Source: Caenibius sp. (GTDB lineage Bacteria; Pseudomonadota; Alphaproteobacteria; Sphingomonadales; Sphingomonadaceae). From it: a stretch of DNA of 37,266 nt. Every line of letters begins with the position of its first letter. Positions within the stretch are counted from its first letter, which is position 1. The stretch is from positions 1-37,266 of the forward strand of contig JAURML010000039.1 of the NCBI GenBank assembly GCA_030830695.1, in the 5' to 3' direction. The notes under the pieces were generated by a model. That model was not told where the DNA came from. It saw only the letters and a program-made list of their open reading frames with translations, and ran no database searches. Position numbers and translations under genes: made by a program. Shown piece by piece: positions 1-37,266 of this stretch.

Positions 1-53
1 AAAAGCCCTGGCATGCTGGTTTCGTGGGCATTCGAAGTGGGAGTACAACAGTC

Positions 54-1613
54 GTGAGCACGCGCATGCCCCATGGCGTCGACGCCGCAACCTTTCGCAA
101 GGCGCTGGACGAACTGGCCGCGATCGTCGGCAAGGAATGGGTCTTTGTCGACGATCTGCCGTTGTCGGCTTATCGCGATGCCTATTCGCCGCTGGCCGAT
201 GGCGAAATGCTGCCTTCGGCTGCCGTGGCGCCGGCAAACATGGACCAGATCCAGCAGGCGTTGAAAGTCTTCAACGCCTACAAGCTGCCGATCTGGACCT
301 TCGGCAACGGCCGCAATTTCGCCTATGGCGGCCCGGCCCCGCGCCAGTCCGGTTATGTCATGTTCGACCTCAAGCGGATGAACCGCATTCTCGAAGTCAA
401 CGAGAAATACGGCTATGCGCTGGTCGAACCGGGCGTTTCCTATTTTCAGCTTCACCGCCATCTGCGCAAGATCGGCAGCAAGCTTTGGGTCGATCCTGCG
501 GCACCAGGTTGGGGCGGCGTCATGGGCAACGCGCTTGAACATGGCGCGGGTTACACCCCCTACGGCGATCACTTCGTTATGCAGTGCGGCATGGAAGTGG
601 TCCTTGCCGACGGTCAGGTCGTCCGCACCGGTCAGGGCGCGATCGAGGGGTCGCAGCATTGGCAATCCACCAAGCATGCAGCCGGCCCGCATTTTGATGG
701 CATGTTCACTCAGTCCAATTTCGGCATTGTTACCAAGATGGGTATCTGGTTGATGCCCGAACCGCCGGGCTACAAGCCGTTCATGATCACTTACGAGCGC
801 GAGGAAGACCTTGCCGCAATCTTCGACGCGGTCAAACCGCTCAAGGTTAACCAGGTGATTCCCAACGCCGCGGTGGCGGTCGATCTCTTGTGGGAAGTGT
901 CCGCCAAGACCACACGCCGCCATTACTTCGATGGCAAGGGCCCTATCCCGGATTCGATCCGCAAGAAGATCGCGTCGGATCATGGCCTGGGCATGTGGAA
1001 CTTCTACGCCGCGCTCTATGGTCCGCCGCCGGTCATTGAGAACAACTGGAAGCTCGTCGAGGAAGCGATGATGAGCATTCCGGGTGCCAAGCTGCACCTC
1101 AACCGCGATAACGATCCCGCCTGGGACTATCGCGTGCAACTGATGCGCGGCGAGCCGAACATGACCGAATTCAGCATCATGAACTGGATCGGCGGCGGCG
1201 GGCATATCAACTTCTCGCCGATCTCGGCACCCGACGGCAAGGAAGCGCTGAGCCAGTATAACCTGATCAAACAGCGCTGCCACGATTTCGGGTTCGACTA
1301 TATCGGCGAGTTCCTGGTCGGCTGGCGCGACATGCACCACATCCTGATGATCATGTACGATCGCGCCGACGACGGCATGCGCAAGAGCGCCTATGACCTG
1401 TTCGGCAAGCTGGTAGACGAGGCAGCCGGTGCGGGCTTCGGCGAATACCGCACCCACCTCGCCTTCATGGACCAGATTGCCAAGACCTATAAGCACAACG
1501 ATGGGGCGCTGTGGGACCTGCACCACCGTCTCAAGGACGTGCTCGACCCCAACGGCATCCTCTCCCCCGGCAAGCAGGGGATATGGCCCCAGGCGATGCG
1601 CAACCAAGCGTAA
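54..1613 (+). CDS. VAO/PCMH-family flavoprotein dehydrogenase (probable catalytic alpha subunit)
   Basis: Flavoprotein of the vanillyl-alcohol oxidase / 4-cresol dehydrogenase family, expected to oxidise a para-substituted phenol (alkylphenol or hydroxybenzylic alcohol) through a quinone methide and pass electrons to the cytochrome encoded at 6307. Seen: the FAD pyrophosphate loop GRNFAYGG near residue 90, a VAO-like GYTPYGDH segment, and a C-terminal stretch very like VAO. His384 in GGGGHINFSP aligns with the histidine that carries covalent FAD in fungal VAO. Tyr465-Arg466 in GEYRTHLAFMD match the VAO phenolate-binding Tyr-Arg pair. I chose the GTG at 54 because GGGAG lies about 10 bases upstream. 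The ATG at 66 and a GTG at 24 are alternatives. The product of about 519 residues is normal for the family. No signal peptide is visible. It is the first gene of the operon in this window; family is secure, substrate is not. Confidence 0.9.
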   Translation: MSTRMPHGVDAATFRKALDELAAIVGKEWVFVDDLPLSAYRDAYSPLADGEMLPSAAVAPANMDQIQQALKVFNAYKLPIWTFGNGRNFAYGGPAPRQSGYVMFDLKRMNRILEVNEKYGYALVEPGVSYFQLHRHLRKIGSKLWVDPAAPGWGGVMGNALEHGAGYTPYGDHFVMQCGMEVVLADGQVVRTGQGAIEGSQHWQSTKHAAGPHFDGMFTQSNFGIVTKMGIWLMPEPPGYKPFMITYEREEDLAAIFDAVKPLKVNQVIPNAAVAVDLLWEVSAKTTRRHYFDGKGPIPDSIRKKIASDHGLGMWNFYAALYGPPPVIENNWKLVEEAMMSIPGAKLHLNRDNDPAWDYRVQLMRGEPNMTEFSIMNWIGGGGHINFSPISAPDGKEALSQYNLIKQRCHDFGFDYIGEFLVGWRDMHHILMIMYDRADDGMRKSAYDLFGKLVDEAAGAGFGEYRTHLAFMDQIAKTYKHNDGALWDLHHRLKDVLDPNGILSPGKQGIWPQAMRNQA

Positions 1614-1654
1614 TCACACGGCCGGCTGAACAAAGACTTCAAGGATTGACGACC

Positions 1655-3100
1655 ATGACGCAAATTGAGCACTGGATTGGCGGCACCGCCGTGGCTGCAA
1701 CGGGCGGGGCCTATTTCGACGATCTTAACCCGGTCGATGATTCGGTCTATTCCCGGGTTCCCGCCGGCACCGCGGAAGACGTGAACCGCGCCGTGGAGAA
1801 CGCGCATCAGGCCTATCTCCAGCATCGCGATCTGCCCGCCGCAGTGCGCGAAGGGTGGATCGCGAAAGCCGCCGAAATCATGGAGCGCGATACCGCCAAA
1901 TTCGCCGACGTGCTGGTCGACGAAATCGGTTCGCCGATCGCCAAGGCCGGGTTCGAAACCCGCTTCGCGGTCAGCTTCCTGCGCGCGGCGATCGGCGTGC
2001 CGCGCCGGATTCGGGGGGAAACGATCCCTTCGGACACCCCTGGGCGGTTCAGCATGAGCCTGCGCCAGCCGGTCGGTGTGGTCGCCGGGATTACCCCGTT
2101 CAACGTGCCGCTGATCAAGGGGATCAAACAGTCGGCCATGGCCCTGGCCACAGGCAACGCCTTCGTGCTGCTACCCTCGGAAGCCGCGCCAATGATCGCC
2201 GATCTGCTCGCTAAATTGTGGAAGGAGGCCGGCGTTCCCGACGGCTTGTTCAACGTGGTCTACGGCAATGGCGCGGAGATCGGCGACGTGCTGACCGGCC
2301 ATCCCAAGGTCGCATCGATAACCTTCACCGGGTCCTCGCGCGTCGGCAAGCACATCGCCGAAATCGCGGCCCGCAACCTCAAGAAGTACACGCTGGAGCT
2401 GGGCGGCAAGAGCCCGCTGGTGATCTGCGCCGATGCCGATCTGGACAAGGCGGTCAACGCCGCGCTGTTCAGCATCTTCATGTACCAGGGCCAGGTCTGC
2501 ATGGGGGCTTCGCGGATCTATGTGGAACGGTCGATCTTCGACCAGTTCGCCAAGGCCTTCGCCGCCGCGACAGGCCGCGCCAACAGCGGCGACCTGCGCG
2601 ATCCTACCACCATGCTGGGCCCGATAATTTCCGAACGCCAGCGCGACCGGGTCCGCCGCCACATCGACGATGCCCGGTCCAAGGGCGCAGAGCTGCTAGC
2701 CGGTGCTGAGTGGAACGGAAACGTATGCTCAGCGACGGTACTGCGCGGCGTTACAGCCGAAATGACCGTGTTCGAGGAAGAGACCTTCGGCCCGGTCACC
2801 TCGCTCTTTCCGTTCGACACACTTGAGGAAGCCCTCGAACTCGCCAACAACACCGAATACGGCCTCAGCGCCTCTATCTTCACCCGCGATCTCGACAAGG
2901 CGCTGGCCTTTGCCCAGCGGGCCGAAGCGGGGATGGTCCACATCAACGCGCCGACCCTGCACGACGAGCCGCACGTTCCGTTCGGCGGAACGAAGGCCTC
3001 TGGGTTCGGGCGCGAAGGCACCGAAGCCGATCTCGAGATCATGACCGAATGGAAATGGGTCACGATCCAGTCGGCGACTGCGGGCGCGGGCGGACACTAA
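1655..3100 (+). CDS. NAD(P)-dependent aromatic aldehyde dehydrogenase (vanillin/benzaldehyde dehydrogenase type)
   Basis: Oxidises an aldehyde, probably a hydroxylated benzaldehyde, to the carboxylic acid. Seen: the nucleotide-binding FTGSSRVGK segment, general base Glu248 in LELGGKSP, and nucleophile Cys282 in YQGQVCMGASR. The GQ(V/I)CM context and the C-terminal INAPTLHDEPHVPFGG segment are typical of vanillin, benzaldehyde and salicylaldehyde dehydrogenases rather than betaine or fatty aldehyde enzymes. The 481-residue length is standard. The ATG at 1655 is preferred because the reading frame upstream of it only overlaps the preceding gene. It lies 41 bases after the flavoprotein gene and 19 before the decarboxylase gene, so it links side-chain oxidation to decarboxylation. 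Exact substrate is inferred from context. Confidence 0.9.
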   Translation: MTQIEHWIGGTAVAATGGAYFDDLNPVDDSVYSRVPAGTAEDVNRAVENAHQAYLQHRDLPAAVREGWIAKAAEIMERDTAKFADVLVDEIGSPIAKAGFETRFAVSFLRAAIGVPRRIRGETIPSDTPGRFSMSLRQPVGVVAGITPFNVPLIKGIKQSAMALATGNAFVLLPSEAAPMIADLLAKLWKEAGVPDGLFNVVYGNGAEIGDVLTGHPKVASITFTGSSRVGKHIAEIAARNLKKYTLELGGKSPLVICADADLDKAVNAALFSIFMYQGQVCMGASRIYVERSIFDQFAKAFAAATGRANSGDLRDPTTMLGPIISERQRDRVRRHIDDARSKGAELLAGAEWNGNVCSATVLRGVTAEMTVFEEETFGPVTSLFPFDTLEEALELANNTEYGLSASIFTRDLDKALAFAQRAEAGMVHINAPTLHDEPHVPFGGTKASGFGREGTEADLEIMTEWKWVTIQSATAGAGGH

Positions 3101-3119
3101 CAGGCGGGATGCAACGGCA

Positions 3120-4574
3120 ATGAACGATCTCCCCAACCGCGCCCGCTCGATCTCGTCGCTGCGCGACTTCCTCGAACTGCTCGAGGATGCCGGTCAGGCG
3201 ATCACCTGGAGCGATGCGGTGATGCCCGAACCCGGCGTGCGCAACATAGCCGTCGCCGCATCGCGCGATGCCAACGGCGCGCCGGCGATCGTATTCGACA
3301 ATATCACCGGTTATCCCGGCAAGCGCCTGGCGGTGGGCGTCCATGGTTCGTGGGACAACATCGCCCTGCTGCTGGGCCGGCCCAAGGGCACGACCATCCG
3401 CGAGCTGTTCTTCGAGATCGCCGGGCGCTGGGGCGATCAGGAAGCGCAAATCAGTTATGTTCCCGAAGCCCAGGCCCCGGTGCACGAATGCCGACTCGAG
3501 CAGGACATCAACCTCTATGACATCCTGCCCGTCTATCGGATCAACGAATACGATGGCGGGTTCTACATCGGCAAGGCTTCGGTCGCATCGCGCGATCCGC
3601 TCGATCCCGATAACTTCGGCAAGCAGAATGTCGGCATCTATCGCCTGCAGATCCAGGGGCCGGACAGCTTTACCCTGATGACGATCCCCTCCCACGACAT
3701 GGGACGTCAGATCATGGCGGCCGAACGGGAAGGCGTTCCGCTCAAGATTGCGGTCATGCTGGGCAATCATCCCGGCCTTGCGGTGTTTGCTGCCACCCCG
3801 ATCGGCTACGAGGAATCGGAATATTCCTATGCCTCGGCGATGATGGGCGCACCGATCCGACTGACCAAATCGGGCAACGGGATCGATATCCTCGCCGACA
3901 GCGAAATCGTGATCGAGGCCGAGCTGCAACTGGGAGAACGCGAGCTGGAAGGGCCGTTCGGCGAATTTCCCGGTTCCTACAGCGGCGTGCGCAAGGCGCC
4001 GATCTTCAAGGTCACGGCGGTGTCGCACCGGCGCGATCCGATCTTCGAGAACATCTACATCGGGCGCGGCTGGACCGAGCACGATACCCTGATCGGCCTG
4101 CACACCTCCGCCCCGATCTATGCCCAGCTGCGCCAGAGCTTCCCCGAAGTCACCGCGGTCAACGCGCTTTACCAGCACGGATTGACCGGGATCATCTCGG
4201 TCAAGAACCGCATGGCCGGCTTTGCCAAGACGGTCGCGCTGCGCGCGCTGAGCACGCCGCACGGCGTGATGTACCTCAAGAACCTGATCATGGTCGATGC
4301 CGATGTCGATCCGTTCGATCTCAACCAGGTGATGTGGGCGCTTTCGACCCGCACCCGTGCGGACGATATCATCGTGCTGCCCAACATGCCTGCCGTTCCG
4401 ATCGATCCTTCGGCAGTGATCCCAGGCAAGGGGCACCGCCTGATCATCGACGCAACCAGCTATCTCCCGCCCGATCCGGTGGGTGAAGCGCACCTTGTCA
4501 CCCCGCCGACCGGGGACGAGATCGACGCCCTGAGCAAGCGGATCCGCGAAATGCAGCTGGGAGCCCTGTCATGA
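3120..4574 (+). CDS. UbiD-family hydroxyarylic acid decarboxylase, large (C) subunit
   Basis: Prenylated-FMN-dependent non-oxidative decarboxylase, expected to convert a 4-hydroxybenzoate- or vanillate-type acid to the phenol. Seen: 484 residues, full UbiD fold length, with conserved blocks NVGIYRLQIQG, TIPSHDMGRQI and the acidic EGPFGEFPGSYSG segment that contributes to the active site. The next gene encodes the small zinc-ribbon D subunit, which is diagnostic of the VdcBCD/ShdBCD/BsdBCD group and argues against the ubiquinone-biosynthesis UbiD. The B subunit (UbiX-like prenyltransferase) is not in the window, so prenyl-FMN must come from elsewhere. The gene starts 19 bases after the aldehyde dehydrogenase gene and overlaps the D-subunit gene by ATGA, suggesting translational coupling. 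Confidence 0.88.
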   Translation: MNDLPNRARSISSLRDFLELLEDAGQAITWSDAVMPEPGVRNIAVAASRDANGAPAIVFDNITGYPGKRLAVGVHGSWDNIALLLGRPKGTTIRELFFEIAGRWGDQEAQISYVPEAQAPVHECRLEQDINLYDILPVYRINEYDGGFYIGKASVASRDPLDPDNFGKQNVGIYRLQIQGPDSFTLMTIPSHDMGRQIMAAEREGVPLKIAVMLGNHPGLAVFAATPIGYEESEYSYASAMMGAPIRLTKSGNGIDILADSEIVIEAELQLGERELEGPFGEFPGSYSGVRKAPIFKVTAVSHRRDPIFENIYIGRGWTEHDTLIGLHTSAPIYAQLRQSFPEVTAVNALYQHGLTGIISVKNRMAGFAKTVALRALSTPHGVMYLKNLIMVDADVDPFDLNQVMWALSTRTRADDIIVLPNMPAVPIDPSAVIPGKGHRLIIDATSYLPPDPVGEAHLVTPPTGDEIDALSKRIREMQLGALS

Positions 4575-4795
4575 CCACCACCGTCTGCGGGCGCTGCAAA
4601 TCGAGCGGCGCTGTCACCGATCATCAGGGCAGGCAGGACGGCGCGGTCGTGTGGACGATCCTGCGCTGCCCGACCTGCAACTTTTCCTGGCGCGACAGCG
4701 AACCGGCCCGCGCTATCGACCCGGCTGTGCGCTCGGCCGATTTCGCCGTCGATGCCGGCGATCTCCAGCGTTATCCCAAGATTCTCCAGCAATAA
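4571..4795 (+). CDS. Hydroxyarylic acid decarboxylase small (D) subunit, zinc-ribbon protein
   Basis: Small partner of the UbiD-type decarboxylase, 74 residues. Seen: two CxxC pairs (CGRC near residue 6 and CPTC near residue 37) followed by NFSWRDSEP, which closely resembles the YTWRDTEP segment of BsdD/VdcD proteins. The spaced cysteines probably bind one metal ion. The start codon overlaps the stop of the large subunit (ATGA at 4571-4574) and 13 bases separate it from the next gene. The family's D subunits are required for activity in some systems, but their exact role is not settled. Recognition rests on the SWRDSEP motif, the cysteine pairs and the fixed C-D gene order. Confidence 0.85.
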   Translation: MTTTVCGRCKSSGAVTDHQGRQDGAVVWTILRCPTCNFSWRDSEPARAIDPAVRSADFAVDAGDLQRYPKILQQ

Positions 4796-4808
4796 GGCTC
4801 CCAACGCC

Positions 4809-6275
4809 ATGATCGATCAAGCCCGCCAGACGGCCACGCTCGGCACCCTCGCCCAGGCACTGGGCAAGGCCGCCGTCGATACCAGCCCGCAGACCCTGGC
4901 CCGCTATGCTGTCCCAGGGATGGCACCGGCAGGCGTGGTGCTTCCGGCCGATGAAGCCCAGCTCGCCAAGGTGCTGGAAGCTGCGCGCACCAGCGGCGGT
5001 GTGGTCCAGACGGTCTGCAACGGCGCCTACGGACTTGAAAAAGCCGTACAGGACAAGGTGATCGTGCTTGACCTGCAGAAGATGAACAAGGTCCTCGAGG
5101 TCAATGACGAACTGGCCACCTGCCTAGTCGAACCGGGCGTCACCTTCCGCCAGCTCGATGCCCACATCAAGGAAAAAGGAATAAAGCTGTGGGTCGACTT
5201 TCCCGGCAATCCCGATGAAAGCGTGGCCGCCAGTTTCATCAACCGCCGCCCCGGCTACACCCCCTATTCCGATCACTTCCTGATGCAGTGCGGGCTCGAG
5301 GTCATGCTGGCTGATGGCAAGATGGTGCGCACCGGCATGGGCGCCATGCCCAAGAGCACCTGCTGGCAGCTGTTCAAGTTCGGCTATGGCCCTTGGGTTG
5401 ATGGCCTGTTCACCCAGTCGGATTTCGGGGTGGTGACCAAGGTGGGCATGTGGATGATGCCGCAGCCCCCGGCGCACCAGACCTTCATGGTTTCGGTCCC
5501 CAAGGAGGACGATCTGGGCGCATTACTGGACGTGCTCGGGCCGCTCAAGCTCAACATGGTGGTGGCAAATGGCGTCGCGGTGGGCAATGCGCTCCACGAA
5601 GCGGCCCTGCTCGGCAAGCGCCGCGCTGATTTTGAGGGCCAGGGGCCGATGGCGGCAAGCGCGGTCAAGGCAGCCGGCGAGGCGCTCGGCTTGGGCTACT
5701 GGAACCTCTACGGCTCGCTCTATGGATTGCCCGGCAACGTCGCGATTCTGTGGGACATGGTCAAGGGTGCATTCTCGTCGATCAGCGGCGCACGGGTGAT
5801 TACCGATAGCAAGGGCATCGATCCCAAGCTGTGGGCCTGGCGGATGGGCACGATGACCGGGGTGGTTTCCGATCCCCCGGCCAGGACCGCGGGCTGGAGC
5901 GGCGACATGGCGCTTACGGTCAACCCGGTCAGCCCTGTGGATGGCGAGGAAGCCGTCAAGCTTTATGAACTGTCGCGCGATATCTGTGCCAAGAACGGCT
6001 TCGACTTCGTTGGCGAAACCACCGCGATCTGGCGTTCGGCCAACCATCGCCAGGTGCTGTCCCATGCCGCCGGCAAGGCCGAGGATGCGGCACGGGCCAA
6101 GACTTGCGCCGAAGCCCTGATCGCCGCGCAGGCCGAGGCCGGCTTCGGCCAGATCCTGACCGACCCCGGGCTGGGGGCGGCGGTTGCCAAGACCTATGAA
6201 AAGGGTGGCCGCTCGGCCCTGCATGCGAGGGTCAAGCAGGCGCTCGATCCCAACTCGATCTTTGCCTCGGTCTGA
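4809..6275 (+). CDS. Degenerate VAO/PCMH-family paralogue, probably non-catalytic (alpha-prime) subunit
   Basis: Clearly a paralogue of the flavoprotein at 54: it shares GYTPYSDHFLMQCGLEV, the LADGKMVRTGMGAMP segment and DGLFTQSDFGVVTKVGMWMMPQP. Key cofactor and catalytic features are missing. The FAD pyrophosphate loop GRNFAYGG is replaced by CNGAYGLEKAV. The position of the FAD-linking histidine is Ala368. The Tyr-Arg substrate pair is replaced by Ile-Leu in GFGQILTDPG. The frame is open over 488 residues without internal damage, so it is not a decaying pseudogene but a protein kept for another role, most simply a structural partner of the active flavoprotein. Start ATG at 4809 is 13 bases after the decarboxylase small subunit. 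A changed cofactor or substrate is the alternative. Confidence 0.82.
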   Translation: MIDQARQTATLGTLAQALGKAAVDTSPQTLARYAVPGMAPAGVVLPADEAQLAKVLEAARTSGGVVQTVCNGAYGLEKAVQDKVIVLDLQKMNKVLEVNDELATCLVEPGVTFRQLDAHIKEKGIKLWVDFPGNPDESVAASFINRRPGYTPYSDHFLMQCGLEVMLADGKMVRTGMGAMPKSTCWQLFKFGYGPWVDGLFTQSDFGVVTKVGMWMMPQPPAHQTFMVSVPKEDDLGALLDVLGPLKLNMVVANGVAVGNALHEAALLGKRRADFEGQGPMAASAVKAAGEALGLGYWNLYGSLYGLPGNVAILWDMVKGAFSSISGARVITDSKGIDPKLWAWRMGTMTGVVSDPPARTAGWSGDMALTVNPVSPVDGEEAVKLYELSRDICAKNGFDFVGETTAIWRSANHRQVLSHAAGKAEDAARAKTCAEALIAAQAEAGFGQILTDPGLGAAVAKTYEKGGRSALHARVKQALDPNSIFASV

Positions 6276-6306
6276 GCCGATGCGTCGCCATGCCTGCGGA
6301 GGTACA

Positions 6307-6672
6307 ATGAACAAGCTCCTCGTCCTTTCGCTCCTCGCCACTCTTGGCGCCTGTTCGTCCAGGCAAGGCGAAGTGGTCGCGGATGGTGCGGAGAACTATG
6401 AGCGCTACTGCGCCGGTTGCCACAACCCCGGCCCCGGACACGGAGCGACCATGCTGCTGGCGGAAAAGGGCCGTCCGGTTCCGGCACTGATCGGCCGCAA
6501 GGATCTGGAATACGACTACCTCCATTCGGTGGTTCGCCAGGGCCTGATCGAAATGCCGCCGTTCCGCCCAACCGAATTGTCGGATACGGAAATCAAGCAG
6601 ATCTACGAGCACATCATGGCGCAGAAGCTTCCCCCCGCGAAGGCCGAACCCGCCAAAAACAAGGCATTGTGA
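6307..6672 (+). CDS. Lipoprotein c-type cytochrome, electron acceptor of the flavoprotein
   Basis: Single-haem cytochrome c of 121 residues, expected to accept electrons from the VAO-type flavoprotein and deliver them to the respiratory chain. Seen: a short hydrophobic leader ending in the lipobox LGAC (lipidated Cys16, followed by Ser, so retention in the inner membrane is not predicted), the haem motif CAGCH at residues 35-39, and a likely axial Met83 in IEMPPFRPTELS. That segment resembles the methionine region of cytochrome subunits of PCMH-type flavocytochromes. The tail is Lys/Ala/Pro-rich. GGAGG sits 4 bases before the ATG at 6307. It is the last gene of the operon, 31 bases after the alpha-prime gene. 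Lipidation would make the complex membrane-tethered. Confidence 0.88.
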   Translation: MNKLLVLSLLATLGACSSRQGEVVADGAENYERYCAGCHNPGPGHGATMLLAEKGRPVPALIGRKDLEYDYLHSVVRQGLIEMPPFRPTELSDTEIKQIYEHIMAQKLPPAKAEPAKNKAL

Positions 6673-7090
6673 GGTCAAATCAAGCTGGGCGGAAAAGGTC
6701 GACAGGGTTCGTAAGGCAGAAATTGCTAGGGCGCCAACGGAGTATGCGGATAGCTGGTTGCTTCGGTGAGCACGCACATTGTGTTTGATAGGCGTCATTA
6801 TCGATAGCTATGGTACACAAGTGATCGCTTAGTTACGCTGTTGTCTGGTTCCGCTCGCCGCACGACAAAAAGCGCGTTTGGTCCAGTTTTCCTCGTTGGC
6901 CCGGTTGGCCTTACGCTCGGCAGCATAGCCTTCTTGGGAATTTTAGCTCGGTACAATCGCATGCCGGTATTTGCGTGGGTTTGTTCAGTTTCGGGCTTAT
7001 TGTCCAACTCATAAGGTCGCGGTAACGCTTGAAGAACTCCTCACCAGCACTGCACCTGAACCGAATGATATCATATGACGAGTGGAATTT
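6673..7090. other. Gene-free interval between the flavocytochrome operon and gcdH
   Basis: About 420 bases, visibly richer in A+T than the preceding operon. I find no convincing gene. One open frame on the + strand (roughly 6810-7013) would encode a hydrophobic stretch but has no good start or ribosome-binding site. No hairpin with a T-run was found after the cytochrome gene. The interval must hold the gcdH promoter; a 10-base motif shared with another promoter region lies at 6999-7008. Confidence 0.6.
6999..7008. promoter_or_regulatory. Candidate regulator-binding motif upstream of gcdH
   Basis: ATTGTCCAAC, about 80 bases before the gcdH start. The identical 10-mer occurs at 27005-27014 between the divergent IclR-regulator and desaturase genes, and a more symmetric version, ATTGTGCAAT, lies at 21914-21923 in front of the hydratase operon. 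The half-site pattern ATTG-N2-CAAY suits a dimeric regulator such as the IclR protein encoded at 26086. This is a pattern match only. Confidence 0.3.
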
Positions 7091-8275
7091 ATGATCGAGA
7101 TGACACGCTTTGATTGGAGCGATCCCTTCAACTTCGACGATCAACTGACTGAAGAAGAACGAATGGTGCGTGATTCGGCTCATGGCTTCGCGCAAGGCGA
7201 ACTTCAGCCCCGGGTCATCAATGCCGTCCGCGAAGAGCTGGATGCAGCAGAGTTGTTTCCACTCATGGGACAAGCCGGCTTGCTTGGAGCGACGATCCCA
7301 CAATCTTATGGCGGTGCTGGAGCTGGCTATGTCTCCTACGGTCTGATCGCGCGTGAGATTGAGCGCGTGGATTCGGGCTATCGGTCAATGGCATCGGTGC
7401 AAAGCTCGCTCGTCATGTATCCGATTTTTGCTTTCGGCTCGGAGGAACAGCGGTTTAAATATCTGCCTGGCCTAGCCGCAGGCTCACTGATCGGCTGCTT
7501 CGGCCTGACAGAACCTGATGCGGGATCTGATCCTGCGGGCATGCGCACAATCGCGAAGAGGATTGATGGTGGCTATGTCCTTTCCGGCGTCAAAACATGG
7601 ATTTCGAATGCTCCTTTCGCCGACGTCTTTGTCGTCTGGGCAAAGAGCGAAGCACATGATGGGGCCATTTGCGGCTTCGTGCTTGAAAAGGGCCTGAAGG
7701 GGCTTTCCGCTCCCAAGATCAAGGGCAAGCTCAGCCTGCGCGCCTCGACCACCGGCATGATCGTGATGGATGAGGTTGAGGTTGACGAAGAAGCCTTGCT
7801 CCCCGGGGTCCAGGGCCTCAAGGGCCCCTTCGATTGCCTAAACCGCGCACGCTATGGGATCAGTTGGGGAGCGCTCGGCGCAGCAGAATATTGCATGCAC
7901 GCAGCCCGCCAATATGGGCTTGATCGGCACCAGTTTGGAAAGCCGCTTGCCGCCAACCAACTCTATCAAAAGAAGCTCGCCGATATGCAAACAGACATTG
8001 CGCTAGGGTTGCAAGCCTCATTGCGTGTCGGCCGCCTAATGGATGAAGGCAGGTTCACGCCGGAGATGGTCTCTCTCGTCAAGCGTAACAATGTCGGAAA
8101 ATCGCTTGATATTGCGCGCCATGCCCGAGACATGCACGGCGGTAATGGCATCAGCGATGAATATCAAGTCATGCGGCACATGGTGAATCTGGAAACCGTC
8201 AACACCTATGAAGGCGCGCACGATGTGCACGCGCTCATCCTTGGTCGAGCACTCACTGGCATTGCCGCATTCTAG
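7091..8275 (+). CDS. gcdH: Glutaryl-CoA dehydrogenase
   Basis: FAD enzyme that oxidises and decarboxylates glutaryl-CoA to crotonyl-CoA and CO2, a step in lysine, tryptophan and aromatic ring degradation. Seen: acyl-CoA dehydrogenase fold with the [12 protein letters not shown] flavin-contact segment. The C-terminal blocks [29 protein letters not shown] and [21 protein letters not shown] are highly specific to the glutaryl-CoA subgroup, with the catalytic base Glu in TYEGAHD. The protein has 394 residues from the ATG at 7091, which has GAGTGGA just upstream; the GTG at 7082 or ATG at 7100 are possible. Its base composition looks less GC-rich than the flavoprotein operon, which may mean a different origin. 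It stands alone on the + strand, convergent with the acyl-CoA degradation operon. Confidence 0.93.
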
Positions 8276-8306
8276 GGCAGGCCACCTTTCTTCTTCAGTG
8301 TTGCGC

Positions 8307-8314
8307 TGCCTGGT
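8307..8314. repeat. Left copy of the 8-bp target-site duplication (TGCCTGGT)
   Basis: TGCCTGGT directly precedes the left end of the IS66-family element and is repeated exactly at 11088-11095 directly after its right end. Eight base pairs is the duplication length characteristic of IS66-family insertions. A perfect pair suggests a fairly recent, intact insertion. Confidence 0.93.
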
Positions 8315-8336
8315 GTATCCATCCGGCGAGGGCCGC
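8315..8336. repeat. Left terminal inverted repeat of the IS66 element
   Basis: Begins GTATCCATCCGGCGAG. Aligned with the reverse complement of 11066-11087 it matches at 17 of 22 positions. The exact inner limit of the repeat is uncertain. Confidence 0.85.
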
Positions 8337-8343
8337 GGCGGTG

Positions 8344-8577
8344 TCAGGCGCCTTTCATGAACTCTGAGCGGCGATCATCAAGGAGCTCTTCAAGGTAGTC
8401 GAGGCCTCGGCGCGTGAAGGCGGTAACGGATTCCGCGTCTTCGTCGAGGCTGTCGATGACACTGACGCAGCCGTCTTCTGGCGACATTTGCCCCGCCAGT
8501 TCTTCGATAACGTCGATATCGACCCCGAGGCGACGTGCGGCATAGCGGACTGTGAAGACCATGGAAGGGGCTGCCAT
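8344..8577 (-). CDS. Small IS66-associated passenger protein of unknown function
   Basis: Encodes 77 residues. The start codon is interlocked with the tnpC stop (TGATG around 8575-8579), so it is almost certainly translated with the transposase. Seen: no membrane segment; a hydrophobic/basic N-terminal part (VFTVRYAARRLG), then a strongly acidic C-terminal half with DSLDEDAES and YLEELLDDRRSE, probably helical. I recognise no catalytic motif and do not know a function. Its position suggests a transposition accessory or regulatory role, but it could be a passenger of no use to the element. Confidence 0.7.
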   Translation of the reverse strand: MAAPSMVFTVRYAARRLGVDIDVIEELAGQMSPEDGCVSVIDSLDEDAESVTAFTRRGLDYLEELLDDRRSEFMKGA

Positions 8578-10223
8578 CAGGCGGCCTTTGCGACCGAGCT
8601 CGATGGCTTCCAGTTCCAGGGCAGGAGTTCGTCGAGCCGGCTGACCGGGTGATCGGCGATGCGTGCGAGCACGTCGGCGAGCCAGGCTTGCGGATCGACA
8701 TCGTTCAGGCGCGCGGTCTGGATCACCGTGTACAGGACGGCCGCGCGCTGTCCGCCGCGATCGGATCCGCAGAACAGCCAGGCCTTCCGGCCGAGCGGCA
8801 CGCAGCGGAGGGCACGTTCGGCGGCGTTGTTGGTCAGACAGACCCGGCCATCGTTGAGGAAGCGAGTAAAGGCGTCCCAGCGGCGCAGCATATAGTTGAT
8901 GGCCTTGGCGAGATCGTGGTTGCGCGAGAGCCTGGCGAGTTGGGTGGTGAGCCAGGTGTGAAGCTCGGCCATGAGCGGTGCGCTCAGCTCCCTGCGGGCA
9001 GCGAGGCGCTCGGTGGCATCCTTGCCATTGATGGCGCGCTCGACATCGAACAGAGCATCGATCCGCTGCACGGCCTCGAGCGCGATCGGGTAGATCATGC
9101 CGGCATGCTCCCATCGGCTCTTCTTGCGAGCAGCGCTGGCGACGTCGGCCAGTTCGAAGAACTTGCGCCGTGCGTGGGCGAAGCAGCCGGCCTCGAGCAC
9201 CGGCGCAGGTATGCGACCGGGAGCATAGAGCTCGCCGTACCCGCCATAGGCGTCAGCCTGCAGAATGCCTGACCACGATGCGAGATGCGCCCTTGGATGA
9301 TCGCCGCGCCGATCTCGCGAGTAGTGGAACAGCGCCGCGGGTGGATCGGTGCCGGCGAAAGGTCGATCATCGCGCACGTAGACCCACAATCGGGCGGTAT
9401 CGGTCTTCACCTTGGCCATGACCGGTACGGTCGTATCGTCGCCATGCAATCGCTCGGCGGCGAGGACGTGTGCCTTAATCAGCCGGTAGAGCGGCATCAG
9501 CGCAAAGGCGGCGGCCCCGACCTGGTCGGCAAGCGTCGAAGTGCTCAGTGACACGCCCTCGCGGGCGAAGCGCTCGGCCTGGCGGTTGAGCGGCTGATGC
9601 TGGCCGTACTTCTCGAACAGCAGCATGGCGAGGAAGCTCGGGCCCGCCCAGCCACGTGGCACGACGTGAAAGGGCGCCGGTGGCTGCGTGATCGTCTCGC
9701 AGTCCCGGCAGGAGAACTTCTCGCGCACGGTCTGGATGACCTTCCAGGCGCGCGGGATCACCTCGAGCGTCTCGGTGACGTCCTCGCCGAGCTTGGAGAG
9801 CCGGCTGCCGCCACAGGCCGGGCAAGAGCACGGCGCCGGCACGACGACGCGATCGCGCGGCAGATGCTCGGGAAACGGCTTCCTGGCCGGCCGCTTGCGT
9901 TCGAAGGCGGTAACGGTCGCGGTCATCTCGGCCGCAACGTCGGCAGCAAGATCGTCCTCGGCCGCGTCGGCCTCGAGATCTTCGAGCTGCAGTTCCATCT
10001 GGTCGAGCAGCCGGCGGGTGCGTTCGGCGCTGGCGCCGTACTGCTCGCGCCTGAGCTTGGCGATCTGCAGCTTGAGGTGCGCGATCACGGCCTCGGTGGC
10101 GCTCTCGCGGGCATGGGCATTGGCGAGCTTGGCCTCGGCCTCATTGGCCCGCTGGGTCGCGCTCGCCAGCAGCGCCTTGAGCGCTTCGATATCGTCAGGA
10201 AGGGGCGAAACGGCGGCTTCCAT
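8577..10223 (-). CDS. tnpC: IS66-family transposase (TnpC)
   Basis: DDE-type transposase of about 548 residues. Seen, in order: an N-terminal Ala/Glu/Leu-rich coiled-coil, a Lys/Arg-rich linker, a CSCPACGG zinc-binding segment, and the catalytic core with LHGDDTTVPVM (first Asp), LQADAYGGYGE (second Asp) and NNAAERALR (Glu), followed by the GSDRGGQRAAVLYTVIQTA block typical of the family C terminus. No frameshift or stop interrupts it, so the protein appears functional. The ATG at 10223 (MEAAVSPLP) is preferred; an in-frame TTG at 10265 with GGAG upstream is possible. It lies 72 bases downstream of tnpB and overlaps the passenger gene. Confidence 0.95.
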   Translation of the reverse strand: MEAAVSPLPDDIEALKALLASATQRANEAEAKLANAHARESATEAVIAHLKLQIAKLRREQYGASAERTRRLLDQMELQLEDLEADAAEDDLAADVAAEMTATVTAFERKRPARKPFPEHLPRDRVVVPAPCSCPACGGSRLSKLGEDVTETLEVIPRAWKVIQTVREKFSCRDCETITQPPAPFHVVPRGWAGPSFLAMLLFEKYGQHQPLNRQAERFAREGVSLSTSTLADQVGAAAFALMPLYRLIKAHVLAAERLHGDDTTVPVMAKVKTDTARLWVYVRDDRPFAGTDPPAALFHYSRDRRGDHPRAHLASWSGILQADAYGGYGELYAPGRIPAPVLEAGCFAHARRKFFELADVASAARKKSRWEHAGMIYPIALEAVQRIDALFDVERAINGKDATERLAARRELSAPLMAELHTWLTTQLARLSRNHDLAKAINYMLRRWDAFTRFLNDGRVCLTNNAAERALRCVPLGRKAWLFCGSDRGGQRAAVLYTVIQTARLNDVDPQAWLADVLARIADHPVSRLDELLPWNWKPSSSVAKAA

Positions 10224-10295
10224 GACCGCGATGGAATCACAGAACCCCGCCCGAATGAAGCGCAAAATGCTCCGCTGGAGAAGAAAGCGACGCCG

Positions 10296-10637
10296 CTATC
10301 CGGCGCTCCGCGGACGCCAGGAATACTGCGGGTTCCGCCAGTCGATCCCGTCGAGCAGGCAGGCCAGTTGCGAGGCTGTGAGCGACACCATGCCATCCTT
10401 CGCCGACGGCCAGACGAAGCGTCCCTTCTCGAGCCGCTTGGCGTAGAGCGACATGCCGATCCCATCGTGCCAGATCAGCTTCACCAGCGATCCGGCACGC
10501 CCGCGGAACACGAACAGGTCCCCGCCATGGGGATCGCGCTTCAGTCCCTGCTGGACCAGCAATGCGAGCCCCTGCATCCCCTTGCGCATATCAGTGTGCC
10601 CCATGGCGATCCACACCCGCGCGCCCGAAGGGATCAT
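10296..10637 (-). CDS. tnpB: IS66 family accessory protein TnpB (Orf2)
   Basis: 113 residues with the conserved IS66 Orf2 signature: GHTDMRKGMQGLALLVQ near the N terminus, then GGDLFVFRGRAGSLVKLIWHDG and a Lys/Arg-rich LYAKRLEKGRFVWP segment. It is required for transposition in IS66-type elements, though its biochemical role is not established. The start overlaps the tnpA stop (ATGA at 10634-10637), indicating coupled translation. Confidence 0.94.
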   Translation of the reverse strand: MIPSGARVWIAMGHTDMRKGMQGLALLVQQGLKRDPHGGDLFVFRGRAGSLVKLIWHDGIGMSLYAKRLEKGRFVWPSAKDGMVSLTASQLACLLDGIDWRNPQYSWRPRSAG

Positions 10638-11002
10638 CGCAGCGCCTTCAAGGCCGCCGCCACCAGCGCTGGCGATGCCGAGGCAAAGATGCTGATCCGC
10701 TTGCCGCGCGCCAGGTCGATGACGACGGCGGGCTGCAGACCGGCGCGAGCGGGTTCCGCGTCCTCAATCATCACGGCTGCGGCGAAATCGGGAGCTTGCA
10801 AATCATCCGGTTCTGGCTCGGCGTAAACATCGCGCAGCTTGCGCCGCCAGGTGTAGACCAGGGCTGTCGATACATCGCGCCGCCGGGCGACCTCGGCGAC
10901 GCAGGCGCCGGGCGCAAAGGCCTCGTTCAGGATCTCCAGCCGTTCCTCGTCACTCCAACGGCGACGCCGCTCCGGCCCGGAAAATACCGTGATCTGCCCC
11001 AT
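10634..11002 (-). CDS. tnpA: IS66 family DNA-binding protein TnpA (Orf1, HTH)
   Basis: 122 residues. The N-terminal half is a Tn3/IS3-type helix-turn-helix: RRRRWSDEERLEILNEAF, then CVAEVARRRDVSTALVYTWRRKL. The C-terminal half carries the VIDLARGKRISI segment common to IS66 Orf1 proteins. AGGAG lies 7 bases before the ATG at 11002. It is the first gene of the element and would be transcribed from just inside the right end. Confidence 0.93.
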   Translation of the reverse strand: MGQITVFSGPERRRRWSDEERLEILNEAFAPGACVAEVARRRDVSTALVYTWRRKLRDVYAEPEPDDLQAPDFAAAVMIEDAEPARAGLQPAVVIDLARGKRISIFASASPALVAAALKALR

Positions 11003-11011
11003 CGACCGCTC

Positions 11012-11040
11012 CTAAGCGCACTCTTAAGAGCGCACTTAAG
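11012..11040. promoter_or_regulatory. Palindrome/direct-repeat cluster upstream of tnpA
   Basis: The segment holds the perfect 10-bp palindrome CTCTTAAGAG at 11021-11030 and two direct copies of GCGCACT around it, just outside the tnpA ribosome-binding site and about 50 bases inside the right end. It is a plausible promoter/operator or transposase-binding site of the element. Function is inferred from symmetry and position only. Confidence 0.4.
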
Positions 11041-11065
11041 ACCGGTCGCTTACCTCATCGGCAAG

Positions 11066-11087
11066 GCGGGACCCACCGGATGGGTAC
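11066..11087. repeat. Right terminal inverted repeat of the IS66 element
   Basis: Read on the minus strand it begins GTACCCATCCGGTGGG and pairs with the left end at 8315-8336, 17 of 22 positions. It is followed directly by the second TGCCTGGT copy. Confidence 0.85.
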
Positions 11088-11095
11088 TGCCTGGT
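11088..11095. repeat. Right copy of the 8-bp target-site duplication (TGCCTGGT)
   Basis: Exact copy of 8307-8314 on the other side of the element, fixing its right boundary at 11087. Confidence 0.93.
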
Positions 11096-11150
11096 CGCAG
11101 CAACAATCGTTGTGTCGAGTGAGCGGAAACGACGGAGCGTGGCGGCCGCC

Positions 11151-12326
11151 TCAATAGCTTCGCGGTAGTTTCAGGACATGCTCTGCGATGAACGACAATA
11201 TGAGATTGGTCGAAACAGGTGCCACCTGATAAAGGCGGGCCTCTCGAAATTTCCGTTCGATGTCGTATTCCTCAGCAAAGCCATATCCGCCATATGTCTG
11301 GATGCAGGCGTTGCCCGCTTCGACTGCTACGTCCGCGGCAAGCATTTTTGCCATGTTCGCCTCGGGTCCATGTTCAAGCCCCGCTTCGTAAAGGCGCGCG
11401 GCCTCATGGACCATGAGCTCGGCAGCGCGCATATTTGCGTGGGCTCGCGCGATCGGGAAAGAGACGCCCTGGTTCATGCCAATGGGGCGATCGAAAACCA
11501 CCCGTTGATTGGCATAAGCAATGGATTTTCGGGTAAACCATTTTGCATCACCGACGCATTCGGCAGCAATAAGAACTCTTTCCGCATTCATGCCCGAAAG
11601 GATGCAATGAAAGCCCTTGCCTTCTTTGCCTAAGAGATTGCCGACCGGGATGCGCATCCTGTCGAAGAAAAGTTCCGTCGTGGCATGGTTCATCATGGTG
11701 CGGATAGGCCGGATCGTTAGCGAACCCGCGGTGCGAGCCTGGTTCATATCGACGATGAATATGGAAAGACCGTCGGTTTTCTTCGTCACTTGATCGCGCG
11801 GCGAAGTCCGCGCTAGCAGCAGCATGAGATCGCTGTGTTCGGCGCGACTGGTCCAGATTTTCTGGCCGCTCACCACAAAATAGTCCCCATCGCGAACTGC
11901 CGTCGTCCTTAACGCAGTGGTATCGGAGCCGCTTCCCGGCTCGGTTACGCCGAAAGCCTGCAAGCGCAGTGCGCCGCTTGCGATCGCGGGCAGATAAAGG
12001 CGCTTTTGCTCATCCGATCCATGTCTGAGGATGATGGCCATGTTATACATCTGGGCATGGCATGCCGCTCCGTTGCAACCCATCGCTTGAATCGTCTCAA
12101 GGATGGCAACTGCAGCCGAAAGGCCCAGACCTGATCCGCCATATTCCTCGGGTATGAGCACCGAAAGATAGCCAGCGCTCGTCAACGCATCCACAAAGGA
12201 GGTCGGATATTCGCGATCAGCGTCGAGCTTGCGCCAATATTCACCCGGGAACTTTTCACACAGCCGGCGCACGCCGTCGCGGATTTCGTGAAAGTGTTGA
12301 GGTTCGAAAGGACTAAGAAACTGCAT
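11151..12326 (-). CDS. Acyl-CoA dehydrogenase lacking the usual C-terminal catalytic Glu
   Basis: FAD enzyme that introduces an alpha,beta double bond into an acyl-CoA. Seen: acyl-CoA dehydrogenase fold over 391 residues, with FGVTEPGSGSDTTALRT (flavin/substrate segment) and CIQTYGGYGFAEEYDIERKFREARLY near the C terminus. Where most members have YEGT with the catalytic base, this one reads LYQVAPVSTN, so Glu is absent there. A Glu in SGMNAERVLIAAE is at about the place used as base in isovaleryl- and long-chain acyl-CoA dehydrogenases, so the protein may still be active, probably on a branched or bulky acyl-CoA. The ATG at 12326 overlaps the end of the upstream MaoC gene by 14 bases. Last gene of the minus-strand operon. 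Confidence 0.87.
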   Translation of the reverse strand: MQFLSPFEPQHFHEIRDGVRRLCEKFPGEYWRKLDADREYPTSFVDALTSAGYLSVLIPEEYGGSGLGLSAAVAILETIQAMGCNGAACHAQMYNMAIILRHGSDEQKRLYLPAIASGALRLQAFGVTEPGSGSDTTALRTTAVRDGDYFVVSGQKIWTSRAEHSDLMLLLARTSPRDQVTKKTDGLSIFIVDMNQARTAGSLTIRPIRTMMNHATTELFFDRMRIPVGNLLGKEGKGFHCILSGMNAERVLIAAECVGDAKWFTRKSIAYANQRVVFDRPIGMNQGVSFPIARAHANMRAAELMVHEAARLYEAGLEHGPEANMAKMLAADVAVEAGNACIQTYGGYGFAEEYDIERKFREARLYQVAPVSTNLILSFIAEHVLKLPRSY

Positions 12327-13188
12327 CGCCCTCATCCTGAGAGATTGTGAAAAACCCTTGATCTGCAACGATGACGTCGCGCTCGAGCACCGATGCCCGA
12401 AAAGCGCCATTATTCCAGATTTCGGTTCTGATGGTTTCACCAGGGAACACCGGCGCGGCGAAACGCAGTTGCACTGCGCGCAGGCGCTCGGCCTGGTAGC
12501 CAAGTCGCCCGCGGAGGATGGCGTGAACGATGATGCCCATCGTGCCCAAGCCGTGCAATATCGGCATCCTGTACCCGGCGCGCGCCGCGATTGCGGGATC
12601 GCTGTGCAGCGGGTTGAGATCTCCATTGAGACGATAGATCAGGGCCTGTTCGGGACCGGTCGTCAGGTCAATGACAAGACCGGCATTGCCTTCCGCCACG
12701 GGTACCGGCGAACTTCGCGGTGCTTCGCCTTCCCCTCCGAACCCGCCGCCGCCGCGAATGAAGATCGTACGTTCAAGACAGGCAAAGCAGGTGCCGCGAT
12801 CATCGCGGATATTGGTTTCGGTGAATATCAACGCGGCCTTGCCCGCGCCTTTGTCGACAATGTGGGTGACGCGGGTTGTGCTTTCGACTTCGCCAGTTGC
12901 CGGAACCGGGCCAAGCAGTACCATGGATTGGCCGGCATGCAGGACGGAAACCGGATCTACACCGGAATCAGGGTGCCCCAGCCAGAACCCGGGACTCGCG
13001 AGAACGAGCGCCATGCCGGGCATGGCAACCGGTCCACGAAGGGGATCCACGAATGGCAGCTGCGCGAGGTCGGTAGGATCTCGCCCCATCCCGATCGATA
13101 AGGCGTAAAATGCAGCATCGCGTGGAGTGACGGTCTGACGAACCGCAGGAATACGAAAGTTGAGCAATTTTTGCGGATCGATTGTCAC
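12313..13188 (-). CDS. MaoC-like (hydratase 2) double-hotdog enoyl-CoA hydratase
   Basis: Expected to hydrate a trans-2-enoyl-CoA to the (R)-3-hydroxyacyl-CoA. Seen: 291 residues, the length of a two-hotdog MFE-2-like hydratase. The N-terminal hotdog starts with RDAAFYALSIGMGRDP. The C-terminal hotdog carries the hydratase-2 signature RLNGDLNPLHSDPAIA with the catalytic Asp and His, followed by PILHGLGTMGI. The GTG at 13188 is chosen because AGGGA lies about 8 bases upstream and similarity starts soon after; the frame stays open further upstream. It is 22 bases downstream of the mesaconyl-CoA hydratase-like gene and overlaps the next dehydrogenase gene. With the SDR at 19377 it would form a split MFE-2-type beta-oxidation pair. 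Confidence 0.87.
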   Translation of the reverse strand: MTIDPQKLLNFRIPAVRQTVTPRDAAFYALSIGMGRDPTDLAQLPFVDPLRGPVAMPGMALVLASPGFWLGHPDSGVDPVSVLHAGQSMVLLGPVPATGEVESTTRVTHIVDKGAGKAALIFTETNIRDDRGTCFACLERTIFIRGGGGFGGEGEAPRSSPVPVAEGNAGLVIDLTTGPEQALIYRLNGDLNPLHSDPAIAARAGYRMPILHGLGTMGIIVHAILRGRLGYQAERLRAVQLRFAAPVFPGETIRTEIWNNGAFRASVLERDVIVADQGFFTISQDEGDAVS

Positions 13189-13210
13189 TTTCAATTTCCC
13201 TGGAAGGTGG

Positions 13211-14071
13211 TCAAAGGGTGGCGCTGGCAACCATGATCGGACGGCCATCGCGCGCATGGGCGACGAACTGAACACTATTGCCGTTCGCGCGAAGCGCCAA
13301 ATGCAGTTCCTCGCCGCAGATCGCGGCAGACACCGCTCGGCAATCGAAGCACCGAAGCGCATTGTCGCCGAAGTGCTGCTGGGCGAGTTCCAGCAGCAGT
13401 GTCGCCGTCAACGGACCGTGAACGACGAGGCCGCGATACCCCTCGATTTCGCAGGTGTAGGCCCGATCATAATGAATCCGGTGACTGTTGAAGGTCAGCG
13501 CCGAAAATCGGAACAGCAAGGTTTCGGAGGGGACCAGCGCGCGGTGCGCAACCCATCGGGATCCGTCGAAGATCATGTCAGACGGCCTTGGCAGCTCTGC
13601 GGTGCCCAAAGGCATGGGATCCCGATAAACGATCGCTTGGGTTTCGCGAACGGAGAGTTCGCCTTCGCAGCGGGTTTCTTGTGCTATCTCGACGAAAACA
13701 AGCTTGCCGGTCGCCCCTTGCTTTTCGGCGATGGAATTGATCCGCGATCTGCGCTGCACCTTCTGACCGATGAGCAACGGCGAAAGAAATTCGATCTTGC
13801 TCGATGCCCACATCCGGCGCGACTGAGGAAGTGGTGGCATGAAGCTGCTTTCGCCGCCGCGCACCGGATGGCCATCCACGCTCAATGCCGCTGTTGGCGC
13901 GTCTGGCAGGCAAAGGCACCAATGATAGCCTTGCGGCACGCTGCCATCTGCCGGCGCAACGCGGTCGAAAGTCGCCAGCCACCGTCTTGCGGCAGCGAGT
14001 TCCAGATAGTCGTGACGCAATTCTTCACGACCGATCCAGCTTTGCCATTGTTCGTCTGGCTGGGTGGTCAT
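13211..14071 (-). CDS. Mesaconyl-C4-CoA / itaconyl-CoA hydratase-like protein (FAS1-like dehydratase, MaoC superfamily)
   Basis: 286 residues resembling 3-methylfumaryl-CoA (mesaconyl-C4-CoA) hydratase and itaconyl-CoA hydratase, which add water to a C5 dicarboxylic enoyl-CoA to give citramalyl-CoA. Seen: an N-terminal hotdog half with QGYHWCLCLPDAPTAAL and the GESSFMPPLPQSRRMWASS block typical of this group. The C-terminal half carries FNSHRIHYDRAYTCEIEGY and LVVHGPLTATLLLELA, with the HRIHYD and VVHGPL motifs of HTD2-like dehydratases. The start overlaps the stop of the methylsuccinyl-CoA dehydrogenase-type gene (ATGA at 14068-14071). Coupling to that enzyme and to the mesaconyl-CoA isomerase-type transferase supports the assignment; a larger substituted analogue as substrate is possible. 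Confidence 0.8.
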   Translation of the reverse strand: MTTQPDEQWQSWIGREELRHDYLELAAARRWLATFDRVAPADGSVPQGYHWCLCLPDAPTAALSVDGHPVRGGESSFMPPLPQSRRMWASSKIEFLSPLLIGQKVQRRSRINSIAEKQGATGKLVFVEIAQETRCEGELSVRETQAIVYRDPMPLGTAELPRPSDMIFDGSRWVAHRALVPSETLLFRFSALTFNSHRIHYDRAYTCEIEGYRGLVVHGPLTATLLLELAQQHFGDNALRCFDCRAVSAAICGEELHLALRANGNSVQFVAHARDGRPIMVASATL

Positions 14072-15660
14072 AAATCATCTCCGGTCAGGCCGCGGGCAAT
14101 CACCTGAGCCTGAATTTCCGCAGCGCCCTCGAAAATGTTGAGGATGCGCGCATCGCAAAGGATGCGACTGATCTCGTATTCAAGGGCATAACCATTGGCG
14201 CCGTGGATCTGCAGCGCAGCGTCGGCGTTCGACCAGGCGGCGCGAGCGGCAAGCAACTTTGCCATGCCGGCCTCAATATCGCAGCGCTTTTCCGAATCCC
14301 TGGCTCGCGCGGCAGCATAGCAGAGTTCACGCGCCATCACAAAATCGACAAGGCTCATCGCCAGCTTGTCCGACACGCGCGGAAACCCGACGATGGCCCT
14401 GCCGAATTGCTTGCGAACCAAGGCATAGTCGAGGCCCAGTTCGAGGGCCCGCCGCGCGACGCCGATAGCCCGCGCGGCGGTCTGGATGCGTGCACCCTCG
14501 AAGGTACGCATGAGCTGCTTGAACCCTTTCCCCTCCTCGCCGCCCAGCAGGGCGTCTGCCGGCGCGGTCATGGCATCGAACTGCAGGGCATATTCGCGCA
14601 TCCCGCGATAACCGGGGACCTCGATCTCGCTTCCGGTCATGCCAGGGGCTGGGAAACCGTCATCGCTCGTGCCCCGAGGCTTGGGCACCAGCAACATCGA
14701 CAGCCCGGCGTAACCCCTGGCTTCAGGTAATGTTCGCACGAGCATCGTCATCAGATCTGATCGGCTGGCATGGGTAATCCAGTTTTTCGCCCCGTTGATG
14801 ACCCAGTGATCGCCGTCGTGCCGTGCGCGGGTTTGAATGGAGCCAAGATCCGATCCGGTGTCGGGTTCGGTGAAGGCTGCTGACGGCAAAACCTCGCCGC
14901 TCGCGATCCTGGGCAGCCACCAGGCCTTTTGCGCTTCGGTGCCGTTCAAGCCGATCAGTTCGCCGGCGATTTCGGACCGCGTGCCAAGCGAACCCGCGCC
15001 AATCCAGCCGCGCGACAATTCCTCGGTTATGATGCACATCTTTAGCTTGCCAAGGCCAAGACCCCCATAGATTTCGGGTATGCAGACTCCGAATGTACCG
15101 AGATCGGCCATGGCCTGAATCACTGCCTCGGGGATCAGGTCATTCGCCAGATGCCATCCGTGCGCCTGGGGCACGATGACAGCATTGGTGAAGCGACGGT
15201 ATTGCTCGCGGATCGTGTCGGCTTCGGCATCATCGAGCGACTCGCTTGGCCATTGCCCCTGGGCCAGGGCTGCGGCCACTTCGCCTCTGGTTGCCGCATA
15301 GTCCACATCGAGCAGGTCCGCGCACCGGTCGAAAAGCGTGCGGGCAGCGCTGCCAAGTCCGAGGTCGCCGGGGCGGAAGATTTCGTTCTGGCCCATCGGC
15401 AGGCCGCCACCGATCTGGCCAATGCATTCAGCGAAGGCCAGAATGGCGATCCTGGCGTCAAGATCATTCTTGCTGCCCCTGGCCTCGGACCATTCGAGCA
15501 CCGCTTCCAGCGCAGCCACAAGCGTGGCCACCCAGGCATAGCCGTGCGCGGCCCGCTGCTCCTCATCAATCCTTCCGGACACCAAGCGCGCGCCCAACGC
15601 TGCCTTGACCGAGGCGCGATAGTCTCTCGCGGCGTTCAGGGCCTGGCGCAGATCAGCCAC
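14068..15660 (-). CDS. mcd: (2S)-methylsuccinyl-CoA dehydrogenase-type acyl-CoA dehydrogenase
   Basis: Long acyl-CoA dehydrogenase of about 530 residues. The extra N-terminal region of about 150 residues contains EEQRAAHGYAWVATLVAALE and QIGGGLPMGQNEIFRPGDLG, blocks I recognise from methylsuccinyl-CoA dehydrogenase (Mcd) of the ethylmalonyl-CoA pathway. The standard domain follows: FTEPDTGSDLGSIQTRA, QIHGANGYALEYEISRILCDAR, and the catalytic Glu in NIFEGAAEIQ. Mcd oxidises methylsuccinyl-CoA to mesaconyl-C1-CoA. The GTG at 15660 starts two bases after the thiolase stop; a start further upstream inside the thiolase gene is open. Flanking Mct- and Meh-like genes fit this role. Ethylmalonyl-CoA pathway partners (Ccr, Ecm) are absent from the window. 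Confidence 0.83.
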   Translation of the reverse strand: MADLRQALNAARDYRASVKAALGARLVSGRIDEEQRAAHGYAWVATLVAALEAVLEWSEARGSKNDLDARIAILAFAECIGQIGGGLPMGQNEIFRPGDLGLGSAARTLFDRCADLLDVDYAATRGEVAAALAQGQWPSESLDDAEADTIREQYRRFTNAVIVPQAHGWHLANDLIPEAVIQAMADLGTFGVCIPEIYGGLGLGKLKMCIITEELSRGWIGAGSLGTRSEIAGELIGLNGTEAQKAWWLPRIASGEVLPSAAFTEPDTGSDLGSIQTRARHDGDHWVINGAKNWITHASRSDLMTMLVRTLPEARGYAGLSMLLVPKPRGTSDDGFPAPGMTGSEIEVPGYRGMREYALQFDAMTAPADALLGGEEGKGFKQLMRTFEGARIQTAARAIGVARRALELGLDYALVRKQFGRAIVGFPRVSDKLAMSLVDFVMARELCYAAARARDSEKRCDIEAGMAKLLAARAAWSNADAALQIHGANGYALEYEISRILCDARILNIFEGAAEIQAQVIARGLTGDDL

Positions 15661-15662
15661 CT

Positions 15663-16877
15663 TCAGGCCGCGCGCTCGAAGATTGCGGCGATGCCTTGTC
15701 CGCCGCCGATGCACATCGTCTCAAGACCGTAGCGGCCTTTCGTGCGCACAAGTTCGCGGGTAAGGTTGGCAAGAATACGACCACCGGTTGCACCGATCGG
15801 GTGGCCAAGCGATATACCCGAACCATTGACATTGAGGATTTCGTTCCGGCCGTCGTCATCCGACCAGCCCCATCCTTTCAGAACCGCCAGGACTTGCGGT
15901 GCGAAGGCTTCGTTCAGCTCAACCAGATCAATATCGCCCCAGCCAAGGCCGCTACGGGCGAACAAGCGTTGCACTGCAGGAACGGGACCAATTCCCATGC
16001 GACTGGGATCACAGCCCGCCGCGGCCGAGCTATGATAAAAGGCGATCGGTTCCACCCCCAGTTCGTCGAGTTTGTCTTCGGCCACCACTAGGCAAGCGGC
16101 AGCGGCGTCGTTCTGCTGACTGGCGTTGCCAGCGGTCACGACGCCGCCCTCAATCGCCTTCAGCGCGCCGAGCGAAGCCATCGTCGCGTCGCCGCGATAA
16201 CCTTCATCGTGTGCGAAGATGGCAGGCGCGCCCTTTCTTTGCGGCACCACAACCGGCACGATTTCGTCGTCGAACATTCCATTCGCCCAGGCGGCCGCGG
16301 CCCGCTGGTGGCTGCGCACGGCATAGGCATCTGCCTGTTCCCGGCTGATGTCATAATCCCTGGCAAGATTTTCGGCCGTTTCGATCATGCCGGAAATAAC
16401 ACCAAAACGCTCCGTCGGCTGAGACATAAGGCGTCCGCGCGTCAACCTGTCGTGAAGGGTGATATTGCCGGAACGCTTGCCCCCGCGAAGGTCGGTTGAA
16501 TAATGTTCGACGTTGGACATTGATTCGACCCCGCCGGCGACAACAACGTCGGACATCCCCGTCTGCACCATCATCGCGGCGTTGACGATCGCCTGCAGCC
16601 CCGAACCGCAGCGCCGGTCGAGCTGATAGCCGGGGACTTCAAGCGGCAGGTCGGCAGCCAGCCATGACCAGTGGCCGATGGCCGGCGCCTCGCCGTTGCC
16701 ATATCCCTGACTGAACACGACATCGTCAACCCGGGCGGGATCGATCTTCGTGCGCTCGATCAGGGCCTTGAGGATGACTGCGCCAAGCTCGCCTGCAGTC
16801 ATCGGCGAAAGAGAGCCGCCAAACTTGCCCACCGCAGTGCGGATCGGCATGACAATGGCTGCGCGACGAAGGGTCAT
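15663..16877 (-). CDS. Thiolase (acetyl-CoA C-acyltransferase type)
   Basis: Cleaves a 3-oxoacyl-CoA with CoA, or condenses in reverse. Seen: 404 residues with acyl-enzyme Cys90 in DRRCGSGLQAI, the GGVESMSN segment, NASQQNDAAAA, ELNEAFAPQ, His in NGSGISLGHPIGATG and the second Cys in METMCIGGGQG-type context (ETMCIGGGQG). All catalytic positions are intact. The ATG at 16877 overlaps the stop of the CoA-transferase gene (ATGA at 16874-16877). Its presence beside a dehydrogenase, two hydratases and an SDR completes a beta-oxidation set, so the pathway probably ends in thiolytic cleavage to acetyl-CoA, propionyl-CoA or a dicarboxylyl-CoA. Confidence 0.92.
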   Translation of the reverse strand: MTLRRAAIVMPIRTAVGKFGGSLSPMTAGELGAVILKALIERTKIDPARVDDVVFSQGYGNGEAPAIGHWSWLAADLPLEVPGYQLDRRCGSGLQAIVNAAMMVQTGMSDVVVAGGVESMSNVEHYSTDLRGGKRSGNITLHDRLTRGRLMSQPTERFGVISGMIETAENLARDYDISREQADAYAVRSHQRAAAAWANGMFDDEIVPVVVPQRKGAPAIFAHDEGYRGDATMASLGALKAIEGGVVTAGNASQQNDAAAACLVVAEDKLDELGVEPIAFYHSSAAAGCDPSRMGIGPVPAVQRLFARSGLGWGDIDLVELNEAFAPQVLAVLKGWGWSDDDGRNEILNVNGSGISLGHPIGATGGRILANLTRELVRTKGRYGLETMCIGGGQGIAAIFERAA

Positions 16878-18088
16878 TTCGGGTCTCCACTCGCTATGTT
16901 GCCCACAATACCTGCGTCGATCAGGCGGGCGATTTCGGCGGCAGGCAGCGAGAGCAGATCCGCCAGGACTTCTTCGGTATGCTGGCCATTGTACGGCGCG
17001 GGACAAGGCTCCCGACGGTGCATTTGAGGAACGGTGGCGAATGTGCCCGCGGCGGGATAGTCGAAGCCGCTGGGATTTGGCACCGTCCCGAAAATCGGAT
17101 TGTTCGCTACCAGCGCTGGATCGTGAACCGCATCAAGCATCCTGCGATAGGGCGAAAAGACGATTCCCCCCGCATCGAAGGCAGTGGACAGATCGGCGTA
17201 ATCACGCGAACGGATTGCCCGTTCAAACAAGGGATAGAGCATGTCACGCAAGGTATATCGGAGGCCGTCATCCTGTTCGAAAGAAACACCGCGCTCTTGT
17301 TCGATGGCCGCAACATCTTCGGAAAGGCCCAGCGCTACCAGCAAATTGGCCCACTGGCGATGCGTGGCAACGACAATCATTGTCCGCACCCCGTCGCGCG
17401 TGGTGAAGTCGCGACCGAACAAGCCATAAACTGCATTGCCAAGGCGCGGACGATCCCGGCCCGTATAGAGCATTTCTGCAAGTCCACCGAGGTTGGCGAC
17501 CGTGCCGATCGCCACGTCTGACAACGGCAGCCGGATCTCGCATCCTTCGCCACTTGTGCTTCGCCACTGCATCGCGGCAAGCATGGCGAATGCTCCGTAT
17601 GCGCCGGAAATGAGATCCCACGCGGGCAGGACATGATTGACCGGATCGGGGCCGGTTCCAGTCAGCATAGGGTATCCCACGGCATTGTTTATGGTGTAAT
17701 CGAGCGCGGGCGAGCCATCGGCCCACCCCATTATCCGCAAGGTGACAAGATCCGGACACCCCTGCGCGAGGAGGGCATGGGACAGGAAACCATCCGCCGG
17801 AAAATTGGTGATGAGCTGGCCGGTTGCCCTCACCAGTTCCTGCACTATTTCACGCCCCTCAGGCCTGCGAAGATCAACCGCGACTGACTTTTTTGCACGA
17901 TTGAGATTCTCCCAATAGAGCGAGTCATTCGCCTCCGTCACAGGCCAGCGCCGGTAATCGGGGCCGCCGCCAGTCTGGTCGACACGTATCACCTGTGCGC
18001 CAAATTGCGCGCAATAAAGGCCCGCCGTGGGAGAGGCGACGAATGACGATGCCTCAATGATCGATAGGCCATCGAGAAAACTATACAT
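16874..18088 (-). CDS. mct: 2-methylfumaryl-CoA (mesaconyl-CoA C1-C4) isomerase-type class III CoA transferase
   Basis: 404-residue CaiB/BaiF-family protein. It resembles Chloroflexus 2-methylfumaryl-CoA isomerase (Mct), which moves CoA within mesaconyl-CoA from C1 to C4. Seen: GGGPDYRRWPVTEAN near residue 41, ITNFPADGFLS, DYTINNAVGYPMLTG and NHVLPAWDLISGAYG, whose Asp is the expected covalent carboxylate. FVASPTAGLYCAQFGAQVIR and GNAVYGLFGRDF also match the Mct pattern. The position immediately upstream of thiolase and Mcd-type genes supports a role on a branched C5-type dicarboxylyl-CoA. An ordinary intermolecular CoA transferase on a related acid is the alternative. It overlaps the thiolase gene and lies 108 bases downstream of the acyl-CoA dehydrogenase gene. 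Confidence 0.82.
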   Translation of the reverse strand: MYSFLDGLSIIEASSFVASPTAGLYCAQFGAQVIRVDQTGGGPDYRRWPVTEANDSLYWENLNRAKKSVAVDLRRPEGREIVQELVRATGQLITNFPADGFLSHALLAQGCPDLVTLRIMGWADGSPALDYTINNAVGYPMLTGTGPDPVNHVLPAWDLISGAYGAFAMLAAMQWRSTSGEGCEIRLPLSDVAIGTVANLGGLAEMLYTGRDRPRLGNAVYGLFGRDFTTRDGVRTMIVVATHRQWANLLVALGLSEDVAAIEQERGVSFEQDDGLRYTLRDMLYPLFERAIRSRDYADLSTAFDAGGIVFSPYRRMLDAVHDPALVANNPIFGTVPNPSGFDYPAAGTFATVPQMHRREPCPAPYNGQHTEEVLADLLSLPAAEIARLIDAGIVGNIASGDPK

Positions 18089-18124
18089 GGCGTTTGATCC
18101 GGCCCGCAGGCGAATTGGCGACGC

Positions 18125-18154
18125 GCCAGGGCAGGGCGGAATGAAACCCCTGGC
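18125..18154 (-). other. Possible intercistronic hairpin
   Basis: GCCAGGG (18125-18131) and CCCTGGC (18148-18154) can pair into a 7-bp stem in the 108-base gap between the acyl-CoA dehydrogenase and CoA-transferase genes. A competing GGGCGG/CCGCCC pairing overlaps it. No T-run follows. It may affect mRNA stability or be incidental to the GC-rich sequence. Confidence 0.3.
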
Positions 18155-18196
18155 CGCCCATGGTGCAGCCTGCGGATGAAGTGCAACCCACGAAGG

Positions 18197-19366
18197 TCAA
18201 TTCGCCGCCGCAAATTCGCGCAGCATGTGCTTAGCGATCTGGAGTTGCAGGATCTGGGTCGTGCCTTCATAAATCCGATATATGCGCGCATCGCGGAAGA
18301 AACGTTCGGCATCGTATTCGGCAAGATAGCCGGCACCGCCGTGGATCTGGACGCAGGCATCAACCACCCGGCCGCACATTTCTGTCGCGAAAACCTTGAA
18401 CGCCGCTGCTTTGCGCAAGATGCTCTCGCCTGCGTCGGCGCGCCGGGTGACATCGTCCATCATGCATTCGGCGGCATAGATTTCGATCTCGCTCTGGGCG
18501 AGCATCTGCTGGATCAACTGGAAGTTGGCAATCGGCTCGCCGAATGCCTTGCGCTCGGTCGCGTATCGGATGGCGCTGTCCAGCGCCCGGCGGGCATAAG
18601 CGGTCGCTGCGGCGCCAACCGACATCCTGCCGTTGTCGAGGCTCATCATCGCGAATGCGAAGCCCTTGCCAAGTTCGCCGCCGAGCAGAGCCTCGCTGCC
18701 AACGTGGACATCTTCCAGCACGATGTCGGCGATATGGCTACCCGACTGGCCCATCTTCCTGTCCGACTTGCAGATCGTCACGCCGGGTATGTCAAGCGGG
18801 ACGATGAATGCCGATATATGGGCGTTTTTGGGCAGATTTTCCGCGGCCGTCCGCGCCATGATCAGTCCAACCTTCGCAAAGGGCGAGTTGGTAATATATC
18901 GCTTGGTGCCATTGAGAAGCCAGCCGTCGCCGGTCGGCACCGCAGTCGTCTGCAGACCCGCCGCATCTGATCCCGAACCGGGTTCGGTCAGGCCGAAAGC
19001 GGCGATTTCACCCGCGGCAATGCGCGGCAGCCATGCAGCCTTCTGCGCTTCTGTTCCACCATTCTTGAAGGCTGATGCGAACATGCCGACATTGATCGAG
19101 ATGATCGAGCGGAATGCCGGCATCGCATAACTTAGCGTGTGCATGGTGCGGATATACTGGCTGATGTTCATGCCGGCGCCGCCATGCTCTTCCGGTATGG
19201 TCAATCCAAACAGACCCATGTCGCGCATCGCTTCGAGGACGCTTTCGGGGATGAGGTCGGTTTCAATAATTTTGCGCTCGACAGGAATGAGCCGGTCGCG
19301 CACGAAGCGTTCAAGCTGTATCAAGAATTGTTCGAAGACTTCTGTATTCATGCCGGCGTTGCTCAT
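18197..19366 (-). CDS. Acyl-CoA dehydrogenase
   Basis: 389-residue FAD-dependent acyl-CoA dehydrogenase of typical length. Seen: AAFGLTEPGSGSDAAGLQT flavin-binding segment, GTKRYITNSPFA, QIHGGAGYLAEYDAERFFRDAR, and the canonical catalytic Glu in YRIYEGTTQILQLQIAKHML. All catalytic features are present. The ATG at 19366 has AGG seven bases upstream and is 10 bases after the SDR stop, so both genes are co-transcribed. Which acyl-CoA it uses cannot be told from sequence. The three dehydrogenases in this operon (11151, 14068, 18197) differ clearly from each other, suggesting successive oxidations of different intermediates. Confidence 0.92.
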   Translation of the reverse strand: MSNAGMNTEVFEQFLIQLERFVRDRLIPVERKIIETDLIPESVLEAMRDMGLFGLTIPEEHGGAGMNISQYIRTMHTLSYAMPAFRSIISINVGMFASAFKNGGTEAQKAAWLPRIAAGEIAAFGLTEPGSGSDAAGLQTTAVPTGDGWLLNGTKRYITNSPFAKVGLIMARTAAENLPKNAHISAFIVPLDIPGVTICKSDRKMGQSGSHIADIVLEDVHVGSEALLGGELGKGFAFAMMSLDNGRMSVGAAATAYARRALDSAIRYATERKAFGEPIANFQLIQQMLAQSEIEIYAAECMMDDVTRRADAGESILRKAAAFKVFATEMCGRVVDACVQIHGGAGYLAEYDAERFFRDARIYRIYEGTTQILQLQIAKHMLREFAAAN

Positions 19367-19376
19367 CGGTTACCTG

Positions 19377-20294
19377 TCAGATTGGATCATAAGGAAAGAC
19401 ATGCGCCGAGACTTCATCGGCGCGCGCGAAGCTGTTGCGAAACGAAGGTACAAGCTCGTGGGCAATTGCCTCCGGCGTCCAGCCTTCGACCTTGGTCATC
19501 GACCGGATCGGCCGGGGCTTGCAAAACAGGGCGATTTCATTCTTGCGAACCGCGAAAATCTGGTTCGTCACGTCCTTGGACAGGTCGGATGCCAGATAGG
19601 CAACCAACGGCGCGATCTTGTCTGCCGACATGGATTGCAACCGTTGGACACGTTCGTTTTCGGCAGGCGTTGTCGCGGGAATTGACGAGGTCATGCGGCT
19701 CCACGCAAAAGGCGCGATGCAGTTCGAGCGGACGCCAACCCGCGCCATGTCGAGCGCGATAGACTGCGAAAGCGCGACGACGGCCAACTTTGCCGCCGAA
19801 TAGTTCGCCTGCCCGATGTTGCCGATCAGACCGCTCGTCGAAGTGAAATGAACGAAACTGCCCGCCTTCTGTTCACGAAAATAGGGCGTGGCGGCCTTGG
19901 AAACGTTGAAGACACCAGTAAGATTGACCGCGATAACGCTGGTCCAGTCCGCGTGACTCATCTTGTGCCAGATGCTGTCTCGCAGGATGCCTGCATTGTT
20001 CACGACCGCATCGATTCGGCCAAATTTCCGTACCGCATCCTCGATAATGCTCTGCGCCTCCGCCGGATCTGCAACATTACCGAAGTTGGCCGCCGCTTTG
20101 CCCCCGCCAGCGATGATGTCGTTGGCGGTGTTCTGAGCGAATGCGGTGTCGCCGCCGTTGCCCGCCTGCGCCACGCCAAGATCGTTGACGATAATTGCCG
20201 CCCCCTGCGCGGCGCAATACAACGCCAGTTGGCGACCTATTCCGCGCCCGGCACCAGTGATCGCGACAACTGATCCATCCAGGCACCGATCCAT
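19377..20294 (-). CDS. MFE-2-like short-chain dehydrogenase (3-hydroxyacyl-CoA dehydrogenase)
   Basis: 305-residue SDR probably oxidising a 3-hydroxyacyl-CoA to the 3-oxo form with NAD. Seen: cofactor motif ITGAGRGIGR followed by VNDLG, which together resemble the dehydrogenase part of peroxisomal multifunctional enzyme type 2 (17beta-HSD4), then NNAGILRD and catalytic Tyr/Lys in NYSAAK. The C-terminal 70 residues extend beyond the Rossmann core, as in the long MFE-2-like members. The ATG at 20294 is preferred over an upstream open stretch because the Rossmann strand begins eight residues later. It pairs functionally with the MaoC hydratase at 12313 (R-specific hydration and oxidation). It lies 10 bases before the next dehydrogenase gene. 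Confidence 0.9.
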   Translation of the reverse strand: MDRCLDGSVVAITGAGRGIGRQLALYCAAQGAAIIVNDLGVAQAGNGGDTAFAQNTANDIIAGGGKAAANFGNVADPAEAQSIIEDAVRKFGRIDAVVNNAGILRDSIWHKMSHADWTSVIAVNLTGVFNVSKAATPYFREQKAGSFVHFTSTSGLIGNIGQANYSAAKLAVVALSQSIALDMARVGVRSNCIAPFAWSRMTSSIPATTPAENERVQRLQSMSADKIAPLVAYLASDLSKDVTNQIFAVRKNEIALFCKPRPIRSMTKVEGWTPEAIAHELVPSFRNSFARADEVSAHVFPYDPI

Positions 20295-20337
20295 ATCCCG
20301 TTCCTCAAATGCAATTAGCCCGACAGGCAGGACTGGC

Positions 20338-20841
20338 TCAATGCCAGGCCCTGGCAACAAGCTCACCCAGTTCCTCTGCCACTCCGCCAGGTGTGCTCGC
20401 CAAGGTACAATAGTTGGCGAAGCTTACCCGGACTGCTGCTTCGGACGACTCGGCACGGGTCAACTGGTCCAGGTCCAGCCCAGTAATCATTTGCGACTGA
20501 ACCAGACGTTCACCATGCAACTCGGCCGTCTTCAGCGCCGCATAGGCTGCGGCGTTAATTTCCGACACAGGCGTACCTCGGCACCACTGCTTCATCCAGC
20601 GCCGCACTGAACGGACCGGTTGCACGAAGCGTTCATTCGCAGTTGCTGCCGAGTGCTGCGCGGCCTCGATGTCCGAAACAGCGAGAACGGTGCAACGCGC
20701 CTCTGCCAACCAAAGGCAAAGCAACACCATGTTGACGTCACACCCATGCTGGTCCTGCAAGGCAAGACAGGAGGCTGCCACACCCGGCTTGGCATAAATG
20801 TGTAAGGAATAGTCCCAGAACGCCGCCGCGTGCTGCTCCAC
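20338..20841 (-). CDS. TIGR02444/DUF2390-type protein of unknown function
   Basis: About 167 residues. Recognised by the N-terminal AFWDYSLHIYAKPGVAASCLALQDQHGCDVNMVLLCLW region, split here as AFWDYSLHIYAKPGVA then CLALQDQHGCDVN, which is characteristic of the TIGR02444 (DUF2390) family. The family has no established function that I know; it is usually a lone chromosomal gene in Proteobacteria. The remainder contains RRWMKQWCRG and a long helical stretch up to ELVARAW. The GTG at 20841 is likely (GGAG 11 bases upstream), but the frame is open up to 20943. It sits 43 bases upstream of the SDR gene, inside the catabolic operon, an odd place for this family. Confidence 0.65.
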   Translation of the reverse strand: MEQHAAAFWDYSLHIYAKPGVAASCLALQDQHGCDVNMVLLCLWLAEARCTVLAVSDIEAAQHSAATANERFVQPVRSVRRWMKQWCRGTPVSEINAAAYAALKTAELHGERLVQSQMITGLDLDQLTRAESSEAAVRVSFANYCTLASTPGGVAEELGELVARAWH

Positions 20842-20961
20842 CTGAACTGAAGCTCCAGCACCCACTCGCGGCACGGCCGGGCCTTGGTCAGACCGTGCCG
20901 AAGTATCCAATCGCGGACCTTGGTGAAAATGCTGACCAGACATGCAACGAGGCCAAACCGC

Positions 20962-21822
20962 CTAGAACGTGCGGGCGCCGAAATGGATTTCCATCATCGG
21001 ACGCATGACATCCCACCGTTCCAGCTGCGACCAGTGACCCGAACGGTCGAGAACGTACAGTTCGGCATGCTTGAGATGCTGGATCAAGTAGAGGCTGGTG
21101 TCGAGCGGCACCACCCGGTCCTGGCGGCCATGGAAGATCAGCACTTCGTGCGGCATTCTGCCCAGCAGTTCGGGCGGCATGTTGAGCGTCTCAATGCCGT
21201 TCTTCATCGAATCGATCATCTTGACCGCAGTCTTCATGATTCCCGGATCGGTGGCGATCTTGTAGCGGTTCTCGACGATTTCCTCCATGCCTTCGAACTT
21301 CTCGGCATCGTAGGCGAAGCTGTGCATCACCTGGCGATAGCGGGCATAGCGTGGATCGGAATAGAACGAGAGCAGGCGGATCAGTTCCGGGGTGCGCGGG
21401 CCGGGGGCTCCGATCGAACCCATCAGCACCACCTTGTCGATCGCGTCGGGCTCCTCGCTCATCATCTGCAGGGTCAGCGCGCCGCCCATCGAATTACCGA
21501 CAACGTGGGCCTTCTTCACACCGAGCGCCTCAAGCAGGCCAAAGCACTGGTCGACCCGGGTGCCGATCCAGCCCATCACGCTGTCAGGCCACGGATCGGG
21601 AATCACCGACTGGCCGAAACCGATCAGGTCGGGCGCGATCACGAAGAAGTTTTCGGCGAGGTCCGGCATCAGGTGATACCAGTTGGATGCGGCATGTGCG
21701 CCCGGACCCGCACCGTGAAGCAGCAGAATTGCCGGCTTGGACGGGTCGCCCGCCAAGAGGGTGTGCGAGGTCAAGCCCCGGCCCGTGATCTTTTCTTCCC
21801 TGATAACCCCTTCAGCAGACAT
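20962..21822 (-). CDS. Meta-cleavage product hydrolase (alpha/beta hydrolase)
   Basis: C-C bond hydrolase of the BphD/XylF/DmpD/HsaD type, expected to split a ring-opened 2-hydroxy-6-oxo-dienoate into a carboxylic acid and a 2-hydroxydienoate. Seen: oxyanion region HGAGPGAHAASNW, nucleophile Ser111 in VGNSMGGALTLQ, Asp235 in FHGRQDRVVPLD and His263 in DRSGHWSQLERWD, which is a complete triad in family-typical context. 286 residues from the ATG at 21822, with GGGAG six bases upstream; the open frame extends further but without support. It is transcribed divergently from the hydratase/aldolase genes that would process its product. The ring-cleavage dioxygenase is not in the window. Confidence 0.92.
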   Translation of the reverse strand: MSAEGVIREEKITGRGLTSHTLLAGDPSKPAILLLHGAGPGAHAASNWYHLMPDLAENFFVIAPDLIGFGQSVIPDPWPDSVMGWIGTRVDQCFGLLEALGVKKAHVVGNSMGGALTLQMMSEEPDAIDKVVLMGSIGAPGPRTPELIRLLSFYSDPRYARYRQVMHSFAYDAEKFEGMEEIVENRYKIATDPGIMKTAVKMIDSMKNGIETLNMPPELLGRMPHEVLIFHGRQDRVVPLDTSLYLIQHLKHAELYVLDRSGHWSQLERWDVMRPMMEIHFGARTF

Positions 21823-21960
21823 GACATTCTCCCATGTGATCCTGACGAAATATCCGCGCGACTCCTTGCCGGAGTTCACGGTCATTTTACCGAAGCCTAA
21901 GATATCGTTTGACATTGTGCAATGAGTTTTCCCAAAGGATATGCCACGGGAGATTGCAAG
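21823..21960. promoter_or_regulatory. Divergent promoter region between hydrolase and hydratase operons
   Basis: 138 bases between two outward-facing catabolic operons, so it must drive both unless a distant promoter is used. It contains the palindrome CATTGTGCAATG at 21913-21924 and, before the hydratase start, GGGAG. I could not pick reliable -35/-10 boxes. Confidence 0.6.
21913..21924. promoter_or_regulatory. Candidate operator palindrome CATTG-TG-CAATG
   Basis: Two perfect 5-base arms separated by two bases, 37 bases upstream of the hydratase start and 91 from the hydrolase start. Its core ATTGTGCAAT resembles ATTGTCCAAC found at 6999 and 27005. It could be a site for the IclR-type regulator encoded at 26086. 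Not proven. Confidence 0.4.
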
Positions 21961-22776
21961 ATGGCAGTGGAGGTATTCAGCGACCTACTGGTCAACGAGC
22001 TGGCGCTTGAACTCGACGGCGCCGAACAGACCCGCGAACGGGTCCGGCCGTTCTCGGCGCGCTATCCCGCCATGCGGATCGAGGATGCCTACCGCATCAA
22101 CCAGGCTTGGGTCGATCTCAAGCGAGAGCGCGGCCGGACCGTCTTTGGTCACAAGATCGGCCTGACCTCGCGCGCGATGCAACAGGCAGCCGGGATCACC
22201 GAACCCGATTACGGCACCTTGCTGGATGACATGGTGTTCGAACAGGGCAGCGACGTTCCGGCCGCGCGGTTCATCACGCCCAAGGTCGAGGTCGAGTTGG
22301 CCTTTGTGCTCGGGCGCCGCCTGGAAGGAGCACAGACGACGATTTTCGATGTCCTGAGCGCCACCGACTATGTGGTTCCGGCAATCGAAATCATCGACAC
22401 ACGGGTGCATCCCAAGGATGCCGAAACCGGGGCCGCGCGCAAGGTCCTGGACACGATCAGCGACAATGCCGCCAATGCCGGAATCATTGTCGGCGGTCTG
22501 CCGGCGAAACCCGACGGGCTCGACCTGCGCCGCATCGGCGCCCTGCTCAGCCGCAACGGGGTGATCGAGGAGACCGGCCTTGCGGCAGGGGTGCTCAACC
22601 ATCCCGCCAACGGCGTCGCGTGGCTGGTACGGCGGCTCGCGCCCTGGGGGCAAGGGCTAGAAGCCGGAGAGGTCGTGCTCGGCGGATCGTTCACGCGTCC
22701 GGTCGAAGCGGCGCCGGGCGATGTCTTCAACGCCGATTTCGGCGAGTTTGGTTCAATCGGGTTCCGGTTCGTATAG
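21961..22776 (+). CDS. hpaH: 2-oxo-hept-4-ene-1,7-dioate hydratase-type enzyme (HpaH/HpcG family)
   Basis: Adds water to a 2-hydroxydienoate/2-oxo-enoate to give a 4-hydroxy-2-oxo acid. Seen: 271 residues with [44 protein letters not shown] (metal-binding acidic residues), [27 protein letters not shown] and [15 protein letters not shown]. These match the homoprotocatechuate-pathway hydratase HpaH/HpcG more closely than the 2-hydroxypentadienoate hydratases of the XylJ/BphE type. The ATG at 21961 follows GGGAG at the right distance; an upstream ATG at 21922 is less likely. First gene of the + strand operon, nine bases before the aldolase. Because it is paired with a hydrolase and not with HpaE/D/F, the actual substrate may be a different oxo-enoate. 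Confidence 0.88.
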
Positions 22777-22785
22777 AGGGCGACA

Positions 22786-23574
22786 ATGCAAACACCCGTC
22801 AACCGCTTCAAGGCGGCCTTGCGCGAAGGTCCGGTCCAGCTTGGCTTCTGGTTGGCCCTGGCCCATCCAGACATTGCCGAAATCAGTGCGGGCCAGGGCT
22901 ATGACTGGCTGCTGATCGATGGCGAACATGGCCCGCAGACCCTGCCCGGCATCGTCGCGCAGCTGCGTGCGGTCGAGGCGACGCCGCCGTGTTCGGCGAT
23001 CGTCCGGATTGCCGGCCACGATCCGGTAGCAATCAAGCAGGTTCTCGATCTTGGAGCGCAGACTCTGATGGTTCCGATGGTCGAAACCGCCGAACAGGCC
23101 CAGGCCATCGTAACTGCGTCCCGCTATCCGCCTGCAGGCGAACGCGGCCTCGGTGGCGCCCGTGCCGCGCGCTGGGGTGGCTATCCTGCCTATGTCGCAG
23201 AAGCCAATGCGCAGGTTTGCATCATCGCCCAGATCGAGACCGCGACCGCCGTCGACAATATTGAGGCGATCGCCGCAGTGGACGGGATCGACGCGCTGTT
23301 TCTTGGACCTGCGGACCTGGCCGCGACCGAAGGTTTGCTGGGCGCAAGCAGCTTCGATGCCCTGTTCAAGCTGACCGGCGAGGCGCTGGCGCGTATCGTG
23401 GCAACCGGCAAACCGGCTGGGATCCTTTCGCGCGACGAGCGGCTCGTCCAGCAGTTCCTCGATGGCGGTGCCCGCTTCATCGCCAACGGCATCGACAGCT
23501 TCACCTTGGCAAAAGGTGCAGGCGACGGGCTTCGCCGCTGGCGCGAACGCATCGCCGCGCAGGGCGGAGCCTGA
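22786..23574 (+). CDS. hpaI: HpaI-type class II pyruvate aldolase (HpcH/HpaI family)
   Basis: Metal-dependent aldolase that splits a 4-hydroxy-2-oxo acid to pyruvate and an aldehyde. Seen: 262 residues with [26 protein letters not shown] (Asp/Glu/His active-site segment), [47 protein letters not shown] (metal Glu) and [11 protein letters not shown] (metal Asp). The pattern matches HpaI/HpcH rather than citrate-lyase-type CitE proteins. Starts nine bases after the hydratase, with GAGGG upstream, so the two act in sequence. Pyruvate produced here may be what the pyruvate phosphate dikinase at 34267 recycles. Confidence 0.92.
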
Positions 23575-23576
23575 CC

Positions 23577-24743
23577 ATGGCGAAACCGGCCTGGCGGGCC
23601 GCGGTAACCGGCGATCCGTCCAAACCGCTCGATGGGGTGCGGGTGCTTGAGCTCGCCCGCATTCTGGCCGGCCCCTGGTGCGGGCAATTGCTGGCGGACC
23701 TGGGCGCCGAAGTGATCAAGATCGAGCGGCCCGGTGCGGGCGACGACACGCGGCATTGGGGGCCGCCGTTCGTCACCGCAGAAGACGGTACGAGTCTGGG
23801 CGCGGCCTATTTCCATTCGACCAATCGCGGCAAGCGCTCCTTCGCGATCGACATCGCCAGCGCGGAAGGCCAGGCCATCATCCGCGAGCTGGCGAACGGG
23901 GCCGACATCGTGATCGAAAACTACAAGGTCGGCGGGCTGGCGAAGTACGGGCTTGACCATGCCGCGCTGTCCGAACTGAACCCGCGCCTGATTACTTGCT
24001 CGATCACCGGGTTCGGGCAGACCGGGCCTTATGCCCACCGCGCGGGCTACGATTTCATCGCCCAGGCCATGGGCGGCATGATGTCGATGACCGGCGAACC
24101 CGATCGCGAGCCACAGAAGGCGGGCATCGCGGTGGCCGACCTGTTCACGGGCATGTACAGCACTGTGGCGATTCTCGCCGCGCTCAACCGCCGGGACCGC
24201 ACCGGCAGCGGCGCCCATATCGACATGGCGCTGCTCGATACCCAAGTGGCGGTCATGGCCAATCAGGCGATGAACTGGATGACTTCGGGCAAGGTCCCGC
24301 GCCGGTTCGGCAACGGTCATGCCAATCTGGCACCCTATCAAGCCTTCCCCACGCTTGACGGGCCCTTGGTGATTGCGGCCGGCAACGACGGCCAGTTCGC
24401 CAGCTTGTGCCGCGTTTTGCGGTGTTCACTGCATGAAGACCCACGCTTCGCCACAAATCCTGCCCGTCTCTCGAACCGGGCGGAACTGGTCACAACGGTC
24501 GAGGGGCGCACGGCCCAGTGGAACCGACAAGCGCTGTTCGACGCGCTTGAAGAGGTTGGCGTGCCAGCCGGACCGATCAACGAACTCGACGAAGTGTTCG
24601 CCGATCCGCAGGTCGTCGCCAGGGGCCTCGCCGCAATGGCCGGAGGGCGCAAAGGCGTCGCCAGCCCGATCGTGATCGACGGAGTGCGAATGGTTTCGAA
24701 TCTGGCCGCGCCGGGAAGTGCCGAGCCGGTCGAAGACGAATAG
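23577..24743 (+). CDS. Class III (CaiB/BaiF family) CoA transferase
   Basis: 388 residues with the classic family blocks: LDGVRVLELARILAGPW, LADLGAEVIKIERPGAGDDTRHWGPP, FHSTNRGKRSFAIDI and VIENYKVGGLAKYGLD. IAVADLFTGMYSTVAI includes the Asp that forms the acyl/CoA intermediate, and ALFDALEEVGVPAGPINELDEVFADP lies near the C terminus. It probably transfers CoA to a carboxylic acid, perhaps the acid released by the hydrolase at 20962, which would feed the acyl-CoA operon; the CoA donor is unknown. It starts two bases after the aldolase stop, so it is co-translated. Unlike the protein at 16874 it is a standard succinyl-CoA-type transferase, not of the mesaconyl-CoA isomerase subgroup. Confidence 0.9.
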   Translation: MAKPAWRAAVTGDPSKPLDGVRVLELARILAGPWCGQLLADLGAEVIKIERPGAGDDTRHWGPPFVTAEDGTSLGAAYFHSTNRGKRSFAIDIASAEGQAIIRELANGADIVIENYKVGGLAKYGLDHAALSELNPRLITCSITGFGQTGPYAHRAGYDFIAQAMGGMMSMTGEPDREPQKAGIAVADLFTGMYSTVAILAALNRRDRTGSGAHIDMALLDTQVAVMANQAMNWMTSGKVPRRFGNGHANLAPYQAFPTLDGPLVIAAGNDGQFASLCRVLRCSLHEDPRFATNPARLSNRAELVTTVEGRTAQWNRQALFDALEEVGVPAGPINELDEVFADPQVVARGLAAMAGGRKGVASPIVIDGVRMVSNLAAPGSAEPVEDE

Positions 24744-24752
24744 GCGGCGCAG

Positions 24753-25985
24753 TCAGTTCGCAGCCTGAACCGGTATAGGTCCCCCGAACAATCGCCAGCC
24801 TTCGCTGAACAGTACAAGCACGATGGTCACGCTCGCCACCCCGAAGAACGAATAGGCCAGAGGCAGCGGGGAACCATTGTAGGCCTGCCCGATCAGTGCG
24901 CCCAGCCCCGCGCCAAGCACCAAACGGAAGAACGTCTGAACAGAGGCCGCGGCCCCGGCCACCTTGCCGAACGGCTGCAGGGAAATCGCCGTGAAATTGA
25001 TGAAGACCGTGATCAGCAAGCACATGTTCGCGGATGTCAGAAGCACAAACTGAAGCAGGGTTTCGCCCGGTCGGGATGCCAAATAGATCTGGCCGATCGA
25101 CACAAGGAAATGGCACAGGATGGCGGCATGGCCGATCCCCCGGATGCCGAAGCGGTGTACGATCGCAGAATTGGCAATGCTGGCCAGCATCATCGAGCCC
25201 GCCATCAAGCCAAAGATTACCGAATAGGCCCCGCCGGCCCCGAAATGTTCGCCGATCAATTGCTGCGAGCTGTTGATGAAGCCGAAGTGAGCGCCGAAAA
25301 TCAGGGCCATGCCAATGACGTAACCGATCGACCGGCGGTTTGTCAGAACGAGGCGGATGTTGCCGAACAATTCACTGGCACCATGGGACTGCCGCCGGGA
25401 AAGCGGCAGCGTTTCTTCCATGCGGTAGAAATACCATGCTGACACTCCCATCGACAGCAAGCCGATGACAATGAAGACGGCACGCCAGCCGAGCGTAGTA
25501 AAGATCACATAACCCAAACTTGGGGCAAGGGTCGGGACTGCCATAAACAGCATCGCGACAAAGGCTTGCAGCTTGGCCATGTCTTCGCCTTGATAGCGGT
25601 CGCGAATGATCGCCAGAGGAAGGACGGTCAGGGCGGACGAGGCACAGCCAAGCAGCGCGCGGGCCGCCAGCAGGACGGAAAAGTCAGCCACGAAAGCACA
25701 AAGCAGATTGATCAGGGCGAACAGGCCCATGCAAACCAGCAGGACCGGCTTCCTCCCAAGCCGGTCGGAGATCGTCCCCGGGACGAGCGAAAACAGGCCA
25801 GAGCAGATCAGGAAGGTGCCGATGACCCATTGCCGCTGATTTGAACCGCTTGCCCCCAGATCGTTTGCCATGACACCCAAGGCCGGAAGCAAAGTTGTAA
25901 ACCCAAGTGACTGCAATGCCTGGATCATCGCCATCATGGCGATGAACTCCCGTTTGCCGATTGGCTCTTTATGGGTCAGCGACAA
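24753..25985 (-). CDS. MFS transporter, Bcr/CflA-like (DHA1) drug-resistance-type permease
   Basis: 410-residue major facilitator protein with about 12 hydrophobic segments. Seen: the N-terminal KREFIAMMAMIQALQSLGF typical of the Bcr/CflA group, GTFLICSGLFSLVPGTISDRLGRKPVLL containing the loop 2-3 motif (SDRLGRKPV), and LLAARALLGCASSAL. The start appears to be TTG at 25985, with GGAAGG eight bases upstream, because the family N terminus begins right there. It converges with the CoA-transferase gene (nine bases between stops) and lies 100 bases downstream of the IclR gene, perhaps in the same transcript. It may take up the substrate or export a toxic intermediate. Confidence 0.88.
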   Translation of the reverse strand: MSLTHKEPIGKREFIAMMAMIQALQSLGFTTLLPALGVMANDLGASGSNQRQWVIGTFLICSGLFSLVPGTISDRLGRKPVLLVCMGLFALINLLCAFVADFSVLLAARALLGCASSALTVLPLAIIRDRYQGEDMAKLQAFVAMLFMAVPTLAPSLGYVIFTTLGWRAVFIVIGLLSMGVSAWYFYRMEETLPLSRRQSHGASELFGNIRLVLTNRRSIGYVIGMALIFGAHFGFINSSQQLIGEHFGAGGAYSVIFGLMAGSMMLASIANSAIVHRFGIRGIGHAAILCHFLVSIGQIYLASRPGETLLQFVLLTSANMCLLITVFINFTAISLQPFGKVAGAAASVQTFFRLVLGAGLGALIGQAYNGSPLPLAYSFFGVASVTIVLVLFSEGWRLFGGPIPVQAAN

Positions 25986-26085
25986 CGTTCATACCTTCCG
26001 GATGGTCGGGCCTGGCAGCGACTCCGCCATGAAGCCGGTCCACCAATATGGAGGCCAGTCCACTTCTGATGGAAAACCGCAGGAG

Positions 26086-26937
26086 CTATCCTTGCCAGCC
26101 GATCGCACGACTCGCTGCCATGGCCGCCGAACGGATCTTTTCGATCTTCGGCTTTGAATAAAAATGCTTGTCCTGAACTCGCGAGAGAACGCTCATCGTT
26201 GCAACAAGCCTGTTCCCGGAATCAAGCACAGGTACACTCAAGGCAGAGAGACCAGGCACAACCGTACCCTGTGTGGTCGCGTATCCCATCTCGCGCGCTT
26301 GGACTATCTGCCTTTCCAGTTCGTCGTCGGAAACCACCAGCCCGCTGGCACGCTCCTGGGCGATGACGGGCCGAGTCAAAGCTCGTGAACAATGGGTCAA
26401 ATACAGGATGCCGGTGGACGAAGCCTGCAAGGGCAAAACAGAGCCGACGTGCAAACTGGTAAACAGGGGCAGACCGCCATCGATCCAGCGAATCACCGTT
26501 GGCCCATAATTGCCCCAGACCGACAGCAACCCTGTCGTTTGCAGTTCTTCCAGCACGCTCGCCAGATTATCGCCAGCGATCCGTACCGGCTCCACCCGCG
26601 CCAGCGCGGCCATGCCAATACGAACTGAAAACTCACCTAGTGCATAGCGGCCATTCTGGACATTCTGCTCGACCACGCCTGTATTGACAAAAGCCAGCAG
26701 GTAACGGTGTGCCTGGCTGCGTGACAGACCCGATTTCTCGGCAACTTCACGCAGATGTGCGCCATCCCTTGGGCAATCCATCAAGGCCCTGAGGACGCGA
26801 ACACCAATTTCCACGGACTGGATAGCCTTGCGCGGCGAATCATTCGCGCTCAAATCTTCGGGAGGCAAGCGCTCGGTAGCCTGATGTTCCATTTCATCAC
26901 CTTTAGCTGCAAGCTGGCTAGCCTTGCGGGCGTTCAT
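26086..26937 (-). CDS. IclR-family transcriptional regulator
   Basis: 283 residues. The winged helix-turn-helix spans roughly residues 38-98: SVEIGVRVLRALMDCPRDG, LREVAEKSGLSRSQAHRYLLAF and NGRYALGEFSVRIG. The C-terminal effector domain contains VIRWIDGGLPLFTSLHVGSVLPLQASSTG and the closing GYATTQGTVVPGLSALSVPVLD block. The ATG at 26937 is preceded by AAGGGGA. It is divergent from the desaturase gene across 194 bases. IclR proteins commonly control aromatic degradation genes in response to a pathway intermediate; here it is the only regulator in the window, so it is the leading candidate for controlling the neighbouring operons. Confidence 0.92.
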   Translation of the reverse strand: MNARKASQLAAKGDEMEHQATERLPPEDLSANDSPRKAIQSVEIGVRVLRALMDCPRDGAHLREVAEKSGLSRSQAHRYLLAFVNTGVVEQNVQNGRYALGEFSVRIGMAALARVEPVRIAGDNLASVLEELQTTGLLSVWGNYGPTVIRWIDGGLPLFTSLHVGSVLPLQASSTGILYLTHCSRALTRPVIAQERASGLVVSDDELERQIVQAREMGYATTQGTVVPGLSALSVPVLDSGNRLVATMSVLSRVQDKHFYSKPKIEKIRSAAMAASRAIGWQG

Positions 26938-27131
26938 CGGTATTCCCCTTCACCAGCCACTCCCCGGCCCCAAAGCCCCTTGCATGATGGGAAAGGAGTT
27001 GCATATTGTCCAACGAATAGTGTAAGGTGCAAACGCGTGCAAGGGGATGATCTGAGTCAATTGCGACAAAGAGGCCGAGCGTCAACCCAACCAGGCGCTT
27101 AGAAACCAGTGAGAGGAAAGGAAGTCGGGTA
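26938..27131. promoter_or_regulatory. Divergent promoter region between the IclR gene and the desaturase gene
   Basis: 194 bases without a gene. Contains ATTGTCCAAC at 27005-27014 (identical to 6999-7008), flanked by TTGCA and TGCAA elements that could extend symmetry. Probable site of autoregulation and of control of the desaturase operon. The strong purine-rich ribosome-binding stretch GAGAGGAAAGGAAG lies just before the desaturase start. Confidence 0.5.
27005..27014. promoter_or_regulatory. Candidate IclR operator motif ATTGTCCAAC
   Basis: Exact match to the motif upstream of gcdH (6999-7008), located 68 bases from the regulator start and 118 bases from the desaturase start. Similar to the palindrome core at 21914-21923. 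Two exact copies of a 10-mer in promoter intervals are suggestive but could be chance. Confidence 0.35.
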
Positions 27132-28061
27132 ATGGCTGCAATCGCGTTTCCCAGATCGTCCGAAGAGCATTTCGAAGAGTTGCGAAAGGCGCCCGTTCTC
27201 GCCCTGCCGACAGCTCTCTTGTTTGTCGTTTCCATGGCAGGGATCGCAACGACCTGGTACCTGGCGCTGAACGCTATGCTTCCGCTTTGGGTCGGTGCGA
27301 TCTCAAACGGCCTCGTCACCTATCTGCTTTTCAGCGTGATCCACGACGCCTCGCACAAGTCGCTGTCGAGCGTTGGCTGGATCAACGAATCGATCGGCGC
27401 GATCGGCTTGTTCTTCCTCTTTCCCTATGCCCCGATGGTCCTGCTCCGCTGGGTCCACAACAAGCACCACACGCATACCAATGGACCCAAAGACCCCGAC
27501 CGGTTCGAGCATGAATCGCCCTGGTGGCAGGTTCCATTCCGCTGGACCTTCTTCGATGGTGCCTACATCTGGTATTTCGTCAAATATGGTCAGAACGTGC
27601 GCAAGAAACATGGCACCGAACTGCTTGTCTTCTATTCGCTCCTCGCGCTGCTGTTCGTTGCGGCAATTTACTTCGGCTTCGGCTGGGAACTGTTCATGCT
27701 GTGGTTCGTGCCGTCACGGATCACGCTGTTCATCATCGCCATCGTCTTCGTCATCCTGCCACATCATCCCGCGATCATCGCGCAAGACGAAGACCCTTAC
27801 ATGGCGACAACCATGCGGTTCGGCTGGGAATGGTTGCTCAACCCGCTGCTGGTTTATCAGAATTACCACCTGATCCACCACCTCTGGCCTGAAATCCCGT
27901 TCTACCGGATGCACAAGGCCTATTACCTCAAGTACGATGAAATCAACGCCAACCGCATCCCGCGCCAGAAAGCCTTCGCCCTGAAGCCCGAGAACTATGA
28001 CGACCACTTTGCGGTTCGCCGGGAACTCGACCAGGCGCAAGGCAAGGCAAGGCCTGCCTAA
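27132..28061 (+). CDS. Membrane di-iron fatty-acid desaturase/hydroxylase-family protein
   Basis: 309 residues. Integral membrane non-haem di-iron oxygenase with the three histidine boxes: HDASH near residue 76, HNKHHTHT near residue 115 and HLIHHLWP near residue 245. Hydrophobic segments flank residues 25-75 and 165-215. Box spacing and HNKHHTHTNGPKDPD resemble the desaturase/beta-carotene-hydroxylase branch more than AlkB. It would need an electron donor (ferredoxin or cytochrome), and none is encoded nearby. In this context it may hydroxylate or desaturate an alkyl or ring substituent of the catabolic substrate rather than lipids. Transcribed divergently from the IclR gene, with a hairpin at 28069 separating it from the next gene. 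Confidence 0.85.
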   Translation: MAAIAFPRSSEEHFEELRKAPVLALPTALLFVVSMAGIATTWYLALNAMLPLWVGAISNGLVTYLLFSVIHDASHKSLSSVGWINESIGAIGLFFLFPYAPMVLLRWVHNKHHTHTNGPKDPDRFEHESPWWQVPFRWTFFDGAYIWYFVKYGQNVRKKHGTELLVFYSLLALLFVAAIYFGFGWELFMLWFVPSRITLFIIAIVFVILPHHPAIIAQDEDPYMATTMRFGWEWLLNPLLVYQNYHLIHHLWPEIPFYRMHKAYYLKYDEINANRIPRQKAFALKPENYDDHFAVRRELDQAQGKARPA

Positions 28062-28068
28062 CGAAATA

Positions 28069-28099
28069 ACGGCCGGACCGTTCGGTATGGTCCGGCCGT
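28069..28099 (+). terminator. Strong intercistronic hairpin (terminator-like, no T-run)
   Basis: Perfect 11-bp stem, ACGGCCGGACC at 28069-28079 paired with GGTCCGGCCGT at 28089-28099, loop of nine bases. It starts eight bases after the desaturase stop. The downstream sequence ACCTCC has no T-run, so it may be an attenuating or mRNA-stabilising hairpin between the desaturase and monooxygenase genes rather than a full terminator. Confidence 0.7.
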
Positions 28100-28123
28100 A
28101 CCTCCAGACCGGGAAACGCACTG

Positions 28124-29443
28124 ATGGCCAAGCAACTTCACCTTGGCGCGTTCATGCGCCCGGTCAGCATCCACACCGGAGCCTGGCGGTATCCAGGTGC
28201 CTTACCCGACGCGAACTTCAGCCTGGCAGCGATCCAGCGCTTCATCCGCAGCCTTGAAGCTGCCAAGTTCGATTATTTCTTCATGGCTGATCACCTCGGC
28301 GTGCTCAACCTGCCACGCCAGGCGCTGATGCGCAGCCACACTGTGACCTCGTTCGAGCCATTCACGTTGCTTTCCGCACTGGCCGGGGTGACTGAGCGAA
28401 TCGGCCTCGTCGCAACGGCCTCGACCACTTACGACGAGCCGTTCCATGTCGCGCGCCGCTTTGCCTCTCTCGATCACATCAGCGGCGGGCGGACCGGCTG
28501 GAACGTGGTGACCACTTCGAATCCGGACAGCAGCCGCAACTTCGGCCTGGAGACCCAGCCAGATCACGCCGCGCGCTATCACCGCGCCCGCGAGTTTCAT
28601 GACGTTGTGACCGGGCTGTGGGACAGTTTCGCCGACGATGCCTTCGTTATGGACGCAGCAAAGGGCATCTATTTCGACCCCGCCCGGATGCGTGCGCTGA
28701 ACCACAAGGGCGAGCATTTCTCGGTCACCGGGCCGCTTAACATCGCCCGTCCGGTTCAAGGCTGGCCGGTCATCTTCCAGGCCGGTGCCTCGGACCCGGG
28801 CCGCCAGCTCGCTGCCGAAACCGCCGAAGCCGTATTTGCTGCGGAATCGACGCTGGAAGGCAGCAAAGCCTATTACGACGACGTCAAAGGGCGGGCGGCG
28901 ACGGTAGGACGCAATCCCGATCACATCAAGATCATGCCGGCCGTATTCCTGGTTGTTGGAGACACCGTCGAGGAAGCCCACGCGAAGCGCGCGAAACTGG
29001 ACAGCCTGGTCCACTACGACAGCGGCATCCATTCACTGTCCGCCATGCTGGGTCACGACGTATCGGGCTTCGATCCCGATGGCCCCCTGCCCGACATCCC
29101 CGAATCCAACGCCAGCAAAAGTTCGCGGCGGTTCATGATCGAATTGGCCAGAGCTGAGAGCCTGACGATCCGCCAGCTCGCCGCGAAGGCCGGCAGCTAT
29201 GGCGGTTTGGCTTTTGTCGGCACCGCCAAGACCATCGCCGACGAGATGCAGCATTGGCTTGAGCAAGGCGCTTGCGACGGTTTTACCACCATGTTCCCTT
29301 ACCTGCCGGAAGGCCTGGAAGACTTTGCCGGCAAGGTTGTGCCCGAACTGCAGGCGCGCGGCCTGTTCCGCACCGAATACGAAGGCGAAACGCTGCGCGA
29401 CCATCTAGGCCTGCCGCGCCCGGACAACCGCTTCTTCGCCTGA
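28124..29443 (+). CDS. FMN-dependent monooxygenase of the DszA/NtaA/SnaA (bacterial luciferase-like) group
   Basis: 439 residues, the usual length of NtaA/DszA-type two-component monooxygenases. Seen: LGAFMRPVSIHTGAWRYPGA at the N terminus, DYFFMADHLGV, EPFTLLSALAGVTERIGLVATASTTYDEPFHVARRFASLDH and the NTA-group hallmark SGGRTGWNVVTTSNPDS, then HYHRAREF-like (ARYHRAREF), PVIFQAGASDPGRQLAAE and GGLAFVGTAKTIADEM. Members use FMNH2 from a separate reductase to hydroxylate or cleave C-N, C-S or C-C bonds; the reductase is not in this window. Followed four bases later by a ketopantoate-reductase-like gene. Substrate unknown. Confidence 0.9.
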   Translation: MAKQLHLGAFMRPVSIHTGAWRYPGALPDANFSLAAIQRFIRSLEAAKFDYFFMADHLGVLNLPRQALMRSHTVTSFEPFTLLSALAGVTERIGLVATASTTYDEPFHVARRFASLDHISGGRTGWNVVTTSNPDSSRNFGLETQPDHAARYHRAREFHDVVTGLWDSFADDAFVMDAAKGIYFDPARMRALNHKGEHFSVTGPLNIARPVQGWPVIFQAGASDPGRQLAAETAEAVFAAESTLEGSKAYYDDVKGRAATVGRNPDHIKIMPAVFLVVGDTVEEAHAKRAKLDSLVHYDSGIHSLSAMLGHDVSGFDPDGPLPDIPESNASKSSRRFMIELARAESLTIRQLAAKAGSYGGLAFVGTAKTIADEMQHWLEQGACDGFTTMFPYLPEGLEDFAGKVVPELQARGLFRTEYEGETLRDHLGLPRPDNRFFA

Positions 29444-29447
29444 TGCG

Positions 29448-30380
29448 GTGAGCCGGTTTGTCATCATCGGCGCCGGGGCAATCGGCAGTTTCCTGAGCAC
29501 GCGGTTGCACAACGCCGGGCATGAAGTTCTGCTGATCGCCCGAGGAGCGCGGCTCGAGGCCTTGCGAAACACGGGCGTGCTGCTGTCCGAAGGCGGGGCC
29601 GAGCGGCAAGTGCGTGTGCCGGTGTCCGCAGCATGCGATCCCGCAACGCCGCCGGATCATGCCATCCTGGCAACCAAGACGTTTCAGATCGAATCGGCGC
29701 TTGCCCTGCTCGAACCACTGCGCGGAAGCCGCTTCACGCTGCTGACGGTGCAGAATGGGGTCGAAGCACCCGGCATCGCCCAGGCCGCCCTGCCCCGCGC
29801 TGTCGTGCTTGGCGCACGCATGCACGGCTTCTTCGAGCTGGAAGACGGGATCGTGCGCCACACCGGCGTCCCCGCCACGCTGCTGGCCGGCCCGGTCGCC
29901 GATCGCGCAACCGACCCGGCTGCCGGACAGGCCTCGGCAATCCTTGCGGGCGACCTTATTGCCGCTGGGGTCCCCACCACTCTGACAGGCGACATGCGCC
30001 CAGCGTTGTGGGACAAGTTCCTGATGGCCGCGACGATCGGCGCGGTGGCCCCGGCGTTCGGCCTGAAGGTCGGTCAGGTGCTGGGCCATCCCCAGGCCAG
30101 CGCGCTTTTGCGCGAGGCCATGGCCGAGGTCGAACGGATCGCAGCGGCGTTGGGCATCGAATTGCCGCCCGATTGCATATACGAGAAGCTGGACTTCATC
30201 GGCCGCTTTCCACCCGACGTCACCAGTTCGCTGCAGCGCGATCTCGAAGCGGGCAGACCGTCGGAATTCGTCCACCTCAGTGGGGCCATACCCCGCTTCG
30301 CGCGACAGGTCGACCTGCCCTGCCCGGCCACAGACGAAATCCTCGCGCGGCTGCGCGCCCGCGGGCTTCAACCTGATTGA
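29448..30380 (+). CDS. 2-dehydropantoate 2-reductase (ApbA/PanE) family protein, copy 1
   Basis: 310-residue NADP-dependent 2-oxo acid reductase family member. Seen: the Rossmann motif VIIGAGAIGSFLSTRL, ILATKTFQ, LLTVQNGVEAP, a C-terminal domain with the catalytic-Lys region MRPALWDKFLMAATIGAV, and SSLQRDLEAGRPSEFVHLSGA, which corresponds to the family SMLQDxxxGRxTEID block. It starts with GTG four bases after the monooxygenase stop, so it is co-translated, which argues for a catabolic role (reduction or oxidation of a branched hydroxy/oxo acid) rather than pantothenate synthesis. Its stop codon abuts the stop of the convergent BphX-like gene. Confidence 0.87.
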   Translation: MSRFVIIGAGAIGSFLSTRLHNAGHEVLLIARGARLEALRNTGVLLSEGGAERQVRVPVSAACDPATPPDHAILATKTFQIESALALLEPLRGSRFTLLTVQNGVEAPGIAQAALPRAVVLGARMHGFFELEDGIVRHTGVPATLLAGPVADRATDPAAGQASAILAGDLIAAGVPTTLTGDMRPALWDKFLMAATIGAVAPAFGLKVGQVLGHPQASALLREAMAEVERIAAALGIELPPDCIYEKLDFIGRFPPDVTSSLQRDLEAGRPSEFVHLSGAIPRFARQVDLPCPATDEILARLRARGLQPD

Positions 30381-30791
30381 TCAGACGATATCCCGCTCCA
30401 TCGCGCGCCTGGCAAACCATGCACCCGCCATGATCACAGCATGCGCGGCCAAGGTCGTCAAGCCGACCCACAAGGCTTCGCCGCTCCAAACGACGCTATA
30501 GATGTCCCAGGCGGAGCCGACGAGTTCGGTCAGCACGATCACCGGAACCAGCGCCCAGTAGCGCAACGGATCGCGCGCGCCCCACAACGCCACGAGGCCG
30601 ATTGCCGCCAGTTGGATGCCAACGATCAACCAGGCATCAAGCAGCAGGCCGAAAGACGGCGTCCCCTGCCCCAGCGCAATACCGGGGTAGATCAGCCGCA
30701 GGGCCCCCGCATAGACCGGCGGCCAGAGCAGCACGAGATTGCAGAGATACCAGATCCCCACGGCGATCAGGTAAGTGCGCAGAACCTTCAT
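30381..30791 (-). CDS. bphX: BphX-like integral membrane protein
   Basis: 136 residues with four hydrophobic segments. Resembles the BphX-like family, small membrane proteins found in biphenyl and other aromatic catabolic clusters. Seen: MKVLRTYLIAVGIWYL at the N terminus, then LLLDAWLIVGIQLAAIGLVAL, GARDPLRYWALVPVIVL and TELVGSAWDIYSV. Function in the family is not established; transport or membrane-complex roles have been suggested by context only. The ATG at 30791 has GAGGAGG ideally placed; the open frame upstream overlaps the DUF1330 gene and is not used. Last gene of the minus-strand operon. Confidence 0.75.
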   Translation of the reverse strand: MKVLRTYLIAVGIWYLCNLVLLWPPVYAGALRLIYPGIALGQGTPSFGLLLDAWLIVGIQLAAIGLVALWGARDPLRYWALVPVIVLTELVGSAWDIYSVVWSGEALWVGLTTLAAHAVIMAGAWFARRAMERDIV

Positions 30792-30801
30792 GGCGGCCTC
30801 C

Positions 30802-31086
30802 TCAGGCGATCGCGAAGATATCCGATGTGGCGCAGGCGATGCGCGCATCCTTGTGCGGCGCATAGTCCGGATCGTTCATGAAGGCGTCGATCGCCTCCAT
30901 CGAAGGAAACCGGATCACCACGACATAGTCAGGTGCGGCTCCCTCGCCCTCATAACGGACGAACTCGTGCGAACGGCAGACCATTTCCCCGCCGTGGCGT
31001 CCGACCAGCGCCGGAACTGCGGCCATATAGCCTGCCACCCAGGTTTCGTCGTGCGATTTGATCGATCCGATGAAATAGGCAGCCAT
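30802..31086 (-). CDS. DUF1330/EthD-like dimeric alpha-beta barrel protein
   Basis: 94 residues, one small ferredoxin-like alpha+beta domain. Seen: YFIGSIKSHDETWVAGYMAAVPALVGRHGGE is split as IKSHDETWVAGYMAAVP and LVGRHGGEMVCRS, the DUF1330 pattern, and YVVVIRFPSMEAIDAFMNDPDY near the C terminus, which reads in the family as FPSxEAAxAFxxDPxY. Such proteins are often found in degradation operons and may act as small isomerases or ligand binders, but no activity can be assigned here. Ten bases upstream of the BphX-like gene and 44 downstream of the dehydrogenase gene. Confidence 0.8.
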   Translation of the reverse strand: MAAYFIGSIKSHDETWVAGYMAAVPALVGRHGGEMVCRSHEFVRYEGEGAAPDYVVVIRFPSMEAIDAFMNDPDYAPHKDARIACATSDIFAIA

Positions 31087-31130
31087 CACTCCGTTTCCTT
31101 TGGTCAGCGCCGGGACCGCCAGCTTTCCCG

Positions 31131-32198
31131 CTAGAGCCCCAGCAAGGTGCTGCGAACAGCTTGCGCAAATCCCGCAGTTGTCCCGTTTCCGCCAAGATCG
31201 GGGGTCCTCGCAATATCGGGCGCAATGAGCGCCGTTTCGAGTGCGCGCATCACCAGCGCGGCGGGCTCGGTTTCGCCGAGATGTTCCAGCATCATTGCAC
31301 CCGACCAAATCTGGCCGATCGGATTGGCGATGCCCTGCCCGGCGATGTCCGGGGCAGACCCGTGGACCGGCTCGAACATCGAAGGGAACCGCCGTTCGGG
31401 GTTGAGGTTAGCAGAAGGAGCCACAGCGATGGTGCCAGTGATTCCCGGCCCCAGATCGGAAAGGATATCACCAAAAAGGTTCGAACCAACCACCACATTG
31501 AACCGTTCGGGCGACATCACAAAGCGTGCGGCGAGAATATCGACATGATACTGATCGGCGGCAACATCGGGGTATTCGGCGCCGATCGCGGCAAAGCGCT
31601 CGTCCCAGAACGGCATCGAATGATAGAGTCCATTGGACTTCGTCGCGCTGGTCACATGCCTGCGCCCGCTCCGCCGAGCGAAGTCGAAGGCATAGCGCAA
31701 GATGCGGTCGGTGCCCCGGCGGGTGAAGATCGCCTGCTGGACGACGACTTCGTTCTCGCCGGTCCCGGTCCGACCGCCGATCTGGGAATATTCGCCTTCC
31801 GAGTTTTCGCGCACCACCCAGAAATCGATGTCGCCGGGAGCCTTGTCGCGCAGGGGCGAAGCGATGCCCGGCAGCAGCCGCACCGGACGCAGATTGACGT
31901 ACTGCTCGAACTCGCGCCGGATCGGCAGCAGCAGCCCCCACAGCGAGATATGATCGGGTACCCCGGGAAAGCCGACCGCGCCGAGGAACACCGCATCATG
32001 ATCGCGCAACCGGTCTAGCCCATCATCGGGCATCATCTTGCCGGTTTTGAGGTAGGTCTGGCAGCTCCAGTCGAAGTGCCGGAATTCGAGCACGAAACCG
32101 CACTTGGCCGCTGCCGCCGTCAGCACCTCGATTGCGGCAGGCACCACCTCGCGGCCAATTCCATCTCCCGGAATGCTGGCGATGGAATAACGCCTCAT
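31131..32198 (-). CDS. Tartrate / D-malate-type decarboxylating dehydrogenase (isocitrate/isopropylmalate family)
   Basis: 355-residue NAD-dependent oxidative decarboxylase of 2-hydroxy acids such as tartrate, D-malate or 3-alkylmalates. Seen: SIASIPGDGIGREVVPAAIEVL, the substrate loop LWGLLLPIRREFEQYVNLRPVR (phosphate/carboxylate-binding Arg residues), FWVVRENSEGEYS, VTSATKSNG (catalytic Lys region), NVVVGSNLFGDILSDLGPGITG (metal Asp) and FEPVHGSAPDIAGQGIANP (NAD site). The blocks match TtuC/DmlA rather than LeuB or Icd. ATG at 32198 is preferred; a TTG lies two codons upstream. It sits 13 bases after the second PanE-type gene. A role on a branched malate-like intermediate of this pathway is inference. 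Confidence 0.9.
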   Translation of the reverse strand: MRRYSIASIPGDGIGREVVPAAIEVLTAAAAKCGFVLEFRHFDWSCQTYLKTGKMMPDDGLDRLRDHDAVFLGAVGFPGVPDHISLWGLLLPIRREFEQYVNLRPVRLLPGIASPLRDKAPGDIDFWVVRENSEGEYSQIGGRTGTGENEVVVQQAIFTRRGTDRILRYAFDFARRSGRRHVTSATKSNGLYHSMPFWDERFAAIGAEYPDVAADQYHVDILAARFVMSPERFNVVVGSNLFGDILSDLGPGITGTIAVAPSANLNPERRFPSMFEPVHGSAPDIAGQGIANPIGQIWSGAMMLEHLGETEPAALVMRALETALIAPDIARTPDLGGNGTTAGFAQAVRSTLLGL

Positions 32199-32211
32199 GG
32201 TCAATCTTTCA

Positions 32212-33225
32212 CTACAGATAGCTGTTCAAAGTCTTGAGCACCCGATAGGCGCTGAGAAAGGCTGGCGCAGGAACCTGCAGTTGCTCCGCTGCCTCCGCGA
32301 GCGGCCCCAGGACCTCGTCAACTTCCATCCGCCGGCCCGCCACGAGATCGTCATGCATCGAGGTGCGGACGGGACGGTTTTCCGGCTTGAATCTGGTGCC
32401 CATCGCCATGACACCGTACACTGCCTCTTCAAAGCCTTCACGGTCAATCTCGACCAATCTGGATACAGGCGCGAAATAGTTCTGCGGTTCGTAGCCAAGT
32501 GCCTTGTAGATCGCCAGCAGATCCTTGACGACGTGGACATAGTGTTCGGCGCCTTCGCGAACCGCCACACCATCCACAAAATCGAGCTTTGGAAGCGCGC
32601 CCAGCGTACTGGCGCTCCACGACGATGCTCCACCGACCTGAACCACTTTTTCCCAATGGACATGGACGATATCGGGAGTTGAGCGCGAACCCATGCCCGC
32701 AGCGTCGAGCGCTTCGGCCATGATCCGCGTGCGCTCGCTCTCCCCGCCTTCCAGCTCGCCGAAATAGGCGGTGACGGGAACCGCCATGTGATTGAGCGCC
32801 TTGCCCGGTTCGAGCAGGGTCGCCCCGTCCATGATCGAGCCCCCGATCACCTTGTCCTTGCCAAACGCGGCCTGGAGTTTGCCTTCCTTGCCCACGCCGT
32901 TCTGCAAAGTCAGCGCGCAAGCGGTGCGATCGACCAACACCTGCGCATCGGCCAGCGCCTGATCGGTACCCTTGGCCTTGGTCAGCAGGATGTAATAGTC
33001 GATGTCGCCTTCAACCTCCTCGGGCGTTTCGACCGCGAAGAGGTTTTCGCGCTGGACGAATTGCGCCCGCACACCCGAAATACTCAGGCCATCCCGGCGG
33101 ATCGCCTCGACATGGGGCTTGCGCGCAATCAGCGTGACCTTGTGGCCGCCGCGCGCCAGGAATCCGCCGATGACCGAGCCTAGCCCGCCGGCGCCGTGGA
33201 AACAGAAATGCAATTGCTTGGACAT
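32212..33225 (-). CDS. 2-dehydropantoate 2-reductase (ApbA/PanE) family protein, copy 2
   Basis: 337 residues, a distant second member of the ketopantoate-reductase family. Seen: the Rossmann start FCFHGAGGLGSVIGGFLARGGH with GxGxxG-type loop GAGGLG, YILLTKAKGT, ALTLQNGVGKEG, the catalytic-Lys region HVHWEKVVQVGGASSW and the closing TSMHDDLVAGRRMEVDEVLGPL (family SMxxDxxxGRxxEID-E block). It differs substantially from copy 1 at 29448, so they are not recent duplicates. Start ATG at 33225. In an operon between a DapA-family lyase and a decarboxylating dehydrogenase, it probably handles a 2-oxo/2-hydroxy acid in the same route. Confidence 0.88.
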   Translation of the reverse strand: MSKQLHFCFHGAGGLGSVIGGFLARGGHKVTLIARKPHVEAIRRDGLSISGVRAQFVQRENLFAVETPEEVEGDIDYYILLTKAKGTDQALADAQVLVDRTACALTLQNGVGKEGKLQAAFGKDKVIGGSIMDGATLLEPGKALNHMAVPVTAYFGELEGGESERTRIMAEALDAAGMGSRSTPDIVHVHWEKVVQVGGASSWSASTLGALPKLDFVDGVAVREGAEHYVHVVKDLLAIYKALGYEPQNYFAPVSRLVEIDREGFEEAVYGVMAMGTRFKPENRPVRTSMHDDLVAGRRMEVDEVLGPLAEAAEQLQVPAPAFLSAYRVLKTLNSYL

Positions 33226-33250
33226 GCTTTGGGATTCCCGTTGGTTCGGT

Positions 33251-34213
33251 TCAGGCAATGCCCAGTTCGACCAGCTTGGCCCTGATCTGCTCTTTCTTTT
33301 CCGGCGTCACATCAGCCACCGGCGGCAGGATCGGGCCAGCCTTGAGGCCAATCGCTTCGTACCAGGCCTTCACATTGGCAAGTGCGCTGGCATAGGTCGC
33401 GGTGCGGGCGATATCCCACAGGAAGTTGTCGTGATAGAATTCGCGGACTTCGCTGAGCTGATCGGAAGCGGCCCGCGCTTCCTCCCATTTTCCTTCATGC
33501 GCCAGGCGGATGTATTCCTTGGCGAAATGGCGCTTCTTGCCGTACAGCATGTAGGACAATTCACCCCAGCAAACGGTGCCGCCAAGACGCAGATCGTCGA
33601 GGAAGAAGTATTCGAATGGCTCCATCGTGTTGAAGCCTTCGGGCATTAGCTGGCGGATCTTGATTGTCTCGGCACGGCTCATGGCACCTTGTTTGACGCC
33701 GATCACGGTTTCGATATCGGCCAGGCGGCGCATCAGGTCCCAGCTCAGCACGGTGCCCGAAACCGGGGTCCGGTAGAGGCAGACGGCCAGATCGGTGTGG
33801 TCGGTCAGGAACTTGAACCAGGAATAGATTTCGTCGTCGCGCTTGAGCTGCACAACCGGGTTGATCACCTCAGCCCCGTTATACCCGAGCTTCTCGACGA
33901 ACTGCATCTTCTCGATCGCGGTATAGACGCTTGGATCGAGCACGATGGTCCACAGATCGAGCCGCCCGGCATTCGCCTCGGCAACGATCTCGTGATAGCG
34001 AAACCAGTCTGACGCTGAGACGTTCCAGCATTCGGCGATGAACCCGCCGACGGCCAAGCCATCTACGCCCATTTCGACATATTTATCGATGTTGTAGCGG
34101 ATACCGTCCACATCGAACTTGTAATCGGCGGTCATCGGGGTGATCGGACACTGATAGAAGCCCCTTACGGTCTTTGTTGCCCAGGCCTTGGCATCCTTAC
34201 GATCATATTCCAT
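33251..34213 (-). CDS. DapA/NanA-superfamily class I aldolase or hydratase-aldolase
   Basis: 320-residue TIM-barrel lyase of the dihydrodipicolinate synthase superfamily. Seen: GFYQCPITPMTADYKFD at the N terminus, GFIAECWNVSASDW in place of the usual GTTGE pyruvate-binding loop, the Tyr of CLYRTPVSG, and the Schiff-base Lys of IGVKQGAMSRAE. The pyruvate-binding loop differs from true DapA, pointing to a catabolic member such as a hydratase-aldolase that releases or adds pyruvate, or a decarboxylase/dehydratase of an oxo acid. Start ATG at 34213, GAGG upstream. It follows PPDK by 53 bases in the same operon. Exact reaction cannot be assigned. Confidence 0.85.
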   Translation of the reverse strand: MEYDRKDAKAWATKTVRGFYQCPITPMTADYKFDVDGIRYNIDKYVEMGVDGLAVGGFIAECWNVSASDWFRYHEIVAEANAGRLDLWTIVLDPSVYTAIEKMQFVEKLGYNGAEVINPVVQLKRDDEIYSWFKFLTDHTDLAVCLYRTPVSGTVLSWDLMRRLADIETVIGVKQGAMSRAETIKIRQLMPEGFNTMEPFEYFFLDDLRLGGTVCWGELSYMLYGKKRHFAKEYIRLAHEGKWEEARAASDQLSEVREFYHDNFLWDIARTATYASALANVKAWYEAIGLKAGPILPPVADVTPEKKEQIRAKLVELGIA

Positions 34214-34266
34214 TTTAGGTGCACCTCATCTCGATTTGGTTCAGAATTTCAGCTTGCATCGTCCGT

Positions 34267-36933
34267 TCATAGAGGCGCCAGCGCCGCCTGGGCCGCAGCC
34301 AGTCGGGCAATCGGCACCCGGAAAGGCGATGCGCTGACATAGTCCAACCCGATCTCCTCACAGAAGGCGATCGTGGCCGGATCGCCGCCGTGCTCGCCGC
34401 AGATCCCCAGTTTTAGGTCGGGCCGGGTTTCGCGCCCTTTGCGCGATGCCATTTCGATCAGCTTGCCGACCCCTTCGATATCGAGGGTGACGAACGGGTC
34501 CTTGGCGATAATGCCTTTTTCCACATAAGCACCCAGGAAACGCGCCGCATCGTCGCGGCTGATCCCCAGCGTAGTCTGGGTCAGATCATTGGTTCCGAAC
34601 GAGAAGAATTCCCCGCTTGCAGCGATTTCGTCGGCAACCAGGGCTGCCCGCGGCAGCTCGATCATGGTGCCAACGCTAAAGGCGATCCGCTCGCCTTTTT
34701 CGGCGAACACGACTTCAGCGACCCTGTACAGGGTATCCTTCAGTGATTCCAGTTCACGCGGCAATCCGACCAGCGGGATCATGATTTCGGGACAGACCGC
34801 CATGCCCGCCTCGCCCGCGACTTCGAGCGCAGCCTCGAAAATCGCGCGAGCCTGCATTTCGTATATTTCGGGATAGACCACGCCCAGTCGGCAGCCTCGA
34901 TGCCCCAGCATGGGGTTGGTTTCCGTCAATTCGATTGCGCGATGCCGAACCTGCTCCACGTCAATACCCATCGCCCGCGAAAGCTCGGTGAACTCGCTAT
35001 CCGTATGCGGCAGAAACTCGTGCAGCGGCGGATCGAGGAGGCGGATGGTGACTGGCAAGCCTTCCATGATTTCGAAGATCCGGCGGAAGTCGGTGCGCTG
35101 TTCGGGCAATAGCTGGTCGAGCGCGGAGCGTCGTTCCTTTTCGCTGTCGGCCAGGATCATCTGCCGCATGGCGAGGATCCGGCTTTCATCGAAGAACATG
35201 TGCTCGGTTCGGCAAAGCCCGACCCCTTCGGCCCCGAACCGGCGGGCCATTTCGCAATCGAGCGGGGTTTCCGCGTTGGTCCGAATCTTCAGGCGGCGAT
35301 GCTTGTCAGCCCATGCCATCACCGTTGCGAAATCGCCCGAAAGATTGGGCAGGATCGTCGGCAGTTCGCCCAGGAACACTTCGCCGGTCGAACCGTCGAT
35401 CGTGATGAATGCGCCCTCTTCGAGCCGCTGGCCGCCGATCTCGGCGACCCGCGCGACCGGGTCGATCTTGAGACTGGCGGTGCCCGCCACGCATGGCCGG
35501 CCCATACCCCGCGCGACCACGGCCGCGTGGCTGGTCATGCCGCCGCGCGCCGTCAGGATGCCGGTTGCGACGTGCATGCCATGGATGTCGTCAGGCGACG
35601 TCTCATGCCTGACGAGGATGACCTTCTCTCCCAATTCGGCCCACCGTGCCGCTGTTTCCGCATCGAATACCACACCTCCCGAGGCTGCCCCGGGCGAGGC
35701 AGGCAAACCCTTTCCGAGCAGCACCCGCGGGGCATTCGGATCGAGCGAGGGGTGAAGCAACTGGTCGAGCGAGGCCGGGTCGAGGCGGAGCAGCGCGGTC
35801 ACTTCGTCGACCAGGCTCTCTTCGACCATGTCGACGGCAATCTTGAGCGCGGCCTTGGCGGTGCGCTTGCCCGAACGGGTCTGAAGGAGGTAGAGCCTGC
35901 CGCGTTCGACTGTGAATTCGATGTCCTGCATGTCGCGATAGTGGCGCTCCAGCAGTTCGAACACCTCAGCAAGTTGGGCATAGGCCTTCGGCATCGCTTC
36001 CTGCATTGAGGGAAGCCGCGCACCTGCGGCTTCGCGGGCAGCCCTGGTCAGATACTGGGGCGTGCGGATGCCGGCGACAACATCCTCACCCTGGGCGTTG
36101 GCCAGCCATTCGCCGTAGTAAGCCTTCTCGCCGGTTGCAGGGTTGCGGGTAAAGGCGACGCCGGTAGCGCTGGTCTCGCCAAGATTTCCGAACACCATGG
36201 CTTGGACGTTAACCGCCGTGCCCCAATCTCCGGGGATATCGTTCAGGCGCCGGTAGACCTTGGCTCGCGGTGAGTCCCATGAGCGGAACACCGCCTCGAT
36301 TGCCGTCCAGAGTTGTTCCTGTACATCCTGAGGAAAGGCCGCGCCGTGATGGGCAAGCACGAGATCCTTGAAGGTCGCGATCACGCCGCGCAGATCCTCC
36401 ACTCGAAGATCGATATCCTCATCGACGCCGCGATCTTCCTTGATGCGGTCAAGGGCTGCCTCGAATACGCCATGCTCGATTTCGAGCACGACACTGGAAT
36501 ACATCTGGATGAAGCGGCGATAACTGTCGAGCGCGAACCGCTCATCCCCGGAGGACTGGCCCAGGCCGGTGACGGTAGCATCATTGATGCCAAGGTTGAG
36601 GATCGTGTCCATCATCCCCGGCATGGATACCCGCGCGCCCGAACGCACCGAGACCAGCAGGGGATCGCGAGGATTGCCGAACGTCTTGCCCGTCGCCCGT
36701 TCGACCAGCCCCAAAGCAGCCGAAACCTCATCGCGGATGCGATCAAGTGAAGCTCTGCCGTGGTCAAGATAAGCGAGGCATTCGCCGGCGGAAATCGTGA
36801 ATCCAGGCGGGACGGGCAGCCCGATCCGCGCCATCTCGGCGAGGTTGGCCCCTTTCCCGCCCAAGACGCGCTTGTCGAGACCAATCTGACCTGCGACCAG
36901 AACGCCGGAACCGAAGGAAAACACACTCGACAT
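34267..36933 (-). CDS. ppdK: Pyruvate, phosphate dikinase
   Basis: Interconverts pyruvate + ATP + Pi and phosphoenolpyruvate + AMP + PPi. Seen: 888 residues, typical length. The N-terminal ATP-grasp domain has LGGKGANLAEMARIGLPVPPGF, SGARVSMPGMMDTILNLG and NVQAMVFGNLGETSATGVAFTRNP. The swivelling phosphohistidine domain has GGMTSHAAVVARGMGRPCV (phosphorylated His near residue 455). The PEP-binding TIM barrel has RTEHMFF, LGHRGCRLGV, FSFGTNDLTQTTLG and the catalytic Cys in LGICGEHGGDP. Start ATG at 36933 with AGGA upstream. It lies in a catabolic operon between an aryl-alcohol dehydrogenase and a DapA-type lyase, suggesting that it recycles pyruvate formed by ring degradation into gluconeogenesis. 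Confidence 0.95.
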   Translation of the reverse strand: MSSVFSFGSGVLVAGQIGLDKRVLGGKGANLAEMARIGLPVPPGFTISAGECLAYLDHGRASLDRIRDEVSAALGLVERATGKTFGNPRDPLLVSVRSGARVSMPGMMDTILNLGINDATVTGLGQSSGDERFALDSYRRFIQMYSSVVLEIEHGVFEAALDRIKEDRGVDEDIDLRVEDLRGVIATFKDLVLAHHGAAFPQDVQEQLWTAIEAVFRSWDSPRAKVYRRLNDIPGDWGTAVNVQAMVFGNLGETSATGVAFTRNPATGEKAYYGEWLANAQGEDVVAGIRTPQYLTRAAREAAGARLPSMQEAMPKAYAQLAEVFELLERHYRDMQDIEFTVERGRLYLLQTRSGKRTAKAALKIAVDMVEESLVDEVTALLRLDPASLDQLLHPSLDPNAPRVLLGKGLPASPGAASGGVVFDAETAARWAELGEKVILVRHETSPDDIHGMHVATGILTARGGMTSHAAVVARGMGRPCVAGTASLKIDPVARVAEIGGQRLEEGAFITIDGSTGEVFLGELPTILPNLSGDFATVMAWADKHRRLKIRTNAETPLDCEMARRFGAEGVGLCRTEHMFFDESRILAMRQMILADSEKERRSALDQLLPEQRTDFRRIFEIMEGLPVTIRLLDPPLHEFLPHTDSEFTELSRAMGIDVEQVRHRAIELTETNPMLGHRGCRLGVVYPEIYEMQARAIFEAALEVAGEAGMAVCPEIMIPLVGLPRELESLKDTLYRVAEVVFAEKGERIAFSVGTMIELPRAALVADEIAASGEFFSFGTNDLTQTTLGISRDDAARFLGAYVEKGIIAKDPFVTLDIEGVGKLIEMASRKGRETRPDLKLGICGEHGGDPATIAFCEEIGLDYVSASPFRVPIARLAAAQAALAPL

Positions 36934-37005
36934 TGTTAAATTCCTGAGGTCCAAGTGCAGGTCCAAGGCGGCGCAATTCGATTGGTGCGCCGCCCCAGAA
37001 GCGAT

Positions 37006-37266
37006 CTACATTTTGAGAATGGCCTTGATCGCCTTGCCGGTCTTTTCGGTATCCTCGACGGCCTGGTTGATCTGGTCGAGATCATAGAAGGTGCAGAGCT
37101 TCTCGAACGGGAACAGCCCGGCCTTCTGCATCGCAATCAGTTGCGGGATGAAGACCTGCGGGGTGCTCGATCCTTCGACTACGCCGCGCAACTTGCGGCC
37201 AAACAGCATGTTGTTCATGTCTAGCGAAAATTCGGTGCCCAGCTTCGCCCCGCCGACCACTGCGGT
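37006..37266 (-). CDS. Zinc-type aryl-alcohol dehydrogenase, C-terminal fragment cut by the window edge
   Basis: Only the last 86 residues are visible; the frame is open through the end of the window. Seen: TAVVGGAKLGTEFSLD, MLFGRKLRGVVEGSS, PQVFIPQLIAMQKAGLFPFEKLC and FYDLDQINQAVEDTEKTGKAIKAILKM near the end, split here for length. This C terminus is typical of class III-like/aryl-alcohol (benzyl alcohol) zinc dehydrogenases such as XylB. It probably oxidises an aromatic alcohol to the aldehyde handled by the dehydrogenase at 1655. It lies 72 bases upstream of the PPDK gene on the same strand and likely heads the operon. Confidence 0.82.
   Translation of the reverse strand, partial: TAVVGGAKLGTEFSLDMNNMLFGRKLRGVVEGSSTPQVFIPQLIAMQKAGLFPFEKLCTFYDLDQINQAVEDTEKTGKAIKAILKM

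Follow-up and report, generated by a model that had tools for sequence, protein, structure and literature searches.

A sphingomonad plasmid-type operon encodes an intact 4-phenol-oxidising flavoprotein, a conserved degenerate paralog and a lipoprotein cytochrome c, probably the parts of one flavocytochrome

The window, a stretch of 37,266 nucleotides of a Caenibius sp. contig (JAURML010000039.1), contains an operon that encodes an intact flavoprotein of the VAO/PCMH family (alpha), a catalytically degenerate paralog of it (alpha') and a lipoprotein cytochrome c (beta). These products probably form a periplasmic alpha/alpha'/cytochrome flavocytochrome, in which alpha' would be an FAD-free pseudo-subunit. 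Judged from its sequence, alpha' is a homologous pseudoenzyme and not a functional member of the VAO/PCMH family; it is ancient and under strong purifying selection. Because its active site is lost and selection nonetheless maintains it in dozens of bacteria, the job of the dead copy is probably structural or regulatory.

All genes of the cluster are on the forward strand. Positions 1-57 hold the last 18 codons and the stop of a small Tat-signal protein, TatX (KSPGMLVSWAFEVGVQQS followed by the stop; pNL1 counterpart WP_010891037), which overlaps, in a GTGA, the GTG start of alpha at position 54 (54-1613, that is, 54-1610 plus the stop; 519 aa). Downstream lie genes for an aldehyde dehydrogenase (1655-3100, 481 aa, PF00171); VdcC, the UbiD-family subunit C of a hydroxyarylic acid decarboxylase (3120-4574, 484 aa; NF041204, 675.9 bits, cutoff 650); VdcD, its subunit D, with a frame overlapping the end of VdcC (4571-4795, 74 aa; NF041205, 67.1 bits, cutoff 30); alpha' (4809-6275, that is, 4809-6272 plus the stop; 488 aa); and beta (6307-6672, 121 aa). 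The frames of alpha and alpha' are both open throughout. The VdcD gene was absent from the original prediction, and the TatX C-terminus and the identity with pNL1 had likewise been overlooked.

Positions 1-6776 are collinear, at 96.5% DNA identity, with plasmid pNL1 of Novosphingobium aromaticivorans (NC_009426, NC_002033), which has the identical gene set in the identical order, and further copies are found on several other sphingomonad plasmids. This is a plasmid-type cluster for aromatic-compound breakdown that was already known, so that the suggestion of a new instance in an aerobic sphingomonad-like cluster does not stand. In pNL1, the pair is annotated merely as "FAD-binding protein" and "FAD-binding oxidoreductase", and a search of a limited set of papers found no published account of their dead-paralog relation.

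Alpha possesses the catalytic Tyr/Tyr-Arg set and the FAD-linking His of the VAO/PCMH 4-phenol-oxidising flavoproteins, namely GRNFAYGG (86-93) with Tyr91, Ala150-Pro151, His384 and Tyr465-Arg466, together with the FAD_binding_4 (PF01565, E 5e-33) and FAD-oxidase_C (PF02913, E 1e-30) domains. Its nearest solved structure is that of the vanillyl-alcohol dehydrogenase (VAD) of Marinicaulis flavus (E 5e-196). The N5-site residue, an Asp or Glu in oxidases, is Ala150 in alpha, another point that the original prediction had passed over. The Ala150-Pro151 pair matches that of PCMH (A154-P155; PMC7617285, Table 1), and with a cytochrome gene present, alpha classifies as a cytochrome-linked dehydrogenase-type protein. 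The N5-site Asp weighs more than the His for the covalent FAD bond, and a natural Asp-to-Gly protein came out without bound FAD on purification (PMC12507022). Because this flavinylation-assisting Asp, present in VAO, EUGO and VAD, is replaced by Ala150, covalent FAD in alpha is uncertain; the proposed VAO-type His linkage is borne out as far as the presence of His384 goes, with the linkage itself unproven.

Alpha' is 37-38% identical to alpha. It carries CNGAYGLEK (70-78), GNP (133-135), Ala368 at the position of the linking His and, within GQILTD, Ile-Leu in place of Tyr-Arg, and the C-terminal PGKxGIW is gone. Thus, the description of the first protein as retaining GRNFAYGG, His384 and Tyr465-Arg466, and of the second as having lost all three in a fully open frame, is correct to the residue, as are the end of the cytochrome gene at 6672 and the lipoprotein nature of its product (lipobox LGAC, heme motif CAGCH). 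Alpha' and its examined orthologs lack the VAO/PCMH features at the FAD pyrophosphate loop, the linking residue and the Tyr-Arg pair: losses of the same kind were seen in 20 of 20 representative alpha' sequences, and all orthologous alpha' share them, even those at 58-77% identity. An intact FAD site in alpha' was looked for and none was found. The replacements vary by lineage (G-AYGL, A-VAGQ, P-GEGT and ASNVG), and no new replacement residue conserved across the alpha' lineages was found.

The predicted structure of alpha' (pLDDT 90.1) aligns with VAD, nsVAO and PCMH with a TM-score of 0.92 and Z-scores of 43-46, suggesting that the whole family fold is kept. The dN/dS ratio is 0.06-0.20 for alpha' and 0.03-0.13 for alpha, with alpha' evolving about 1.6 times faster. 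Since the losses are shared by all orthologs and purifying selection is strong, the degeneracy of alpha' is more than chance. Distances among alpha and among alpha' sequences correlate (Mantel r 0.93, p 1e-4), as is also expected from a cluster inherited as a unit.

A search for the gene pair in other genomes yielded 61 alpha' loci, with an intact alpha nearby in 56; the remaining five are interrupted by contig ends, so that every contig extending far enough shows an intact alpha near alpha' (56/56). The proposed combination of an intact and a consistently degenerate paralog with a cytochrome is supported. In a search with alpha as the query, which is not biased to alpha', all nine close alpha homologs had alpha' (9/9). 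Every copy of alpha' examined has an open frame, and in none of the homologous clusters examined was the second gene absent or broken. Relatives from gammaproteobacteria, Paraburkholderia and Deltaproteobacteria/Myxococcota MAGs have the genes rearranged. The order varies, being alpha-cytochrome-alpha' in four loci (L053, L096, L102 and L121) and alpha-cytochrome-ALDH-VdcC-VdcD-alpha' in pBN2. The gene types that accompany alpha' throughout are alpha and the cytochrome, and their constancy while the order varies indicates that the linkage is not passive. Other tandem paralog pairs (L042, L043, L044 and L045) were rejected as dead pairs, both members keeping the His and the Tyr-Arg.

The beta cytochrome contains a candidate Met ligand and weakly matches the PCMH cytochrome (E 2e-4). 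Neither alpha nor alpha' has a signal peptide in the window or in most clusters. Clusters whose alpha is without a signal have a Tat-signal neighbour; in those that lack the neighbour, alpha carries a Tat signal itself. For the Tat-signal protein, Pfam and NCBIfam gave no family beyond signal-peptide and marginal matches, and a structure search with a middling model (pLDDT 73) gave no convincing match. VdcC and VdcD, both above the NCBIfam cutoffs, classify as a VdcBCD-type non-oxidative hydroxyarylic acid decarboxylase together with the UbiX of relatives; the UbiX-type subunit B is encoded upstream in pNL1 and relatives, a position past the left end of the contig.

Under the proposed mechanism, the flavocytochrome would be a dehydrogenase of 4-alkylphenols or 4-hydroxybenzylic alcohols. 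The FAD subunit alpha would convert the substrate to a quinone methide, followed by water addition, and the electrons would pass to the lipoprotein cytochrome. Alpha' most likely would fill the second place of a VAO/PCMH-type dimer, where it could stabilise alpha, shape a cytochrome-docking or substrate-access surface, or position the complex. The folded flavoprotein pair would leave the cytoplasm by hitchhiking, probably on the neighbouring Tat-signal protein. The aldehyde dehydrogenase would oxidise the aldehyde product to the acid, which VdcC/VdcD and UbiX would then decarboxylate.

Given that most clusters combine signal-less alpha and alpha' with a Tat-signal protein adjoining alpha, alpha' might instead be a chaperone or export partner that assists alpha folding, FAD loading or Tat export in the cytoplasm and has no place in the working enzyme. 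We consider this unlikely: VAD and the BpfA proteins are signal-less too and do without alpha', the Tat-signal protein is a likelier candidate for export, and four loci whose alpha carries a Tat signal itself (L053, L121, L126 and L129) still retain alpha'. Strong purifying selection and the still recognisable FAD_binding_4 domain would also fit a second pathway enzyme that puts the VAO fold to use with another cofactor, another substrate or a non-covalently bound flavin. The family offers a precedent in nsVAO of Novosphingobium, which holds FAD non-covalently (PMC7617285), so that alpha' could bind a flavin or another ligand weakly despite the missing covalent residue. However, the loss takes in the pyrophosphate loop, the N5-site residues, the His and the catalytic Tyr-Arg all at once, and what replaces them varies from lineage to lineage, where a new shared active site would be expected to show conserved residues; a second enzyme is unlikely.

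VdcD directly precedes alpha' in sphingomonads, Parvularculaceae, Cycloclasticus and Paraburkholderia, as might be expected if alpha' were an accessory of the decarboxylase rather than of the flavocytochrome. This adjacency was rejected as an explanation of alpha', and such a role is very improbable: seven alpha' loci (L053, L128, L102, L121, L122, L126 and L129, with L053 and L128 from one genome) have no VdcC/VdcD in the fetched DNA and keep alpha' adjoining alpha and the cytochrome; in L096/L097, alpha' follows alpha-cytochrome while VdcC is separate on the opposite strand; and alpha' is a paralog of alpha. Finally, the missing motifs and faster evolution might be taken for a decaying pseudogene or an annotation curiosity of a single plasmid lineage. 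That reading is hardly credible, being already contradicted by the open frames, the dN/dS values and the occurrence in several proteobacterial groups.

To our knowledge, an inactive flavoprotein partner has been known only from one Geobacter enzyme, the membrane-associated p-cresol methylhydroxylase of Geobacter metallireducens, reportedly (Johannes and colleagues, 2008) an alpha/alpha'/beta2 complex with an FAD-free alpha'. Its parts are PcmI (alpha), PcmJ (alpha') and PcmG (cytochrome). In our phylogeny, the PcmJ-type partner groups as sister to Geobacter PcmI (100 SH-aLRT), and a single clade of PcmJ-type and window-type alpha' is rejected (AU p 9e-37); therefore, inactive partners arose independently at least twice. 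The Geobacter alpha' stems from a separate duplication and is convergent with, not homologous to, the window alpha' as an inactive subunit. In a long-branch check, four alpha' subgroups were each placed alone in the tree: the ASNVG, sphingomonad and Cycloclasticus/Porticoccaceae subgroups branch off close to the root of the His-type clade, away from their own alpha, and the L096/L097 subgroup was placed, with weak support, next to the long L112 row. One ancient origin of window-type alpha' is accordingly likely, short of proven because of this deviating placement.

More generally, the evidence seems to us evenly balanced on whether VAO/PCMH flavocytochromes have recurrently and independently recruited a dead flavoprotein copy as an obligate subunit, with an ancient proteobacterial origin, a second one in Geobacter and possibly a third in gammaproteobacteria (Tyr-Arg alone lost); these would be half-active heterodimers of one FAD subunit and one pseudo-subunit, exported by an unnamed family of Tat-signal escorts. 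The single Geobacter case could pass as a local oddity; an independent, older, widespread and selected case is now added, which suggests that a dead partner is of general benefit to cytochrome-coupled phenol dehydrogenases. Two genes of pNL1-type plasmids labelled just as FAD-binding proteins now have a hypothesis, tied to a decarboxylation route. Annotation by overall similarity would score alpha' as a second enzyme, which calls for caution.

Among known systems, the anticipated likeness to the Geobacter PCMH extends to an intact flavoprotein, a degenerate paralog and a cytochrome c encoded together, but not to common origin. The linking residue is Tyr in PcmI-type alpha and His in the window alpha, and the losses in the Geobacter alpha' are milder: in L124 and L125, which are Geobacter relatives, the loop of the second paralog reads GENE instead of GKNF, the linking Tyr is missing and Asn replaces the Tyr of Tyr-Arg. 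VAD (8S7P; PMC7617285), which among solved structures is the closest to alpha and one of the closest to alpha', shares with the window alpha the covalent-site His and the N5-site Pro, and its locus (L119) has a cytochrome gene directly downstream; it differs in having Asp150 for Ala150 and no alpha'. BpfAB, the bisphenol F oxidoreductase of Sphingobium yanoikuyae DN12 (PMC12724174), combines a flavoprotein 49% identical to the window alpha with a lipoprotein cytochrome and an adjacent Tat-signal protein, likewise plasmid-borne in a sphingomonad (examined in the SJTF8 copy), but has no alpha', and has a BVMO and a hydrolase downstream instead of VdcCD. The p-cresol methylhydroxylase PchF/PchC of P. 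putida (1DII) shares the fold, the flavocytochrome principle and the Ala-Pro pair at the flavin N5, whereas it is an alpha2beta2 enzyme with two active FAD subunits and a Tyr384 linkage.

The window spans positions 1-37266 of its contig. Its left end truncates an upstream gene, leaving its last 18 codons and stop (1-57), and the cluster continues with the intact flavoprotein alpha (54-1613; GTG start at 54, GTGA overlap with the upstream gene), an aldehyde dehydrogenase (1655-3100), the hydroxyarylic acid decarboxylase subunits VdcC (3120-4574) and VdcD (4571-4795), the degenerate paralog alpha' (4809-6275) and, after it, a cytochrome c of lipoprotein type (6307-6672). The original prediction of an active/inactive pair with a cytochrome is correct as an observation, and the residues it named are exact, both in alpha (GRNFAYGG at 86-93, His384, Tyr465-Arg466) and in alpha' (CNGAYGLEK, Ala368, Ile-Leu).

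Alpha' is 37-38% identical to alpha. Its FAD loop is 3 residues shorter, the flavin N5 pair is Gly-Asn, Ala replaces His, Ile-Leu replaces Tyr-Arg, and alpha' lacks the PGKxGIW motif found at the C-terminus of alpha. Pfam recognized the FAD_binding_4 domain in alpha' and did not recognize FAD-oxidase_C. The predicted model (pLDDT 90.1, built on 32 family rows) superposes on vanillyl-alcohol dehydrogenase (VAD), p-cresol methylhydroxylase (PCMH) and Novosphingobium vanillyl alcohol oxidase (TM 0.92, Z 43-46); as modeled, alpha' appears to have retained the fold and lost the chemistry.

The cluster is not the new instance that the original prediction suggested: it had already been sequenced as part of the N. 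aromaticivorans plasmid pNL1, which matches window 1-6776 at 96.5% identity. Novosphingobium sp. ES2-1, S. yanoikuyae SJTF8 and S. fuliginis KK22 also have it on plasmids, and it is present in many Sphingomonadales genomes. Losses of the same kind occur in every orthologous alpha', down to 58% identity, and these orthologs (at least 58% identity) adjoin an intact alpha wherever the contig extends far enough. The pair recurs in other genomes: an intact alpha is present in 56 of the 61 alpha' loci, some of which were fetched twice, and the remaining 5 stop short of its expected place. Seven of the 61 contain alpha and the cytochrome, but VdcC and VdcD are absent from the fetched DNA. Distant alpha' proteins (about 26-44%) are found in Parvularculaceae, Porticoccaceae, Cycloclasticus, other gammaproteobacteria, Deltaproteobacteria/Myxococcota MAGs, and the Paraburkholderia plasmids pBN2 and pBN3. 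They also occur in another lineage of sphingomonads, the second (L053, L121, L126, L129), whose alpha, cytochrome and alpha' genes are contiguous. A 4.5 kb contig of a Hoeflea MAG (L071) carries an 80% identical alpha' with VdcC/VdcD, reflecting either plasmid transfer or a binning error.

The 61-locus scan was driven by alpha', and an alpha without alpha' is not detectable by it. In the reverse search of 396 Sphingomonadales genomes with alpha as the query, all nine homologs of at least 80% identity were accompanied by alpha', VdcC, VdcD and the cytochrome, so that the second gene is not absent from the close homologous clusters searched; both second-lineage alpha proteins found also had alpha'. 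No alpha' was detected in the fetched DNA around the VAD-type proteins G340, L098 and L119, the bisphenol F oxidoreductase flavoprotein BpfA, or two more distant proteins (G802, G870). Therefore, the presence of alpha' tracks one part of the alpha family.

Across pairs, dN/dS is 0.06-0.20 for alpha' versus 0.03-0.13 for alpha, and alpha' evolves about 1.6 times faster (18 pairs). Alpha and alpha' distances in these 18 pairs are correlated (r 0.93), which indicates a stable pair rather than contact, because plain co-inheritance gives the same correlation. An alpha/alpha'/cytochrome heteromer is the best explanation of the locus, and a probable one.

The nearest solved relative of alpha is VAD of Marinicaulis flavus. 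The flavin N5 neighbors are Asp/Glu-Leu in oxidases, Asp-Pro with His in VAD, and Ala-Pro with Tyr in PCMH (PMC7617285, residue table). Alpha combines Ala150-Pro151, the N5 pair of PCMH, with His384, the linking residue of VAO and VAD, a set that fits a cytochrome-linked dehydrogenase. The predicted VAO-type His in place of the PCMH Tyr is indeed at the linking position; the covalent linkage itself is not assured, because the N5-site Asp, here replaced by Ala150, is reported to outweigh His in forming the bond, and a natural Sphingobium protein with Asp replaced by Gly at this site had no bound FAD after purification (PMC12507022). BpfA (L138, S. yanoikuyae SJTF8 pF1) also has His at the VAO-type linking position (PNSVHMDF); non-covalent FAD was argued for it from the missing PCMH Tyr (PMC12724174).

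We infer an alkylphenol or benzylic alcohol substrate, which would be converted to the aldehyde, then by the aldehyde dehydrogenase to the acid, to be decarboxylated by VdcC/VdcD with UbiX, encoded just upstream of the cluster in pNL1. The p-cresol catabolism genes of pNL1 have received a passing mention (PMC3946609). Downstream, the region at 6777-18900 (about 12 kb) sits between two pNL1-collinear blocks and holds acyl-CoA dehydrogenase, CoA-transferase and thiolase-like genes that are absent from pNL1; the S. chungbukense locus L056 has most of this region within the stretch that L056 covers. This otherwise collinear locus lacks 8315-11086, which contains a long transposase-like frame (8577-10265, minus strand) and is probably an IS66-type insertion, the type being judged by eye.

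Relatives of the gene ending at 57 encode a small protein of 130-215 aa that carries a twin-arginine signal (full copies at L034:3683-4255, L056:2686-3252 and L124:1565-1975). Sphingomonads, gammaproteobacteria, Aromatoleum, Geobacter and the bpf cluster have similar proteins next to an alpha without a signal. No such small gene was found in the second sphingomonad lineage, where alpha carries a Tat signal of its own. Pfam and NCBIfam gave no family beyond signal-peptide and marginal matches. These proteins are possibly an unnamed family of export escorts, and the natural reading is that the folded flavoprotein would be exported as a hitchhiker; for BpfA, the cytochrome's own signal has been suggested as the guide (PMC12724174).

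The original prediction drew a parallel with Geobacter metallireducens, which fails as shared descent of the inactive state. A tree from which the diagnostic motif columns had been left out groups the 20 alpha' representatives together (SH-aLRT 100) and places the Geobacter PcmJ-type inactive proteins as sister to their active partner PcmI (SH-aLRT 100). A common origin of alpha' and PcmJ-type proteins was rejected, the constrained grouping being 135 log-likelihood units worse (AU p 9e-37); the likeness is therefore convergence. Placed singly, three of four alpha' subgroups join the His-type clade close to its base, away from their own alpha, and the fourth attached weakly to a long row. L099 (7845-9413), L103 and L112 encode a second paralog with FAD loop and His intact and Leu-Lys for Tyr-Arg (GELKAN), with another cytochrome and a Rieske-type oxygenase nearby; by its residues, this represents a third case with a different degree of degeneration. 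As far as the searched literature shows, what is new is the systematic pairing with a dead paralog and its origin independent of the Geobacter case.
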